A DNA stretch of 64,000 nucleotides. It comes from Oceanispirochaeta crateris (GTDB lineage: Bacteria > Spirochaetota > Spirochaetia > DSM-2461). The notes under the pieces are model-generated. The model had not been told where the DNA came from. It made no database searches and saw only the letters and a program-made list of their open reading frames with translations. Of the stretch, positions 1-64,000 are shown one piece after another; position 1 is the first letter of the stretch; each line of letters opens with the position of its first letter. The stretch spans positions 3,762,439 to 3,826,438 of the forward strand of contig NZ_CP036150.1 of the NCBI RefSeq assembly GCF_008329965.1, read 5' to 3'. The position numbers were made by a program, and so were the translations under genes.

Positions 1-102
1 GAAATAATAAAATGTTCCGTAATCGTTTCTTTTCCATCATTCTTAATTATCGGCGAAACTCAAATTAAAGTACACAAAAAAAGATTCACAAGATTTTTTT
101 AT

Positions 103-1413
103 TTAAGATGAAAGGAATTCTCCCTCAAGGGATATTCCTGTAGACCCGGTAATCTTTACGGGGACAAAATGACCCGGGACAATTTCCTGGTTTCCCTGAA
201 AGTGTATATTGATTTTCCCCTCTGTCAGGCCTGTCCAACGCCGGCCGTCTCTGGATTTTCCTGTTACCAGAATATTTAGTGTTTTGCCAATGAGAGAGGC
301 GTTGTAGCGGTTTGCCGATTTTATAAACACATCAGATAAAATATGGAGCCTCTGTTTTTTTATGTCCTGTGGAATCTTATCATCCCAGCGGGAACTTACA
401 GCTCCGGGGCGGGGAGAATAGGTGGCTATATAAGCCATGTTGTAATTAAACTCTTCCATGGCAAGGCGTGTATTTTCAAAATTCTCGTCCCCTTCCTCGG
501 TGAACCCTACGATCACATCGGTAAAGAGGGTGGCTTCCGGCAGTATCCGTCGGATATTCTCAACGATCTTCCTGTAGTCGGACAGAGTGTGGTTTCTGTT
601 CATTTTTTTGAGAATTTCATTGTCTCCGGATTGGAGGGGGAGGTGTACCTGCTTGGCAAGACAGCGGTAGCGGGACATGGTTTCCAGTACATCCAATGTC
701 ATATCCCGGGGATGGGGAGAGGTGAAGTAGAGCCAGAATGCATGTTCTGACGCATCTCCCATTTTTCCTATTGCGTCTAGGAGTTCTGCAAAGCTAAGCT
801 CCTCTTCCTTGTCTAATCCGTAGGAATTGACGTTTTGTCCCAGGAGGGTAATGGATTTATACCCTTTTTGCAGAAGCTTGTTGATTTCATCCAGAATCTC
901 AGCTGAGGGGCGGGATACTTCTCTGCCCCTTGTATAGGGAACCGCACAGTACGTGCAGAATTTATCACATCCATTCTGGATGGGGACAAAGGCTTCATAG
1001 TCGGAGTCATAAGAGGGACTGATGCCCCAGAACTCCTTCTGATCGTGATGAGGACGCAGACCTGTCGCGGTGACTATCCCGTATTGGCTGATCATCTCGG
1101 GAAGTCCGGCTATATCGTTTGTTTCAAAAACAAGATCGAAGGTCTTGAGGAATTTCTTCTTATCTTCTTCCAAAAGACAGCCGGTCACAAAGGTAATCAG
1201 GTTTTTATCTTTTTTCCATTTGTTCCAAAGATGAATCCTGCTGTACACCTTGTCGATCGCTTTTTGCCGGACCGAACAGGCCACGATTCCCAGAATATCA
1301 GCGTCTTCTTCTTTGTCTGTTTTTGTGAATCCCATGCCTGTGAAGACTGTGGTTAGCCTTTCGGAATCGGATATATTCATCTGACAACCCAGTGTCAGTA
1401 CATAGTATTTCAT
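103..1413 (-). CDS. miaB: tRNA-2-methylthio-N6-dimethylallyladenosine synthase (MiaB)
   Basis: Radical-SAM methylthiotransferase that adds the 2-methylthio group to i6A37 of tRNAs reading U-initial codons. The 436-residue length is normal for the family. The N-terminal UPF0004 domain has its three cluster cysteines in LGCQMN (residue 10), ACSVRQ and VTGCLL. The radical-SAM motif is CDKFCTYCAVPYTRGRE (CxxxCxxC) near residue 150. The last ~65 residues fit a TRAM RNA-binding domain. The GCQMN start and PYTRGRE favour MiaB over RimO or MtaB. The gene begins 10 nt after the upstream hydrolase stop, so the two are probably co-transcribed. The nearest AAGGAG lies 14 nt before the ATG inside the hydrolase end, so initiation may depend on translational coupling. 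Confidence 0.95.
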   Translation of the reverse strand: MKYYVLTLGCQMNISDSERLTTVFTGMGFTKTDKEEDADILGIVACSVRQKAIDKVYSRIHLWNKWKKDKNLITFVTGCLLEEDKKKFLKTFDLVFETNDIAGLPEMISQYGIVTATGLRPHHDQKEFWGISPSYDSDYEAFVPIQNGCDKFCTYCAVPYTRGREVSRPSAEILDEINKLLQKGYKSITLLGQNVNSYGLDKEEELSFAELLDAIGKMGDASEHAFWLYFTSPHPRDMTLDVLETMSRYRCLAKQVHLPLQSGDNEILKKMNRNHTLSDYRKIVENIRRILPEATLFTDVIVGFTEEGDENFENTRLAMEEFNYNMAYIATYSPRPGAVSSRWDDKIPQDIKKQRLHILSDVFIKSANRYNASLIGKTLNILVTGKSRDGRRWTGLTEGKINIHFQGNQEIVPGHFVPVKITGSTGISLEGEFLSS

Positions 1414-1423
1414 AAGGGGAGTG

Positions 1424-2200
1424 TCACTCCTTTTTAAACCAGTCTATGATGCGGTCTGCCACTTCTTTTCGCTCACAACCATTGACCAGAACATGGGGAC
1501 TCTCCACCAAAACTATATGCTCTTTTCGGTTACTGCTTATTCCATTCTCAATGATCTGGACCGCATCTGGAGCTACCGTTTTATCTCCTTCGGACACAAT
1601 AGTCAAGGTTGGAGATTTGACCCTAGAAAGATTTTTAAGGGCTCTTTTTCTCAGGGCAATCATGTCGGCTACCTTTATAACATCCGTTCTTGCCCAGTAA
1701 GCCCTTCCCAGGGTTCTCCGCTCTTCATCGTCTTCGTCCTCTTCTTTCCAGGAACCCTTGACGGAATGTATGAAATACTTGAGAAAAGGAGTCTTGAAAA
1801 CAAGTTTGTTTCTTATGCTGATTGCTGGAGCCATGACGACAATTTTTGCCGGGTCAAAGAGAGCAGCCAGGATGAGGGTCAACAGACCGCCCATGGAGAG
1901 ACCGGCAATATACACGGTCTTGTACCGGGATTGTAAAAGCACATACTCATCAACTACACAGCGCAGCCAGTCGTGTCCTGTCGATTCATGGAAATCGGCG
2001 GCATTGCTAGCGTGACCGGGGAGACGGGGAAGGGATACGGTGTATCCTTCTGAGACCAGCCGGTCGAAGAGGTAGAAAAAATTGGATGTCATTCCCGTAA
2101 ATCCATGCACGAGGAGTACTGCTTCATCTCCACCCTCATGAAAACGGGGTTGTCCCAATGGCAATATTTGAGTATTTGATGGAATTTTGTCGAAGTTCAT
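1424..2200 (-). CDS. alpha/beta hydrolase (carboxylesterase / monoacylglycerol-lipase-like)
   Basis: Cytoplasmic serine hydrolase of 258 residues. VLLVHGFTG near residue 30 is the oxyanion-hole motif, and GLSMGG (about residue 100) carries the nucleophile serine. The aspartate of SEGDKTVAP and the histidine of VESPHVL complete the triad. Size and motifs fit the Est30-type carboxylesterase/thermostable monoacylglycerol lipase group. No signal peptide is seen. It lies directly upstream of miaB on the same strand. The natural substrate cannot be told from sequence. Confidence 0.85.
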   Translation of the reverse strand: MNFDKIPSNTQILPLGQPRFHEGGDEAVLLVHGFTGMTSNFFYLFDRLVSEGYTVSLPRLPGHASNAADFHESTGHDWLRCVVDEYVLLQSRYKTVYIAGLSMGGLLTLILAALFDPAKIVVMAPAISIRNKLVFKTPFLKYFIHSVKGSWKEEDEDDEERRTLGRAYWARTDVIKVADMIALRKRALKNLSRVKSPTLTIVSEGDKTVAPDAVQIIENGISSNRKEHIVLVESPHVLVNGCERKEVADRIIDWFKKE

Positions 2201-2565
2201 TATTGTTTCTCCCTGATGACTTATTTTGATAGAACTATTTGACCCTAAGATTGACTTTATTTTAAAGCAGACGCAATGTCAAATGCGGTTGAATTCCTAT
2301 TTTTATTCTTGCATAAAATTGTTTAATTATAAGTCCAGATAAATAATTTTTCCTTATGATGATAGAATCTCTATACTTATCTTAAGTATCTTTTTTATCT
2401 TTAAACAAAATAAGTTGGAAACAAAATTATCTTGTTTCTTTTAGTCTTTAACACTTTATTTTATTCCTAATAATGCAATAAATAGTGGTTATATGTAAAA
2501 AACATCCTCCCATTTAGTTAAATTTAAGGTTAATCTAAATCCATTAGTGATCATGGAGGGATATA

Positions 2566-2850
2566 TTGAAAAATAATAAGGATGTTTTGGGTGATATCAA
2601 AGGTGCTACAAGATAATCTATGAATGGTCAGGAAAGCAGCATCACCATTGCTTCAGCTGTCTATATTTTCTTTGTTTCTTCCATAAACAATAATTTTATT
2701 TCTAGTGGGAATATTTTCAATATTTTACGTTCGCCCAGTTTTGTACTGATATTTATTACTGGGATGGCGCTTATTTTGATAACTGCAGATCTTGATCTTT
2801 CAGTAGGCTTTTCTGTGGTGGTGTTGGCTCTTGTATGGTGGAGCTTTAGT
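2566..2850 (+). pseudogene. Broken ribose/AI-2-type ABC sugar permease (RbsC-like) fragment
   Basis: A GGAGG at about 2555 precedes a TTG start at 2566. After 16 codons there is an in-frame TAA at 2614. The same frame then continues with residues typical of the N-terminal half of RbsC-family permeases: a hydrophobic helix, GNIFNILRSPS, then ITGMALILITADLDLSVGFS, matching the family signature (I/V)ITGGIDLSVG. Similarity stops near 2850, and the rest of the open frame to 2946 is low-complexity and unrelated. I see no sugar ABC ATPase or binding protein nearby. A decayed, truncated gene with one early stop is the best reading. Confidence 0.7.
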
Positions 2851-3125
2851 CTTTTTAGCAATTCTTTTAGAAGTCCTCGTAGATGTACTAGAGCTTTAGA
2901 GAGTATTACCATCAGACCTTTTATGAATCCCATGTCGAAACCTTAGCCGACATGGGTTCCTGGTTGTATTCATTACAATGAAAAGTAATCGCGTATTGTC
3001 TGATTTTCCTGATCCCAATTAATATATAGTTTTTTTAACTTTAGGCAATCCGTTAATCAGGAAACTAGGGACACTATCTCCATAATGAACTCTATTATAA
3101 TATTAAGTATACAAATGTATTGTTT
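2851..3125. other. AT-rich stretch without a recognisable gene
   Basis: Lies between the broken permease and the TRAP large permease. Open frames on both strands continue past the permease fragment, but I recognise none. No terminator or repeat is obvious. Confidence 0.5.
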
Positions 3126-4421
3126 TTATACATATCCCATTAGCCGTGGAAGAAGTAATGAAAGATCTGGTACAAAAGTAGTCAAAATTAGTGTAGGTAT
3201 CCATGCAAATAATATGAGAGAAAAAGTTGGTTTAAGCATTTCCTTGACATCAGCACCAGCGACTCTTCCCCCTAAATAAAGCAACGGTGCACATGGAGGT
3301 GTGACGTTGCCCATGCCAATATTGACACTTAATACGGCTGCAAATTGGATAGGTGTCATACCTAAAGCCATAACTACAGGGAGTAAAAGAGGAGCACTGA
3401 GGACTGTACCGCTGCAATCATCCATGAGCATACCGATAACGAGCATAAATAGGTTAATCATAATTAAAATTATTGCACGGTTAGAAGAAAGGGATGTTAA
3501 AAAATTCAAAATCAGGTCAGGCAAGTTCTCTGTCATAAACATACGGCTGAGAATTCCCACTGAAAATAGCATGACCATTATAACACCTGATGTCTCGCCG
3601 GCTTGGACCAAGGCCGCTTTGAAAGAAATAGAGTCAATTCGGTGATAGTAAAAAATACCAATTATCAGAGAGTAAATGACTGAGAATGCTGCACCTTCAG
3701 TAGCAGTCAAGACACCACCATAAATACTTCCTAGTAATAATATAGGCATCATGACAGCTGGAACTGCACTTCGTTGTTTTCTTTCCCCACTTTCTTTAAT
3801 TTCCTTCTTTAAAGGCTGAAAGTTAACCATATCCGGGTCTTTTTTCACAAAGTATGCATTCACAATGCTGAATAATGTAATAAGGATCACACCCGGAATA
3901 ATCGTTGCTAAAAAACAAGCTAGCACAGAGGTCCCAGTACCCCAAGCATATAAAATCATTAAAATGCTAGGTGGAATCATTATACCTAGCACCCCGGAAC
4001 TGGCAAGCATGGCACCTATTAAGCCGGGCTTATAGCCTTGTTCTTTCAGACGAGGTGTCATAATTGATCCAATGCATGACAACGTTGCAGTGGCACTTCC
4101 AGACACAGCACCAAACATAGCCGAGGAAATAATGGTTACTGTGCCAAGAGCAGCCTTAGAGCCCTTGCAAAGCTTCATTAACCCCTGAACTAGCTTTTCA
4201 CCGATGCCACCTTTGTCTATGATGGCGCCTGCCAAAACGAATAGAGGAATAGTCAGTAAAAGAATACTGTTTTGGTTGTTAAAGCCGTAAGAGAATAACA
4301 TTAGGGGATTAAATCCGCCAATGGTGCATATAAAAGCAGCGCATAGAAAGAAGGACAGAGGAATAGGAATGCCAACTGCCATGGCTAGAATTAATATTAA
4401 AAGAGCAATTAATGATGTCAT
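3126..4421 (-). CDS. dctM: TRAP transporter large permease, DctM family (system 1)
   Basis: Membrane subunit that couples sodium-driven uptake of a small carboxylate-type solute. It has 431 residues, normal for DctM, and about twelve hydrophobic segments. Family motifs seen are SILLLTIPLFVLAGAIIDKGG, SAMFGAVSGSATAT, PPSILMILYAWGTG and NVTPPCAPLLYLG. Its ATG shares one base with the stop of the upstream dctQ (TAATG), so the two are translationally coupled. It is the last gene of a dctP-dctQ-dctM operon on the minus strand. The substrate is unknown. The neighbouring ridA/UPF0597 pair hints at an amino-acid-like compound. Confidence 0.92.
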   Translation of the reverse strand: MTSLIALLILILAMAVGIPIPLSFFLCAAFICTIGGFNPLMLFSYGFNNQNSILLLTIPLFVLAGAIIDKGGIGEKLVQGLMKLCKGSKAALGTVTIISSAMFGAVSGSATATLSCIGSIMTPRLKEQGYKPGLIGAMLASSGVLGIMIPPSILMILYAWGTGTSVLACFLATIIPGVILITLFSIVNAYFVKKDPDMVNFQPLKKEIKESGERKQRSAVPAVMMPILLLGSIYGGVLTATEGAAFSVIYSLIIGIFYYHRIDSISFKAALVQAGETSGVIMVMLFSVGILSRMFMTENLPDLILNFLTSLSSNRAIILIMINLFMLVIGMLMDDCSGTVLSAPLLLPVVMALGMTPIQFAAVLSVNIGMGNVTPPCAPLLYLGGRVAGADVKEMLKPTFSLILFAWIPTLILTTFVPDLSLLLPRLMGYV

Positions 4422-4954
4422 TAGGCATTCCGTCCTTTAAAAATTTCTATAGATACTTTTGTGTCAATATTTTTGAGATCTAGAAATGAGGTGACGCAAT
4501 CGCGAATTAAATAGAATCCCCACATAAAAAAAGCTAAACACATAGGAAATTGCTGAAAGTAGTAGGGTATCTTGTGGACACTTGTTCTGGGTTTGAGAGC
4601 AATCGTCCAAGACCAATAGTCATAGCACCATTTTATCGCTACACAGCATATAGCTAAACTAAGGAGATCTTTGATGATTTCTTTGATAGAAATAATCCTT
4701 GGGTTTTGGGTAAAGATAGATACCATATCTGCATTAAGGTGTGTTTTAGATCGTGATGCGGAAATACTTCCAATAAAATACAGCCAGTAACCGAATATTA
4801 GTATAATCTCTTCAGAACCATAAAAATCAGTTTTCAATATGTAGCGCATAAACGCGCCTGTCATAATCAAAATCGTAACGATAGATCCTGATATAATGAT
4901 TATATAATCATAGATTATCTGCAAAACTTTATCTATATATGCAATAATTTTCAT
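4421..4954 (-). CDS. dctQ: TRAP transporter small permease, DctQ family (system 1)
   Basis: Four-helix membrane subunit of the TRAP system, 177 residues. The family pattern is visible: a first helix followed by FMRYILKTDFYGSEEIILIFGYWLYFIG (typical RY..........E(E)), then an amphipathic stretch and two more helices. It lies between dctP (138 nt upstream) and dctM (1-nt overlap). Confidence 0.88.
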   Translation of the reverse strand: MKIIAYIDKVLQIIYDYIIIISGSIVTILIMTGAFMRYILKTDFYGSEEIILIFGYWLYFIGSISASRSKTHLNADMVSIFTQNPRIISIKEIIKDLLSLAICCVAIKWCYDYWSWTIALKPRTSVHKIPYYFQQFPMCLAFFMWGFYLIRDCVTSFLDLKNIDTKVSIEIFKGRNA

Positions 4955-5092
4955 ATGTTTATATTACCCTCCTAATTTATATATCTTTGATCCATCCATT
5001 GAGGCAATATAGGATTTACATCTCTGCAAACCCCATATTGTCTCAATGGAGCCATTGTAAATATTCATTAGAAACTAGAACATAACTGGAAC

Positions 5093-6172
5093 TCATTCAT
5101 TAAAACTAGCTAGAACATTGTCCAAAAACTCCTGAGTAAAAGTTTGTGCTAGTTTTGGCCATACATTGGCACGAACAGCATCTGCAAAAGTCGCTCGTTC
5201 TGAATCAGAAAATTCAACGACTGTGACCCCACTCTCTTCCAAAAGGGTCTTGTATTTTCCCTCATCTTCTTGAGCTAACGATATGCTGTCAAGGCATTTA
5301 TCTTGGATAATCGTACGGATTGATTCTTGATCCTCCGGCAATAGTTTCTCAAAGGCAGTTTTACTTATCAGGATATGAGTAGCTTCTTGTACTTGTTGGT
5401 AATCATAGAAGTGATTAAGAACATCACGAAAATATTGGTAGTTTAGGTTTGCTGGACCACCAGCCCAACCATCCGCAAGACCAGTCTGAATTGATGTATA
5501 GGTATCTGAATATGGAATAGTTGTCGTTCGGAAACCTAGCTCTATATTACATTCAGCAAAAGTGTCCATAGCAGGAACTCTGATAAGAGCTCCTTTTTCA
5601 GCACCAACCACAGCAGCATCAGTCAGTTCAACATCGGTACCGACACCGTCAAAACCTTCACAAAAAAATCCCATCAGTTCTATACCTAATTTACTCTCAA
5701 TTTCGTGTATTGTTTTAAAAAGGTACGAATCAGGACTGTAAATAGTAGCCAGCTGATCATAGCCTGTGGCTAAGTAAGGCAAAAAAGTACCCAATAGGCG
5801 GGAATCATAAGCAGAATTAACAGAAATATGCCCCATTTCAACGCTTCCAAACATGATCTCATCAAACACACTCATGTAATCACCGAGCTGGTTGTCTGGG
5901 TAAAGAGTAATATTGACGCGACCATCAGTAGCCTCTTTTATACTGTCAATAATTTCTTTGTCTGCTAAAGTTACAAAAGAATCATTGGGATGTTGATTAG
6001 CCATACGCCATTCCACAGGAATGAAGTCATCAGTAGAAGTAAGGTTTGTTGATTTCTCTCCATCAGCAGAAGCATTGCTTGTGGATTTTTTGCCACCTCC
6101 ACAAGCAGAAAAAACGGAAATCAGAATGCAACACAAGAGAAGTGCACCCAATTTTTTTGCGGAATCCTTCAT
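5093..6172 (-). CDS. dctP: TRAP solute-binding lipoprotein, DctP family (system 1)
   Basis: Extracytoplasmic binding protein of 359 residues. The signal peptide ends in a true lipobox (SVFSAC at about residue 24), followed by a Gly/Ser/Lys-rich linker. This differs from the other binding proteins in the window, which lack the cysteine. The DctP fold is supported by NQHPNDSF, ITLYPDNQLGDY, the ligand-arginine region ALIRVPAMDTF, and TTIPYSDTYTSIQTGLADGW. First gene of dctPQM; its promoter (6228-6261) is nearly identical to one upstream of ridA. The substrate is unknown. The lipobox style and AT-rich codons suggest a different origin from the rest of the window. Confidence 0.9.
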   Translation of the reverse strand: MKDSAKKLGALLLCCILISVFSACGGGKKSTSNASADGEKSTNLTSTDDFIPVEWRMANQHPNDSFVTLADKEIIDSIKEATDGRVNITLYPDNQLGDYMSVFDEIMFGSVEMGHISVNSAYDSRLLGTFLPYLATGYDQLATIYSPDSYLFKTIHEIESKLGIELMGFFCEGFDGVGTDVELTDAAVVGAEKGALIRVPAMDTFAECNIELGFRTTTIPYSDTYTSIQTGLADGWAGGPANLNYQYFRDVLNHFYDYQQVQEATHILISKTAFEKLLPEDQESIRTIIQDKCLDSISLAQEDEGKYKTLLEESGVTVVEFSDSERATFADAVRANVWPKLAQTFTQEFLDNVLASFNE

Positions 6173-6227
6173 AATTATTTCTCCTTTCTTTAATTATGTT
6201 GATTGAATTAATTGCCAATTAAGGCAT

Positions 6228-6261
6228 GTTTATTATTGTTAGCTTTTCTGCTAGTTGTCAA
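6228..6261 (-). promoter_or_regulatory. Promoter of dctPQM (system 1), copy A of a duplicated promoter
   Basis: Read on the minus strand, TTGACA (6261-6256) is followed 18 nt later by AATAAT (6237-6232) within ACAATAATAAAC. ATTGTTAT lies just upstream. The dctP ATG is about 55 nt downstream. The TTTTGTTGACA and ACAATAATAAAC blocks and their 16-nt spacing recur at 6891-6929 on the plus strand. Confidence 0.7.
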
Positions 6262-6869
6262 CAAAATTATAACAATATCTTGTATTTATTCCTTGTTCTG
6301 TACAAAATATTTGTATTTTAGAAATTCTTCATAATTATTTAAATTTTGTGCAATCAAGGAGATGTATAGTTTTTTATAGCATTTAATCGAGTATTTTTCA
6401 CACTCTCCACATGAGAGAATGAATATAATTATAGATAGTCTTACTACTTATACTTTGGGTTTGTTATCCCTATTAAATCATTATTTATTCGGATTCGGAG
6501 ACTCTCTTAGCTCAAGCAACAGGTTTGACTGGTTGCTAAGATGATGTATCAACTTTTTGTTTTGAATATTGAAATCTCCATTGCTTTAGCTGATAGTTTT
6601 AACCAAAGCAACGGATTATAAATTTCCTATTCTATTTCTGTAGATAGTAGTTTTCGATTCAAACTTTCAGAAGTCGGAGTCTACACATATTCAGAACATG
6701 GTATTTCTAAAAGGTTTTCATTTGCCATAAAAGTCATTCTTCGAAAATTCATAGATACTCCTAACACTCTGATTCTTGTGTCTTAAGAACTCCTGTCAGT
6801 TGAAAAATTATTTTATCATTTTGGTTGGAAGAGTTTATCAAGGAATTAAAATATTGTATTAATGCGATC
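6262..6869. other. AT-rich intergenic region
   Basis: About 600 bp between two divergent promoters. I found no supported gene, RNA or terminator. Reading frames are short and broken in all six frames. A decayed gene cannot be excluded. Confidence 0.5.
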
Positions 6870-6929
6870 AAAATAACAATAAATTGTTATTTTTGTTGAC
6901 AGGTGCTAAAAATACAAACAATAATAAAC
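6870..6929 (+). promoter_or_regulatory. Promoter and palindromic operator of the ridA operon, copy B
   Basis: A perfect inverted repeat, AAAATAACAAT and ATTGTTATTTT with a 2-nt spacer (6870-6893), abuts a consensus -35 TTGACA (6896-6901). An AATAAT -10 (6920-6925) follows at 18 nt inside ACAATAATAAAC. The arrangement matches copy A upstream of dctP. The leader to ridA would be about 320 nt. The palindrome touching the -35 suggests a DNA-binding regulator here, possibly the YheO-type protein at 10.9 kb. Confidence 0.65.
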
Positions 6930-7251
6930 GTACAAAAACTGGCAAATCAATCTAATAGGAATATTTCTAATAGAAGATTCAGGAATGAGAACGATCTCTA
7001 TTTATTAACTAGTAATATGCAGAGGCCATTGTTGTTGAAACAGTCAGATATAATTCTAGGAATAAGAAATACATAGTCAGTTAGAGCGTTTCAGTGCTGT
7101 TAGGCTTAAAATTGATTGCATTCTGGATTCTAGGATTGGGATGATCTATGGATAAGTAGGACACTATTAATAATGGGTGTTGTTGGTACTTGTATAGTTT
7201 TAATTTCAAAAATTGAAAAATTTTAGAGATAATAGTAATAGGATGGATAAA

Positions 7252-7632
7252 ATGGATAAAGAGGTTTTAATTACTGATAAAGCACCGAAATCGGTGGGAC
7301 CGTATTCTCAGATGGTAAAGTGTGGAGATTTTCTGTTTATTTCCGGTCAGATTTCGGCAGATGTTAAAACAGGTGAAATCGTACATCAAGATGTTACAAA
7401 ACAAACGCACACTATTATGCGCACAATTAAAGATATGCTAGATGATGCTGGTAGTAATATGGATAAAGTTGTCAAATGTTCTGTGCATCTTTCTGATGCT
7501 ATATATTTTGAAGAAATGAACAATGTGTATCTTCAGTATTTTGATAATGGGTACCCGGCCAGGATTACTGTTTCTGGAGTACAGCTATATGATGGAGTCA
7601 ATGTCGAGATTGATGTTATCGCAGCAGTGTAA
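7252..7632 (+). CDS. ridA: RidA family enamine/imine deaminase
   Basis: Small cytosolic protein that hydrolyses reactive enamine/imine intermediates such as 2-aminoacrylate released by amino-acid dehydratases and desulfidases. From the ATG at 7252 it is 126 residues and starts MDKEVLITDKAPKSVGPYSQ, matching the usual RidA N-terminus. Upstream in-frame TTG (7213) and ATG (7243) would add non-conserved residues, and AGGATGG sits just before 7252. The conserved GPYSQ, FISGQI, and the arginine of ARITVSGVQ (usual R105-equivalent) are present. It lies 40 nt before the UPF0597 gene, whose predicted chemistry yields exactly this type of intermediate. Confidence 0.92.
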   Translation: MDKEVLITDKAPKSVGPYSQMVKCGDFLFISGQISADVKTGEIVHQDVTKQTHTIMRTIKDMLDDAGSNMDKVVKCSVHLSDAIYFEEMNNVYLQYFDNGYPARITVSGVQLYDGVNVEIDVIAAV

Positions 7633-7672
7633 TACTTGATTTATTGAATAAAAATAAATATTGGAGGCCTTT

Positions 7673-9016
7673 ATGATTACACATGATGATATTACCAAAA
7701 TGCTAGAAATGGAAATGCAACCTGCGTTAGGCTGTACTGGACCCACTGCCTATGCTCTTGCAGCAGCTCGGTGCAAGCCTTTTCTCACTGCTGATGTGAA
7801 TTTAATGAATATATACGTTAGCCCTGCTTTTTTAAAGATAGGCTTTGGAGTTGCGACTCCTGGTACAACAGAGCCGGGGATTGGGATTGCCGCGGCGATA
7901 GGACTATTGGGTGGTGATTATACACTCGGGATGGAGGTTCTGAAACCTTGCACTCCCCAGAATATTCAGAAGGCACAGCTCATGGTCGATGAAGGTAGGG
8001 TGCAGATCTTCAGTGACGGGGAGGAGACCGGTGTATATGTCCGTGCAGAGGTAATTACCAACAACGAAACGGTTATCACAATTCTTTCGGGTAAACATGA
8101 TGGTATCATCAGTGTATCAGTTAATGGCCAGGAAATGTTTCATAACGAAGACTCTCTGAAGGAAATTGAGCAAGATGAAGTTTTTTTAACCCCAGACATC
8201 ATCTTTGATTACATCTCCCATGTTGATACCAAGGAACTGCAATTTCTGTTGGACGGGTATAAGATGAATCTAGCTCTTGCTGAGGATGGTTTGAAAAATG
8301 AATTTGGATTGCATAGTGGACGGGCTTACCTCAGGTCTACGTTTCAGAAAAATAAAGTACCTGCAGATTTGTTTGAACAACCGTTAAAGTATCTGCCAGT
8401 AACTTTGGATAAAAAGGTACAAATTCTGGTTTCTGCAGCTTCCGATGCCCGTATGGGTGGTAGCAGTTATCCTGCCATGGCAGCAATGGGAGATGGTAAT
8501 CAAGGTATAACCGCTATTTTACCTGTTGGCCTTGCTGCAGAATCGTATAACTCCTCTAAGGAAGAGATGATTCGTGCACTAGCTTTATCTTGTCTGATGC
8601 TTTTCTTTGTAAAGATCCATATCGGACGTTCCGCTGCATTCTGCATGTGCGCAATCGCTGCTTCCGCTGGCGCCACAGCAGGTATTTGCTATTTAAAAGG
8701 GTTAGATGAAAAAGCGATCCGTGGAGCAGTTAAAAATTCAATTTCACCACTTGCGGGGATGTTATGTGATGGTGCCAAAAATGGGTGTGCATTGAAAATG
8801 TCAATTGCTAGTATGACTGCACTAAATGCAGTGGAGCTGGCTGAATCGGGAATTGAGGTTGGCTATTTTGATGGTGTGGCAGATAACACACTAGAAGAAA
8901 CTGTAAACTGCATTACTGACATTGCGAACAAGAGCATGGATTTACTTGATGAGTTGATGGTCAATAGTATTTTATTGAAAGAAGAAAGAAAAAGAAAAAA
9001 ATGCAAAACAATATAA
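7673..9016 (+). CDS. UPF0597 family, L-cysteine desulfidase-like (CyuA/YhaM) Fe-S enzyme, divergent
   Basis: Family members such as E. coli YhaM/CyuA and archaeal cysteine desulfidase use a [4Fe-4S] cluster to eliminate sulfide from L-cysteine, giving pyruvate and ammonia via an aminoacrylate. The ATG at 7673 follows GGAGG with good spacing; an upstream TTG would place the start inside the ribosome site. The protein has 447 residues. Candidate cluster cysteines are Cys21 (PALGCTGP), Cys324 or Cys326 (AAFCMCAIAA), and Cys365 (GMLCDGAKNGC). SDARMGGSSYPAM and GDGNQGIT are also conserved. The family motif usually reads GCTEP; here it is GCTGP, so the specificity may differ. It forms an operon with ridA. 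Confidence 0.82.
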   Translation: MITHDDITKMLEMEMQPALGCTGPTAYALAAARCKPFLTADVNLMNIYVSPAFLKIGFGVATPGTTEPGIGIAAAIGLLGGDYTLGMEVLKPCTPQNIQKAQLMVDEGRVQIFSDGEETGVYVRAEVITNNETVITILSGKHDGIISVSVNGQEMFHNEDSLKEIEQDEVFLTPDIIFDYISHVDTKELQFLLDGYKMNLALAEDGLKNEFGLHSGRAYLRSTFQKNKVPADLFEQPLKYLPVTLDKKVQILVSAASDARMGGSSYPAMAAMGDGNQGITAILPVGLAAESYNSSKEEMIRALALSCLMLFFVKIHIGRSAAFCMCAIAASAGATAGICYLKGLDEKAIRGAVKNSISPLAGMLCDGAKNGCALKMSIASMTALNAVELAESGIEVGYFDGVADNTLEETVNCITDIANKSMDLLDELMVNSILLKEERKRKKCKTI

Positions 9017-9167
9017 CACAAAAATTGCAGATAGATAATTTGAAAATACTACTTGTTGAGATTATTTCCTAATCAAGTCATCCTCTATAAATGGGGGTGA
9101 TCTATCCCCAATAAATCGTACCACAATATAGATTAGTTTTCAGCCAACAAATACAATGGAGGCTGAT

Positions 9168-9440
9168 ATGAAAAAGAGATTTACAGAAGAACAGATCGTA
9201 AAGATTCTGGGAGAACAGAAACTAGGTAAAAAGGTAAGTGACGTTGCCCGTGAATATGGAATCAGCGAAAATACTTTTTATATTTGGAAGAGAAAATACG
9301 CAGATATGACTTCCAAAGAAGTTGCCCGGTTAAAACAGCTTGAACAAGAAAATGAAAACCTAAAAAAGCTTGTAGCCAATTTATCACTGGATAATATGGC
9401 TCAAAAGGAAATCATAAAAAAGTTCTGCGACCCGGAGTAA
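9168..9440 (+). CDS. IS407-like transposase OrfA (HTH protein)
   Basis: DNA-binding OrfA of an IS3-family element, 90 residues from the ATG at 9168, which has GGAGG 5 nt upstream; the ATG at 9156 overlaps that site. It opens RFTEEQIVKILGEQKLGKKV. A helix-turn-helix follows (VAREYGISENTFYIWKRKYA), then a coiled-coil leucine-zipper region (LKQLEQENENLKKLVANL). The A-AAA-AAG heptamer at 9416-9422, in its reading frame, allows a -1 shift into orfB. Confidence 0.9.
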   Translation: MKKRFTEEQIVKILGEQKLGKKVSDVAREYGISENTFYIWKRKYADMTSKEVARLKQLEQENENLKKLVANLSLDNMAQKEIIKKFCDPE

Positions 9441-10273
9441 AAAGAGAAGCAGTAAGGCATATTGTGAAATACTTCGGGTTATCAATAAGAAGAGCATGTC
9501 GTTTAGTTCAAATTCCTCGATCTACTTATCTTTATGATTTAAAACCTAATGATGATGGTGAGATTATCAAAGAGATATATAAGATCCTTAAAAACAACTC
9601 TAAATATGGCTGTGGAATGATCCATCTAAAACTTCGACAGAATAGTATCGCTATTAATCATAAGCGCACTGAGAGGATCTACAACGAACTAGGGCTGCAA
9701 TTAAAGAGTAGGAAACGTAGGAAAAAGATTTCATCTGAGAATAGAGAGCCTGCGATCATTCCAAAAACACCAGGTAAACTATGGGCAATTGATTTTGTAA
9801 GTGATTCTGTTGGAAATCATAAGAAACTAAAAGTCTTAACAGTCATTGATCCAACAACGAATAGATCACCAATTATCCATGCTGGTTTTTCCATCAATGG
9901 AAGGCATGTTTCTGAAATACTGGATCGTGCAGGAGAAAAACATGGCTACCCTGAAACTTTACAATGTGATAATGGACCTGAGTTTAGAAGTAAAGAGTTG
10001 GACAAATGGTGCTATGAAAAGGGAATAAAAATCAGCTTTTCACGACCTGGAAAACCAACGGATAATTGCTACATTGAAAGTTTTAATGGGACATTTAGAA
10101 ATGAATGCTTAAATTCCCATTATTTTGAATCTATTACTGATGCAAGAGAAAAGATCGAAGATTGGTGGTCTGAATATAACTATGAAAGACCACAAAAACG
10201 GTTGAAAGGAATGACACCAATAGAATTTGAGAGTAAGCTAAAGAAGCTGAAAACTAAATCTGTTGTTGGGTGA
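9419..10273 (+). CDS. IS407-like transposase OrfB (DDE integrase)
   Basis: Catalytic domain of the OrfAB transposase. After the -1 shift the frame reads KVLRPGVKREAVRHIVKYFG and continues into IRRACRLVQIPRSTYLYD, the expected junction for IS407-like elements. A separate GTG at 9464 could also serve. The DDE residues are visible: AIDFVSDSV (D), LQCDNGPEF (D) and TDNCYIESFNGTFRNECLN (E). It ends RPQKRLKGMTPIEF as in relatives. The frame is uninterrupted. Confidence 0.9.
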   Translation, partial: KVLRPGVKREAVRHIVKYFGLSIRRACRLVQIPRSTYLYDLKPNDDGEIIKEIYKILKNNSKYGCGMIHLKLRQNSIAINHKRTERIYNELGLQLKSRKRRKKISSENREPAIIPKTPGKLWAIDFVSDSVGNHKKLKVLTVIDPTTNRSPIIHAGFSINGRHVSEILDRAGEKHGYPETLQCDNGPEFRSKELDKWCYEKGIKISFSRPGKPTDNCYIESFNGTFRNECLNSHYFESITDAREKIEDWWSEYNYERPQKRLKGMTPIEFESKLKKLKTKSVVG

Positions 10274-10290
10274 ATATTGGGGTGAGGTCA

Positions 10291-10520
10291 GGGGGATGAC
10301 AATGGTTAGCGTAGATGGTAACGTTTAGTTTGAAAAAATATGATGCAGCGTGTAGATTACAGTCTAAAATAGCGATTACCGCTAGAGTAATGGCTGTTTT
10401 AAAGAACGTAAATAGAACTTCTTGGATTCGATATTATCGAAAGTAAAGAAATCTGAAAAATTAAAAAAATATTATTGATAAATTGATGTTTACCACAGTA
10501 AAATCAGGATGTTCTCTGTA
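10291..10520. other. Intergenic stretch, probably decayed sequence
   Basis: Follows the IS407-like right end. One frame (about 10333-10446) is open for some 37 codons but is not recognisable and has no start signal. Confidence 0.4.
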
Positions 10521-10523
10521 AAA

Positions 10524-10590
10524 AAATGGTTGACTCCTAATGAGTAAGTAAGTAGGTATTATGAAACTATAACTGTGTCTTAACTGACAT
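10524..10590 (+). mobile_element. Decayed 3'-end fragment of an IS3-like orfB
   Basis: The stretch with GGTTGACTCCTAATGAG through TATTATGAAAC and CTTAACTGAC aligns without long gaps to the last ~60 bp of the IS3-like orfB at about 14958-15022, with scattered substitutions. It is a remnant of an older copy of the same element type. Nothing of its other end was found. Confidence 0.7.
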
Positions 10591-10599
10591 TTTGTATTT

Positions 10600-10876
10600 C
10601 ATGGTTGGAACCAAGATATCGTTTTAAATATTGTAATACAAAGTGTATACATCGATTTCTGGAAGATAAATATTCAGAAAAATTTGTATATTATTGCAGA
10701 ATCCAATCAAAAATAGTTTCTTAAGTTTATTGAGTGGATTCCACTCTAAGGAACAAACCCAATATTCACTATAGCTTAGTTAATGGGAACAGTCTACTAA
10801 TTATTAAATTAAGTTTATTGTGTATTCCATATAAGTATGGATATGTTATTTTTTTATTATGAAGGAATTGATTTCA
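10600..10876. other. Leader region of the YheO-type regulator
   Basis: AT-rich DNA with no gene. Several TTG/TAT-rich boxes could form promoters, but none is clear enough to call, and the dctP/ridA promoter motif is not repeated here. Confidence 0.4.
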
Positions 10877-11563
10877 ATGAATGATGAACATCCACTGTTG
10901 AGTCTTATGATTCCAATAGCTGATATTATTGCTAAAACTATCGGAGATAATTGTGAAGTAGCAATTCATGATTTGACGCATCCAAAACATTCTATCTTTT
11001 ATATTGTTAATGGATCATTGACTGGTAGAAAGAAATATGATGGGTTAAGTCCAGCTTTTAACGAATTGGTTCAACTTGCAACTCTTCATGAGGACAACTT
11101 AGTTAATTATTTTGATTCTGAGAACGGACACTTATTCAAATGTTCCAAGAGCCTAATTAGAGATGAGAACCAACATATTATTGGTTGTTTTTGTATTAAT
11201 ATTGCAATTGACAATTATTTACAAATGAAGAGTACTATTGATAGTCTTTGTGAAACGCAGCACATAGATAATCTTAATGTTCAGAAAACGCAAGCCGGGA
11301 ATTTAGATAGTAATATTTCAGAGCTAGTACATGATATGATAATCAATACATATTCCGAGTTAAAAGGAGCCAAATCAAAGCTTTCTAAAGCAGATAAAAT
11401 TGAATTGGTTAGATTTCTAAACGATAAAGGAATCTTCCGAGTGAAGGGTACAATTGAAATGGTTGGAGAATTATTAAAAATTTCAAAATTTACAGTTTAT
11501 AGTTATCTAGAACAAATAAAGTCAAATTCTGATCCTGCCTTGATTTCCCGGAGTAGTAGTTAA
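10877..11563 (+). CDS. YheO/DauR-type transcriptional regulator (PAS-like sensor + HTH), tail altered by an IS
   Basis: The N-terminal ~120 residues fit the YheO PAS-like domain (ADIIAKTIGDNCEVAIHDLTHP, FKCSKSLIRDENQHIIGCFCINI). The C-terminal ~60 residues fit the HTH_22/DauR domain (LSKADKIELVRFLNDKGIFRVKGTIEMVGELLKISKFTVYSYLEQI). Relatives regulate amino-acid catabolism genes, for example DauR and D-arginine use, so it may control ridA-UPF0597 and dctPQM. AAGGA lies 10 nt before the ATG at 10877; the ATG at 10859 lacks a ribosome site. The IS3-like element entered at 11530. The last ten residues (DPALISRSSS) are IS-encoded; restoring the target predicts an ending of SMNDD. Confidence 0.78.
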   Translation: MNDEHPLLSLMIPIADIIAKTIGDNCEVAIHDLTHPKHSIFYIVNGSLTGRKKYDGLSPAFNELVQLATLHEDNLVNYFDSENGHLFKCSKSLIRDENQHIIGCFCINIAIDNYLQMKSTIDSLCETQHIDNLNVQKTQAGNLDSNISELVHDMIINTYSELKGAKSKLSKADKIELVRFLNDKGIFRVKGTIEMVGELLKISKFTVYSYLEQIKSNSDPALISRSSS

Positions 11564-11594
11564 GACCGATTTTTAATAAAATGAGGTAATAACT

Positions 11595-11900
11595 ATGAAT
11601 GAGAAAAAAAGACGTCGCTATGATGCAGAATTCAAAAGAAACGCGATAGCACTTTCAGAAGAACCAGGTCGGACAGCTCACAGCGTAGAGCAATCCTTGG
11701 GAATTGCTAATGGTTTGATTGGGAACTGGAAGCGTCAACTTTCAACAAATGGTAACTTGGCATTTCCTGGTAATGGAATCGAGGCTTTGACTCCTGATCA
11801 AAGAAAGATTCGAGATCTTGAAAAGCAGCTTTATGATGCAGAGATGGACCGCGATATATTAAAAAAAGCATTGGCCATTTTCAGCAAAACACCGAAATGA
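11595..11900 (+). CDS. IS3-family transposase OrfA
   Basis: A 101-residue HTH protein starting MNEKKRRRYDAEFKRNAIAL after a GAGGT ribosome site, followed by a helix-turn-helix region and a coiled-coil DLEKQLYDAEMDRDILKKALAIF. A run of seven A (11861-11867) in the register A-AAA-AAA permits a -1 shift. The orfB frame is open from there, and the orfB ATG also overlaps the orfA stop (ATGA at 11897). Confidence 0.9.
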   Translation: MNEKKRRRYDAEFKRNAIALSEEPGRTAHSVEQSLGIANGLIGNWKRQLSTNGNLAFPGNGIEALTPDQRKIRDLEKQLYDAEMDRDILKKALAIFSKTPK

Positions 11901-12165
11901 AATACTTCTTTATACAAGAGTGTCGCTCTGAATTTCCGGTGGTGAGAATGTGCCATAATCTTAATGTCTCTGAGAGCGGATTTTATGACTGGCAAGGACG
12001 ATCAAAATCTTCCAGAAGGATAGCCAAAGAAAAACTGATGACCAAGATCAGTGAGCTTTTTTATGTTAAGCACAAACAAATGGCAGGAAGTCCTTTGATC
12101 ACAGAGGATTTGCATGATGATCCTCAGTATAAAACTGTCTATAGAAGCCGTGTAGCAGCTCTTAT
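11897..12165 (+). pseudogene. IS3-family OrfB, 5' part (split by IS21 insertion)
   Basis: N-terminal ~90 residues of the DDE transposase (MKYFFIQECRSEFPVVRMCHNL ... ESGFYDWQGR). The frame runs through the target CTCTTAT (12159-12165) into the IS21 element and stops at 12181. Joining 12165 to 14405 restores one frame reading RVAALMKEMGLRCKIQKQ, so the gene was intact before the insertion. Confidence 0.9.
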
Positions 12166-12227
12166 TGTCAACAACGCCTAAAAAGTTCCTGTATTCAGCG
12201 GTTTAAAAGTTCCGCTTTTGGGTAAAA

Positions 12228-12992
12228 TTAAACAGGATCAACGATCCCTATTTTCAACCGATCTTTCATCCGGTATGAATCCCCTTTAAGGCTCAGTACA
12301 TGAGCATGATGAAGTAGTCTGTCGATGGTTGCCGTGGCAATGGCTACATCGTCTAAAATCTCTGCCCACCGGCCGAAAGGCTTATTAGTGGTGATGATCA
12401 TACTGCCCTGTTCGTAACGCGTATTCACGATCTGGAAAAACAGATTTGCCTGTTCTTTTGACAGATTTTCATAACCCACTTCATCAACCAGAATCAGGTG
12501 TGGCTTACGCAGCCAGGTCAGCTTCCGTTTCAATCGCCCTTGTTCTCGTGCATGAGTCAAATTTTCCATCAGATCAATACAGCTGGTGTACCAGACGGTA
12601 TATCCGTTCTGACAGGCTTTGTGAGCCAGAGCCAGCATTAGATGGGTTTTCCCAAGACCACTGGGCCCCATCAGTACCAGGTTTTCCTTTCGTTCAATGA
12701 AAGCCAAGCTGGATAATTCTGATAACTGGGATGCCGTCAGGCCTCCTTTCAACCAAGATAGATCAAAGTCGTCTAATAGCTTAATCGACGGCATTCCTGA
12801 GAGTTTCAGCCGGCTTTTGGCTGCCCGTTCCCTGCGAGGAATATATTCCAGTTCCAGTAAATCAGCGATTGATTGGGAAAGAGTATTCTCTGTGTGAGAT
12901 TGAGCTTCAAGGTAACTTTCCAGTCCTGCAGCCATAAATTCCAGACCAAGGTCGTTCATTCTGTTTTCTATAGTCTCTTGCAGTACGTTCAT
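12228..12992 (-). CDS. istB: IS21-family helper ATPase IstB
   Basis: AAA+ ATPase of 254 residues that assists the IstA transposase in target capture. Walker A GPSGLGKTH and Walker B LILVDEVGY are clear, followed by the IstB signature around FFQIVNTRYEQGSMIITTNKPFGRWAEI. Its start overlaps the istA stop by 4 nt (ATGA), the normal IS21 arrangement. Confidence 0.95.
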   Translation of the reverse strand: MNVLQETIENRMNDLGLEFMAAGLESYLEAQSHTENTLSQSIADLLELEYIPRRERAAKSRLKLSGMPSIKLLDDFDLSWLKGGLTASQLSELSSLAFIERKENLVLMGPSGLGKTHLMLALAHKACQNGYTVWYTSCIDLMENLTHAREQGRLKRKLTWLRKPHLILVDEVGYENLSKEQANLFFQIVNTRYEQGSMIITTNKPFGRWAEILDDVAIATATIDRLLHHAHVLSLKGDSYRMKDRLKIGIVDPV

Positions 12993-14272
12993 GCCGTTGC
13001 CCCCATAAGCCTGTCATAGCTTCCAGGGTGGCGAACTTCAACTTCTGTTTGCATCAGTGGAGATTTAGGAAGATTATTTGTTTCAGGAACACGGGCAACG
13101 ACTTTCTTTGTCTCTCTTCGATTCTCCCTTTTCCAACGCTTCAGCAAAGACTCTCTGTCTTCCTGCCTGATTGATTCTGATTTTGATCCTTTGGGGAGAA
13201 GGTCAAAGGATCTTACTGACTCCTCGTAGATAAAGATTTCTCCGGTTCTCATCAATGTATCCACTTTCAGTACAGCAGTACGTCCGATATTCTGTGCCGG
13301 GACACTGTATTTGTTTGTTTCATAGCAAATTACACCTTCTCTGGAAACAATTATTTCTTTGATTAACCTTACATCAGGTGCAGCTGCCGAATTCCAGGGA
13401 TTCATAAATGCCTTTTCGTACTCAAAGCGCTCTTTCCGGGTCTCTCGGAACTGGCTCATCTGTTTTTCTACTATAGTATTGATCCACTGGGAAACGGCAT
13501 GATTGAGGTCTTTTAAAGTACCGGCTTGAGCTACCTCATTACGAATGAGAAAACTATGTCCAAGATAGCCGATAAAACGTTCTACCTTGCCCTTGGTTTG
13601 CGGTCTGCGTACCTGACAGCGAAGAGGGGTAAAACCGCAGGTTGATGCGAACTCCAAAAGTTTTGAGTTTACTTGCCAGACACTGCCGCTGTTGTACCAG
13701 GCGGTTCTCATGTTGTCATAGAGGATTTCTTTCGGAACAGCTCCGAAATATTTGAAAGCCATCAGATGAGCCTGTAGAAGCGTTGACGTGGTCATGTCTA
13801 GAGTGAACAGGACAAATGGAATTCTGCTGTAACCCAGAAGCATGACAAATGCATATACTTTTTGAAATCTACCATCAATCTCCATTTTTCCGCATTCTTT
13901 CCAGTCTACCTGGGCCTGGCGGCCAGGTTCTGTTTCAAAACGGATTACTGCTTTTTCAATGAGCTTTTTTCTGTGTTGACGTGCATAGTTTCTAAGAATA
14001 GTCATTTTGCCGGTGTAACCGGCATTTTTTAGCCTTTCGTGAAGGTAAACCAGATTAAAGTATGGATCATTTTCCAGAGTATCTTCTATTATGGGGTAGA
14101 ATGGTTTTAGGATACTTTCCCGGGTCTTTCTGGGATGAGTTCCAAACTCCGGATTTAGGTATTTTCTAACCATCCGGTCGCTAACTCCAAGATATTCAGC
14201 GATATACTTTTGGGTATGGCCTTGATTGGCCATGATGCGTGCTACATGCATGCGATCTTCCTTTGGACACAT
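12989..14272 (-). CDS. istA: IS21-family transposase IstA
   Basis: DDE transposase of 427 residues. The N-terminal HTH is KYIAEYLGVSDRMVRKYL. The integrase core shows QVDWKECGK (D), EILYDNMRTAW (D) and GKVERFIGYLGHSF (E). The C-terminal beta-barrel-like region follows. The frame is intact, so with istB and both ends present the element is potentially active. Confidence 0.94.
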   Translation of the reverse strand: MCPKEDRMHVARIMANQGHTQKYIAEYLGVSDRMVRKYLNPEFGTHPRKTRESILKPFYPIIEDTLENDPYFNLVYLHERLKNAGYTGKMTILRNYARQHRKKLIEKAVIRFETEPGRQAQVDWKECGKMEIDGRFQKVYAFVMLLGYSRIPFVLFTLDMTTSTLLQAHLMAFKYFGAVPKEILYDNMRTAWYNSGSVWQVNSKLLEFASTCGFTPLRCQVRRPQTKGKVERFIGYLGHSFLIRNEVAQAGTLKDLNHAVSQWINTIVEKQMSQFRETRKERFEYEKAFMNPWNSAAAPDVRLIKEIIVSREGVICYETNKYSVPAQNIGRTAVLKVDTLMRTGEIFIYEESVRSFDLLPKGSKSESIRQEDRESLLKRWKRENRRETKKVVARVPETNNLPKSPLMQTEVEVRHPGSYDRLMGATA

Positions 14273-14404
14273 AGGGGCAGGTTCCTTTTTGTAGAGGTTG
14301 TGGTAAACACTACTTTAGGATATTTGCCCCTTTTTATGTCATGAAAAGCGGAACTTTTTCGCCGCTGGATGTAGGAACTTTAGCACCGTTGTTCACACTC
14401 TTAT

Positions 14405-15020
14405 GAAGGAAATGGGGCTTAGATGCAAGATACAGAAGCAGTTTGTCGTTACAACAGATTCAGATCATAAAGAATGGATTCCTGACAACATTTTGAATCG
14501 TCATTTTAATCCAGAAATGCCCAATGTTGCCGTAGTTGGGGATATCACATATATCAAGGTTGCATCCAAGTGGATGTATCTATCTGTATTTATAGACCTT
14601 TATTCTTGTAAAGTTGTTGGCTGGGATCTTAACAAAAGTCTCTCTGCGGACTCTACCTGTAATGCCTTTAAAAAATATCTATATCGGAATAATAATCCAA
14701 AGGGAATGCTTGTTCATAGCGATCGAGGTATCCAGTATGCATCAGAACAATTCAGATCCCTTTTAGAGTCAGTGGATGCTGTCCAAAGTATGAGCCGAAA
14801 AGGAAATTGTTGGGACAATGCCGTTGCAGAATCATTCTTTCATACACTGAAAACACGATTGATTTATCACCGGAAATACCGAACGATGGAAGAATTGAAT
14901 AAGGATCTTTATTGGTATATTGAAATTTACTACAACAGGATCAGGAAGCACTCAGCAAATAATTGGTTGACTCCTGATGAGAAAGAAAGTAAGTATTATG
15001 AAACGGGAAATGTGGCTTAA
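14405..15020 (+). pseudogene. IS3-family OrfB, 3' part (split by IS21 insertion)
   Basis: C-terminal catalytic part of the split transposase. It shows VAVVGDITYIKVASKWMYL (first D), LVHSDRGIQYAS (second D), GNCWDNAVAESFFHTLKTRL (E) and the usual end YYNRIRKHSANNWLTPDE. An ATG at 14403 keeps it open alone, but without the HTH half it should not act as a transposase. Confidence 0.9.
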
Positions 15021-15099
15021 CTGATACTCCGTTTTTTCGGGGCAGGATCATTCTATGAATGATGATTGATTATATAAAGCTTGAACGTTGAATCAGGGA

Positions 15100-15246
15100 T
15101 TTTTTGAGACTGTAAATAAAATTGTGCAAAGCTCCAATTCTTTGTATAAGGAGAGAGGAGCTTTAATTTTGTACGACACAGATTATTTTAATGAGTTGGC
15201 TGATAAACTAGCTAAGAACTTGAAGGCACGTCAGGATCAGAGTTAA
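15100..15246 (+). mobile_element. Possible fragment of an IS256-like element (transposase N-terminus)
   Basis: A terminal-repeat-like GAGACTGTAAATAAAATTG precedes an AAGGAGAGAGGAG site and a TTG-started frame reading YDTDYFNELADKLAKNLKARQDQ. It stops after about 25 codons. The position and tone resemble the start of mutator-type transposases, but the fragment is too short to be sure. It ends exactly where the next IS remnant begins. Confidence 0.4.
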
Positions 15247-15285
15247 AAACTAAATCTGTTTTTGGTCGAATATAGGATAGGACAT
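15246..15285 (+). mobile_element. Right-end remnant of an IS407-like element
   Basis: AAAAACTAAATCTGTT followed by TTTGG and CGAATAT aligns with the last ~40 bp of the intact IS407-like element (10250-10290), with several substitutions. It marks an older lost copy, apparently inserted in the IS256-like fragment. Confidence 0.65.
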
Positions 15286-15289
15286 AGTT

Positions 15290-15453
15290 AATCATTCGAT
15301 GATACCATTTCGCATAAGATTAGAAATTATGAATGAACTCATCTGATAAGGGCATTCTATTTTTGGCATTAAAAACAATTAACAGACTGTTGATTTGCAT
15401 ATACGTAACAAATACGGTATATTGTAAAGTATCTATCATTTTGCAGGACGGGT
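15290..15453 (+). promoter_or_regulatory. Upstream region of the iclR gene at 15454 with an ATACGTAA half-site
   Basis: ATACGTAA at 15401-15408 matches half of the palindrome at 16267-16284 upstream of the cupin gene. TACGGTAT follows at 15413. This suggests autoregulation. No other feature was seen. Confidence 0.45.
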
Positions 15454-16209
15454 ATGAAGAAGAGCAGAGCAGCAGTGAGGACAATAAAGATTCTTGAAGT
15501 GATTGCCAATACCTCCAAAGGCTTGTCTCTCTCGGAAATTTCTTCATCTTTGGATATTCCCATCACAAGCGTCAGTGATATTCTTAAGGCTCTTTTAGAT
15601 GAAGAAATGATTGAGCTCCTTGATGAAAGGAGTAAAATTTATGGAATCGGTGTGAAGGCCTTTTTTATTGGCAATACTTTTATTGCCAACACATCACTCA
15701 TCGATAAGGCTAAAGGGATTGTTGAGGAACTCAGTGACAGAACCAAAAATACTGTTTTTCTTGGAAAAGAAGTCAATGGAAAAATTACCTATATTTATAA
15801 GTACGAACCAAAGGATACTCTGATTGCAACCTGTGCTATCGGAAGCAGGACAAATTTGCACTGTACTTCACTTGGTAAGACTTTTCTGGCCTATGATTCA
15901 GATTTACTGGCTGGTTTAAGAGGGAAAGTTCTTTCCAAGATTACCCCCTTTACACTGACTGATTACGATGCCCTTGTTCAGGAGATTGAAAAGGTCCGGA
16001 TTAAGGGGTTCGCCATTGATAACAGAGAGCAGAATGACCACCTCCTCTGTGTGGGCTCTCCCATCTTTGATAACAATAATAAAATCGTTGCCGCTTTGAG
16101 CATCAGTGGTTTGTATCGGGGAAATGAAGACATTGAGGCAATGGGACGGTCTGTGAAGGAAGCATCTCTTCTGATATCCCGTTCTCTTGGTTATAGGGAG
16201 GTTGTATGA
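15454..16209 (+). CDS. IclR family transcriptional regulator
   Basis: 251 residues. The N-terminal winged HTH (IKILEVIANTSKGLSLSEISSSLDIPITSVSDILKALLDEEMI) is followed by the IclR effector domain (LHCTSLGKTFLAY, NREQNDHLLCVGSPIFDNNNKIVAALSISG). GCAGGA precedes the ATG. It lies 140 nt upstream of a KdgF-like cupin and an SDR gene, suggesting a KdgR-like role in uronate breakdown. The palindrome between them is a likely operator. Confidence 0.9.
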   Translation: MKKSRAAVRTIKILEVIANTSKGLSLSEISSSLDIPITSVSDILKALLDEEMIELLDERSKIYGIGVKAFFIGNTFIANTSLIDKAKGIVEELSDRTKNTVFLGKEVNGKITYIYKYEPKDTLIATCAIGSRTNLHCTSLGKTFLAYDSDLLAGLRGKVLSKITPFTLTDYDALVQEIEKVRIKGFAIDNREQNDHLLCVGSPIFDNNNKIVAALSISGLYRGNEDIEAMGRSVKEASLLISRSLGYREVV

Positions 16210-16255
16210 GTTTGCCATCCCGCTGTTTTGAAAATGCTCTTTTTATTTATTTCAT

Positions 16256-16284
16256 ATTACGTATCAATTACGTATATACGTAAT
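16256..16284. promoter_or_regulatory. Palindromic operator, ATTACGTAT direct and inverted repeats
   Basis: ATTACGTAT occurs at 16256-16264 and again at 16267-16275, one helical turn apart. The second copy forms a perfect 18-bp palindrome with ATACGTAAT (16276-16284). It lies 68 nt before the cupin ATG. The likely binder is the IclR protein encoded just upstream. Confidence 0.65.
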
Positions 16285-16351
16285 TATGAAGGGCTATCCT
16301 CAAAATTGGGTCTGAATAAAGAATGAATAGAATTTTTACTTAGGAGGCTTT

Positions 16352-16687
16352 ATGGAGTTGAAGAATTATTTTCCCGGAGATGAGTTGGTTTTGGAAGATC
16401 TGGGAGATGGAGTGAAGCGGAAGATCACCGCTTATCATGAAAATCTCATGTGCGTGGAAGTCCATTTTGAAAAAGGAGCTGTCGGAGCTTTGCACAGCCA
16501 TCCCCATGAGCAGATCACTTATATCGTTTCCGGTGAGTTTGAGTTCAGCATCGGGGGGGTAAAGAAAATCCTGAAGGCAGGAGATTCCACCTTTAAACAA
16601 CCCGGTATTGAACATGGCGCGGTCTGCCTTAAGGCAGGTATGCTTTTGGATATCTTTACTCCCTGTAGGGAAGACTTTCTTAAATAA
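16352..16687 (+). CDS. KdgF-like cupin (unsaturated uronate processing)
   Basis: Single-domain cupin of 111 residues. The metal motif is LHSHPHEQITYIVSGEFEFSIGG, with the second-motif histidine in KQPGIEHGAV. Length and motif fit KdgF, which speeds linearisation of 4,5-unsaturated uronates released from pectin or alginate. AGGAGG precedes the ATG. It is followed 21 nt later by an SDR gene. Other small cupins share the motif, so the specific function is inferred from context. Confidence 0.75.
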   Translation: MELKNYFPGDELVLEDLGDGVKRKITAYHENLMCVEVHFEKGAVGALHSHPHEQITYIVSGEFEFSIGGVKKILKAGDSTFKQPGIEHGAVCLKAGMLLDIFTPCREDFLK

Positions 16688-16708
16688 ATTACTTTTTGGA
16701 GGATGAAT

Positions 16709-17458
16709 ATGAGTCAATATGCAATGATCACCGGAGGCACCGGTGGAATAGGCTTAGCCGTTTCCAGGGCACTGGGCAAAGCAGGATATGAGATCATCCT
16801 GAATGGAATTGACGAGGCACAGGCGAAAGAAGCACTTGAATCTCTGAAGGCCGATGGGATCAAGGTCGATTTTTATAAGTATGATGTTACTGACGAGAAG
16901 GCAGTATTGGAGGCTTTTACAAAGATTAATGCCAAATATGATAAACTGGATGTCCTGGTGAACAATGCCGGAGGTCTTGGCGGTCGAAGTCGGTTTGAGG
17001 AAATGGAAACATCCTTTTACAGGAAAGTTATGGCGCTTAATCTGGACAGTGTTTTCTTTCATTCCAGAGCCGCCATACCTTTGCTTAAGAAATCAGAGAA
17101 CGCCTCAATCATTACCTACAGTTCAAATGCCGCATGGAATGCCGGCGGACCCGGTGCCGGAATATACGGGACATCAAAGGCCGCTGTTACAACTCTAACT
17201 AGAGCCCTGGCTAAGGATCTGGCCGAGTATGGCATCAGGGTCAATGGCGTTTCTCCCGGTACCATTGATACTCCTTTTCATGATGGAATCAGAAAAACCA
17301 AGCCCGAAGTTTTTGCTTCCTGGAAAAACAATATTCTCATGAAGAGGCTGGGACAACCTGAAGAGGTAGCCAGTGTCATCGAATTTTTGGTGAGTGAAAA
17401 AGCATCTTTTTTGACGGGTGAGATCATTCAGGTGAACGGCGGGCAGGATTTTCTATAA
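16709..17458 (+). CDS. Short-chain dehydrogenase/reductase (KduD or DEH-reductase-like)
   Basis: Classical SDR of 249 residues. TGGTGGIG is the nucleotide-binding loop, NNAG is present, and the catalytic set is N (ALNLDS), S (ITYSSNAAW), Y and K (YGTSKAAV). It ends QVNGGQDFL. The start at 16709 is chosen because GGAGG lies 6 nt upstream; the ATG at 16703 abuts it. Next to a KdgF-like gene and an IclR regulator, a 2-keto-3-deoxy-sugar-acid or 5-keto-uronate reductase is a reasonable guess. Other polyol or sugar-acid dehydrogenases are possible. Confidence 0.82.
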   Translation: MSQYAMITGGTGGIGLAVSRALGKAGYEIILNGIDEAQAKEALESLKADGIKVDFYKYDVTDEKAVLEAFTKINAKYDKLDVLVNNAGGLGGRSRFEEMETSFYRKVMALNLDSVFFHSRAAIPLLKKSENASIITYSSNAAWNAGGPGAGIYGTSKAAVTTLTRALAKDLAEYGIRVNGVSPGTIDTPFHDGIRKTKPEVFASWKNNILMKRLGQPEEVASVIEFLVSEKASFLTGEIIQVNGGQDFL

Positions 17459-17502
17459 TCTCAACGCTTTGATAGAACCTTAGTCCTTAAAGGTTTGTAT
17501 TG

Positions 17503-17550
17503 CCCCGCCTGGATTTTTGCTCTATGCAGCTGTTCAGGCGGGGTATTTTT
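17503..17550 (+). terminator. Intrinsic terminator after the SDR gene
   Basis: CCCCGCCTG (17503-17511) pairs with CAGGCGGGG (17535-17543), followed by TATTTTTTAT. There is no U-run in the minus direction. Confidence 0.85.
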
Positions 17551-17568
17551 TATCAAAATGGAATACCT

Positions 17569-18363
17569 TTATTCCCTAATGGTAGGAGAAGCGACTTTTT
17601 CTGTCTGGTTTTCAACAAAGCCCATATGAATTGAAATTTTACGGGCACATTCTTTGATAAGTTCAATGTTCTTCTCTTTGTCATGGACTTCAATGGAGTT
17701 CAGATCCCAGGACGTGCTAACCGCCGCTATCAGGACACTTCTATAATCATATATAGGTGCAGAAACACAAAAATGCCCTAACACATGTTCTTCATCATCA
17801 ATGGAATATTGTCTCCCCCTGCTTAGGTTCACCTCTTCAATCAGCTTTTCTACATCGGTTATTGTCTTGCTGGTCATGGGGTTCATCTTTTTTATTTTAT
17901 AGATTTTGCGGATCTCGTCATCTGTGTAAACGGTCAAAAGAGTCTTTCCCAGGGCTGTGCAATGCAGTGGTTGTCTTTGTCCTATGAAGCAATATTTACG
18001 TCTGTCATCAAAGGGTTCGTTTTTATCAATATAGACTAGTTCATGGTCCTGTTCTGTACCTAAAAAAACGACCTGACCCGTTTGTCTGGACAAGGTTCGA
18101 AGGTAGGGCCTGGCTTCGGTTTTTAGTTCAAGACTGTGCAGAAACATACTGGTCAATTCAAGAAACCCCAGGCCGAGCCGGTAGACGTTGGTTGATTCAT
18201 TCTTATGTATATAATTTCTAACACGAAGAACATAAAGCAGGCGGTATACAGTACTCGTGGGCAAGTTTAGCCTCTGGCTTATCTCGGTACAGCTTAACCC
18301 TTCGGGTTCTCGTGAGAGTTCTTCCATGATGTCAAATGCTCTATCAATTGATTGGACTTTCAT
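17569..18363 (-). CDS. IclR family transcriptional regulator
   Basis: 264 residues. The winged HTH (IDRAFDIMEELSREPEGLSCTEISQRLNLPTSTVYRLLYVLR) is followed by an IclR effector domain (LHCTALGKTLLTVY, HVLGHFCVSAPIYDYRSVLIAAVSTSW). It lies 64 nt downstream of dctM of TRAP system 2 on the same strand, so it is probably the last gene of that operon and a local regulator of it. Confidence 0.9.
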   Translation of the reverse strand: MKVQSIDRAFDIMEELSREPEGLSCTEISQRLNLPTSTVYRLLYVLRVRNYIHKNESTNVYRLGLGFLELTSMFLHSLELKTEARPYLRTLSRQTGQVVFLGTEQDHELVYIDKNEPFDDRRKYCFIGQRQPLHCTALGKTLLTVYTDDEIRKIYKIKKMNPMTSKTITDVEKLIEEVNLSRGRQYSIDDEEHVLGHFCVSAPIYDYRSVLIAAVSTSWDLNSIEVHDKEKNIELIKECARKISIHMGFVENQTEKVASPTIRE

Positions 18364-18427
18364 TCCTTATCTTCCTAAGTTGACCTATCACAATAGAATC
18401 AGTTTCTGGATAGATCAACTGGATATT

Positions 18428-19711
18428 TTATTTGAATACTATTGAAGGGAGCCAGGTTGAAACTTCCGGAACGAATGTGACAAGAAGGAGTACAATAATA
18501 TTGCAGACTATAAAGGGAAGTGCATGCCTGGCAATCTTGGTTATGGATAGACCGCAAATTTTAGTTGCTGCATTCAGACACATTCCGACAGGAGGAGTCA
18601 CTAAACCAATGGCTAATCCCACAATCATCATAGCACCAAACTGTAGGGGATGAATACCATAGCTTGCCATGACTGGAAGCAGGATCGGGCTGAGGAGATA
18701 TAACGCCGCTGGTACATCCACAAATGTTCCAATGACCAGGATAATCAGGTCCACAATGATCAACACCCAGTATCGATGTATATTAAGATTAGTAAGGAAG
18801 GCCGCTATGGTCTGGGGAACCTGTTCTATGGATAGCACCCATGTATAGATTGTCGAAAATCCTACTATGAAAAGGACAACACTGGAGAAAAGTATTGTCT
18901 GAAGCAAAGCGTCCCAGAGATCTTTGAACTTCAGCTCTTTATAGACAAAAAATCCAAGAATGAGGGAGTATAACACGGCTATTCCGGCAGATTCTGTGGC
19001 CGTAGCAATCCCGAAGGAAATGGAAAATATAATAAATACTGGCATCAGTACAGCAAGAATTCCGCCCCAGCTTGAGCGTAAAAACTGTTTAAAACTGATA
19101 TCCTCAATTTCATGAATATAGCCTTTTTTTCTGGATATTACGGAAACCATAACAATCTGTGTTAATCCAATCAGCAAACCCGGAATTGCGCCTGCAAGGA
19201 AGAGTGCTCCCACTGATTGTTGTGAAATCATTGCAAACATCAGCATGGGAATACTGGGGGGAATGATCATCCCCATTGTTGATGACGCAACAGTCACACC
19301 TGCTGAAAATCCCTTGCTGTAACCTTTTTCTTCCATTTGCGGGATCAACACAGATCCTATGGCTGATGTATCGGCAACAGAAGAGCCGGATATCCCACCG
19401 AAGATCATGCTGGCCACAACATTGACTTCGCCCAGGCCTCCCTTGATCGGGCGGACCAAATACAAGCTGAAATCAATGATCCGGCGGGTGATGCCTCCCT
19501 TATTCATGAGATTACCAGCCAGAATAAACAGTGGCAGGGCAATGAGAACAAAGCTGTTTGTTCCAGCCCAAATCCTTTGAGGGAGAATATTGATAAATCC
19601 AGGATTCTCAATGAAAAAATATATAAATCCGGAGGCTCCCAGAGCAAAGCAGATGGGTATCCCTAATAAAATAAAGATTACGAGACTTCCGAGTAGAATT
19701 GTAATGCCCAT
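18428..19711 (-). CDS. dctM: TRAP transporter large permease, DctM family (system 2)
   Basis: 427 residues with about twelve membrane segments. Motifs include FVLIALPLFILAGNLMNKGGI, MIFGGISGSSVADTSAIGS, MIIPPSIPMLMFA and LVTPPVGMCLNAA. Start and dctQ stop overlap (TAATG). It sits in the operon dctP-dctQ-dctM-iclR. Neighbouring uronate-type genes suggest a sugar-acid substrate. Confidence 0.93.
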   Translation of the reverse strand: MGITILLGSLVIFILLGIPICFALGASGFIYFFIENPGFINILPQRIWAGTNSFVLIALPLFILAGNLMNKGGITRRIIDFSLYLVRPIKGGLGEVNVVASMIFGGISGSSVADTSAIGSVLIPQMEEKGYSKGFSAGVTVASSTMGMIIPPSIPMLMFAMISQQSVGALFLAGAIPGLLIGLTQIVMVSVISRKKGYIHEIEDISFKQFLRSSWGGILAVLMPVFIIFSISFGIATATESAGIAVLYSLILGFFVYKELKFKDLWDALLQTILFSSVVLFIVGFSTIYTWVLSIEQVPQTIAAFLTNLNIHRYWVLIIVDLIILVIGTFVDVPAALYLLSPILLPVMASYGIHPLQFGAMMIVGLAIGLVTPPVGMCLNAATKICGLSITKIARHALPFIVCNIIVLLLVTFVPEVSTWLPSIVFK

Positions 19712-20184
19712 TATGCAAGATCCTCCTTTTTAAAGAACATAAAGATGTGAATCAGACAGTACAATCCAATGAGGAATGAACTGATAGGCATCATATAGTA
19801 GAAAAATCGTATAGGGACACGGAGACCGTTGGTCAGAACGTTTCCCACCCGCCCTATCCACTGGAGGCTGGTATAAAAAATGGCAATCTGTAATAGAAAG
19901 ATAAGCAGATAATTGAGGATTTCGGCCGCCTTATGCACTAGGGGTGGAAATTTTTCGGAAAGGAGGCTGATTTTTATATGTTCATCGTATTTCATACTCA
20001 GAACTGCACCAAAATAAGTTGTAGAAATAAAGAGCATAGTGATCAATTCCTCTGCCCACACGAAGGTCATTCCAAAGAAATAGCGCATAAAAACAAATAT
20101 AATGACAAGGGACATCATGGATAGGAGTAAGATGCGGCAGAAAACCTCATATATACTCACAATTTTTTCTATAGCAGATTTCAA
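19711..20184 (-). CDS. dctQ: TRAP transporter small permease, DctQ family (system 2)
   Basis: 157 residues, four membrane helices. VFMRYFFGMTFVWAEELITMLFISTTYFGA is the family signature. It lies 92 nt downstream of dctP and overlaps dctM by one base. Confidence 0.9.
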   Translation of the reverse strand: MKSAIEKIVSIYEVFCRILLLSMMSLVIIFVFMRYFFGMTFVWAEELITMLFISTTYFGAVLSMKYDEHIKISLLSEKFPPLVHKAAEILNYLLIFLLQIAIFYTSLQWIGRVGNVLTNGLRVPIRFFYYMMPISSFLIGLYCLIHIFMFFKKEDLA

Positions 20185-20276
20185 AATATAACTCCTGGGA
20201 TGTTTCTTTCAAAAAAAAACGGAAAAGCATTAAATCCTTATTCAATGTTTTCCGTTCTAAGTGTGTAAAGATTGAA

Positions 20277-21293
20277 TTAATTACCTGAGGCTATTTTTCT
20301 GATTTCGTCGATATCAGCCTGAGAAATAATTCCCTTATCAATGTAATATTTGTAAACAGGTTGAACCTTATCAATGAAGACTTTCCTTTGGGCATCATTG
20401 AGAACATTCACTTCCATGTTTGCCTTGAGTACTTCATAACTGGCGAGAGATTCCTTTTGTAGGAGTTCATCGTTGAGGATCATGTGGTCTCTGGCACATT
20501 CAACCAGGATTTCCTGGAGTTCTGAAGAGAGTTTATTGAACCAGTCTAAGGGGACATAAAGCATTTCGGCATGGTATTGGTAGTTCACAACCGACAGATA
20601 CTTCTGAACTTCATAAAATTTCATTTTATCAATATTTGTATAGGGATTTTCCTCACCATCGGCAACACCTGTCTTGAGAGCCATATACGTTTCGCTAAAG
20701 GGGATGGATACGGGATTTCCACCCAGGGTTTCCATGATTTTGACAATACTTTCCATGGGGGGAGTTCTAATCTTCAGGCCCTTGATATCCTCTGGTTTTG
20801 TGATGGGTCTTGCATTGTTTGTAAACTGTCTAAACTCACCGGAATCACCGACGGCTAGAACTTTAATACCGTTTTTTTCGGTATTCTTGATAATTCTCTC
20901 GGTGATTTCACCCCTTGTTACCCTGTGAACAGCATCCATATCGCTGAATAGGAAGGGCATTGTATAAATGAGTAGTTCGGGGGCTGCATCTTCAAAAGGA
21001 CCGCATCTTAGGCCTTCCAAAGCATTTAGTTTGACAGCTTCAAGCATTTCCATTTCCGTTCCAAGTTGCCCAGAGGGGTAGAGTTCAACGACGATGGCCC
21101 CATTGCTTTTGGCTTCTACATTTTCCTTAAAGCTGAGGAGAGATTCATGACGGGAGGTATTCACAGGAAAGGAATGACCAATTTTCATAACCATAGGGGC
21201 ACTGCCGGCAGCAGTTTCATTTTGTCCTGATGTAAAGCCATTGGTGCAAATCAGTATTGAAAGCATCATCACAATCATCAATTTTCTTTTCAT
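20277..21293 (-). CDS. dctP: TRAP solute-binding protein, DctP family (system 2)
   Basis: 338 residues from the ATG at 21293, which has AAAGGAG 7 nt upstream; a longer start would add 14 residues before the signal peptide. The signal peptide ends near FTSGQNETAAG with no lipobox cysteine. The DctP fold is supported by KIGHSFPVNTSRHESL, LYPSGQLGTEMEMLE, the carboxylate-binding arginine in GLKIRTPPMES and PFSETYMALKTGVADGEENPYTNI. The IRTPP motif is typical of binding proteins for sugar acids and related carboxylates. Confidence 0.92.
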   Translation of the reverse strand: MKRKLMIVMMLSILICTNGFTSGQNETAAGSAPMVMKIGHSFPVNTSRHESLLSFKENVEAKSNGAIVVELYPSGQLGTEMEMLEAVKLNALEGLRCGPFEDAAPELLIYTMPFLFSDMDAVHRVTRGEITERIIKNTEKNGIKVLAVGDSGEFRQFTNNARPITKPEDIKGLKIRTPPMESIVKIMETLGGNPVSIPFSETYMALKTGVADGEENPYTNIDKMKFYEVQKYLSVVNYQYHAEMLYVPLDWFNKLSSELQEILVECARDHMILNDELLQKESLASYEVLKANMEVNVLNDAQRKVFIDKVQPVYKYYIDKGIISQADIDEIRKIASGN

Positions 21294-21309
21294 ACTGGAA
21301 CTCCTTTTA

Positions 21310-21324
21310 TCCCATAATGTGGGA
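21310..21324. promoter_or_regulatory. Operator-like inverted repeat in the dctP leader
   Basis: TCCCATAATGTGGGA shares the core CATAATGTG with the palindrome at 21547-21561, upstream of the divergent gntR. It lies 16 nt before the dctP ATG. Confidence 0.5.
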
Positions 21325-21546
21325 ACTTGTTTCATTATAGAGGATAAATATGAGCTGTCAATAAAAATAAAAGGTTTATTATATATTAGTAAAAACGGAA
21401 TAAATCGTTCTGCAGTAAGGATTAATACCTATTAACAAATACGTTCCTCTTAAGAGGGAAGCATTTGGCTTATTCGTCGTTGTTTGTCAGTTTATGAGCC
21501 GAATATTCATGATGAAAATTATTGAAACTGCCTAATTGAATAGAGT

Positions 21547-21561
21547 CTCACATAATGTGAG
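21547..21561. promoter_or_regulatory. Palindrome upstream of gntR (21.6 kb)
   Basis: CTCACAT and ATGTGAG flank a single A, a 7-bp-arm palindrome 62 nt before the gntR start. It shares CATAATGTG with 21310-21324, so one regulator may control both divergent units. Confidence 0.55.
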
Positions 21562-21623
21562 CATCAAAGCTTTGCTGTCTGTCCCTTGACGACAAAAATA
21601 AATTGACTTAACTTATATTCACC

Positions 21624-22283
21624 ATGAATCCAGAAAAGAATCCTGACAAGAATGATATATATAATGTAATCCATAATCAGATTCAGGATGGAATCCTTGC
21701 TCCTGGCCATTGGATGGTGGAGCGGGAATTGTGCCGACAGTATGGTTTGAGCCGTACACCCATGAGGGAAGTTCTCTGGCGCTTGGAAAAAGATGGTCTG
21801 CTCATACAGACCCCTGGTAAAGGATTCAGGATTCGGGAATTGAATCTTCAGGAAATCATGGAAATCTTTCAGGCTCGGGAAGCTGTGGAAGGAATGGCCA
21901 CATTCTTGGTCTCTTACCACCAAGATCAGACATTTTTTGATAAAATCAAGGATTTGAGAGAAGAGCTGGAAAGCCTAGAAGATCAGGAACTCCAGTTGCG
22001 TGGGCCGCAAATTGGGTCCCAGATGCATTCTCTCATAATTAGTTCAGCCAAAAATACAATTCTGAGCAGCTTTTTCAACAAGTTGCACAACTTATACTCT
22101 CTTACTGTAAATATTTCCAGGAGATCTTATGAAATAGAGATGATTTCCAGAGATTCCCATCTGTCTATCATGAAAGCCATAGAAGATCATGATGGAGAGA
22201 GAGCCGAGAAACTGATGCGGGAACATTTGAGAGAAACCTGTAGAAATATTACAAAAATATTTTATCCCAATCTTATTGCTTAA
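21624..22283 (+). CDS. GntR family transcriptional regulator (FadR/FCD subgroup)
   Basis: 219 residues. The winged HTH (GHWMVERELCRQYGLSRTPMREVLWRLEKDGLL) is followed by an all-helical FCD ligand domain (FQAREAVEGMATFLV, HSLIISSAKNT, HLSIMKAIEDHDGERAEKLMREHL). Such regulators sense sugar acids or other carboxylates. It lies between TRAP system 2 and an aldolase gene 116 nt downstream. No clear ribosome site precedes the ATG. Confidence 0.9.
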   Translation: MNPEKNPDKNDIYNVIHNQIQDGILAPGHWMVERELCRQYGLSRTPMREVLWRLEKDGLLIQTPGKGFRIRELNLQEIMEIFQAREAVEGMATFLVSYHQDQTFFDKIKDLREELESLEDQELQLRGPQIGSQMHSLIISSAKNTILSSFFNKLHNLYSLTVNISRRSYEIEMISRDSHLSIMKAIEDHDGERAEKLMREHLRETCRNITKIFYPNLIA

Positions 22284-22335
22284 GCTACAATTTCCATCAG
22301 GACATTTTTAACCTAAAAAATTGAAATAATACAGT

Positions 22336-22372
22336 TTGACAACAGTCTACAAGTTGGTGTACCGTTGGTATT
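22336..22372 (+). promoter_or_regulatory. Promoter with GntR-type operator before the aldolase gene
   Basis: TTGACA at 22336-22341 is followed by TTGGTGTACCGTTGGTATT (22354-22372), which covers the expected -10 position. The element recurs in the opposite orientation before the GntR gene at 23424. Confidence 0.6.
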
Positions 22373-22399
22373 CAATTGATTAAAAAGTAGGAGGTTGTA

Positions 22400-23158
22400 A
22401 TGGTTGTTAACCGTTTACACGAAGGCCGTCGTATTGTTGGAACCATGATGCGTTTCACCCGTAATCCCGGGATCTGCCAAATTGCAAAAGCAGCAGGACT
22501 GGATTATGTCATGTATGACATGGAACATGGTGATTATTCCATGGAAACTTTTGCTGATGCGGCAATGATCGCTCATTCTATAGGTCTTGGAATCTTTGTT
22601 CGTGTTCCAGAACTTTCAAAAGCCTATGTTTCCCGTGTTCTTGACCTCGGGGCAGATGGTGTCATGGTGCCGATGATCAGCAGCAAAGAAGAGGCTGAAA
22701 AACTGGTGGATTGGGCAAAGTATCTTCCTCAGGGAAAGCGTGGACTCAGTACCATCGGCAGTCATACGGGAATGGTGAAGAGCCCCTTAAGTGCCTCTCA
22801 GTTTATGGAAGAACAGAATCAGAATATCCTGGTCATTGCACAAATTGAAACAGCGCAAGGTATTGCCAACATAGATCAGATTGCCGCTGTTCCAGGACTC
22901 GATGTTCTTCTCATTGGTCCCAATGACCTTTCTGTTTCCCTAGGAGTCCCCGGTGACATGATGGGACAGACGGTAAATGATGCCATCCTCAAAGTATCCA
23001 AAGCCGCTAAAAATAATGGGATTACATTTGCGATGCATGCCGGTGATAATTTATTGGAACGCTGGCTTGATCAGGGAATGAATATGGTGATGAATAATAT
23101 GGATATCCATCTGATTTATGATGGATTGAAAGGTATCGCCGACAAATACAAAGACTAG
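22400..23158 (+). CDS. HpcH/HpaI family class II aldolase (2-keto-3-deoxy-acid aldolase)
   Basis: 252 residues. Metal-dependent retro-aldol cleavage of 2-keto-3-deoxy sugar acids (GarL or RhmA type) to pyruvate and an aldehyde is the usual activity. Motifs are YVMYDMEHGDYS, PQGKRGLS (arginine), IAQIETAQGI (metal glutamate) and LLIGPNDLSVSLG (metal aspartate). AGGAGG precedes the ATG. The precise substrate, such as keto-deoxy-glucarate or keto-deoxy-rhamnonate, cannot be fixed. It probably shares regulation with the TTT operon that follows. Confidence 0.88.
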   Translation: MVVNRLHEGRRIVGTMMRFTRNPGICQIAKAAGLDYVMYDMEHGDYSMETFADAAMIAHSIGLGIFVRVPELSKAYVSRVLDLGADGVMVPMISSKEEAEKLVDWAKYLPQGKRGLSTIGSHTGMVKSPLSASQFMEEQNQNILVIAQIETAQGIANIDQIAAVPGLDVLLIGPNDLSVSLGVPGDMMGQTVNDAILKVSKAAKNNGITFAMHAGDNLLERWLDQGMNMVMNNMDIHLIYDGLKGIADKYKD

Positions 23159-23193
23159 GGTTCTCAGTCAACCTGTCGTTCGAAATTTTTGGA

Positions 23194-23218
23194 CGGAGAA
23201 TATTAATTATATTCTCCG
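23194..23218 (+). terminator. Hairpin downstream of the aldolase gene
   Basis: CGGAGAATAT pairs with ATATTCTCCG across a 5-nt loop. A T-rich stretch follows only after about 10 nt, so termination is likely but weakly supported. Confidence 0.55.
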
Positions 23219-23355
23219 ACATTCACTTATTTTTCAGAGTTCCTGATTCTTCTGATTTTTATTTATTACACTAAAAGGTTTTAACAGAATTATATTTATA
23301 TTTTAATTGAAAAATTCATTTGTCTATATAACGATAAAAATTTATTCAAAAAAAA

Positions 23356-23410
23356 TTGACAGAATGAAATTCTGATGGTACTCTGAGTGTATACCAACGG
23401 GATACACCAA
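23356..23410 (+). promoter_or_regulatory. Promoter and GntR-type operator of the gntR-tctCBA-aldolase operon
   Basis: TTGACA (23356-23361), a 17-nt spacer and TACTCT (23379-23384) make the promoter. ATACCAACGGGATACACCAA (23391-23410) sits at the expected start site and is the inverted equivalent of the element at 22354-22372. Confidence 0.7.
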
Positions 23411-23423
23411 GGAATGTCAACCA

Positions 23424-24110
23424 ATGACAAAAAAAGAACAAGTCTTGGAAGACTTGAAAAATAAGATTGTTTCGGGTGAGATAACACCCGGATCATGGTT
23501 GACTGAGCGGGAAATTGGGGAAGCCTATAATATTTCACGTACACCCGTTAGAGAGATTCTTTGGAATCTTGCTAATTTGAATATTATTGAAGATGAAGGA
23601 GACCGGGGATACCGGGTTATCAAGTATTCTATTGATGATATTATTGAAGTCTTTAATGCCCGAAAGGCAATTGAAGGAGAATGTGCCCGTCTTGCCTGCC
23701 ACAGCAATGATGCTGATTATGCAAGCAGGATAGAGGCTTTGCAGCTGGAATTACTTTCTGCCAGGGAGGATGAAGATCCTGCAAGGTTAGTCGAGATCGG
23801 TAGCAAGGTGCATGAGTTTATACAGGAAAAGGCGAACAACAGGTACCTGACCGCCTTTAATACAAGAATCTTTTCTTTGGTAGCTATACTCAGAAATACG
23901 GCAAAGGTGTATAGAGACATAGAAAAGGAGTCAAAATTAGGGCATCAGGAGATCCTGGAAGCTTTGGCCGCAAGAGACAGTAAGCGCTGTGCAAATGTTA
24001 TGCGTGCCCATTTACAAGCTACCTGTGTCGCAATTGTTCAATTTGGTTGTAATCATCTACTGGGAGTAGATGATCAAGATATTATATTTCGTGAAGGAGA
24101 AATCTTATGA
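23424..24110 (+). CDS. GntR family transcriptional regulator (FadR/FCD subgroup)
   Basis: 228 residues. The winged HTH (GSWLTEREIGEAYNISRTPVREILWNLANLNII) is followed by an FCD-type domain (VFNARKAIEGECARLACH, KLGHQEILEALAARDSKRCANVMRAHL). The stop overlaps the tctC start (ATGA), so it is the first gene of a regulator-TTT-aldolase operon and probably represses its own promoter through the site at 23391-23410. Confidence 0.92.
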   Translation: MTKKEQVLEDLKNKIVSGEITPGSWLTEREIGEAYNISRTPVREILWNLANLNIIEDEGDRGYRVIKYSIDDIIEVFNARKAIEGECARLACHSNDADYASRIEALQLELLSAREDEDPARLVEIGSKVHEFIQEKANNRYLTAFNTRIFSLVAILRNTAKVYRDIEKESKLGHQEILEALAARDSKRCANVMRAHLQATCVAIVQFGCNHLLGVDDQDIIFREGEIL

Positions 24111-25087
24111 GAAGATTGTTAGCTGTTTTGAGTGTTGTATTTTTGACAAGTTCTATTGTCATTGCAGAAGGCCAGAATGATAAGTCATATCCTACCAAGG
24201 ATATCCAGTTTATCAGTGCAGGAAATGCTGGTGGAGGAGCAGATGCTCTATCCCGGAAGATCTGTTCTATTGTACAGAAAGACCTGGGTGAAGATTTTTA
24301 TATCGTCAACAAAGGTGGTTCTTCCGATGCTAACGGTCCCAGCCTGCTGATGAAAGCCAAACCCGATGGGTATACAGTAGGTCAGCTGCTGTACGGATCT
24401 TGTGTTTCTGCCGTATATGACGAAGTTCTTCCCGGTTACGACCTAAATGACCTCGAAATTTTTGGAATGGTTTCAGCAGAATCAGACTCATTTGTAGCCG
24501 GTAAACACAGCGGTATCACTTCTTTTGAAGATCTGATTGCAAAAGCAAAAGCTGCTCCTAACACAATCACTGTAGCCGACCAGGGTGCCGGTTCCAGAAC
24601 TTACATGATCGTACGTCAGGTAGAAGAGTATTATGGTGTTAAGTTCAACAATGTTTCTTACCCCGGTTCCGGAAATATGCGTGAAGCTATCCTGAACAAA
24701 GAGCTGGCAGTTGGTGTTAACAGTCTTGGTGACTTTTCTCCCATCATCGACTCCGGCGATGCCATCGGTCTGGTAGAGTTCAGCTCCAAAACAAACGGTA
24801 AATACACCGATGTACCTGTATGTTCCGATCTGGGAATGCCCGCAGAAATGCAGAGTGGTTCATTCTTTGCCCTGGCTGTTCCCAAAGGAACTCCCGAAGA
24901 AATCATCGAACTTTTGGCCACTTCTTTTAAAACCGCTGTTGATGGCGATGAGTTTGTAAACTTCTGTAACAGCATTGGTGTTACACCAGTTTCTATGAGC
25001 AGGGAAGAAGTTAATGACTATATTAACGGAGTTCAGGAAAGAGCGTTCACAGCTCTTGATGAACTGAAAGCAAAAGGTTTGATCTAA
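24107..25087 (+). CDS. tctC: TTT solute-binding protein TctC (system A)
   Basis: 326-residue secreted receptor of a tripartite tricarboxylate-type transporter. The signal peptide ends near VIAEGQNDKSY, without cysteine. The ligand-loop region reads ISAGNAGGGADALSRK. The later motifs KPDGYTVGQLLYG, NTITVADQGAG, NKELAVGVNSLGD and ALAVPKGTPEEI match TctC/Bug proteins. Translationally coupled to gntR. Confidence 0.93.
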   Translation: MRRLLAVLSVVFLTSSIVIAEGQNDKSYPTKDIQFISAGNAGGGADALSRKICSIVQKDLGEDFYIVNKGGSSDANGPSLLMKAKPDGYTVGQLLYGSCVSAVYDEVLPGYDLNDLEIFGMVSAESDSFVAGKHSGITSFEDLIAKAKAAPNTITVADQGAGSRTYMIVRQVEEYYGVKFNNVSYPGSGNMREAILNKELAVGVNSLGDFSPIIDSGDAIGLVEFSSKTNGKYTDVPVCSDLGMPAEMQSGSFFALAVPKGTPEEIIELLATSFKTAVDGDEFVNFCNSIGVTPVSMSREEVNDYINGVQERAFTALDELKAKGLI

Positions 25088-25160
25088 TCCCTGATTAAGC
25101 TAGATGAGTGATAGGCGGCTTTGTCGCTTGTCACTCTTTTTTTAAGGAGTCATTTAAATA

Positions 25161-25688
25161 ATGAATAGTAAAAAACCTTACCTTAACGCTAATGTTCTGA
25201 CTCCGGTCGGAATTATTGTTATTCTTATTGGATACATAGCTGAAGCACTAAGAATGTCAAGTGTTATTAAAATGGGATTACCTTCGGAATCCTTTTTTCC
25301 TTTTATGATATTTCTGCTCGGATTCCCTATTGCCGTTTTTCTCCTGATACAAGGAATAATAGATACAAAAAAGAAAATTGCTGCAGAACCCTGTACTGTA
25401 CAGGAAACTGAAGATTCCGTCAGTGAATCAGCAGAAAAGGGACGCATGATCAATCCTGCACATAAGCCCTTTCTTATCACACTTTTAACCTTTATTTTTA
25501 TTATGCTTTTCAAGTATCTGGGGTACACATTAACGGCACCTCTCTATCTGTTTTTCTTTCAGATGATCTACGATGATAAGATGGAACATATTCCCAGAAA
25601 AATAATAACCTCATTAGCTGTAACAGTCTTTGTATACATACTATATGTTGGTTTTTTCAATATTTTATTCCCGGAGGTATGGAAATAA
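25161..25688 (+). CDS. tctB: TTT small permease TctB (system A)
   Basis: 175 residues with four hydrophobic segments: a first pair around VGIIVILIGYIAEAL and FFPFMIFLLGFPIAVFLL, a hydrophilic loop, and a second pair. Typical TctB topology. It ends one base before the tctA start. Confidence 0.88.
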   Translation: MNSKKPYLNANVLTPVGIIVILIGYIAEALRMSSVIKMGLPSESFFPFMIFLLGFPIAVFLLIQGIIDTKKKIAAEPCTVQETEDSVSESAEKGRMINPAHKPFLITLLTFIFIMLFKYLGYTLTAPLYLFFFQMIYDDKMEHIPRKIITSLAVTVFVYILYVGFFNILFPEVWK

Positions 25689-25689
25689 T

Positions 25690-27243
25690 ATGGATGCTTT
25701 TTTACAAATCCTCCAGGGGGGAGCTTCAGTTTTTACTGAACCAATGTCCCTTGTCTTTTTAAGTCTCGGATTTTTTATTGGAATCATATTCGGAAGTCTG
25801 CCAGGACTCACTGCTACCCTTGCAATTGTACTTCTACTGCCAATGACTTATTCTCTGCCTCTTTCTCAGGCATTAGTAATGTGTGCCGGTGTTTACATGG
25901 CCGGTACCTACTCGGGATGTATCTCAGCGATTACAATTAACATTCCAGGTGCTCCCGCATCAATGATGACAAACCTTGAGGGTTATCCCATGATGAGAAG
26001 GGGTGAAGGCGCCAAAGCTATTGGTTCTGTAACAATCGGTTCTGCCATTGGTGGAACCATCGGTAGTATCCTTCTTATTTTAGTCGCTCCAATTACTATG
26101 GAATTGGCTCTGAAAATCAGAACTCCAGGTAAGGGTGCACTGATATTCTTTGCACTTGTAGTTGTCTCTCTGCTTTCTGACAGTAAGGCCAAGGGTCTTA
26201 TATCCCTTGTGTTTGGTTGTATGTTGGCTACAATTGGAATGGATGTATTGAGTAGTGCCTCACGCTTTACTTTCCAGATTCCAAGCATGCTTCAGGGTAT
26301 TGAGTTAACAACCATTATTATCGGTGCTTTTGCCCTGAGTGAGATGTTAGCTCAGTCCACAGTAAACAATGCAGAGTATAAAGAGCGGGTCAAAAAGGCT
26401 AATACCAAGCGATTTAAACGGAAAGATTTCTTCCCTACTTTTAAGGAAATGAAAGAAATAGGTTTTAGAACCTATATCAAGAGTTCTCTTATCGGTTACA
26501 TTATTGGTGTTCTTCCCGGTAGTGGTGCCTCCATGGCGGCCTTTGTCTCCTATGCAGAAGCGAAAAGAAGTTCCAAACACCCGGAAAAATACGGTAAGGG
26601 ATATTCTGAAGGAATGGTCGCTGCCGAGACTGCTAATAATGCGGTTTGCGGTGGAGCTCTTATTCCCATGTTGTCCCTTGGTATTCCCGGGGATGGTGTA
26701 ACAGCTGTTGTTCTCGGTGTTCTTATGATTTATGGAATAGTACCCGGGCCGACTCTTTTGACTCAGCAGATGGGTGATATAGCCCCTATGTTTATAGCTC
26801 TGCTGATTTCAGCTGCAGTTCTGCTGCCCCTGTCATTGTTCCTTTTCGGACCTTTATATCTGAAAATAGCAGGTATTCCCCGTATGCCTTTGTATAGCTC
26901 AATAGGTCTGATCGCAATTCTGGGAGTTTATGCATCAACATTAGATTTCTTTCAGATGGCTGTAGCCTTAATTATTGGTGTTCTTATGTATTTTCTCGGA
27001 AAACAGAATTATCCGAAGGTACCATTTATTCTTGGGGTTATTTTAGGACCTCTGTTTGAGTTGTATTTAAGGACAGCAATGTCTCTCAGTAATGGAAATC
27101 CCATGATATTCCTTACAAGTCCTGACAGTCTGTTCTTTCTTCTCCTAACCCTTTTCTTTGCAATTTTTCTTCCCAGGGTTAATAAGAAATCTCATGACAA
27201 AGTCATTGTTAAGGAAGAAGAAACTGTTTGTTGTAATGACTGA
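25690..27243 (+). CDS. tctA: TTT large permease TctA (system A)
   Basis: 517 residues, about twelve membrane helices. Signature motifs are GIIFGSLPGLTATLAIVLLLP, YSGCISAITINIPGAPAS, YIIGVLPGSGASMAAFVSYAEAKR and GGALIPMLSLGIPGDGVTAVVLGVL. The start at 25690 is preferred: GGAGGT ends ten bases before it, and the next upstream start lies inside tctB. Confidence 0.93.
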   Translation: MDAFLQILQGGASVFTEPMSLVFLSLGFFIGIIFGSLPGLTATLAIVLLLPMTYSLPLSQALVMCAGVYMAGTYSGCISAITINIPGAPASMMTNLEGYPMMRRGEGAKAIGSVTIGSAIGGTIGSILLILVAPITMELALKIRTPGKGALIFFALVVVSLLSDSKAKGLISLVFGCMLATIGMDVLSSASRFTFQIPSMLQGIELTTIIIGAFALSEMLAQSTVNNAEYKERVKKANTKRFKRKDFFPTFKEMKEIGFRTYIKSSLIGYIIGVLPGSGASMAAFVSYAEAKRSSKHPEKYGKGYSEGMVAAETANNAVCGGALIPMLSLGIPGDGVTAVVLGVLMIYGIVPGPTLLTQQMGDIAPMFIALLISAAVLLPLSLFLFGPLYLKIAGIPRMPLYSSIGLIAILGVYASTLDFFQMAVALIIGVLMYFLGKQNYPKVPFILGVILGPLFELYLRTAMSLSNGNPMIFLTSPDSLFFLLLTLFFAIFLPRVNKKSHDKVIVKEEETVCCND

Positions 27244-27291
27244 TAGAAGTACAACAACAGCGAATTTGTAAAAAAACTAAAGGATTTATAT

Positions 27292-28176
27292 ATGACTAAA
27301 GAATTTAAGGGTCTTATCCCGCCGATAGTTACACCTTTTACCGCAGACGGTAAAAGTGTTTCTGAGGAAAATTTGAGAAAAGTGATGCGCCATGTTATTT
27401 CCAATGGCTGTACTGGCGTATTTGTCGGCGGCAGCCAGGGGGAATTCTTTTCCATGAGTTTTGAAGAAAGGGTCCGCTCTTTTGAAATTGCAGTTGATGA
27501 AGCTGCCGGTAAATACCCTGTATTAGCCGGAACTGCGGCTATCACAACAGATGAAACCGTAGAACTATCCAAGGCTGCCGAAAAGGCCGGTATCTCTGCT
27601 ATCTCTGTCATCAACCCTTACTTCATAACACTGAATGAAGATGAAATGTATGATCACTACAAAAGTGTGGCTGAGAGTGTAAAAATCCCTGTATTCCTGT
27701 ATAACAATCCGGGTCGTACAGGCTGTTTCATTCCTTTATCCGTCATTAAAAGACTGGCCAAAATTGATAATATAATAGGAATAAAAGATTCCAGCGGAAA
27801 TCTCACCTATGTAAACAGCATCCTTGATATTGAAGACGATTTCCTGGTTTTCAGCGGAATGGATACCTGTATTTTTAATATTATTACTTCCGGAGGAGCT
27901 GGTGCAGTTGCTGCGACAGCCAATGTCGCTCCTGCCCTTGTATCCAGCATCTACAATAAGATTCAGTCTGGTGACCTGGCTGGAGCCAGAAAAGCGCAGA
28001 AAGAACTCACTCCCCTGCGTGACGCTTTTGCACTGGGAAGTTTTCCTGTCGTTGTAAAAGAAGCTCTTCAGCTTCTCGGCATAGAGGCTGGACCTGCCAG
28101 ACTTCCTATTCACCCGATGTCTTCTGAAAACAGAGCCAAGTTGAAGGACATCCTGAAAACAATGAAGTTGGTATAG
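27292..28176 (+). CDS. DapA/NanA family class I aldolase or dehydratase
   Basis: 294-residue TIM-barrel enzyme that forms a Schiff base with a pyruvate-type substrate. Tyrosine is in FLYNNPGRTG and lysine in IGIKDSSGN. GGSQGEFFSMSFEER replaces the usual GTTGE loop, which argues against dihydrodipicolinate synthase and for a catabolic keto-acid lyase. As last gene after gntR-tctCBA it probably processes the transported acid. The substrate is unknown. Confidence 0.87.
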   Translation: MTKEFKGLIPPIVTPFTADGKSVSEENLRKVMRHVISNGCTGVFVGGSQGEFFSMSFEERVRSFEIAVDEAAGKYPVLAGTAAITTDETVELSKAAEKAGISAISVINPYFITLNEDEMYDHYKSVAESVKIPVFLYNNPGRTGCFIPLSVIKRLAKIDNIIGIKDSSGNLTYVNSILDIEDDFLVFSGMDTCIFNIITSGGAGAVAATANVAPALVSSIYNKIQSGDLAGARKAQKELTPLRDAFALGSFPVVVKEALQLLGIEAGPARLPIHPMSSENRAKLKDILKTMKLV

Positions 28177-28206
28177 ATTCAGTTTTTCAGAACTAACCAT
28201 TTCATA

Positions 28207-28238
28207 AAAAACCGGAGAATATTTCTCCGGTTTTTTTT
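28207..28238 (+). terminator. Intrinsic terminator after the aldolase operon
   Basis: ACCGGAGAA and TTCTCCGGT form the stem with a 3-nt loop, followed by a run of eight T. The stem is also preceded by A residues, so it may work in both directions. Confidence 0.9.
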
Positions 28239-28279
28239 ATTGTCAGTAGTAAAAAATATGGTTTAAGAGTTCAGGTCTA

Positions 28280-28486
28280 CTATCTTTTCCGATTAAACAT
28301 GAGAAACAAAGCAACGGCAAAAGTTCCGTAGGCGAGGATCTTTCCTATCATAATGAAAAAGGATGCGGGAACACCCAAGAACCAAAGACCAGCTACAAGC
28401 GCAGCTATGAGTAGAGTGGCGATTATACCGCCCCAGTTTATCCCTTTTTCATTGAAACTGAAAAATTCGGACCAATCAAATTTCAT
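28280..28486 (-). CDS. Small membrane protein of unknown function
   Basis: 68 residues, with GAGGT 6 nt before the ATG. Two hydrophobic helices are visible (IIATLLIAALVAGLWFLGV and FFIMIGKILAYGTFAVALFLMF), ending with positively charged NRKR. No family is recognised. It lies downstream of the chemotaxis receptor on the same strand, 194 nt away. Confidence 0.65.
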   Translation of the reverse strand: MKFDWSEFFSFNEKGINWGGIIATLLIAALVAGLWFLGVPASFFIMIGKILAYGTFAVALFLMFNRKR

Positions 28487-28680
28487 GGTGAAACCTCAAT
28501 AATATGATTTTTATAAACGATATATTCATGAATAAGTCTTTACATTTTACACCGGGAAAGCCTCAGACACAACAGCTTCTACAGAGATGAGGACCGGACC
28601 ATCAGCCTTCATAATTTTTATTGATGTCCTTGTTTTTTACCGAAGAATCCCTTCAAAAGCGTGTATCAGGTGAAACAAAG

Positions 28681-30546
28681 CTACTGATCAAAATTGCTGC
28701 CTTTTTCGGTGACAAAGTGGTTTACTTCCTTATCAATTTCGATGCTTACAGAACCAACCTCATCAGACAACTGCTTTAATCCCTCCACGGCTTGAACTAC
28801 CTCTGAAAATCCAGAATTGATTTCTGATACGGCGGCACTCACATTCCCTGATATGTCTGAAACCTGGCCAATCATCTCTGTAATTGATTCAGAATCATTT
28901 TTGATGATCCCGGACTTTTCCTGTACAAGAGACGATGTTTCACTCAAGCTGCTCATAGCATCCAGGATCTGTTTTCCTCCCATATTCAATTCAGGCATGC
29001 TGGAGGATATGGCCAGAAGAGCCTCGGAGGCGCCATGGACATTCCTGTCTATCTTATCAAAGGCCTCTTTTGTTACCAGCCCTGATTCTGATGCTTCATG
29101 GATGATCAATATGATGCGTTCCAGGGTTTTACTGATCTCTTTTGAGTTCACCGAAGAGGCTTCTGCCAGCTTGCGGATTTCATCTGAAACAACGGCAAAT
29201 CCTTTCCCGTGTTCCCCGGCGTGAGCGGCCTCGATGGCGGCATTCATAGCCAGAAGGTTTGTCTGTTCAGATATGTTTTGAATGATATTGGTCATCCCTG
29301 TGATCTGAGATACGGAGGCATTGACCTCTTCAATAATCTGCGTGGTTTCAGTGAGTTTTGCACCGCCTTCTCTGGCTGTCTCTACAAGAGAGTTCATAGC
29401 TTCCTTGTTTTTCTCGGTCAATTTGTAAATGTTTGAAATAGATGCAATCATCTGTGTTATCGAAGCCGTAGATTGCTCAACCATGGCAATTTGATCTTGG
29501 ATGAATGAATTCAATTCTCCTGTATAACCCGAGATTCCCGTAATTTGCTCTTTTGAAGTAGAGATATTCTCATCAAGGCTGGTTATCTGTTTGTTGATGG
29601 ATTGAATATTTGCCGAAATCTCAACCGCCGCCGCCGAAGTCTCTGTGGCAGTTGAGATTAATTCTTCTTTCACGTCTGTGTTTCGAATAGAAAGATTTTT
29701 CAGTAATTTTAGTGAGTTCCTGAGTCCTTCTTGGAAGGTGTTCATGTCGTCGCTGAGCCAACGGGTCTCATCCTTTAATTTGGATGAAAAATCTCGCGTT
29801 AAGTCACCTCCCTCCATATGTGTGACACTGGTTCTGATGCTTCCTACTGCATGAGCTATTTTATTGGCGACAACGAGAGCCGATATAATTGTGATTGTCA
29901 GAATAATGGCCACGAGGAGAAGGAGTATAAAAAAACTCCGCTTAGAAAAATATAGGATAAACCCCTCAATGACATCATATTGTTCTGAAATTGTATCGCT
30001 TACCTTATCCAGTTCAGTCCCCATATCGGATATATCACTCACCAAAGATTTTCTGTGATAATTGAAGATTTCAATATCCTCAACATCCGATGAAGTGACT
30101 CCTGCCATTTCATTCAGACTGACACCATCAATGGAGAGGCCAGAGTTATTATATGAGTCAATGAGGGTGTTAAAGCTGTAAAGAAGGGTATCAAAGCCTA
30201 ATTTAAGAGGTGTTTTGAGAGATATGATTGAATCAAGAGATTGGAGAATATCATCATTGATATTCGGAAGGATGGTTAATTCTTTAATCTCCTCCATAAG
30301 GGTATCTGCTTTTTGAATGAATGTTTCGTAATGTGCCAACTGCTCCTGAATGCCAACTTCCGGCATGAGAAATCGATAGAGTTCTATATGCTGCTGCTGG
30401 ATTGTTTCTTTGTATTCTAAGAGAATGCTTTTTTCCTTTTCTATGGAACCTATAAAATTTTGTAATAGTATAAAAATTGACAAGGATAACACCATTGCCG
30501 TAATCAGTGAAAATATGAGGGTCATCAGTTTTGTGCGAATTTTCAT
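28681..30546 (-). CDS. Methyl-accepting chemotaxis protein
   Basis: Transmembrane chemoreceptor of 621 residues. The start at 30546 is preferred because AAAGGAG lies 5 nt upstream. A membrane helix at about residues 6-28 is followed by a mostly helical periplasmic sensor domain, a second helix ([23 protein letters not shown]), HAMP, and a cytoplasmic signalling domain whose tip reads [35 protein letters not shown]. Alanine/Glu-rich heptads on both sides hold methylation sites. No chemotaxis kinase gene is nearby. Confidence 0.95.
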
Positions 30547-30767
30547 TTGAACTCCTTTGATCAAATTAGATAAATATTTTTAAATCAGTCACTATTATAT
30601 GCTATAAATTCGGATAGCGGGCCAAGGAAATCCTAAGAATCGTATTTTAAAAAAGGAAGTGACACCTTTGATAAGGGTTCTCAAAAATGCTATGATTTTA
30701 CTTATTTTGACTGTAAACTTGCATTAGCAACGAGTTTCATAAAAACTTATATTAAAGAGAGATATGT

Positions 30768-32987
30768 ATGGCATCTAAAATTATTTATACAGTAACTGAT
30801 GAGTCTCCAGCTTTGGCTACGGGCTCTCTCTTACCTATTGTCAGATCTTTTACAAAAACGGCGGGGATTGAAATTGATGTGAAGAATCTTTCTCTCGCAG
30901 GACGTCTCCTGGCCGCATTTCCAGACTACTTAACAGAAGATCAGCGGGTCTCGGATGACTTGAAAATCTTGGGAGAGTTGGTGACTCATTCTCATGCCAA
31001 TATCATTAAGCTTCCCAATATCAGTGCTTCTGTACCACAGCTTCTAGGAGCCTTAAAGGAGCTGCAGTCAAAGGGGTATAATCTGCCAGATTACCCAGAA
31101 AATCCTGCGAATGATCAAGAGAGGGTCGTAAAACAAAGGTATGACCTCATTAAAGGCAGTGCTGTTAATCCGGTTCTTCGGGAAGGAAATTCTGACAGGC
31201 GGGTTCCCGGTGCTGTCAAAAAGTATGCTCAAAAGCATCCCCACGTGATGGGTGAGTGGAGTCAAGATTCCAAAACTCATGTGGTTACCATGAAAGGCAA
31301 TGATTTTTACAACACTGAGAAATCTGTTCTTATTTCAAAACCATGCTCAGTGCATGTAGAGTTGGTCTCAGACAAAGGGGAAACCCTCCTTCTTAAAGAA
31401 GAAATTGCTCTGTTGGAAGGTGAAATCCTGGATTCTGCTGTAATGAATATTTCAGCATTGAGGTCATTCCTGGCTGAAGAAATAAAAGATGCCTATGACA
31501 AAGATGTTCTTCTTTCCATTCAGCTGAAAGCCAGTATGATGAAGATCTCAGATCCTATTATTTTTGGTCATATGATTTCTCTTTATTTTGAAGATGTATT
31601 CACGCAATACAAATCCACTCTGGATCATTTGGGAGTCAATCCTGATAATGGCCTGGGCGATCTTTTTACTAAGCTTGAAACCCTACCTACGGCGGAAAAA
31701 AATGAGATTTTGTCAGCCATTGAAGAGTGTTCTAAAAAAAGACCGGACCTCTCGATGGTAGATTCTTCCAGAGGGATTACAAGCCTTCATGTTCCCAGTG
31801 ATGTTCTGATTGATGCTTCTATTCCTTCGGCAATAAGGAATTCGGGGAAGATGGTTGGGCCCGATGGTAAATTGAAAGATGTTAAGATGATAATCCCCGA
31901 CAGCTCATATGCAAAGATTTATCAGAATACCATAGAATATAGCAAACAGAATGGCGCCTTTGATCCTAAGACCATGGGAAGTGTCTCAAATGTGGGGCTT
32001 ATGGCACAAAAGGCCGAAGAGTACGGTTCCCATGATAAAACCTTTTTGATTCCTTCAGAAGGTATGGTGCGTGTTGTGGATGAATCCGGTACCCTTTTAA
32101 TGGATCAAAAGGTCTCTAAAGGTGATATTTTCCGCATGTGCCAGGTGAAGGATGCCCCAATCAGAGACTGGGTCAGGCTGGGTGTGAACAGAGCCAGGGC
32201 TACAGGAGCTCCTGCAGTGTTTTGGCTGGATGAAAACCGACCACATGATATCAAAGTGATTGAAAAAGTGAAGAAATATCTTCCATTGGAAGATATTGAA
32301 GGCCTAGATGTTCGCATCCTTTCTCCCGGAGAAGCCACTCTATATTCTCTTCAGAGAATGAAAGAGGGGAAGGATACGATTTCTGTAACGGGGAATGTAC
32401 TCCGGGATTATTTGACAGATCTGTTTCCCATCCTGGAGCTGGGAACCAGTTCTAAGATGCTGTCTATCGTTTCCCTTTTGAATGGAGGGGTCTTGTTTGA
32501 AACAGGAGCAAGCGGTTCTGCTCCCATGCTGGTTCAGCAATTTATCAAAGAGGGGCACTTTCAGTGGAATTCTCTAGGGGAATTCCTGGCTTTAACTGTT
32601 TCTCTGGAGCATTTTGGAACAACCTATCAGAACTCAAAGGCTCTAATCCTCGCTGAGGCCCTTGAAAAGGCCACAGAGTTATATTTGGAAAATAATCGGG
32701 GCCCAGCGGAAGCTGTTCATGAAATAGACATTCGCGGCAGTCATTTTTATCTCGTCTTATATTGGGCTCAGGCCTTGGCCGAACAGAATCGTGATGAAGA
32801 ACTCAAGCTTAAATTTGCAGCTCTTTCAAAAGAATTGAAAGAGCATGAAGAGGAAATTTTGGAAGAGTTTATGCAGGCACAGGGACATCCTGTAGATTTG
32901 GGAGGTTATTATCTTCCTGATCCGGAAATGGTCTCTAACGGTATGCGGCCCTGTACAATCTTTAATCAACTGCTGGCATCTCTTTAA
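30768..32987 (+). CDS. icd: NADP-dependent isocitrate dehydrogenase, monomeric type
   Basis: 739 residues, the normal length of the monomeric enzyme, unrelated in size to the ~420-residue dimeric form. It starts [23 protein letters not shown] and contains [62 protein letters not shown] and the C-terminal [23 protein letters not shown], all characteristic. It oxidises isocitrate to 2-oxoglutarate with NADP in the cytosol. A stand-alone gene with its own terminator. Confidence 0.96.
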
Positions 32988-32992
32988 ACTGA

Positions 32993-33022
32993 AAATCCTC
33001 CCAGCTCTCTGGGAGGATTTTT
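32993..33022 (+). terminator. Intrinsic terminator of icd
   Basis: AAATCCTCCCAG and CTGGGAGGATTT flank a 4-nt loop, followed by T residues. Confidence 0.88.
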
Positions 33023-33061
33023 AAGGCCTTCTTATCAAATCTTTATCATCTATTTATAAAC

Positions 33062-33097
33062 AAAAAAAGTTTCCACCGGTATATACCGGAAGGAAAC
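33062..33097 (-). terminator. Intrinsic terminator of the TAXI operon (distal)
   Basis: GTTTCC (33069) and GGAAAC (33092) enclose a self-complementary CCGGTATATACCGG. On the minus strand the hairpin is followed by seven T (33068-33062). Confidence 0.8.
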
Positions 33098-33117
33098 CTT
33101 TCGATTTTTTACAAAAG

Positions 33118-33137
33118 GGCCGGGATAGCTCCCGGCC
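33118..33137 (-). terminator. GC-rich hairpin just after the TAXI receptor gene
   Basis: GGCCGGGA pairs with TCCCGGCC over a 4-nt loop, 9 nt past the stop codon on the minus strand, then CTTTTGT. It works in tandem with the distal hairpin. Confidence 0.75.
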
Positions 33138-33145
33138 TTTAAAAT

Positions 33146-34132
33146 CTATTTCAACCAGCCCTGCTCAACGAAATAACGTTTTGCACCAGCATGGTACTCA
33201 ACAAGCATCTGATCCTGAGGTAATACTAAATCTTTGTTGAACTGAGTCAGCAAAGCAGATACCGCATGGATGGTGGGGATGTTGGTATAAAGAGTTTTTG
33301 TCATCTGGTACACCAGCTCTTCATCCATATCTTCACGAACAATGATGATGTCGGGAGGAGTTCCTACAGTTTCTACTGTATAGTCCTGATTTGGGTAGAT
33401 ATTGGCCGGAATGGTACGGCGAATATAGAATTCATTTACTTTTTTCAGGTTAGACAGTGCGTCATCAGAAATAGGAAGTATGATGCATTTGTCATCTAAA
33501 AGCAGTTCCTGCATAGCTGCGGCACCAAGAGCAACACCAATGATTCCACCGTCAACAAGGCCGTCTGCAAGCATTTCAATACCCTGAGAGAATTCTACAA
33601 AACTGGGTTTGATGTCATCATAGGTTAAGCCGTAAGCTGCCAGAGTTTCTCTAGCATCAACTTCACCACCGGATCCAACGGGACCTACAACGATTCTTTT
33701 TCCCTTGAAATCGGCAATAGATGTAATACCACTTGATTTAGTAGCAACAACCTGAAATACGTCCGCAAATAGACCACCGGTCAGCGATCTCATCCAGGTC
33801 ATTTTTTCTGGATAAGGATCCATTCCATTAGCGGCACGAAAAGCTTCCAATGAACGGCATACAGCAACATCTGCATCCTGAGTTCTAAGTAAATCTATGT
33901 TATGAGGACTTCCGTTTGTAGCAATGGCTACAGCCTTCACTCCGGGGATATTAGCGTTCCACAATGATGCCATTGCAACACCTGTAGGGTAGTTGGTTCC
34001 TCCGACTCCAGCTGTTCCCATAGTTATGTGACGAACCTGGTTAGACCCTGTCGCACCAGAACCCTGTTGACCATTCGCCCACAGACTTCCTGTCAGTGCA
34101 ATCATAAGCACTAATACAATACTCTTTCTCAT
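33146..34132 (-). CDS. TAXI family TRAP solute receptor
   Basis: 328 residues. The signal peptide ends near LWANGQQGSG without cysteine. TAXI-type motifs are MGTAGVGGTNYPTGVAMASLWN, DADVAVCRSLEAFRA, FKGKRIVVGPVGSGGEVDARETLAAYGL and LVDGGIIGVALGAAAMQEL. AAGGAG precedes the ATG. It follows the fused DctQM permease by 78 nt in the same operon. Known TAXI systems take up amino acids such as glutamate, or dicarboxylates. Confidence 0.9.
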   Translation of the reverse strand: MRKSIVLVLMIALTGSLWANGQQGSGATGSNQVRHITMGTAGVGGTNYPTGVAMASLWNANIPGVKAVAIATNGSPHNIDLLRTQDADVAVCRSLEAFRAANGMDPYPEKMTWMRSLTGGLFADVFQVVATKSSGITSIADFKGKRIVVGPVGSGGEVDARETLAAYGLTYDDIKPSFVEFSQGIEMLADGLVDGGIIGVALGAAAMQELLLDDKCIILPISDDALSNLKKVNEFYIRRTIPANIYPNQDYTVETVGTPPDIIIVREDMDEELVYQMTKTLYTNIPTIHAVSALLTQFNKDLVLPQDQMLVEYHAGAKRYFVEQGWLK

Positions 34133-34210
34133 CTCTTGTACTCCTTTTCCGCCTCAAGGCGAAAATTTATTATTAAAAAGCCATTTTTGGTGGCAAGAAA
34201 CCAAAACACA

Positions 34211-36178
34211 TTAGGCAATGCTGACATTTCTATCAGACTTTGTCTTTAGAACCTGTACAATCAGTATAGCAACGATACCCACAGCAAGACCAATTATATC
34301 AGTTGTAGATCCAGGAATGATCAGAGCTATTGAAGCAATGAAGAATACAGGCCTGACTGGGATAGGTAGATTGATTCTGAAGAATCCTTCTCCTGCGATG
34401 GCAAGCATGGCAGTTCCCAACAACGCTGTAAAGGTATCCCAGAGGATAAACCATATAGAATCGGAAATAAGAAGCATGGAAGGAGAATAAACAAAGAAGA
34501 AGGGGACAATGAACCCTGCAATAGCAAGGCGGAAGGCTGTCCACCCTACTTGGTTTGGTTTTGCACCGGCCATACCGGCTCCAACATATGCTGAGAGTGC
34601 TACCGGAGGTGTAATCGTAGACAGACATGCATAGTAGAGGGTAAAAAAGTGAGCCTGAAAAGCAGGAACACCCATTTTAGTAAGAATAGGAACGGCGATT
34701 GATGCTGCAATAACATAACATGCACTCGTTGGAAGTCCCATACCCAAAATGATAGAAACGACCATACAGAGAATCAAGGCTATGGGCAAATATCCACCGG
34801 AAAGTAGAACGATGTTATCTGCAAGGATAATTCCTATACCTGTCATTGAAAGAACGGCAACGACGAAACCGGCATTAGCCATGGCAACACCGATGCTTAG
34901 ACTGCTTCGTGATGCACTGACGGCAACATCCAGCAGTTGTTTTGGTCCAATTCTGGTTTCTTTACGAACCCAGGAGAGGATACCTGTAAAAACTACTGTA
35001 TAGAACGCAGCATACAGGGGTGTACGTCCTTCAAACAGAAGGAAGATCAGGATACCGATAGGTATAATCATATGACCGTAGCGCAAGACCGTGTATTTAA
35101 CATCGGGCATTTGATCTTTGGTCAGGCCCTTTAGTCCCAGTCTTCTGGCACGGAGGTCAATCTGAAAGAAAACACCGGCAAAATAAAGCAGCGCCGGAAT
35201 AATCGCAGCACCCGCAATAGTTAAGTAGGGTACTCCCAGGAATTCAGCCATAATAAAGGCTACTGATCCCATGATAGGAGGCATGAACTGTCCACCAGTA
35301 GATGCGGCTGCTTCAATAGCTGCTGCAAAGTAGGGTTTGTATCCGACTTTTTTCATCAGGGGAATGGTAAATGCACCGGTTGTGGCTACATTGGTAGCGG
35401 AACTTCCACTGATCATACCAAGTAATGCACTGGCAATGACAGAAACTTTTGCAGGACCACCAGTCATACGACCACCAACAAACATGGCAATGTCATTGAA
35501 TAATCGGCTGAGACCGCTTTTATCCAGCATGGCACCCAGAACTACAAATATGATCAGGTAAGTTGAAGATACACCAATGGGCATCCCGAAAATCCCCTGA
35601 GTTGTCAGATACATCTGATAGATGATTCTGGTAAGGGTATATCCTCTATGGGAAAGAACACCTGGAATGTGTCGTCCAAAGTAAGCATACAACAGAAATA
35701 TAATACATAGTGTGAGTAATTGAGGACCAACTGCTCTTCTACACGATTCAAGTACAAGAAGAATCATGACTGCGCCTACATAAATATCCATTGGTGCGGA
35801 TACTCCGGCTCTTATCAGAAACGCATCCCTACTTAGTAAGGTATAAAGTGTGGCCGCCAAGGAAATGAATACTAATGCAAGATCCATAACGCTGGGTCTT
35901 GTTCTAGGAGCTTTCTTGGTACCTGGAAACAGTAAAAAAACCAATATAAGGATGAACCCTACATGGATCGCTCTATGCTTGACTGTCTCTGGCATACCAA
36001 ATCTTGATGTATACATATGGTATGAGATGTAAAAACTAGAAATGACAGCAATTACAATTTTCCAGAAGTGGGACATGTCCTTACGCCATTTGGATTCCCG
36101 ATCTTTTTTTTCGAGAATCTTTTCACCATCTACCACCGGCCCGATTTCTGCATCGACGCCTTTGACATTTTCTTTCAC
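34211..36178 (-). CDS. Fused TRAP permease (DctQ-DctM, TAXI-type)
   Basis: 655 residues. A hydrophilic ~35-residue N-terminus is followed by a DctQ-like block of about four to five helices, then a DctM domain (TYLIIFVVLGAMLDKSGLSRLFNDIAMFVGG, GMISGSSATNVATTGAFTIPLMKKVGYKP, GQFMPPIMGSVAFIMAEFLGVPY, GMGLPTSACYVIAA). Fusion of both permease parts is standard for TAXI systems. It starts with GTG. A TATATCATATA palindrome lies upstream at 36241-36251. Confidence 0.92.
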   Translation of the reverse strand: MKENVKGVDAEIGPVVDGEKILEKKDRESKWRKDMSHFWKIVIAVISSFYISYHMYTSRFGMPETVKHRAIHVGFILILVFLLFPGTKKAPRTRPSVMDLALVFISLAATLYTLLSRDAFLIRAGVSAPMDIYVGAVMILLVLESCRRAVGPQLLTLCIIFLLYAYFGRHIPGVLSHRGYTLTRIIYQMYLTTQGIFGMPIGVSSTYLIIFVVLGAMLDKSGLSRLFNDIAMFVGGRMTGGPAKVSVIASALLGMISGSSATNVATTGAFTIPLMKKVGYKPYFAAAIEAAASTGGQFMPPIMGSVAFIMAEFLGVPYLTIAGAAIIPALLYFAGVFFQIDLRARRLGLKGLTKDQMPDVKYTVLRYGHMIIPIGILIFLLFEGRTPLYAAFYTVVFTGILSWVRKETRIGPKQLLDVAVSASRSSLSIGVAMANAGFVVAVLSMTGIGIILADNIVLLSGGYLPIALILCMVVSIILGMGLPTSACYVIAASIAVPILTKMGVPAFQAHFFTLYYACLSTITPPVALSAYVGAGMAGAKPNQVGWTAFRLAIAGFIVPFFFVYSPSMLLISDSIWFILWDTFTALLGTAMLAIAGEGFFRINLPIPVRPVFFIASIALIIPGSTTDIIGLAVGIVAILIVQVLKTKSDRNVSIA

Positions 36179-36240
36179 TTTCTTACCTCGCTAAAATGTT
36201 AAAATCAATATTCAATACTGATCGTCTGACTTGCTAATCC

Positions 36241-36251
36241 TATATCATATA
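36241..36251. promoter_or_regulatory. TATATnATATA palindrome upstream of the TAXI operon
   Basis: TATATCATATA, a perfect 5+1+5 palindrome about 63 nt before the permease start. The same pattern occurs at 37143 and 37236. Confidence 0.55.
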
Positions 36252-36332
36252 TTCTATTTAAAAAAAGAGTACCATACATTTATTCACCCTGCAAGCAATT
36301 TCTTTTTGGATTTTTTAAGAGTGGAAGAGTCG

Positions 36333-36404
36333 TCTGATGCCCTTCTCTCTAAGGAGAAATGGATAAAAAATTATTAAAAATTGTTTAGAGAAAAGGTCAT
36401 CAGG
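36333..36404. repeat. Long imperfect inverted repeat
   Basis: Arms of 20 nt at 36333-36352 and 36385-36404 match at 17 of 20 positions around a 32-nt AT-rich loop. Neither side has a T-run directly after the stem, so it is not a standard terminator. It lies between gntR and the TAXI operon, 22 nt past the gntR stop. Confidence 0.6.
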
Positions 36405-36425
36405 CTTTGAGCAGGGAGTGCCCTT

Positions 36426-37109
36426 TTAATTTTCAGAATGAGTTTTAGAGCTTTTTGCACGTGCTTCCAAAGCACGTCTTTCACCGTTCATGAGATGGGT
36501 ATAGAGGGGGGCAGATATCCGTTCGGGGTCTCGTGTTCTGATCATTGCCAGAATTGTAAGATGCTCATGGATAACATCTTCAATGATCTTATCGTGCATT
36601 TCAACCCCGCTTTCTTCTGCAAAATAGCGCAGTCTATCGGACATTTCATGCACCTTTTTGATGGCTTCTATGAGTAAATCATTGCTCAAATGAGAGAAAA
36701 ACAGGGAATGAAGGCATTTGTCTGTTTCAATGTAAAGGTCGTGGTCAAAAGGATTTACTTTTAAATTCTTGATCTTGCTTTCCAAATCATCCAGCTCTTT
36801 GTCTGTGATCAGGCGTAGACTCAAATGAGCCGCAAAAGGCTCCAGTAGCCTTCTCATTTCCCATATATTCTCAATGTCATTATCGCAGATCCCAGTGACC
36901 TGGGCTCCTCTGTTGGGTATCAGAGTCACCAGACCATCTGATTCCAGCCTGACAAGTGCTTCTCTGACAGGAGTAGCGCTGACACCGAAATTCTCTGCTA
37001 AATGATCTATTTGCAATAGAGTATAAGGTTTGTAAACGTTTTTAAGGATCTGTTCTTTGACCCCATTGTAGATTTGTTCCCTGATTGATAGGGATATTAT
37101 TTTTTGCAC
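36426..37109 (-). CDS. GntR family transcriptional regulator (FadR/FCD subgroup)
   Basis: 227 residues, GTG start. The winged HTH (LLQIDHLAENFGVSATPVREALVRLESDGLVTLIPNRG) is followed by an FCD domain (MRRLLEPFAAHLSLRLI, HSLFFSHLSNDLLIEAI, HEHLTILAMIRTRD). It sits between the TAXI operon and the divergent ThDP-enzyme operon. Matching palindromes in all three promoter regions make it the likely regulator of both. Confidence 0.9.
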   Translation of the reverse strand: MQKIISLSIREQIYNGVKEQILKNVYKPYTLLQIDHLAENFGVSATPVREALVRLESDGLVTLIPNRGAQVTGICDNDIENIWEMRRLLEPFAAHLSLRLITDKELDDLESKIKNLKVNPFDHDLYIETDKCLHSLFFSHLSNDLLIEAIKKVHEMSDRLRYFAEESGVEMHDKIIEDVIHEHLTILAMIRTRDPERISAPLYTHLMNGERRALEARAKSSKTHSEN

Positions 37110-37142
37110 AGCTTTTTCCCTTGTTGGAATAAAAATAGATAA

Positions 37143-37153
37143 TATATGATATA
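37143..37153. promoter_or_regulatory. TATATnATATA palindrome upstream of gntR (37.1 kb)
   Basis: TATATGATATA lies 33 nt before the gntR start on the minus strand. It is the second of three copies. Confidence 0.55.
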
Positions 37154-37213
37154 CAGGTATAAAAAATTCAGCAAGAATAAATTTGAAAAACTTCTTAATC
37201 CTAATGATTTTAC

Positions 37214-37277
37214 TTGCAAAAATTCAACACTGCGATATATAATATAGGAAATAGGATGTTAAACATGTATTATGTTT
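37214..37277 (+). promoter_or_regulatory. Promoter of the ThDP-enzyme operon with overlapping palindromes
   Basis: TTGCAA (37214-37219) and TATAAT (37238-37243) are 18 nt apart. The -10 lies inside TATATAATATA (37236-37246), the third palindrome copy, so a bound repressor would block polymerase. AAACAT/ATGTTT with a 5-nt spacer follows at 37261-37277. Confidence 0.65.
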
Positions 37278-37339
37278 GATTTATATAGAAGCTTAACGGC
37301 GCTACAATAGATATTATGTTGAAACTAAGGGGTTAAATT

Positions 37340-38959
37340 ATGTCAACAGTTGCAGATCGTGTGATTGAAAGGCTACAGGAGCTGGGTATTCGCTATGTAT
37401 TTGGTGTTCCTAGTGGTTCTTGGCTGTATTATATGGAAGCCATGAGAAAAAAGGGTATTGAATTTATTCTGGTTAGTAATGAAACCAGTGCCGGTTTTAT
37501 GGCTGATGTCACATACCGACTGACAGGTATCCCTGGCGCTTGTTATGCCACAGTAGGTCCCGGTGCCACAAACCTGGGTACAGGTGTCGGTGGAGCTTTG
37601 CTGGATAGGTCAGCTATCATTGCCTTTACCAGTGAGCCTCCCGAAAAGATGCAGGGAAGAACAGTTCAGATGGCTATTGACCAGCAGGCTCTGTTCAGAC
37701 CTCTTACTAAATTCACAACTTCGTTAAAACCGGAAACTATCGATCAGGTTCTTCAAAAGGCTGTAAGGATCGCGATTTCAGATACTCCCGGTCCTGTACA
37801 TATCGGACTTCCCGAGGATCTTGGACCCATCGAAGTTCCAGACTCACAGGAAAGCATCGTTCTGCCCGTTGCGGCAGAGCCTTTTGTTCCTAATACAAAA
37901 TCTCTTTACTTATTAGAAAAACAATTCTGTGATTCCCACCGTCCCGTTCTTGCTGTAGGACTCTCTGCAGTTCGTTCTAAAGCAGGAGCCCTGATCGTGG
38001 CCACTGCAGAACGCCATGGTATTCCCGTGGTTCTCACACCTATGGCTAAAGGAATGATTTCCGAAGATCACCCTCTGTATGCGGGTGTTTTATTTCATGC
38101 CCTTAGCGACAGAGTTGCCGAAACTTATAGTCAGGCAGATCTGGTTATTGGAGTCGGTTACGATCCCGTTGAGTTCAACTATGAAAGCTGGATGCCCGAG
38201 GTTCCTCTGATTCATCTGGATACGGTTCCAGCTGATATTGACCGGATTGAATATCCTGCTGTAACTGATGTGATCGGTGATATAAACGCGGCTCTCTCCG
38301 TACTGACAGCATTAGATCCCATTAACTCAGAATGGGATCTGAACGCACTGGTAGAACGGAAAAATGCAATGTTTCAGGCATTGGAACCGGCTCCCGGAAG
38401 CTTTGGTTCAAGAGCGGCTTTATCTATTTTGAGAGATGTTCTCCCTCAGGATGGAATTATGACTTGTGGAGTTGGAGCCCATACTCACTTGATCGGCCAG
38501 ATGTGGCGCACTCCCGCGCCGGGACTTCAGATCATGAGTAATGGCTGGTCTTCGATGGGATTCGGAATACCCGCGGCCATCGCCGCTAAGTTAAGTATGC
38601 CGGATAGAAAAGTAGTATGTGTTACAGGTGATGGTGGTCTTCTTATGATGGCTGGTGAAATGGTCGTTGCTCAGAGACAAAACCTTTCAGTTGTTTTTGT
38701 AATTCTTGTAGACCATATGCTGGAGCTTATCCGCCTGAAACAGGATAAAAAATCCTTCCCATTTTACAAAACCGATCTGGACCAGCAGGAGACACCTAGA
38801 GCAGATTCCATCTTTGGTGTGCCTGTCCTTCATGCAGAGAGTGCAGACGAGTATCGCAGCGTATTGGAAAAGGCATTTTCTACGGAAGGTCCTGTCATTG
38901 TTGAAGCTCGCATTGAAGGTGGAGACTATGATAATGTGATCTTGAGAAAACACAAATAA
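37340..38959 (+). CDS. Thiamine-diphosphate-dependent enzyme (acetolactate-synthase/decarboxylase family)
   Basis: 539 residues with the three-domain layout of the family. The N-terminal Pyr domain has the catalytic glutamate in VSNETSAGFMAD and ATVGPGATNLGTGV. The central domain runs around residues 195-330. The C-terminal PP domain has GDGGLLMMAGEMVVAQRQNLSVVFVI, where the usual Mg-binding Asn is not obvious. AAGGGG precedes the ATG. It could be an acetolactate synthase-like enzyme or a 2-oxo-acid decarboxylase. It is the first gene of an operon with an aminotransferase, asd and aspartokinase. Confidence 0.85.
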   Translation: MSTVADRVIERLQELGIRYVFGVPSGSWLYYMEAMRKKGIEFILVSNETSAGFMADVTYRLTGIPGACYATVGPGATNLGTGVGGALLDRSAIIAFTSEPPEKMQGRTVQMAIDQQALFRPLTKFTTSLKPETIDQVLQKAVRIAISDTPGPVHIGLPEDLGPIEVPDSQESIVLPVAAEPFVPNTKSLYLLEKQFCDSHRPVLAVGLSAVRSKAGALIVATAERHGIPVVLTPMAKGMISEDHPLYAGVLFHALSDRVAETYSQADLVIGVGYDPVEFNYESWMPEVPLIHLDTVPADIDRIEYPAVTDVIGDINAALSVLTALDPINSEWDLNALVERKNAMFQALEPAPGSFGSRAALSILRDVLPQDGIMTCGVGAHTHLIGQMWRTPAPGLQIMSNGWSSMGFGIPAAIAAKLSMPDRKVVCVTGDGGLLMMAGEMVVAQRQNLSVVFVILVDHMLELIRLKQDKKSFPFYKTDLDQQETPRADSIFGVPVLHAESADEYRSVLEKAFSTEGPVIVEARIEGGDYDNVILRKHK

Positions 38960-38976
38960 AAGGAGGGATTAAAAAT

Positions 38977-40176
38977 ATGAAAAAAGAAATGATTGCAGAA
39001 GAAATGTTTGCGTCCAGACTTGATGATATTCCTTTTTCCGGTATCCGGAAAGTCTTTGATAAAGTCAGAGAATTGGAAGCAGAAGGACGGGAAGTAATAC
39101 ACTGGCAGGTGGGAAGACCTGACTTTGATACTCCTCAGCATATTAAAGATGCTGCCATTGAGGCCATGAACCGCGGGGAAGTCCATTATTCTCCCAATCT
39201 GGGGATACTTCCCCTGAGAAAAGCCATTGGAGTTCGTACCGAACTTGATACGGGTGTGCCCGTAAATGGTGAGACTCAATCTATTGTGATGTCCGGGGCT
39301 AACGAAGGAATTCTGGCTTCTATGCTGGCCTTCGTAAATCCTGGAGATGAAGTGCTTGTCACCGATCCAAACTGGCATCACTATAAATCCATTGTCTCCA
39401 TTGCAGGTGGTACTCCCATTGAAATACCAACGACTGCCGAAGACGGATTTATGATAAAACCAGAAGAAGTTGAAAAAAGAATAACGGATAAAACTAAGAT
39501 CTTGTGTATCACATCTCCTGGAAATCCTACGGGATGTGTTCTTAGTAAAGAGAATCTTGAAGCTTTGGCTGAAATCGCAATCCGTCATAACTTACTTGTT
39601 ATATCCGATGAGATTTATTCTAGAATCTACTTTGGAGAAGAGCGAGTGGCTCCCAGTATCTATTCTGTGCCCGGAATGGCAGAGAGAACTATCATTATCA
39701 ATGGTTTTTCCAAGATCTATGCTATGGACGGATGGCGTCTTGGATGGACCGTAGCCTCTGAAAAACTGACCAGGGGTATCCTCAAAATAAGACAGTATAC
39801 AACGGTTTGTGTTAACACATTTATACAGCATGGTGCAGTTGCAGGACTGACAGGTGACCAGACTTGTGTTGATGATATGGTTAAGGAATTCGCGAAACGA
39901 CGTAAGATCATTTTAGAGGGCTTGCGTTCTATTCCCAAATTGAGTGTAAGCGATTCTCTAGGTGCTTTCTATGTCTTTCCAGACATCAGCGCCTACGGAC
40001 TGACTTCTCAGGAAATGGCAGACTATCTGATTCAGGAGTACGGTATTGCCACAGTGGCAGGGAGTGTATTCGGCACATCCGGAGAGGGTCATATTAGAAT
40101 TGCCTACTCTTGCTCTACAGAAGAGTGTACCCGCGGTGTAGCCGTACTGAAAGAAGCTCTCGCAGCTCTTAAGTAA
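38977..40176 (+). CDS. Class I/II pyridoxal-phosphate aminotransferase (aspartate-aminotransferase-like)
   Basis: 399 residues. HWQVGRPDFDTPQHIKDAA near the N-terminus, TSPGNPTGCV, VISDEIYSRI and the PLP lysine in INGFSKIYAMDGWRLGW are clear. The last also holds the W-R-(L)-GW substrate motif. GAGGG is 9 nt upstream of the ATG. It fits aspartate or aromatic aminotransferases of subgroup I. With asd and aspartokinase downstream, aspartate formation is a natural role. A link to the ThDP enzyme's 2-oxo-acid is also possible. Confidence 0.9.
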   Translation: MKKEMIAEEMFASRLDDIPFSGIRKVFDKVRELEAEGREVIHWQVGRPDFDTPQHIKDAAIEAMNRGEVHYSPNLGILPLRKAIGVRTELDTGVPVNGETQSIVMSGANEGILASMLAFVNPGDEVLVTDPNWHHYKSIVSIAGGTPIEIPTTAEDGFMIKPEEVEKRITDKTKILCITSPGNPTGCVLSKENLEALAEIAIRHNLLVISDEIYSRIYFGEERVAPSIYSVPGMAERTIIINGFSKIYAMDGWRLGWTVASEKLTRGILKIRQYTTVCVNTFIQHGAVAGLTGDQTCVDDMVKEFAKRRKIILEGLRSIPKLSVSDSLGAFYVFPDISAYGLTSQEMADYLIQEYGIATVAGSVFGTSGEGHIRIAYSCSTEECTRGVAVLKEALAALK

Positions 40177-40202
40177 TATATTCATCATAGGAAGAAACAA
40201 AT

Positions 40203-41213
40203 ATGAAACAATGTAAAGTTGCAGTAGTCGGAGCCATGGGTGTTGTTGGATCAGAGATGATCAAGACTCTGGAACAACGAAAATTCCCCTTGAGCGAGCT
40301 GGTTCCGCTGGACACTTCCGAGAATGAAGGAAAAAGTGTCAAATTCAACGGGAAAGATGTCCCCGTTCAAGTTGCGAAGAAGGGTGCCTTTGTTGGCATC
40401 GATATCGCTATCTTTTCTGCCGGAGCGGGTGCCAGTAAAGTGTTGGCTCCTATGGCTGTTGAAGAAGGCGCTATTGTGGTGGATAACTCTAGTGAATGGA
40501 GAATGAATCCCGAAGTGCCTCTGGTTATACCAGAAGTCAACAAGGAAGCTCTCAGGGAGCATAAAGGTATTATCGCCAACCCTAATTGCTCAACCATTCA
40601 AATGTTGGTTGCACTGAAACCCCTGCATGATCTCTTTAAGATCAAGCGTGTTGTGGTTTCAACATACCAGGCTATCTCTGGCGGTGGTGGTCCTGCCATT
40701 GCCGAAATGGCTAATCAAGCGAAATGCTGGGCGGAAGGATCTCCTGTCACACACACAGTGTATCCAAAACAGATCATGTTTAATGTTCTTCCCCAGATCG
40801 ATATCTTTCTGGAGGATGGTTACACAAAAGAAGAAATGAAAATGGTTCATGAAACGCATAAAATCATGGACCCTGAAGTTCTTGTGTGCCCAACGGCTGT
40901 AAGAGTTCCTGTTTTCCGTGGCCATTCTGAATCCATCAACATTGAAATGGAAAAGCCCTGTACAGTGGCTCAGGCAAGAGATATCTTTTCAAAAGCGGCC
41001 GGTATCACACTGGTTGATGATTTCACAAAGTTGGAATATCCAACACCCTTGGAAATGGAAGGGCAGGACGATGTCTTTGTAGGACGTCTCCGGGAAGATA
41101 AATCTGTAACTAACGGTTTGAATCTCTGGGTCGTTGCGGATAATGTTCGCAAAGGCGCTGCATTGAATGCAGTCCAGATTGCCGAAACTTTGATTTCTCT
41201 TGAATTGGTGTAG
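40203..41213 (+). CDS. asd: Aspartate-semialdehyde dehydrogenase
   Basis: 336 residues. It interconverts aspartyl phosphate and aspartate semialdehyde with NADP. VAVVGAMGVVGSEMIKTLEQRKFP is the nucleotide site. The catalytic cysteine is in NPNCSTIQML, and YQAISGGGGPAI and RVPVFRGHSESINIE (catalytic histidine) follow. The gene lies between the aminotransferase and aspartokinase genes, as in aspartate-family biosynthesis. Confidence 0.94.
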   Translation: MKQCKVAVVGAMGVVGSEMIKTLEQRKFPLSELVPLDTSENEGKSVKFNGKDVPVQVAKKGAFVGIDIAIFSAGAGASKVLAPMAVEEGAIVVDNSSEWRMNPEVPLVIPEVNKEALREHKGIIANPNCSTIQMLVALKPLHDLFKIKRVVVSTYQAISGGGGPAIAEMANQAKCWAEGSPVTHTVYPKQIMFNVLPQIDIFLEDGYTKEEMKMVHETHKIMDPEVLVCPTAVRVPVFRGHSESINIEMEKPCTVAQARDIFSKAAGITLVDDFTKLEYPTPLEMEGQDDVFVGRLREDKSVTNGLNLWVVADNVRKGAALNAVQIAETLISLELV

Positions 41214-41251
41214 TTTCATTCTATATTTACAGAATACAAAATGACATTTAT

Positions 41252-41283
41252 ACTCCCACAAAAAATAGTTTGTGGGAGTTTTC
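41252..41283 (+). terminator. Hairpin with U-run between asd and lysC (attenuator-like)
   Basis: ACTCCCACAAA and TTTGTGGGAGT form an 11-bp stem with a 6-nt loop followed by TTTTCTC, ending about 20 nt before the lysC start. It could lower or regulate aspartokinase expression relative to the upstream genes. Confidence 0.7.
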
Positions 41284-41303
41284 TCAGAACAAAAGGTAAT
41301 ATC

Positions 41304-42611
41304 ATGTTAAAAATAGCTAAATTCGGCGGTACGAGTCTTGCAACAGCCGAGCAGATGAAAAAAGTACGGGATATCATAAACGCCGACATGAGTCGACGCA
41401 TTATTGTTCCCTCTGCGCCTGGAAAAGCACACAAAGATGATGTAAAAATTACAGATTTATTATTGATGATTCATGAAAAGGTCAAGATGAATCAGTCTTT
41501 TGACAACGAGTGGGATCGGATTGTCAGTCGGTTTCAAACCATGATTAAAGATTTGAATCTGGATATTGATCTTAGTTCTGAACTTAAAACTACAAAAGAT
41601 AAAATCCTTTCCGGAGCAGGGGAGGACTACATAGTCAGTCGCGGAGAGGCCATCAATGGACGGATTCTTGCAGCCCTTCTTGGTGCCGAATTTGTTGAAG
41701 CTGGAGATGTTATTATAATCAACTCCAGTGGGAAGGTTCATCCGTCCTCCTATGAAAAAGTCCTTAGCCGATGCAGTGACTCAGGCAAGCGATATGTCAT
41801 TCCCGGTTTTTATGGTAAGAATGAAGAGGGAGAAATCAGAACACTCAGTCGGGGTGGTTCGGATGTAACAGGGGCCGTTGCGGCAAATGCTCTGAGTGCG
41901 GATCTGTATGAGAACTGGACCGATGTCTCAGGTTTTATGATGACTGATCCACGCATTATTCCTGAAGCCGCCACAATTCAACAGATCACCTATCAGGAAC
42001 TGCGGGATTTGGCTTATATGGGAGCCGGTGTTCTTCACGATGAGGCTATATTTCCAGTCCAGGAAAAAGGGATTCCCATCAATATTAGAAACACCAATAG
42101 ACCTCTGGATGATGGGACCCTGATTTTGCCGTCAAGAGATTCGTCAACGCAAAAGATTTGTGGTATTTCCGGCGTGAAAGGGTTTACGGCATTCACTATA
42201 AAAAAAGCAATGAGAAATGCTGACCTTAGCTTATCTCGTAAAATTGTTGAGCTTTTCGAAAGTCATGACATCCTGGCAGAACATATTCTGTCGGGTATCG
42301 ATACGGTCACTGTTGTTGTAAAAGAGAACGGCCTTGAACTCAAGAAAGACAAAATCATAGAAGGTTTAAAAGCTCTTGAAGTTGATGAGGTTAAGGTTGA
42401 TGACAAAATGAGTCTCGTTGCCATGGTTGGAAATGGAATGAAGTTTCTTCCAAATCTGATGACCGATCTTTTCTCGTCATTAGCAGCCGAAGGGGTCACT
42501 CTCAGAATGATTGATTTTGGCTCTTCTGATCAAAATATAATCATCGGAGTTGATGAGGCGGATCATAATAAAGCCATCAAAGGGATTTATAAAAGCATCC
42601 CTTCAAAATGA
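41304..42611 (+). CDS. lysC: Aspartokinase
   Basis: 435 residues from the ATG at 41304. An upstream in-frame start at 41241 would run through the hairpin and precede the conserved N-terminus. KIAKFGGTSLAT is the nucleotide motif; SRGEAINGRILA, TLSRGGSDVTGAV and VSGFMMTDPRIIPEA follow. Two ACT domains occupy the last ~140 residues (MRNADLSLSRKIVELFESHDI; MSLVAMVGNGM), so feedback control by lysine or threonine is likely. Confidence 0.94.
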   Translation: MLKIAKFGGTSLATAEQMKKVRDIINADMSRRIIVPSAPGKAHKDDVKITDLLLMIHEKVKMNQSFDNEWDRIVSRFQTMIKDLNLDIDLSSELKTTKDKILSGAGEDYIVSRGEAINGRILAALLGAEFVEAGDVIIINSSGKVHPSSYEKVLSRCSDSGKRYVIPGFYGKNEEGEIRTLSRGGSDVTGAVAANALSADLYENWTDVSGFMMTDPRIIPEAATIQQITYQELRDLAYMGAGVLHDEAIFPVQEKGIPINIRNTNRPLDDGTLILPSRDSSTQKICGISGVKGFTAFTIKKAMRNADLSLSRKIVELFESHDILAEHILSGIDTVTVVVKENGLELKKDKIIEGLKALEVDEVKVDDKMSLVAMVGNGMKFLPNLMTDLFSSLAAEGVTLRMIDFGSSDQNIIIGVDEADHNKAIKGIYKSIPSK

Positions 42612-42629
42612 TTTTCTGAATCGTTGAAT

Positions 42630-42670
42630 AAAAAAACGGAGAAAGCCTAAGACTCTTCTCCGTTTTTTTT
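42630..42670. terminator. Bidirectional terminator between lysC and manA
   Basis: CGGAGAA and TTCTCCG are flanked by a run of A on one side and eight T on the other, so it can stop both the lysC operon and the convergent manA. Confidence 0.88.
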
Positions 42671-42672
42671 AA

Positions 42673-43779
42673 TTAGGATTTTCTACCCGGAGGATAACAA
42701 AAGAGGATATCCAGTTCCGATCCCTCATCGCCATGGAAAACATAGGTTTCATTACTGCAGGGAAGGAATACTTCATCGCTTCTATTCAAAGTATAGGTTT
42801 TAGATAAATGAGTTATTGTTCCCCGGCCTTCCAAGATGACACACGATGCAAATCCCATGCTATTATCCAGCTGCCAGCTGCCGGAGTTGCCAATGACAAC
42901 TCTGTCCATAGAAAAGAAGGGAGTATCGTCCTTATTGATGATTTCAGTCTTTACAGAATTGATGCCTGTTTTTTCTGTGATATGTTTGACCTTTGTTTTC
43001 TTCAGGACCTCTTCCTTTGAAAAGGTGGTGTAGTCAAAGCAGTCAAACATCTTTTTATAACCAACACCCTGGTGATAGGTTTCCTCAGGATAAGTTTTTC
43101 CTGGATGAGAAATTTTTTCAACTCTAAAAGTGATGTCTGTGGGTTCCTGGATCTCCGCAATCATACTGCCCGACCCTATGGCATGGGGCATTCCACTGGG
43201 AATGAAGAATACATCACCTTTGCTGATGGTCACCTTATGAAGAGACTCTTCCATGGCAGTAATATCCTGTTTGTCTACCAAATCTTCCCATCGTTCTCTT
43301 GTCATCCCTGGCTTGAACCCCATCAGTATATAGGGCTCTTCACCGTCGATGGTTCTTCCTCCCATGACATACCAGGCCTCAGATTTTCCAAAATCGGAAT
43401 CAAAGAGAATCTTAGCCTGTGTTCTGTCTGGATGAGTTTGTATGTTCAAACGTTTATCTGAATCGATGATTTTTGTCAGGAAGCCCTGGTTCTCAGCAAA
43501 TTCGGAAAAGTGTTTTTTTCCCAGAACTCCTGCCGGGTCCTCTGCTATATAATCTTTTAAAAACTTCCCCTTCATTTCATCATTTCTGATTCTGCTCAAT
43601 CCTGTTGTTGGATCGGGGGCATAGCGCGACGGAGTAGAGGAGGCGATCCATTCTTCCGGTTTTAGCCCATCCTTAGCAGGATGGATACTCTGCCACTCAT
43701 CAAGGAGTTTTCCTCCTGTGTAGGTTCTTTCTACTCGCATCGAGTCCATTAATAAAACGCTATGTGTTTTCTTACTCAT
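42673..43779 (-). CDS. manA: Mannose-6-phosphate isomerase, class I
   Basis: Cytosolic zinc enzyme converting mannose 6-phosphate and fructose 6-phosphate, 368 residues. Zinc-ligand motifs are visible: IQTHPDRTQAK (Q, H), FIPSGMPHAIGSG (H), and the glutamate of AEIQEPTDITFRVE. AAGGA lies before the ATG at 43779; an upstream start adds 20 residues without conserved content. It lies 90 nt downstream of dctM of TRAP system 3, so it may be in that operon. Confidence 0.88.
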   Translation of the reverse strand: MSKKTHSVLLMDSMRVERTYTGGKLLDEWQSIHPAKDGLKPEEWIASSTPSRYAPDPTTGLSRIRNDEMKGKFLKDYIAEDPAGVLGKKHFSEFAENQGFLTKIIDSDKRLNIQTHPDRTQAKILFDSDFGKSEAWYVMGGRTIDGEEPYILMGFKPGMTRERWEDLVDKQDITAMEESLHKVTISKGDVFFIPSGMPHAIGSGSMIAEIQEPTDITFRVEKISHPGKTYPEETYHQGVGYKKMFDCFDYTTFSKEEVLKKTKVKHITEKTGINSVKTEIINKDDTPFFSMDRVVIGNSGSWQLDNSMGFASCVILEGRGTITHLSKTYTLNRSDEVFLPCSNETYVFHGDEGSELDILFCYPPGRKS

Positions 43780-43869
43780 TGTTTGGATTCCTTGTTCCGG
43801 TATTTTGAACGACCGAAACCGATTTACGATTCCAGTCATTAATGAATAGGGCTCATAAGCTCCAGAGTC

Positions 43870-45168
43870 CTATAGGAACTGTGGAGTTATCAAACGCGGC
43901 AGGAACATGGCAATATCCGGTATGAGGCATATCAGAATCAGGATAAATAGCATGGGCAGCAGAATAATAACAACATCCTTAAGAACTTTGTGAACACTCA
44001 TTTCTCCAATCCTGGCAGATATAAGAAGACACAATCCATAGGGAGGTGTTACCAGCCCAAATGCCAGCGATACTATACCGATGATGGAAAAATGTATGGG
44101 ATGAATTCCTGCTTCCAAGGCTATGGGGTACAGAACTCCACCCATGATGATGATAGCGGGAATGGCATCGATAAACAATCCGATCAGTAAAAATACAAGG
44201 GCGATCATGAGAGTAATCCCTCTGGGGCCAATGTGCATCGAAGAAATCAGGGCAACCAGAGCCTGAGGGACTTCATGATATGACAAAAGCCAGCTGAAGG
44301 CGGATGCCGTTCCCACACAGAAGAGAGATATACCTGTGAGTCTTGCTGTTTCACTCAGGATCTTTACAAATTTTCTGGGGTTAATGGTTTTATTTAAAAA
44401 CCCAAGGGCCATAGTATATAAAACGGCAATTGCTGATGCTTCGGTAGGAGTGAACCAGCCGAAGGTAATACCCCCCAGAATGATCAGAGGAGTCATCAAT
44501 CCAGGAATTGCGATGACAAATGCTTTAAAAAAATCGGTAAAACCGGATTTGTCATAAACCGGATAATGATTCCTCTTTGCATATATGTAGACTGTTGTCA
44601 TCATTGATAGTCCCAAAAGTATACCGGGGATGATTCCGGCCAGAAAAAGAGAGCCGACAGAAATAGACATTGTTCCACCCCATATCAGCATAAGGATGCT
44701 GGGGGGGATGATGACTCCCATTACGGATGAACAGGCTGTGATGGCGATGGAAAACTTTCTGTCATATCCCTGGTCTATCATTTCCGGTATTAGAATTTTA
44801 CCAATTCCCGCTGCATCGGCAGTTGATGAACCGGAGACTCCAGCAAAAAGCATACTGACAAAGACATTCACATGTCCCAGTCCCCCCGGCAGATGACCTA
44901 CCGTGGTTCGGGATAGGTTCATGAGTTTTTTGGTTATGCCGCTTGAATTCATCAGGCTGGCTGCCAAAAGAAAGAATGGCACAGACAGGAGGAGGAAGGA
45001 GTTGTAAGAGATAAAAACCCGGTCAATCAGTGCAAATAACGAAACCGTATCATTGAGCATGATTACCGGTATACACGCAAGTCCCAGGGCAAATGCAACG
45101 GGTACCCGTGCAAAGACTAATATTAGAAAAACTCCGAAGAGCATCATTGCGACTTCATTGGATCCCAT
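43870..45168 (-). CDS. dctM: TRAP transporter large permease, DctM family (system 3)
   Basis: 432 residues, about twelve helices. Motifs: SFLLLSVPFFLLAASLMNSSGI, MLFAGVSGSSTADAAGIGKILIPEM, GVIIPPSILMLIWGGT and GLVTPPYGLCLLISA. It begins 2 nt after the dctQ stop. Operon order is dctP-dctQ-dctM, perhaps followed by manA. Confidence 0.93.
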   Translation of the reverse strand: MGSNEVAMMLFGVFLILVFARVPVAFALGLACIPVIMLNDTVSLFALIDRVFISYNSFLLLSVPFFLLAASLMNSSGITKKLMNLSRTTVGHLPGGLGHVNVFVSMLFAGVSGSSTADAAGIGKILIPEMIDQGYDRKFSIAITACSSVMGVIIPPSILMLIWGGTMSISVGSLFLAGIIPGILLGLSMMTTVYIYAKRNHYPVYDKSGFTDFFKAFVIAIPGLMTPLIILGGITFGWFTPTEASAIAVLYTMALGFLNKTINPRKFVKILSETARLTGISLFCVGTASAFSWLLSYHEVPQALVALISSMHIGPRGITLMIALVFLLIGLFIDAIPAIIIMGGVLYPIALEAGIHPIHFSIIGIVSLAFGLVTPPYGLCLLISARIGEMSVHKVLKDVVIILLPMLFILILICLIPDIAMFLPRLITPQFL

Positions 45169-45170
45169 AA

Positions 45171-45680
45171 TTATTCACCAGCCTTTTTTGTTAGCTTAAT
45201 CACCGTTTCAAACAGAAATATCAGTGACAGTATTCCGAAGACCGGTATGGCACTACCCACCCAGATCATAGATATCTGGGCAATATCTGAGATGTCCCAG
45301 AACATGACTTTTGCGTATTTGTATCCTCTGTAGGTAAAGATAGCCGCAAAAATAATAGTTAATCCCGCAATAGACAGCTCCCAGATGGTTGCACCTAGTT
45401 TGGACTTGGGTTCCGGTAGGAGGCTCACCGTAAAATGTGAGTTCTCTTTAACACCGATTGCTGCCCCCAGAAATATAACCCATACGAGGAGGAATCTTGA
45501 GATTTCTTCTGTCCAGAGCATATAGGGAAGAGCCGGTATCAGTCTGGAAATTATCTGTAGAGTTACGAGGATTAACAGGAACCCCAGGAAGGAGGTCTGA
45601 ATAATTAATAAACTTCTATAAAGTGTATTTGCAATTTTTGTTATGAGGGATGTATTTTTCCCAATTTGAGTGTCTATCAT
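45171..45680 (-). CDS. dctQ: TRAP transporter small permease, DctQ family (system 3)
   Basis: 169 residues with four helices and the pattern ISRLIPALPYMLWTEEISRFLLVWVIFLGAAIGVKENSHF, typical of DctQ. It lies 64 nt after dctP. Confidence 0.9.
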   Translation of the reverse strand: MIDTQIGKNTSLITKIANTLYRSLLIIQTSFLGFLLILVTLQIISRLIPALPYMLWTEEISRFLLVWVIFLGAAIGVKENSHFTVSLLPEPKSKLGATIWELSIAGLTIIFAAIFTYRGYKYAKVMFWDISDIAQISMIWVGSAIPVFGILSLIFLFETVIKLTKKAGE

Positions 45681-45744
45681 AGTTTTCCTTGATAAACAGG
45701 CCCGGATATTAATCCGGGTGACCTGTTTTTAATAATGGTTAAAA

Positions 45745-46800
45745 TTATTTGATAGCCTGGATTCCGTTGTAAAGTTCTGTAAAGCCTGCTTCTTCTACAT
45801 ATTTAAGAAGTGCAGGTGTTGCTCTTGCCTTGAATTCGGCCTTATCTGCATCAGAGAAGGGGTGAACGTTGGCTAAACCACTCTTAACAAGTTTATCCAA
45901 TTCAATTTGGCCAAGTTCCAGTTCAACCTGAGCTCCGAATTCTCCTGCTTCTTTACCGGCTTTCATAATAGCTGCCTGAACAGTTGGAGAGAATTTATTG
46001 TAAGCTTTTTCTGACATGAATAAAGGACGGACTGTAATGGAGTGCTCGTTCAGAGTATAGTGGGGTGCCACTTCAAAGAATCTCATCTGTGCGTATCCGA
46101 TCTTTTCATTTTCAAGACCCTGAATAACACCTGTTTGAATGGCACTGTATACTTCATCATAGGCAATTACAGAGGGAACCGCTCCTACAGCATCAAATAC
46201 TTTTGCCCAGATGGGTGCTCCTTGAACTCTGAGTTTGAATCCCTGAAGATCTTCCATGTTTGTTATGGGGTAGTTGGATATGATACTTCTGCTGGCTCCC
46301 CCGGCATAACCGATGATACGAACATTGGCTTTTTTAACAACATCTTCTTCAATAGCTTTAAATAAATCGCTGGCTAGAACTCTGTTTCTGTGAGCGTAAT
46401 CTTTAAATAAGAGAGGCATATCCACAATGGCTATGCTAGGAACACGTGTTGCAATATTTGCTGGAGCTAAAATAGCAAGGTCTACAGATTCTCCCTGACT
46501 CATGAATCGAAAATAGTCTGTTTCGATGCCTAGAGATTTATTCAGGTTGTACTTTACTTCAATTGTCACTTCATCTTGGTATTTATTCACAAGTTCTTCA
46601 AATTTGTAGTAGGTCTGAGTGAAGGGGTGAACTTCATCAAACATGGATGCCGCATTGATTTTCATCACCTTTTTTTCACCATTGGCCGGTGCTGCTGAAT
46701 CCTGCTGTCCGTTTGCAAAAGCGGATACGGAAAGAAGAAAAAAAGATGCAATAAGGAGCATCAGGACTGTTAACCGAATACTTTTCATTTTGAATGTCAT
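45745..46800 (-). CDS. dctP: TRAP solute-binding protein, DctP family (system 3)
   Basis: 351 residues from the ATG at 46800, which has GGAGG 7 nt upstream; the ATG at 46806 abuts that site. The signal peptide ends near SAFANGQQDSA without cysteine. DctP features: INAASMFDEVHPFTQTYYKFEE, QGFKLRVQGAPIWAKVFDAVGA (ligand arginine) and AYDEVYSAIQTGVIQGLENE. The sugar-phosphate isomerase at the operon end gives no clear hint of the substrate. Confidence 0.92.
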   Translation of the reverse strand: MTFKMKSIRLTVLMLLIASFFLLSVSAFANGQQDSAAPANGEKKVMKINAASMFDEVHPFTQTYYKFEELVNKYQDEVTIEVKYNLNKSLGIETDYFRFMSQGESVDLAILAPANIATRVPSIAIVDMPLLFKDYAHRNRVLASDLFKAIEEDVVKKANVRIIGYAGGASRSIISNYPITNMEDLQGFKLRVQGAPIWAKVFDAVGAVPSVIAYDEVYSAIQTGVIQGLENEKIGYAQMRFFEVAPHYTLNEHSITVRPLFMSEKAYNKFSPTVQAAIMKAGKEAGEFGAQVELELGQIELDKLVKSGLANVHPFSDADKAEFKARATPALLKYVEEAGFTELYNGIQAIK

Positions 46801-46822
46801 ATACATTCCTCCTAATTTTTGT

Positions 46823-46836
46823 GTTTCTGATGAAAC
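46823..46836. promoter_or_regulatory. GTTTC/GAAAC inverted repeat before dctP (system 3)
   Basis: GTTTC and GAAAC are separated by 4 nt, 22 nt before the dctP ATG. Similar arms occur at 47990-48010 and 48098-48114 around the IclR gene, so this may be a weaker site for it. Confidence 0.45.
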
Positions 46837-47180
46837 TGTAGAAATAAACAGAAAATTCTTGACCTATTGATACAACTCATCCCCTACAAAGGAACTCAAA
46901 GATTGTCTATACTGGATGTAGTTTCGATATAAGAAATGATGTTTCAACAATTGATCTACATGATAAATCATGAAATTTAGATCTGTCAATAAAAAAATCT
47001 GATATGTTGAAGTGCTGTTCGGATATATGAATAGGTATTTCTTTATATAGAATCGATGCAAAACCATGAGGCAAATTACTTTGATATGATGAATCGATCT
47101 CTAAAGGGATATTCATAAGACCTTGGAGTGTAAGGTTTTATTTTGCAGTAACTAGGTGTTTAGAGACGGTTCTGTGGAAA
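46837..47180. other. Intergenic region between iclR and TRAP system 3
   Basis: About 340 bp. A minus-strand frame of some 70 codons (47116-46907) is open but has no ribosome site or recognisable sequence, so I do not call it. No terminator is obvious after iclR. Confidence 0.4.
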
Positions 47181-47987
47181 TTAATTTGTTCCTTTGTTTC
47201 TCTGTTCGGGAATGTATCCCATGGTTCTGGAAATCTGAAGACCAGTTTCTTTTAGTTGTTTGAGAATTTCATCTTCCAGATCCTCCCTGGAAATAATGCT
47301 CACAGGACAGGAAACACTGATGGCGGCAACGCATTGAGAGTGAAGGTTCATAACGGGAACGGCAATACACTGAAGTCCCAGAGCATGTTCTTGCAGATCC
47401 AGAGAATATCCCTGTTGCTTTACCTTTACCAATTCTTCCAGGTAACGGTCACAATCGGTAATCGTGTATTCTGTAATACTCCTCATTTTCACAGATCTTA
47501 AGATCTCCCTGAGGTCACCACGCTCCAAATGGGCCATAAGAACCTTTCCCGCAGCAGTTGAATAGACATCTGTGCGATGGCCGATGAAAGAACTGCATGT
47601 CAAAGCACCGGGCTGATGGTTGACATCCACCTTGTCTACATAAACCACCTCGTTATGATCCAAAACCAGCATATGGACGGTTTCGCTGAGTTTCCGGCTT
47701 AGCTGTTCCAAGAAATAGTGGCCCCGTTCTCTGACATCCAACCTCTGAAGATAGGATTGTCCGGCCCGTACTAACCCAAGGCCAATATCATATTTTCTGG
47801 ACTCACCGTCTTTTTGGAGATATCCGAATTCTGTCAGGGTTTTCATATGGTGGTGAATGGAAGACTTGTTCATATCCAGATTTTCAGCAATTTCCTTGAT
47901 GCTCATGGGTCTGTTTGTCTGTTGTATTATTTCGATGATGGCAATTGCCTTTCCTATCGTGTTTAACTTTGTTTCGATTTGTTCCAT
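47181..47987 (-). CDS. IclR family transcriptional regulator
   Basis: 268 residues. The winged HTH (GKAIAIIEIIQQTNRPMSIKEIAENLDMNKSSIHHHMKTLTEFGYL) is followed by the effector domain (VYSTAAGKVLMAHLERG, DLQEHALGLQCIAVPVMNLHSQCVAAISVSCP). It is divergent from the TTT system B genes, and a strong palindrome touches its start. It likely controls that operon, itself and perhaps TRAP system 3. Confidence 0.92.
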   Translation of the reverse strand: MEQIETKLNTIGKAIAIIEIIQQTNRPMSIKEIAENLDMNKSSIHHHMKTLTEFGYLQKDGESRKYDIGLGLVRAGQSYLQRLDVRERGHYFLEQLSRKLSETVHMLVLDHNEVVYVDKVDVNHQPGALTCSSFIGHRTDVYSTAAGKVLMAHLERGDLREILRSVKMRSITEYTITDCDRYLEELVKVKQQGYSLDLQEHALGLQCIAVPVMNLHSQCVAAISVSCPVSIISREDLEDEILKQLKETGLQISRTMGYIPEQRNKGTN

Positions 47988-47989
47988 CT

Positions 47990-48010
47990 GTATTTCATAT
48001 TATGAAATAC
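47990..48010. promoter_or_regulatory. Perfect 21-bp palindromic operator at the iclR start
   Basis: GTATTTCATA and TATGAAATAC flank a central T. It begins 3 nt upstream of the iclR start codon, so binding would block iclR transcription. Confidence 0.75.
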
Positions 48011-48048
48011 CGTTCCGCGTCAAGAAAAAAAAGCATTAAAAATTTTTC

Positions 48049-48114
48049 TTGACAGATTTGGGAAGTAGCCTTTATCATCACAATTAACAGAAACGTAGTT
48101 TCTAAATATGAAAC
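48049..48114 (+). promoter_or_regulatory. Promoter and second IclR-type operator before the TTT system B operon
   Basis: TTGACA (48049-48054) is followed at 17 nt by TTATCA (48072-48077). GTTTC/GAAAC (48098-48114), sharing TTTC and ATGAAA with the palindrome at 47990, lies just downstream. Confidence 0.6.
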
Positions 48115-48127
48115 GAGGATGCGGGAT

Positions 48128-48601
48128 ATGAATCATAGAATGCTTGTCCAAGAGGCTATTCGACTGTTGGAACCGTCAATACAAAAACTTTTATCAGAGA
48201 AAGCAAAAAGAAGAGACATGCACGTCGTTGTCATGAACCCAACATTGAAACCTTGGGACTGTCCTTTCGAAGAAGCCATACTGATGGAATATTCCTTTAC
48301 AGATCCAACAGTCTGGGAGAATCCCTATGATGAGATGGCCCGTGAAAAGGCCCGGCAGGCCTGGAGAGCCGGCAGAAGTAATGTTGAGAGCCATTTATTG
48401 GCCCCTGCAACCCTCAAAGACGGCGATCTCGCCTTCTATGGTTCTTTTGAACATTTAGGCGTCATCGTTGCTGCTAGTGGTGTGGAAAGCTGGTTTGATG
48501 TTCTGATCAGCGGCTGGATTGCCGTTGCTGTTCAACAACTTGCTCAGGCCGAGTACCAGGATTTTAAGACAAAAACACCAATGGCCCGGTTCATTGGTTA
48601 A
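48128..48601 (+). CDS. Conserved-looking protein of unknown function, possibly GlcG/DUF336-like
   Basis: 157 residues from the ATG at 48128 (GAGG 9 nt upstream; the ATG at 48119 abuts that site). It has no signal peptide or membrane segment. The middle is rich in Trp, Asp, Glu and Arg (NPTLKPWDCPFEEAILMEYSF, WENPYDEMAREKARQAWRAGRS). The end (DLAFYGSFEHLGVIVAASGVESWFDVLISGWIAVAVQQLA) vaguely resembles the Gly-rich GlcG/HbpS end, but I do not assign it. It leads the tctCBA operon, so it probably acts on the transported acid. Confidence 0.6.
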   Translation: MNHRMLVQEAIRLLEPSIQKLLSEKAKRRDMHVVVMNPTLKPWDCPFEEAILMEYSFTDPTVWENPYDEMAREKARQAWRAGRSNVESHLLAPATLKDGDLAFYGSFEHLGVIVAASGVESWFDVLISGWIAVAVQQLAQAEYQDFKTKTPMARFIG

Positions 48602-48660
48602 TTTTTCATTTTGTGTGCAATACACCTAAGGGTGAAATGAAATATATAAGGAGTTTTTTT

Positions 48661-49638
48661 ATGAAGAGATTAGTTGTTTTGTTACTTGCTATGTTCATGG
48701 TCAGCAGCCTCGTCACAGCGGCTGGACAAGGTGAAAAGGGGGGCCCTTCTTTTCCTGAAAAAGACTTAACGCTTATTGTTCCTTGGTCTGCCGGTGGTGG
48801 TACAGATACCATTGCCAGGGCTCTTGTAAAGAATGCCAAAGAGTATATCGGTGTCAACGTTAATGTTGTAAACAAGACTGGTGGACAAGGTGTTGTTGGA
48901 ATGGCAGAAGTCATGTCTGGTCGTCCTGACGGCTATACCGTGGGACTCATTACTTTCGGTCTGAGCACCTACAAACTGATGGGATTGTCCGAGATGACAT
49001 TCAGAGATTTTGAACTTCTTCAGCTTCTCAATCAGAGTGCTGCTGTAATCTACGTCAAGGCTGATTCTCAGTGGGATAGTTTGAAAGATCTCGTTGATTA
49101 TGCAAAGGCTAATCCCGGGCAGGTTTCTCTAGGACACACCGGAGCTGGTGGTGACAAGCATCTTTCTGCCGCGTCCTTCGCAACCGAAGAAGGGATTGAA
49201 TTTAACTATGTTCCCTTTGATGGTGCTGCTCCCTCCCGTTCTGCCGTTCTGGGTGGACATGTGGATGTCGCCGTTGCCGGTATTGCAGAAGTTAAACAGC
49301 TTTATGAAGCAGGCGAAATCAAGGTTCTCTGTGTGAATAATCTTGTAAAAGAACCTAATTTCCCCGATATCCCCACTATTGTAGAGGCAGGGTTTGACAT
49401 TGAAGCTCCTGTTTTGGACTGGAGAGGTCTGGCTCTTCCCAAGGGTGTAGCCGAAGACAGAGTGGCTTTCCTTGAAGAGGGTTTTAAGAAGATGTTTGAT
49501 GATCCTGAATTCAGACAGTTTTGTGAAGAAGTGGGTCTGACCCTTGTGTATGAAGATTCAACCGGATTTGAAGACTTCCTGGGTAATATGGAAAAGGTTC
49601 TCACACCAACCCTGGAATCAGTCGGTCTACTGAAATAA
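48661..49638 (+). CDS. tctC: TTT solute-binding protein TctC (system B)
   Basis: 325 residues. AAGGAG precedes the ATG at 48661; the upstream in-frame start at 48613 has none. The signal peptide ends near LVTAAGQGEKGG. TctC motifs: IVPWSAGGGTDTIARALVK, NKTGGQGVVGMAEVMSGRPDGYTVG, LGHTGAGGDKHLSAA, GHVDVAVAGIAEV and GLALPKGVAEDR. Confidence 0.94.
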   Translation: MKRLVVLLLAMFMVSSLVTAAGQGEKGGPSFPEKDLTLIVPWSAGGGTDTIARALVKNAKEYIGVNVNVVNKTGGQGVVGMAEVMSGRPDGYTVGLITFGLSTYKLMGLSEMTFRDFELLQLLNQSAAVIYVKADSQWDSLKDLVDYAKANPGQVSLGHTGAGGDKHLSAASFATEEGIEFNYVPFDGAAPSRSAVLGGHVDVAVAGIAEVKQLYEAGEIKVLCVNNLVKEPNFPDIPTIVEAGFDIEAPVLDWRGLALPKGVAEDRVAFLEEGFKKMFDDPEFRQFCEEVGLTLVYEDSTGFEDFLGNMEKVLTPTLESVGLLK

Positions 49639-49702
49639 GTTCATACGACCGTCTCATTCAGGTTTAACTTGAATCGGGCGGTCTTTTTTTTAAGGAGTTC
49701 AT

Positions 49703-50167
49703 ATGAGCAGCAAACGGATCAATTTATCCGTCGGCACTGGTCTGTCCATATTCAGCGTGGCAGTATTCCTTTATGCCAATCAATACAAGGGAACAGGCGT
49801 CAATCAGTATGGTCCCAATTTTTTCCCTCAGGTGTTGTCAGTCTTCCTATTTATAACCTCAGTTTTATTGATTGTGAAGGCTGTCAAAGGCCAGAGTGAG
49901 GAAGATCTTGAGACTATACATTTTAAGGGTCTGATCCGTTCAGGAATAACAGTGCTTATCTCGGTTGTTTATCTTTTTTTTATGCAGGTCAGTGGGTTTC
50001 TTCTGGCGACAGTTATCTTTCTGTTTGTCATGATGACCTACCTGGGACAGAAAGGGATTGTGAAACGAATCATCAGTGCTCTTTCTGTATCCCTTATTAT
50101 ATATGCCATATTCTATTTCTTTCTGAAGATCCCCCTTCCTGAGGGAATCTTTCAGAGGATTTATTAA
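49703..50167 (+). CDS. tctB: TTT small permease TctB (system B)
   Basis: 154 residues, four hydrophobic segments in two pairs separated by a charged loop. The first helix is followed by NQYGPNFFPQVLSVFLFITS, as usual for TctB. AAGGAG precedes the ATG. Confidence 0.88.
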   Translation: MSSKRINLSVGTGLSIFSVAVFLYANQYKGTGVNQYGPNFFPQVLSVFLFITSVLLIVKAVKGQSEEDLETIHFKGLIRSGITVLISVVYLFFMQVSGFLLATVIFLFVMMTYLGQKGIVKRIISALSVSLIIYAIFYFFLKIPLPEGIFQRIY

Positions 50168-50208
50168 GGCCCTTAGGTCTATTTTATTAAATTGTTGAGG
50201 CTCAGTAG

Positions 50209-50227
50209 GAGTCTCAATAGGAGACTC
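50209..50227 (+). promoter_or_regulatory. Hairpin over the tctA ribosome site
   Basis: GAGTCTC and GAGACTC form a 7-bp stem with a 5-nt loop ending 7 nt before the tctA ATG. The loop and arms contain the AGGAG sequence, so folding would mask the ribosome site. Confidence 0.5.
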
Positions 50228-50234
50228 AAAATTA

Positions 50235-51746
50235 ATGGACAGTTTCATTTATCTAATTTCAGCCTTTGATACAATACTATCAAGCCCTATCAGTCTCTTG
50301 TTTGTGACTATTGGAGTCACTGCCGGGATTATTGTCGGATCACTTCCTGGTTTAACGGCCACTATGGGATGTGCTCTGCTCATTCCCTTTACCTTCAATC
50401 TTCCGCCTATTCAGGGACTGGTCATGTTAATGGGAATCTTTTCGGGAGGAATTTACGGTGGATCTATTTCGGGTATTCTGATTAGAACTCCCGGGACTCC
50501 TGCCGCAGCGGCCACTCTGCTGGACGGACATCCTCTGGCTCAGAGGGGAGAAGGGGGAAAGGCTATAGGTATAGCCACCATAGCCTCTTTTGTCGGAGGA
50601 ACCGTAGGGGCTCTTATCATGTCCTTTCTCTCTCCTCAGATTGCCCGTTTCGGTTTAAAGTTCGGCCCGCCTGAATTCTTTGCACTGGCCATTTTCGGAC
50701 TCTCAATGATTGTTTCTATCTCAGGGAAATCCATTCTGAAGGGCTTCATCTCCGCCATTGTCGGATTATTGATTGCCACTGTGGGATTTGACCCCCTGTC
50801 CGGGGTTCCCCGTTTTCACTTTGGTAATCCGAATCTTTTGGGCGGCTTGGAGTTCATTCCCGCCCTCATAGGTCTTTTTGGTTTTGCCCAGGTCTTCAGA
50901 AATATTGAAAAGATGGAGATTGTCCCTCATATCAAGTCCAAGGTCGGGAAAATCTTACCTAGCCGCAAAGATGTGATCAAACTCCTGCCCACCATGTTTA
51001 AATCGGGGACTTTGGGTACATTTGTCGGCTCTATCCCTGGACTCGGTTGTGATGTTGCCGCTTTCATCGCCTACGGCGAAGCAAAACGGACATCCAAGCA
51101 TCCTGAAGAGTTCGGAAAGGGATCTCTCTACGGTATTGCAGCACCAGAATCGGCTAATAATGGAGCCACAGGCGGCGCCATGATTCCAATGCTGACTCTG
51201 GGGATACCCGGGGATGCTGTTACCGCTGTCTTACTGGGTGCATTGACCATCCATGGATTACAGCCGGGACCTCTCTTGTTTAGAGATCATATCGACATTG
51301 TTTATCCCATTTTTGCGGGTATGATTCTCTGCCAGATAGCCCTGTTGGTCATTGGTTTAAGCGGTGCAAAATTATTTGCAAGGCTCATCAATATAGACCG
51401 TAAAATCTTGACACCTGTCATCTTTCTTCTTTGTATCATGGGGTCCTTCTCCATGAGATTTAGTTTCTTTGATGTGGGACTGGCGCTGATTGTGGGTATC
51501 CTTGCCTATTTCATGGAATATGGTGGGTTCTCGGTTTCTCCCATACTGCTGGCCCTGATTCTCGGACCTATGGCGGAACAGAATATGCGGCGATCCTTGA
51601 TGTTGTCTCATGGTGATCCCATGATCTTTTTTACAAGACCTCTGTCTGTGATTTTTCTTCTACTGACTGTGTTCATCACCGTAACCAGCTATAGGAAAAT
51701 GAGAAAATTGCAGGCTCTGGAAAATGAAACTTCCAAGGAATCGTAG
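50235..51746 (+). CDS. tctA: TTT large permease TctA (system B)
   Basis: 503 residues with about twelve helices. GIIVGSLPGLTATMGCALLIP, YGGSISGILIRTPGTPAAAATLLDGHPLAQRG, FVGSIPGLGCDVAAFIAYGEAKR and GGAMIPMLTLGIPGDAVTAVLLGAL are TctA signatures. Confidence 0.94.
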   Translation: MDSFIYLISAFDTILSSPISLLFVTIGVTAGIIVGSLPGLTATMGCALLIPFTFNLPPIQGLVMLMGIFSGGIYGGSISGILIRTPGTPAAAATLLDGHPLAQRGEGGKAIGIATIASFVGGTVGALIMSFLSPQIARFGLKFGPPEFFALAIFGLSMIVSISGKSILKGFISAIVGLLIATVGFDPLSGVPRFHFGNPNLLGGLEFIPALIGLFGFAQVFRNIEKMEIVPHIKSKVGKILPSRKDVIKLLPTMFKSGTLGTFVGSIPGLGCDVAAFIAYGEAKRTSKHPEEFGKGSLYGIAAPESANNGATGGAMIPMLTLGIPGDAVTAVLLGALTIHGLQPGPLLFRDHIDIVYPIFAGMILCQIALLVIGLSGAKLFARLINIDRKILTPVIFLLCIMGSFSMRFSFFDVGLALIVGILAYFMEYGGFSVSPILLALILGPMAEQNMRRSLMLSHGDPMIFFTRPLSVIFLLLTVFITVTSYRKMRKLQALENETSKES

Positions 51747-51789
51747 TTTTCTAAAAGGGGCTGGCCCCCAATAAATAAGGAATGTGATT

Positions 51790-52977
51790 ATGATGAATTT
51801 TGAATGGAATCTTCCTACAAAACTGAACTATGGAGTTGGCAATCTGGAAAAAGTAGGAGAGCTGACTAAGAATACAGGAAAAAAAGCCTTTGTGGTTTCT
51901 TATGCAGAACCAGGAAAGGGTGTCTGGGTGGTGGAACAAGCCCTGAAGTCTCTGGAGAAAGCGGGGGTAGCCTACTATCTTTACGATGCAATTGAACCCA
52001 ATCCCCGGGTCACAACTATTGATGCGGGGGTCAAAAAGTTCATTGAAGAGGAGTGTGATTTTCTTATTGGAGTTGGTGGCGGTAGCGTTATCGACGCAGG
52101 AAAATACATTGCTGCCACGGCTTTCAGCGGAGGCTCTTGCTGGGATTATGTCATACTGAAAGAGCGGAAAGAGAAGGTCTATACCGGAGCATATCCTATC
52201 ATCGCTGTGCCCACGGTGGCAGCCTCTGGGTCCGAAGCCAATGCGGGGGGGGTTATCACAAACTGGGAGACGAATGAGAAGAGTTTCTGCCGGTCAGAGT
52301 ATCGTATTCCCCGGATGGCAATCATAGATCCAAAGGTCTTTGCCTCTTTGCCCAGACACATTACTATTGACAGCAGTGTGGATATCTTTTCGCATCTGAT
52401 TGAGCATTATCTTTCCAGTGCATCCGAGTCGGAAATCGCAGACCGCATGACCGAGGGGATGATCCTCACTGTCATGGAAATGCTGGACAAGGTTCTGGTG
52501 AATCCAGAAGATCTGGATGCGCGGGGGCAGCTCTCTCTTTGCTCCATTTTTGGATGGTCAGGTCTCCAGGCAATAGGCAGGACCGGATCCATTCCTATTC
52601 ATTTTATAGAACATCAGCTGAGCGGACACTTTGATATCAGCCATGGAAAAGGAATTGCACTAGTGATCCCTCCCTATCTGGAATACTTTGCCGAGGCCCG
52701 GCCGGATCGTTGGGCTAAATTGGCCAGAAGAGTCTTTGGCGTTGTTGAACCTGATGATAATAAAGCCGCAAAACTTTTGGCGCCAAAGGTCATTGAATGG
52801 TTCAAGAGGGTAGACAGCTATCACACTCTCACCAGTGTCGGTATTGGTGGAGAGCATAATGAAATGCTGGCAGATGATATCATTCGGATGTATGGCACAC
52901 TAGAGGGGAATAAAGTTCCCGGGTCTCGTCCCATGTCAAAAGAAGATATCATGAATGTCCTCAATGCCGCCGTATAA
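51790..52977 (+). CDS. Iron-containing alcohol dehydrogenase (group III, butanol-dehydrogenase-like)
   Basis: 395 residues. NAD(P)-binding GVGGGSVIDAGKYIAA, followed by PTVAASGSEANAGGVITN. The metal ligands fall in VDIFSHLIEHYL (Asp, His) and IEHQLSGHFDISHGKGIAL (His, His). It starts FEWNLPTKLNYGVGNLEKVG. AAGG lies 9 nt before the ATG at 51790; a GTG at 51784 is an alternative. It follows tctA by 43 nt, so it probably reduces an aldehyde or oxidises an alcohol derived from the imported acid. Confidence 0.9.
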   Translation: MMNFEWNLPTKLNYGVGNLEKVGELTKNTGKKAFVVSYAEPGKGVWVVEQALKSLEKAGVAYYLYDAIEPNPRVTTIDAGVKKFIEEECDFLIGVGGGSVIDAGKYIAATAFSGGSCWDYVILKERKEKVYTGAYPIIAVPTVAASGSEANAGGVITNWETNEKSFCRSEYRIPRMAIIDPKVFASLPRHITIDSSVDIFSHLIEHYLSSASESEIADRMTEGMILTVMEMLDKVLVNPEDLDARGQLSLCSIFGWSGLQAIGRTGSIPIHFIEHQLSGHFDISHGKGIALVIPPYLEYFAEARPDRWAKLARRVFGVVEPDDNKAAKLLAPKVIEWFKRVDSYHTLTSVGIGGEHNEMLADDIIRMYGTLEGNKVPGSRPMSKEDIMNVLNAAV

Positions 52978-53000
52978 ACTTTGAGATTCCGTGAAACTTA

Positions 53001-53051
53001 ACCGGACATTTTCCGTTCTGATCAACTCAGGCCGGGTGTCCGGTTTTTTTT
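53001..53051 (+). terminator. Intrinsic terminator after the alcohol dehydrogenase
   Basis: ACCGGACA and TGTCCGGT form the stem with a 28-nt loop, followed by seven or more T. Confidence 0.8.
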
Positions 53052-53120
53052 ATGATGAAGCAAAGGAGTGGTCAGATTCATTTTTGTCTTGAATTGCTTC
53101 CAGTGAAGTAGTTTTCCTAT

Positions 53121-53236
53121 TTGTTCTAAGCCACATAATAGTGTAGAATACAATCCATGAAAACTTCCCAAGTCAACTGAATTGTCTCTTCAGAAAGGAT
53201 TTCATTAGGATGTTTCTGTTTATAAACTCCTTTCTG
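53121..53236 (+). promoter_or_regulatory. Promoter and stem-loop leader of the peptide ABC operon
   Basis: TTGTTC (53121-53126), a 17-nt spacer and TAGAAT (53144-53149) make a plausible promoter. The ~130-nt leader contains CAGAAAGGA (53191-53199) and TCCTTTCTG (53228-53236), a 9-bp stem with a 28-nt loop. Confidence 0.5.
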
Positions 53237-53287
53237 GCAGAGTTCTGAAAATGATTGGGAAATCAAAATGTTCTACAAGGAGATTGT

Positions 53288-54916
53288 ATGAAAAAATTAT
53301 TCAAAATCAGCATGGCTCTGTTGCTGCTTTTTTCTGTGACAGCATTGTTTGCCGCAGGGAACCAGGACGCATCAGAAATGAAATCTAACACTATGTCTGA
53401 AGCATCAGATGCTGACAGTAAATTCGGTGGCGTTCTGGTCTTTGGACGTTCCGGTGATTCTGTAGGTCTTGATCCAGGACGGGAAACAGATGGAGAGTCA
53501 TTTTACGGCTCAACACCCGTTTATGATACACTGGTTGAATTTGTACCAGGAGAAACAGCCGTACGTCCTGCGTTGGCGGAAAGCTGGATTTTCGCAGAAG
53601 ACGGTTTAAGTGTGACATTTAAACTGAGACAGGGAGTCAAATTCCATGATGGAACTGACTTCAATGCCGATGCAGTTGTATATTCCTTTGAAAGACAGTT
53701 TAAAGAAGATCATCCTGACTATGACAATGGACCCTGGAAATACTGGGGATACATGGGTATGTCCGACATCATTGATGAGATCGTAGCCGATGATGAGTAT
53801 GCAGTAACATTTAAATTGAAAGTCAAAGAAGCTCCTTTTATCGCCAACTTGGCCATGGACTTCGCAGCCATCGTTTCTCCCACTGCCGCAGCAAAATATG
53901 GTGAAGATTTAGCATCCAACCCTGTTGGTACTGGACCTTTTAAATTTGTATCCTGGATCAAAGATGACAGCATCGTTTATGAAAGAAATGAAGACTTTTG
54001 GGGTGGAGATGTCTACCTGGACCGTCTCATTTTGAAAGTCATTCCCGATGCCACTGCCCGTTGGCTGGCTCTGAAAAAGGGTGAAGTGGATGTCATTGAC
54101 TTCCCATCTCCCGAAGACCTGGATGAAATGAAATCTACTGATGGAATCAAAGTGGTTCAGCAGGCAGGTCTCAATGTCGGATACCTGGCATTAAACACAG
54201 AAAAGGCTCCTTACGATAATAAGAAAGTAAGACAGGCTATGAACTATGCCATCGATAGAAATGAAATTGTGGCTGGTGTTTACGGTTCTGCAGGTCAGCC
54301 TGCCAAGAACCCTCTGCCTCCTACCATGTGGTCTTATAATGATGACATTGACGCCTATCCTTATGATCCTGAAATGGCTAAAAAACTTCTGGCAGAAGCC
54401 GGTTATCCAGACGGTTTCAAGACTGAAATCTGGGCCATGCCTGTTGCCAGACCCTACAACCCTAACGGAAAGAAGGTTGCAGAAATCATGCAGGCACAAC
54501 TTGCTAAAGTTGGTATTGAAGTAGAAGTTATCTCCTATGAATGGGGTACATACCTTGATAAGCTGGACTACGGCGAGCATCAGGCTGCCATGTTGGGTTG
54601 GACCGGTGATAACGGAGACCCTGATAACTTTCTTTGGGTTCTCCTTTCAAAACAGGCCGCTGTAAAACCTGCTGGTAACATCGCATTCTGGAAGAACGAT
54701 GAGTTTACAGATCTTATCGGTGAAGCCAAACAGGAAATGGATGTGGCTAAACGTACTGAACTGTATGAACAAGCACAGGTCGTGTTCCATGAGGAAGCAC
54801 CCTGGGTTCCCATTGCCCACTCTGTTGTATCCGAACCCATGAAAGATTCTGTACAGGACTTTGTTCTCTATCCTACGGGAAGAAGAGTCTTTACTAAGGT
54901 TTGGCTTAAAAAATAA
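53288..54916 (+). CDS. ABC transporter substrate-binding protein, peptide/nickel (SBP_bac_5) family
   Basis: 542 residues. AAGGAG precedes the ATG at 53288. The signal peptide ends near ALFAAGNQDASE without cysteine. The cluster-C fold is supported by LRQGVKFHDGTDFNADAVVYSFER, NPVGTGPFKFVSW, YLALNTEKAPYDNKKVRQAMNYAIDR and MLGWTGDNGDPDNFL, all close to DppA-type proteins. It probably binds dipeptides or a related small ligand. Confidence 0.93.
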   Translation: MKKLFKISMALLLLFSVTALFAAGNQDASEMKSNTMSEASDADSKFGGVLVFGRSGDSVGLDPGRETDGESFYGSTPVYDTLVEFVPGETAVRPALAESWIFAEDGLSVTFKLRQGVKFHDGTDFNADAVVYSFERQFKEDHPDYDNGPWKYWGYMGMSDIIDEIVADDEYAVTFKLKVKEAPFIANLAMDFAAIVSPTAAAKYGEDLASNPVGTGPFKFVSWIKDDSIVYERNEDFWGGDVYLDRLILKVIPDATARWLALKKGEVDVIDFPSPEDLDEMKSTDGIKVVQQAGLNVGYLALNTEKAPYDNKKVRQAMNYAIDRNEIVAGVYGSAGQPAKNPLPPTMWSYNDDIDAYPYDPEMAKKLLAEAGYPDGFKTEIWAMPVARPYNPNGKKVAEIMQAQLAKVGIEVEVISYEWGTYLDKLDYGEHQAAMLGWTGDNGDPDNFLWVLLSKQAAVKPAGNIAFWKNDEFTDLIGEAKQEMDVAKRTELYEQAQVVFHEEAPWVPIAHSVVSEPMKDSVQDFVLYPTGRRVFTKVWLKK

Positions 54917-54935
54917 TAAAATTTATTGAGATAGT

Positions 54936-54965
54936 CCTCCCGGGAAATACCCGGGAGGCTTTTTC
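54936..54965 (+). terminator. Strong hairpin between the binding-protein and permease genes
   Basis: CCTCCCGGG and CCCGGGAGG with a 5-nt loop, followed by CTTTTTCG. It should act as a partial terminator that lets the binding protein be made in excess of the membrane parts. Confidence 0.85.
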
Positions 54966-55009
54966 GTATACGGGACTTTTTTTATCATCAGCCCCGGATT
55001 GAAGGAATT

Positions 55010-56023
55010 ATGATTCGATACATTTTAAAACGTTTGCTCATGTTGTTTCCCACACTCTTTGGAGTCGTAACCCTTGTCTTTTTTATGATAGCCCTCTCAC
55101 CGGGAGATCCTGCCCGGGTCATGCTGGGAGAAAGGGCCAGCCAGGAGAAAATAGAAAAACTCCGGGCTGATCTTGGACTGGATAAGCCTCTGATCCAGCA
55201 ATATGGTCTTTATCTGAAACGGATTGTTCGCCTTGATTTTGGTAAGTCAATTAAATCCGGCCAGAATGTCATGGACGAAATTCGGGCACGCTATCCAGCC
55301 ACCATCGAACTGGCCCTCTGTGCCATGATCTTTGCCTCGGTTCTGGGGATCTGGATTGGAGTGATATCGGCCACGAAGAAGAATACCTGGATTGATTATA
55401 CCTCCATGGTGGGGGCTTTATTTGGGGTATCCATGCCTGTTTTCTGGCTGGCCCTGGTCATGATCATGATCTTTTCCGTACAGTTGAATATGTTCCCTAC
55501 CGGCGGCAGGATGAATATTAGACTGTACTTTACACCCGAAACTAATTTTTACCTTGTTGATACTTTCAAACTGTTGCTTCAGGGTAAACCAGAATATATC
55601 CGCTCGGCTCTTCATCATCTTGTTCTTCCATCCATCGCATTGGGCACCATCCCCCTGGCCATCATCGCCAGGACAACCCGGAGCAGTATGCTGGAAGTTT
55701 TAAAACAGGACTATGTGAAAACAGTCCGGTCCGCAGGGATTAAAGAGCGCAGAGTGGTCTTTCGTTATGCCCTCAGAAATGCCCTTCTTCCGGTGATCAC
55801 TGTCATCGGACTGCAGTTCGGAATGCTTCTGGCAGGAGCCTTGCTGACGGAAACCATCTTTGCCTGGCCGGGCATTGGGAAATGGATCTACCACGCCATT
55901 GAAGCCCGGGATTATCCGGCGGTTCAGGGGGGAATTATTATCATTTCCACCTCATTTGTACTGATCAATTTGGCAGTGGATGTCCTGTATTCAGTGATTA
56001 ACCCCAAAATCAGGCTGCAGTAA
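55010..56023 (+). CDS. Peptide-type ABC permease, DppB-like
   Basis: 337 residues, six membrane helices. The N-terminus MIRYILKRLLMLFPTLFGVVTLVFFMIALSPGDPA is typical. The ATPase-contact EAA loop is around VLKQDYVKTVRSAGIKERRVVFRYALRNALLPVI. GAAGGA precedes the ATG. Confidence 0.93.
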   Translation: MIRYILKRLLMLFPTLFGVVTLVFFMIALSPGDPARVMLGERASQEKIEKLRADLGLDKPLIQQYGLYLKRIVRLDFGKSIKSGQNVMDEIRARYPATIELALCAMIFASVLGIWIGVISATKKNTWIDYTSMVGALFGVSMPVFWLALVMIMIFSVQLNMFPTGGRMNIRLYFTPETNFYLVDTFKLLLQGKPEYIRSALHHLVLPSIALGTIPLAIIARTTRSSMLEVLKQDYVKTVRSAGIKERRVVFRYALRNALLPVITVIGLQFGMLLAGALLTETIFAWPGIGKWIYHAIEARDYPAVQGGIIIISTSFVLINLAVDVLYSVINPKIRLQ

Positions 56024-56041
56024 AAAAGGAATTATACAGAT

Positions 56042-56917
56042 ATGAATGAAACGAATGGAGACGTTCTCAAAAATGAGACTCCACTGATTGAACACTGGCA
56101 CGAGTTAAAGCGGAGCAAAACCGCCATGGCCGGCCTTATAATTATACTCCTTTTTATCGTTGTGGGGCTTTTTGCCCCTCTCCTGGTCCCCATGGACCCT
56201 CTGGAACAGAATATTGAAATGAGGAAAACGCCTCCCATGACCGCCGGATATATTCTTGGTACAGACGATCTGGGTCGGGACATGCTATCAAGGCTCATCT
56301 ACGGAGCCAGAATCTCCATGATCATCGGTGTCATTGCTGTGGGCATAGCCCTGTTTTTCGGAATTATCATCGGCATGGTTTCCGCCTATTACGGAGGAAT
56401 CGTCGACAAGATAATTATGCGCCTTGTGGATATTATGCTGGCCTTTCCATACATCCTTCTTACCATTGTAATTGTGGCTGTTCTGGGGCCGTCTCTGACA
56501 AATGCGATGATTGCTATCGGTATTTCGCAAATACCGCGTTATACCCGAATTGTCAGAGCCTCTGTATTGGCCGAGAAAGAAAATGACTATGTTCTAGCAG
56601 AACGGGCCTTGGGGGCTTCCGATCTTGAGCTGATGTTTTTATCTATTCTACCAAACTGTCTGGCTCCCATCTCTGTTCAGGCTACTTTGGGATTCGGATC
56701 GGCTATTTTGGAGTCTGCCGGTTTATCCTTCTTAGGATTGGGAGCTCAGCCCCCCACACCGGAGTGGGGTCTGATGATTGCCAGTTCCAAGGAATTTGTC
56801 ACCAATGCCTGGTGGATTGTTACTTTTCCCGGTATTGCCACATTGCTGGCCGTTCTTGGGTTTAACCTGTTGGGTGACGGCCTGAGAGACATACTGGATC
56901 CGAGGATGAGAGACTGA
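56042..56917 (+). CDS. Peptide-type ABC permease, DppC-like
   Basis: 291 residues. A cytoplasmic N-terminus (HWHELKRSKTAMAGLIIILLF) is followed by LGTDDLGRDMLSRLIYGARISMIIG, the family signature, and the EAA loop in YVLAERALGASDLELMFLSILPNCLAPISVQATLGFG. It lies 18 nt after dppB-like. Confidence 0.93.
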   Translation: MNETNGDVLKNETPLIEHWHELKRSKTAMAGLIIILLFIVVGLFAPLLVPMDPLEQNIEMRKTPPMTAGYILGTDDLGRDMLSRLIYGARISMIIGVIAVGIALFFGIIIGMVSAYYGGIVDKIIMRLVDIMLAFPYILLTIVIVAVLGPSLTNAMIAIGISQIPRYTRIVRASVLAEKENDYVLAERALGASDLELMFLSILPNCLAPISVQATLGFGSAILESAGLSFLGLGAQPPTPEWGLMIASSKEFVTNAWWIVTFPGIATLLAVLGFNLLGDGLRDILDPRMRD

Positions 56918-56918
56918 T

Positions 56919-57932
56919 ATGGAAAATGAAAAATTACTATCTATTGAGAACATAAATGTCCACTTCCATACCCGAAGGGGGGTTGTGAAAGCCGTTAGAG
57001 ATCTCTCTTTGTATATTAATAAGGGAGAAACTCTGGCTCTGGTTGGGGAGTCCGGATGCGGGAAGTCGGTCACCGCCCATACGATTAATCAGCTGATACC
57101 CATGCCTCCCGGGGTCATTGAAAGCGGATCTGTCATTTTTAGAGACCGGGACCTTCTGAAGTTGCCTGAAAAAGAGGTCCAGAAGCTACGGGGAACACAG
57201 ATTTCCATGATCTTTCAGGAACCGATGACAAGTCTGAACCCCGTTTTTAAAATTGGAGATCAGCTGGCTGATGTCTTTCTGGCTCATCAGAAAATGTCAA
57301 AGAAAGAAGCCCATGCCAAGGCTGTAGAACTCCTGGATTTGGTGAAAATCCCATCTCCTGCCAAGCGGGCCATGGACTATCCTCATCAGCTTTCGGGGGG
57401 GATGCGTCAAAGGGTTATGATCGCCATGGCTTTGGCATCACCCGAGCCTGGACTGATGATTGCCGATGAACCTACAACGGCTCTGGATGTTACCATTCAG
57501 GCGCAGATTCTGGATTTGTTGACTGACCTTAAAGAAAAGGTGAACATGTCTATCCTCCTTATCACCCATGATATGGGAGTCGTTGCCGAAACCGCGGATA
57601 GGGTTGTTGTTATGTATGCCGGACGTAAGGTCGAAGAGGGGTCCGTGTTTCAAATCTTTGATAATCCTTCTCATCCCTATACTCTGGGCCTTCTAAATTC
57701 GCTGCCTTCCAATGAAAAATACAAGGACTTCAGTCGTCTGGAAGCCATCCCCGGGAATGTCCCCGACCTGCTGAGTCTTGGAGATGGATGCCCTTTTGTC
57801 AACCGCTGTGAATATGCAGATGCCGGCTGTGAAGAAAGTTTCCCCCAGGGCAGTCTCCTGGAGGAGGGTCATACTATCTGGTGTTACAAATCGGAAGAGG
57901 TGAAAAAACAAAAAGGATCCATGAATAAATGA
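56919..57932 (+). CDS. Peptide-type ABC ATPase, DppD-like
   Basis: 337 residues. Walker [12 protein letters not shown]-loop IFQEPMTSLNPVF, signature LSGGMRQRVMIAMAL, Walker B LMIADEPTTALD and H-loop ITHDMG are all present. The C-terminal oligopeptide domain has the cysteine set GCPFVNRCEYADAGCEE...WCYK. It starts one base after dppC-like and overlaps dppF-like by 4 nt. Confidence 0.94.
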   Translation: MENEKLLSIENINVHFHTRRGVVKAVRDLSLYINKGETLALVGESGCGKSVTAHTINQLIPMPPGVIESGSVIFRDRDLLKLPEKEVQKLRGTQISMIFQEPMTSLNPVFKIGDQLADVFLAHQKMSKKEAHAKAVELLDLVKIPSPAKRAMDYPHQLSGGMRQRVMIAMALASPEPGLMIADEPTTALDVTIQAQILDLLTDLKEKVNMSILLITHDMGVVAETADRVVVMYAGRKVEEGSVFQIFDNPSHPYTLGLLNSLPSNEKYKDFSRLEAIPGNVPDLLSLGDGCPFVNRCEYADAGCEESFPQGSLLEEGHTIWCYKSEEVKKQKGSMNK

Positions 57933-58894
57933 AACCATTGATGGAGGTTAAAAACCTCAAAAAATACTATCAAATCAGCTCCCGTGAGGGAGATAAGAAG
58001 CAGATTCTCAAGGCTGTGGATGATGTCAGTTTTGAGATCAAAAAGGGTGAAATCCTGGGAGTCGTAGGAGAGTCCGGGTGTGGTAAATCCACTCTGGGTA
58101 AGACTGTGCTCCGTCTTCATGAGAAGACAGACGGGCAGGTACTTTATGACGGAAGGGACCTGTTCTCTCTGGATCATAAAGAAATGACGGAGCTAAGGAA
58201 AAGGATTCAAATGGTTTTTCAGGATCCCTTTTCCTCATTGAATCCCCGAAAAAAAGTCGTGTCCCTTATCGAACAGCCCCTGCGGATTCATAAGACAGGC
58301 ACACAGGCAGAAATCAGTGAAAAAGTGGAAGCCATAATGTCCGAAGTGGGGATCAACCCGCATTATAAAAAACGCTTTCCTCATCAGTTTTCGGGAGGTC
58401 AGAGACAGAGGATCGGGATTGCCAGAGCCCTGGCTCTCAATCCAGAGTTTGTCGTTTGTGACGAAGCTGTTTCTGCCCTGGATGTTTCGGTTCAGGCGCA
58501 AATTTTGAATCTACTTCTGGACCTAAGAGAGAAACATGATCTGACCTATATGTTTATTGCCCATGACCTCGCGGTTGTTGAGTATATTTCAACAAGGATT
58601 ATCGTCATGTATCTGGGTAAGATCATCGAAGTAGCCGATAAGCATGAGCTGGTTAAAAACCATACGCATCCCTATACAAAGGCCCTGTTCAATGCCTTTC
58701 CCCTGACTGATCCACATCAACGGATAGGGAAGAAGAAAATTGTTATGGGAGATGTTCCCAGTCCTGTGAATCCTCCCTCGGGATGTCATTTTCATCCCCG
58801 TTGTCCCTTTGCCATGGATATCTGTAGAGAACAGTATCCTGAGTTGAAAGAAGTTGCACCGGGCCATATGTCCGCTTGTCATCTGCATCAGTAA
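57929..58894 (+). CDS. Peptide-type ABC ATPase, DppF-like
   Basis: 321 residues. Walker [12 protein letters not shown]-loop [13 protein letters not shown], signature [16 protein letters not shown], Walker [13 protein letters not shown] and H-loop IAHDLA. The C-terminal cysteines are in [18 protein letters not shown]...SACH. Last gene of the operon; starts by ATGA overlap with dppD-like. Confidence 0.94.
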
Positions 58895-58910
58895 ATCTTC
58901 CTGATCTATC

Positions 58911-58938
58911 GAAGCCGTTCCACAAGGGACGGCTTTTT
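58911..58938 (+). terminator. Intrinsic terminator of the peptide ABC operon
   Basis: AAGCCGTTCC pairs imperfectly with GGGACGGCTT over a short loop and is followed by six T. The convergent ROK gene ends at 58938. Confidence 0.85.
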
Positions 58939-60098
58939 TATGGCTGAGATAGTATTTCTCTTGTGTTTTCTCTAACCAGATAAGCGCTTCCTACAGCGGC
59001 GGTTTGAATGCCCCAATCGCTTGAAATGACCTTTACAGCATCCTGGTTGGGAAGCATCGAACGGTAATTTTTCTTTTGGGATACGAGTTCCAGGAGTTGG
59101 GGGCAGCCCGATACGACAGGACCGCTAAGAACAATTAGATCGGGATTCAAAAGATTGATTATATTTCCTATGGCTATGGACAGGTATTCTGCGACTTCCG
59201 TTATAACCTGATGGTAGAGTTCTCCCTCCCGGGACTGATTCAGAATATCATCAATTTTCTCGGGAGCCGAGACGGAGTTGATGCGAGCCAGATTCTGTCC
59301 CCTTTCCAAAATAGCATTTTCTCCTATCAAAGCTTGTAGGCATCCTCTGTTTCCACAGAGACAGGCAGGACCGTTGGGAATGACCGATGTATGACCCAGT
59401 TCTCCGGCACCAAATGAGGACCCCATATACAATTTATGATCTAAAATGAGTCCGGAGGCTACACCTGTTCCAATCACTATGGATATGATATTTCCGTAGT
59501 TTTCAGGGTTATGAAGATAATAGGAGGCCAAGGCACTCACCTTGCTTCTATTGACTACCCGGATAGACATGCCCGATTCTTTTTTGATCATATCTGCTAT
59601 GGGAAAATTCATCCATCTCACATCAAAAGCACTGACAATGATGCCTTTTTCACTGTCCACAAGTCCAGGAGTCCCTACTCCTATCCTGGGTAGTATCCTT
59701 TTATCCCTGTGTTTGTCCTTTAATTCCTTTATGGCCTTGATGAGTTGGGAGACTGTCTTTTCGGGGGTCATCCGGGAAATAGGGTAGGTGCATTCATCTA
59801 TGATAGTTCCGGAAAGATCCATCATGACAAGAGACCAGGAAAAGTCAAAAACTGCGGCCCCAATGAAGTAGCAACCCTGTGGTACGGGTTGAAGGAGTGT
59901 CGGGGGGCGCCCTCCCCGGGCTTCTCCGATTCCTGCTTCCATGATTAAGTTTTGACTCATAAGCTCATCCACAAGGTGGCCTACGGCTGCTCTTGTGAGT
60001 CCTGTGATTTCAGCCAGGTCAATTCTGGAAATTTCCCCTTTCCGGATAATGATGTCCAGTATTTTATGAAGATTGCTGTGTTTCTTTTGAATTTTCAT
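58938..60098 (-). CDS. ROK family transcriptional regulator (NagC/XylR type)
   Basis: 386 residues from the ATG at 60098. A longer in-frame start adds 36 non-conserved residues from promoter DNA. The N-terminal HTH is ILDIIIRKGEISRIDLAEITGLTRAAVGHLVDELMSQNL. The ROK domain follows, with GVGTPGLVDSEKGIIVSA, GTGVASGLILD and ELGHTSV. The zinc motif CLCGNRGCLQ has Q where CxCGxxGCxE has Glu. It is divergent from the enolase-superfamily/TTT operon and probably represses it. Confidence 0.92.
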   Translation of the reverse strand: MKIQKKHSNLHKILDIIIRKGEISRIDLAEITGLTRAAVGHLVDELMSQNLIMEAGIGEARGGRPPTLLQPVPQGCYFIGAAVFDFSWSLVMMDLSGTIIDECTYPISRMTPEKTVSQLIKAIKELKDKHRDKRILPRIGVGTPGLVDSEKGIIVSAFDVRWMNFPIADMIKKESGMSIRVVNRSKVSALASYYLHNPENYGNIISIVIGTGVASGLILDHKLYMGSSFGAGELGHTSVIPNGPACLCGNRGCLQALIGENAILERGQNLARINSVSAPEKIDDILNQSREGELYHQVITEVAEYLSIAIGNIINLLNPDLIVLSGPVVSGCPQLLELVSQKKNYRSMLPNQDAVKVISSDWGIQTAAVGSAYLVRENTREILSQP

Positions 60099-60124
60099 AT
60101 GATCCAGTCTTGTAAGTAAAAAAT

Positions 60125-60139
60125 ATTTACAAAGTGTAT
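60125..60139 (+). promoter_or_regulatory. Candidate ROK-repressor half-site (copy 1)
   Basis: ATTTACAAAGTGTAT, 27 nt upstream of the ROK start. It matches ATTGACAAAGTGGAT at 60227-60241 at 13 of 15 positions. Confidence 0.45.
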
Positions 60140-60226
60140 TATATAATAGAATAATTCCTTTGTATACTTTTAAAAAAGTGAAATATCCCGGTTCAATTGA
60201 CGACAATTTGATACATAATAAAAATA

Positions 60227-60256
60227 ATTGACAAAGTGGATGGGCGGGGATAGTAT
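60227..60256 (+). promoter_or_regulatory. Promoter of the enolase-superfamily/TTT operon, with operator copy 2
   Basis: TTGACA (60228-60233), a 17-nt spacer and TAGTAT (60251-60256). The -35 is embedded in ATTGACAAAGTGGAT, the second copy of the repeat near the ROK gene. Confidence 0.7.
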
Positions 60257-60293
60257 GAAATAATAATCATAGACTCAAAATAAAGGACTCCCT

Positions 60294-61619
60294 TTGCATC
60301 TGACTGTCAGCCGAATAGAAGTTCAATATCTCCCTGTAGTCTTTTCAAATCCCCTTTCATTCGGGTCCCAGAAGGTTGAGTCTCTTGATAAGTTGCGGAT
60401 CAGGATGGTTCTAAAAGACCGACTAACCGGGCATGTTGAGAGCGGCTGGGGTGAAGTCCCCCTGAACTATCCCTGGTTTTGGCCGCAGTGCTCTTTGAAG
60501 GACCCCATGCCCCTCATGAGAGATTTAGTTAGTCAACTCACGACCTTGTGGACCTCTATCGGGCGGATCGTCCACCCTCTTGTTTCCGGATATGATGTTC
60601 AGACTCAGGGACTCCATCCTTTGTACCAGCAAATGAAGGATGGTTGGGGAGATTTTCCATTTTTAGCCGTACAAGTCCTAAACTCGGCCTTTGACATTGC
60701 TCTTTATGATGGTTTTGCGAAACATGCCTCTCTTCCTGTTTATGATCTTTTTCATCAGAGCCTCATTCCCGTAGCTCTGGATTCTTTTTTCAGCAGCAAT
60801 AAGACCGTTGGCTCACTCATGAAAGATCAGGATCTGGATCGTATGATTAGAAAGAATCCTTCCCCTCATTTGGGAGTCTGGCACATGGTGGGAATTCTCG
60901 ACCCGTTGGATCCGGATGGAGAAAACAGTTCTCTTGCAGATTGGATTATCCAGGGAGGGGTGACCCGTCTTAAGATTAAACTCAGTTCTCAGCTTGCCGA
61001 GGACCTGGACAGGGTAAAACGGATTTATAAAATCAGTCATCCTTTGGGCGTTGAGAAGTATTCATTTGATTATAATGGATCTCAAGAGGATCTAAAATGG
61101 ATTCAACCTTTTTTGAGTGACTTGAAAAATTCACTTCCAGGACTGTATGAAAGGTTGTGTTATATCGAACAGCCCATCTGTGCCGGATTAACAGGAAATA
61201 AAGAGGATGTGTCCCGTATCACGGAGATGAAAGACTTACTTGTTGATGAAGGAGCCGGAAACTGGGAAGAGTTATATGAGTACTATCAGTCGGGCTGGTC
61301 CGGTGTGGCCTTAAAGATCTGTAAGTCTCAAACGTCTTCTCTCCTTATGTTTGCCTTGTCCAGGGTTCTCAAAAAAAGAGTCACTGTCATGGATTTGACA
61401 AATCCGTCTCTTGCTCATATCGCCCATGCCCAGCTAGCCGCTCATATGAGTGATGATTCAGAGATTGAGAGTAATGCCATTCAGTATTGTCCGACTGCAT
61501 CTGTTGCCGAGGCACAGGTCCATCCCGGATTATTTTCTAGGAGTCAGGGAGGGATTGATATATCCTCTTTATCCGGATTCGGTTATGGATACCGGATGGA
61601 TGAAATTCAGTATTCTTAA
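60294..61619 (+). CDS. Enolase-superfamily (mandelate racemase/muconate lactonizing-like) protein
   Basis: 441 residues, TTG start with AAAGGA upstream. A capping-domain-like N-terminus (~150 residues) is followed by a barrel with TRLKIKLS (KxK base), SFDYN (Asp ligand), YIEQPICAG (Glu ligand), LLVDEGAGN (Asp/Glu ligand) and VALKICKS (second base lysine). MDLTNPSLAHIAHAQLAAH replaces the usual late region. It could be an acid-sugar dehydratase or an epimerase. It is the first gene before tctCBA system C, so it probably acts on the imported acid. Confidence 0.75.
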   Translation: MHLTVSRIEVQYLPVVFSNPLSFGSQKVESLDKLRIRMVLKDRLTGHVESGWGEVPLNYPWFWPQCSLKDPMPLMRDLVSQLTTLWTSIGRIVHPLVSGYDVQTQGLHPLYQQMKDGWGDFPFLAVQVLNSAFDIALYDGFAKHASLPVYDLFHQSLIPVALDSFFSSNKTVGSLMKDQDLDRMIRKNPSPHLGVWHMVGILDPLDPDGENSSLADWIIQGGVTRLKIKLSSQLAEDLDRVKRIYKISHPLGVEKYSFDYNGSQEDLKWIQPFLSDLKNSLPGLYERLCYIEQPICAGLTGNKEDVSRITEMKDLLVDEGAGNWEELYEYYQSGWSGVALKICKSQTSSLLMFALSRVLKKRVTVMDLTNPSLAHIAHAQLAAHMSDDSEIESNAIQYCPTASVAEAQVHPGLFSRSQGGIDISSLSGFGYGYRMDEIQYS

Positions 61620-61685
61620 CCGACGAATTATTTTGGAATAGGCTGCTTGTATAAGTGGCTTTATATAAATTGAAGGAGTTTTCTT

Positions 61686-62705
61686 ATGAAAAAAACTGTA
61701 GTTTTCTTGCTATTGGCGCTTATGATTTTTCCTCTGTATGCGGAAGGTCAGAAAGAAGCTAGCGCTTATGAATGGCAGCCTGCAAAACCAGTAAACCTTA
61801 TTGTTCCATGGGGTGCCGGTGGGTCTACCGACCGTTCTGCCAGAACAACGGCTGCTGTAGTAGAAGCAGTTCTTGGACAGAAAATTGTTGTTGTGAATCA
61901 GCCCGGAGCTTCCGGTTCTGTTGGAACTCAAGGTGTTTTGGATGCCGATAAAGACGGAATGAAATGGGTGGCAGGAGCCGTAAAGGACCTGGGTGTCTAT
62001 AAAGTTCAGGGTATGATTGATACAACTCTCGACGATTGGAATCTTTACTTGAATGTTGCCATGCCAAATGTTGTCGCTGTCAGCATAGATTCTCCCTACA
62101 ATGATTTCGGTGATCTTCTGGCTGATATGAAAGCCAATCCCGGACAAGTCCGCGTGGCTACTGCCGGAGTCAACTCCGCAGGACACACAGCTATTGAACT
62201 GATCAAGAAATACACTGGTGTTGAGTATAAGCACGTAACCTATGATGGTGGAAACCCTGCCGTTATAGCCACTGTTGGTGGAGAAGCAGACGTGGTTCCC
62301 CAGCTTTCTGTTGAAGAAGTGGATATGCTGAAAGCCGGAAAACTGAAAGCTCTTTGTGTTATGACCGATAAGGGGCTGGTTCTGGATGGTATGAGCGAAG
62401 AAATTCCCCCCATTACCAACTGGATTAAGGATTTTAAAGCAGCTCCTACATACTTTGGTATCTTTATTCCCAAAGGTGTTCCCTCAATTGTAACCGACAC
62501 AATGGACAAAATCTGGGAAGACGTTGTTATGGAATCTCCCGAGCTCAAAGACTGGGCAGCTAAGAATGCAGTTGTATTTGATCCCTGCTATGGTGAAGAA
62601 GCTCTTGAAAAGTCTTTCCCCATGGTTCAAATCAGTGCATGGTTGAAATATGATTCCGGTGATGCTGTCATTGACCCATCTACCATTGGAATTCCCCGTC
62701 CATAA
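61686..62705 (+). CDS. tctC: TTT solute-binding protein TctC (system C)
   Basis: 339 residues. AAGGAG precedes the ATG. The signal peptide ends near PLYAEGQKEASA. Motifs: LIVPWGAGGSTDRSARTTAAVV, VNQPGASGSVGTQGVL, RVATAGVNSAGHTAIELIKK, VGGEADVVPQLSVEEV and FIPKGVPSIV. Confidence 0.93.
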   Translation: MKKTVVFLLLALMIFPLYAEGQKEASAYEWQPAKPVNLIVPWGAGGSTDRSARTTAAVVEAVLGQKIVVVNQPGASGSVGTQGVLDADKDGMKWVAGAVKDLGVYKVQGMIDTTLDDWNLYLNVAMPNVVAVSIDSPYNDFGDLLADMKANPGQVRVATAGVNSAGHTAIELIKKYTGVEYKHVTYDGGNPAVIATVGGEADVVPQLSVEEVDMLKAGKLKALCVMTDKGLVLDGMSEEIPPITNWIKDFKAAPTYFGIFIPKGVPSIVTDTMDKIWEDVVMESPELKDWAAKNAVVFDPCYGEEALEKSFPMVQISAWLKYDSGDAVIDPSTIGIPRP

Positions 62706-62779
62706 TTAAAAAATAAAATTGAATATCCCTTCCTCTCAATCGCAGAGGGAGGGATATTATATTATCAGGTTGTAATACT

Positions 62780-63295
62780 ATGAATGAAAAACAAATGCGC
62801 AAAGCAGATTTTATCAGTTCCATTGTTCTGATTATCTTTGGAATAACCGTTACCTGGATGGCGATCAAAATGCCCCGTTTGGAAGAAAAAGGGATCAACC
62901 CCTATACGGCTCCTGGAGTCGTTCCAGGGATTCTGGGAGTTGTTATTCTCCTGCTTTCTCTGATCATGTTTGTCAGAACCATCAGGCACTCTGACTTTCT
63001 TCCTAAGATTGAAAAAGGGAATGTAAAAAACCTCATTAAAGATGAAGGGACCATCCGGCTCATGGTGTCACTGGCTCTTTGTCTGGTTTATGCTTTGGTG
63101 CTGGTCGGTAATATCCCCTATGTTCTGGCAACCTTCCTCTTTGTTTTCGGATTCATTCTCTGCTTTGATATGAAGTTTGATAAAATTGAGAAGAGTCGTA
63201 AGAAAATCATCATCGTAGCATTTATAGAAGCCATCATCAGCTCTGCTGTTATCAGTGCGGCTTTTCAATATTTATTTCTCGTAGATTTACCCTAA
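62780..63295 (+). CDS. tctB: TTT small permease TctB (system C)
   Basis: 171 residues with four hydrophobic segments. The first pair is joined by MPRLEEKGINPYTAPGVVPGILGVVILLLSL, the typical TctB periplasmic turn. An AGGTTG precedes the ATG. Confidence 0.88.
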   Translation: MNEKQMRKADFISSIVLIIFGITVTWMAIKMPRLEEKGINPYTAPGVVPGILGVVILLLSLIMFVRTIRHSDFLPKIEKGNVKNLIKDEGTIRLMVSLALCLVYALVLVGNIPYVLATFLFVFGFILCFDMKFDKIEKSRKKIIIVAFIEAIISSAVISAAFQYLFLVDLP

Positions 63296-63307
63296 GGAGA
63301 CCATTGT

Positions 63308-64000
63308 ATGTTTGACGGAATATTTATGTTTCTGGACAGCCTTGGGGGATTCCTTTCTTTCAAGGTTGTATTAATCGTTTTAGGGAGCACTCAGCTGGGT
63401 ATCATTGTCGGTATGCTCCCCGGATTGACGGCAACCATGGGTGTTGCCCTCATGACAACATTGACATATAAAATGCCCGCCGATACGGCCGTATTAATTC
63501 TAATGTGTATGTATATCGGTGCCATTTATGGGGGGAGCCGTTCGGCTATCCTTTTGAATATACCCGGTACTCCGGCCAATGCCGCAACCTCGGTTGACGG
63601 GCACCCCCTGGCCCTACAAGGCAAGGCGGGAGAAGCCATTGGTATTGCAACAACAGGCAGCTTTCTTGGTTCTGTCATCGGGATGTTTATGCTTGCCTTT
63701 TTTACACCCATTCTGGGGAATTTCGCATTGGATTTTCAGTCCTATGAATTTTTCTGGCTGGCTATTTTCGGCATCATTATCTCGGGGAACCTCACGGCAC
63801 CCAAGGATCCTCTTAAGGGTTGGATTTCCGGATTTTTAGGCCTGTTCGTTGCTATGGTAGGGATGGAGGGTATCCATGCCCATATCCGCTACGCCTTTGG
63901 CAATGTGAATCTTTCTGGAGGTATCGACCTTCTTCCCGCCATGGTGGGAGCCTTCGGTATGGCTGAGATTCTCACCCTCATGAAGAGTCATCGTTCAGAA
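63308..64000 (+). CDS. tctA: TTT large permease TctA (system C), cut by the window edge
   Basis: The first 231 residues, open to the end of the window. GGAGA precedes the ATG. Motifs: GIIVGMLPGLTATMGVALM, YGGSRSAILLNIPGTPANAATSVDGHPLALQGKAGEAIG and a series of hydrophobic helices as in the other two TctA proteins. About half of the protein lies beyond the edge. Confidence 0.92.
   Translation, partial: MFDGIFMFLDSLGGFLSFKVVLIVLGSTQLGIIVGMLPGLTATMGVALMTTLTYKMPADTAVLILMCMYIGAIYGGSRSAILLNIPGTPANAATSVDGHPLALQGKAGEAIGIATTGSFLGSVIGMFMLAFFTPILGNFALDFQSYEFFWLAIFGIIISGNLTAPKDPLKGWISGFLGLFVAMVGMEGIHAHIRYAFGNVNLSGGIDLLPAMVGAFGMAEILTLMKSHRSE

Follow-up and report, generated by a model that had tools for sequence, protein, structure and literature searches.

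The window, the whole 64-kb stretch of Oceanispirochaeta crateris contig NZ_CP036150.1 that was analysed, contains a complete TRAP transporter gene set in which one solute-binding protein and two permease subunits are encoded side by side, with Pfam matches above cut-offs. A divergent pair composed of ridA and a UPF0597 gene lies on the other side of an AT-rich intergenic region (Table 1). The preliminary description of this DNA had placed dctPQM on the minus strand and ridA with the UPF0597 gene on the plus strand, an arrangement that was borne out by profile searches. It had also placed a YheO-type regulator after the UPF0597 gene; this regulator is present, but an IS3-type element intervenes.

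Table 1. Features of the TRAP–ridA–UPF0597 locus (window positions).
Feature	Positions	Strand	Matches and remarks
dctM, TRAP large permease	3126-4421	-	PF06808 260.6 bits; TIGR00786 above cut-off
dctQ, TRAP small permease	4421-4954	-	PF04290 52.8 bits
dctP, TRAP solute-binding protein	5093-6172	-	PF03480 and NF037995 above cut-off; lipobox-like N-terminus VFSAC
Divergent intergenic region, AT-rich, 1.07 kb	6173-7242	.	G+C 0.29; presumably regulatory
ridA, Rid-family enamine/imine deaminase	ORF 7213-7632	+	TIGR00004 129 bits (cut-off 106.25)
UPF0597/SDH_alpha protein, GCTGP variant	ORF 7661-9016	+	PF03313 157 bits
IS3-type element, orfA and orfB	9156-10273	+	HTH_Tnp_1, rve, rve_3; outside the module
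YheO-type regulator	10859-11563	+	PAS_6 and HTH_22; module membership unproven

The probable start of ridA is the ATG at 7243 or 7252, and that of the UPF0597 gene, which encodes a product of 447 aa, is the ATG at 7673 with GGAGG upstream. Because the two genes are separated by 40 bp and share one strand, they probably form a single transcript. The RidA protein contains PAR and VEID motifs, which we take to carry the catalytic Arg and Glu of the Rid family. A scan of the region between dctP and ridA for an operator returned weak repeats and no clear candidate; an 11-nt perfect inverted repeat was located at 6870-6893. Third-position G+C in the module genes was 0.24-0.37 versus 0.38-0.52 in the other window genes measured, a weak sign of foreign origin.

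The stretch 9156-15020 is rich in IS elements. Judged by translations alone, an IS21-type istAB-like pair (12228-14272) seems to have inserted into an IS3-type element at 11595-15020, giving a nested arrangement. Further TRAP or tripartite tricarboxylate transporter-like systems were identified in the window at 18428-21335, 24107-27243, 33146-36178, 43870-46806 and 48613-51746, and their number suggests a host specialised in organic-acid scavenging.

Active site and phylogeny of the GCTGP proteins

The AlphaFold2 model of the window UPF0597 protein (pLDDT 89.9) was most similar among solved structures to Methanococcus maripaludis CyuA (MmCyuA; 9he0, Z 41.5, 384 residues), followed by L-serine dehydratase (Z 25.1). 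The codons from about position 7730 (GGC TGT ACT GGA CCC) encode GCTGP in place of the usual GCTEP. A single pattern-limited scan across 84,980 species genomes recovered five further proteins with this motif, and the presence of GCTGP in all six members excludes a sequencing error. The six proteins are 49-70% identical to one another and about 25-36% identical to ordinary homologues.

We compared active-site residues in an alignment of the six GCTGP proteins with 39 ordinary homologues, using MmCyuA numbering. Position 25 is glycine in all six and in none of the 39, of which 36 carry glutamate and three aspartate. Coupled with this loss of Glu25 is a second change, which the preliminary description had missed: position 237 is aspartate in every GCTGP protein and serine in every ordinary homologue of the alignment, as well as in all additional proteins inspected, among them E. 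coli CyuA, the Desulfobaculum and Phocaeicola proteins and paralogues from the member genomes. This aspartate, residue 274 of the window protein, belongs to the GSGNQG loop and is two positions away from Asn239. The cluster cysteines 287, 329 and 336 are kept in 6/6 members (C324, C365 and C372 in the window protein), and so are Cys23, Arg223, Asn239 and Lys339. Both the GCTEP to GCTGP change and the retention of the cluster cysteines, which the preliminary description had read from the window alone, are thus confirmed by codons and alignment across the clade.

In MmCyuA, which carries the motif GCTE, Cys23 and Glu25 are both essential; the E25A, E25Q and E25D variants all lack activity, Glu25 is proposed to act as the base that abstracts the alpha-proton, and Asn239 binds an anion at the substrate-carboxylate site (PMC12647591). 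At the level of sequence, the GCTGP enzyme has exchanged one acid at the active site for another close by, and the new aspartate probably either takes over as the base or touches the substrate at a new place. The variant is of more interest than the preliminary description could have known, since it is the proposed catalytic base that was replaced, while a different active-site position has acquired an acid.

A tree of 52 proteins recovered the GCTGP members as monophyletic (support 100/100), set apart from the ordinary GCTEP proteins, E. coli CyuA among them, by a long stem (2.0 changes per site); it was rooted at its midpoint and leaves the clade either nested within or sister to the ordinary proteins. 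The window protein paired with a Clostridiales protein (100/98), suggesting horizontal transfer from Bacillota. The clade is rare. No further member turned up when about 1,500 genomes related to the host or to three of the member lineages were sampled (host class 395, host phylum 393, order of the L025 genome 394 and three families of about 160 each, with partial overlap). A plasmid search yielded ordinary homologues alone (<=34% identity), one scan of viral contigs yielded a single ordinary homologue, and literature on UPF0597, or on TRAP transporters and hydroxyproline, contained nothing about the GCTGP variant. In three of the five other GCTGP genomes, a distinct UPF0597 paralogue with a GCTEP/GVTEP-type motif is encoded as well.

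The window GCTGP protein shares with characterised CyuA enzymes (MmCyuA and E. coli YhaM/CyuA) the whole fold, as predicted, together with the retained residues listed above, and differs from them in the substitutions at positions 25 and 237 and in its separate clade. With the [4Fe-4S] L-serine dehydratases (SdaA/SdaB; LpLSD) it shares the SDH_alpha catalytic domain and its cluster cysteines. However, those enzymes also contain SDH_beta and an SSSHT motif with the catalytic histidine, whereas the GCTGP protein has no PF03315 match and no such motif.

Gene neighbourhoods and relatives of the transporter

At three of the six loci (the window, L023 and L025) the GCTGP gene has linked TRAP genes, as compared with none of the 44 ordinary UPF0597 loci, in which flanks of up to about 6 kb were inspected (Fisher p 0.001); at the other three GCTGP loci TRAP was absent within the contig. 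The linked transporters are orthologous (67-76% identity): dctM orthologues adjoin the GCTGP genes in L023 (74%) and L025 (71%), dctQ orthologues are present in both (67-68%) and a dctP orthologue in L025 (67%). L023 and L025 come from Bacillota genomes, and their gene orders differ from that of the window. The recurring core is the TRAP transporter with the GCTGP enzyme.

The preliminary description had proposed a four-family module and suggested looking for its co-occurrence in other genomes. Its TRAP part stood, given that the TRAP–GCTGP association is not unique to the window and recurs in two other genomes. The four families as a unit did not: a YheO-type gene adjoins the GCTGP gene in the window alone and was not found at the five other loci, and RidA is present at two of the six (the window and L025). 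In addition, RidA and a YheO-type regulator flank an ordinary GCTEP desulfidase in Desulfobaculum, and we accordingly rejected both as specific markers of the variant.

This Desulfobaculum bizertense cluster (L119; plasmid NZ_CP090010.1, 65509-69338) comprises RidA, an unlisted stretch, ordinary CyuA and the YheO-type regulator. It resembles the window in combining RidA, UPF0597 and YheO-type genes, but its enzyme carries the ordinary GCTEP/GSGNQG motifs and a related TRAP was not found there. RidA also adjoins ordinary UPF0597 enzymes in three spirochaete loci.

Other neighbours recur among the GCTGP loci. L025 also encodes an XRE regulator that recurs in L026. Related amidohydrolases adjoin the GCTGP gene in L024, L026 and L027; their closest models are Xaa-Pro dipeptidase, for which they score 221-257 bits, below the cut-off of 500. 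In L026 an ATC_hydrolase-family (L-2-amino-thiazoline-4-carboxylate hydrolase) gene at 12624-13085 follows the GCTGP and amidohydrolase genes. A fused 540-aa divergent serine-dehydratase-like protein with the motif SSSHTAAP is encoded beside the GCTGP gene in L023 (2210-3826) and L025 (6402-8021) and scores below curated L-serine ammonia-lyase cut-offs. The host genome contains no counterpart of it except an ordinary serine dehydratase. On a Serratia plasmid, the gene for a 42% relative is preceded directly by one for a 365-aa protein that matches no Pfam family.

The nearest annotated relatives of the TRAP transporter, on plasmids, are accompanied by proline-racemase-family genes at four loci and by sarcosine-oxidase genes at three distinct loci. 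One of the proline-racemase loci contains an ornithine-cyclodeaminase gene, another combines a DHDPS-family gene with an FAD enzyme, and RidA occurs at some of the nearest loci. Counting near-identical loci once, proline-racemase-family or sarcosine-oxidase genes were present at 7/11 distinct near TRAP loci and at 0/7 distant ones. This count leaves out the intermediate locus L134, which groups with the near set and encodes a DHDPS-family protein, an aldehyde dehydrogenase and an FAD enzyme. Two related loci whose DctP proteins are identical have D-serine ammonia-lyase near the TRAP genes, and a further one has threonine enzymes there. In a DctP tree whose rows were picked by similarity and not by neighbouring genes, the window and L025 proteins fell inside the near group of ten (support 99/98). 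These comparisons point to proline-like or secondary amino acids as what the window transporter may serve; because the relatives used for ligand inference are proteobacterial and about 30-48% identical, the proline-like assignment is a lead and not a ligand.

A similar set of families is known from genome neighbourhoods of trans-3-hydroxyproline dehydratase, which include TRAP, ABC and peptidase families (PMC4113996). The hydroxyproline clusters described there, in which members of the proline racemase superfamily occur with TRAP, ornithine cyclodeaminase and peptidases, share with the GCTGP loci a related TRAP, RidA and, in three loci, peptidase-like neighbours. In contrast, the host genome has no match to PF05544 (proline-racemase family) or PF02423 (ornithine-cyclodeaminase family), so that the standard hydroxyproline routes are missing, and an Fe-S lyase is found instead. 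An ordinary L-serine dehydratase is encoded elsewhere in the host genome.

Proposed function and competing readings

With moderate confidence, we favour a horizontally acquired, transport-linked catabolic module of an anaerobe that performs Fe-S-dependent elimination on a beta-substituted amino acid, perhaps a proline-like one and probably one other than L-cysteine. The gene content, the clade, the residue swap, the predicted fold and the recurrence with TRAP are directly seen; the cluster, its chemistry, the kind of substrate and what RidA does are inferred as follows. The cargo of the transporter would be a carboxylate resembling an amino acid, with a proline-like compound or some other secondary amino acid the likeliest. 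The GCTGP enzyme, with its CyuA fold, is expected to hold a [4Fe-4S] cluster, as indicated by the three conserved ligand cysteines, and the cluster iron would act as a Lewis acid in an alpha,beta-elimination on a beta-substituted substrate other, in all probability, than L-cysteine. The base for the alpha-proton could not be position 25, which is glycine; Asp274 (MmCyuA 237) probably stands in for it or makes a new substrate contact. Elimination would yield an enamine or imine, which RidA may hydrolyse to a keto acid and ammonia.

The suggestion in the preliminary description that the substrate may not be cysteine is a reasonable one in view of the removal of the proposed catalytic base, the separate clade and the TRAP–GCTGP recurrence. 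In the literature examined, this Fe-S fold is described with two activities, cysteine desulfidation and serine dehydration. The natural, fixed loss of the essential Glu25, together with an aspartate gained by the substrate-carboxylate site, offers a direct test of substrate and base choice in the family, and the variant hints at an undescribed route of amino-acid degradation in gut-type anaerobes. The clade also gives reason for caution where UPF0597 proteins are labelled cysteine desulfidase automatically.

In one specific version of the favoured reading, which we regard as unlikely, the substrate is not proline-like and the enzyme would be a lyase acting on a linear beta-hydroxy amino acid, for instance L- or D-serine or threonine. 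The relocated acid would attack the alpha-proton from a different face, and RidA would clear 2-aminoacrylate or 2-aminocrotonate to pyruvate or 2-oxobutyrate with no extra special enzyme. The superfamily includes L-serine dehydratases, the fused serine-dehydratase-like gene accompanies GCTGP in L023 and L025, and D-serine ammonia-lyase and threonine enzymes occur near related TRAP genes; the lack of proline-racemase and ornithine-cyclodeaminase families in the host is likewise in keeping with it. However, the host already encodes an ordinary L-serine dehydratase, and the TRAP relatives indicate secondary amino acids more often than serine or threonine.

In its most specific form, the favoured reading makes the enzyme a [4Fe-4S] lyase with the cysteine-desulfidase fold whose catalytic acid has moved from position 25 to 237 and whose reaction is the dehydration of 3-hydroxyproline or a similar cyclic amino acid, so that it would be the anaerobic equivalent of the proline-racemase-type dehydratases. 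We consider both this enzyme as a whole and its 3-hydroxyproline (or related cyclic) substrate rather improbable. Removal of Glu25 would make space for the ring, elimination would yield Delta2-pyrroline-2-carboxylate, and RidA would take the cyclic enamine or imine. Its appeal lies in the TRAP relatives beside proline-racemase-family genes (one with ornithine cyclodeaminase, one with a DHDPS-family gene), in the Xaa-Pro-dipeptidase-like partners of L024, L026 and L027, and in the TRAP, ABC and peptidase families linked with trans-3-hydroxyproline dehydratase (PMC4113996). It is weakened by the lack of an ornithine-cyclodeaminase-type pyrroline-2-carboxylate reductase in the host genome, and by amidohydrolase scores under the dipeptidase cut-off.

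Against the favoured reading, a base at position 237 could still permit cysteine as the substrate. An enzyme that is still an L-cysteine desulfidase, with the aspartate as its new base and the module serving cysteine import and sulfide release, seems to us comparably doubtful. The fold shared with MmCyuA, the remaining active-site residues and the RidA and YheO-type genes that flank ordinary CyuA in Desulfobaculum are compatible with it, but even the E25D change inactivates MmCyuA (PMC12647591), and three of the five other GCTGP genomes hold the additional GCTEP/GVTEP-type paralogue. Furthermore, cysteine import for CyuA in E. coli is provided by the permease CyuP (PMC9040844) and not by a TRAP transporter, to which the GCTGP gene is linked.

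That unrelated neighbours were assembled by IS elements around an inactive enzyme is very improbable. The locus borders an IS-rich stretch and an IS element separates the regulator, but ridA and the enzyme gene lie 40 bp apart on one strand, TRAP and GCTGP recur in two Bacillota genomes in other gene orders, and the active site is strongly conserved across 49-70% identity. Least probable of all is the import of a cyclic cysteine derivative (thiazoline or thiazolidine carboxylate) on which the lyase would act once the ring is opened, a reading consistent with the ATC_hydrolase-family gene of L026, although this occurs at one of six loci and the family name does not fix the substrate.

A second variant of the UPF0597 family, with GVTEP and GSGAHG motifs (Cys23 to Val, Asn239 to Ala), was identified at L099 (6004-7290) and L111 (414-1763). 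It sits on a long branch of its own in the tree, and the L099 gene has a YheO-type regulator nearby.
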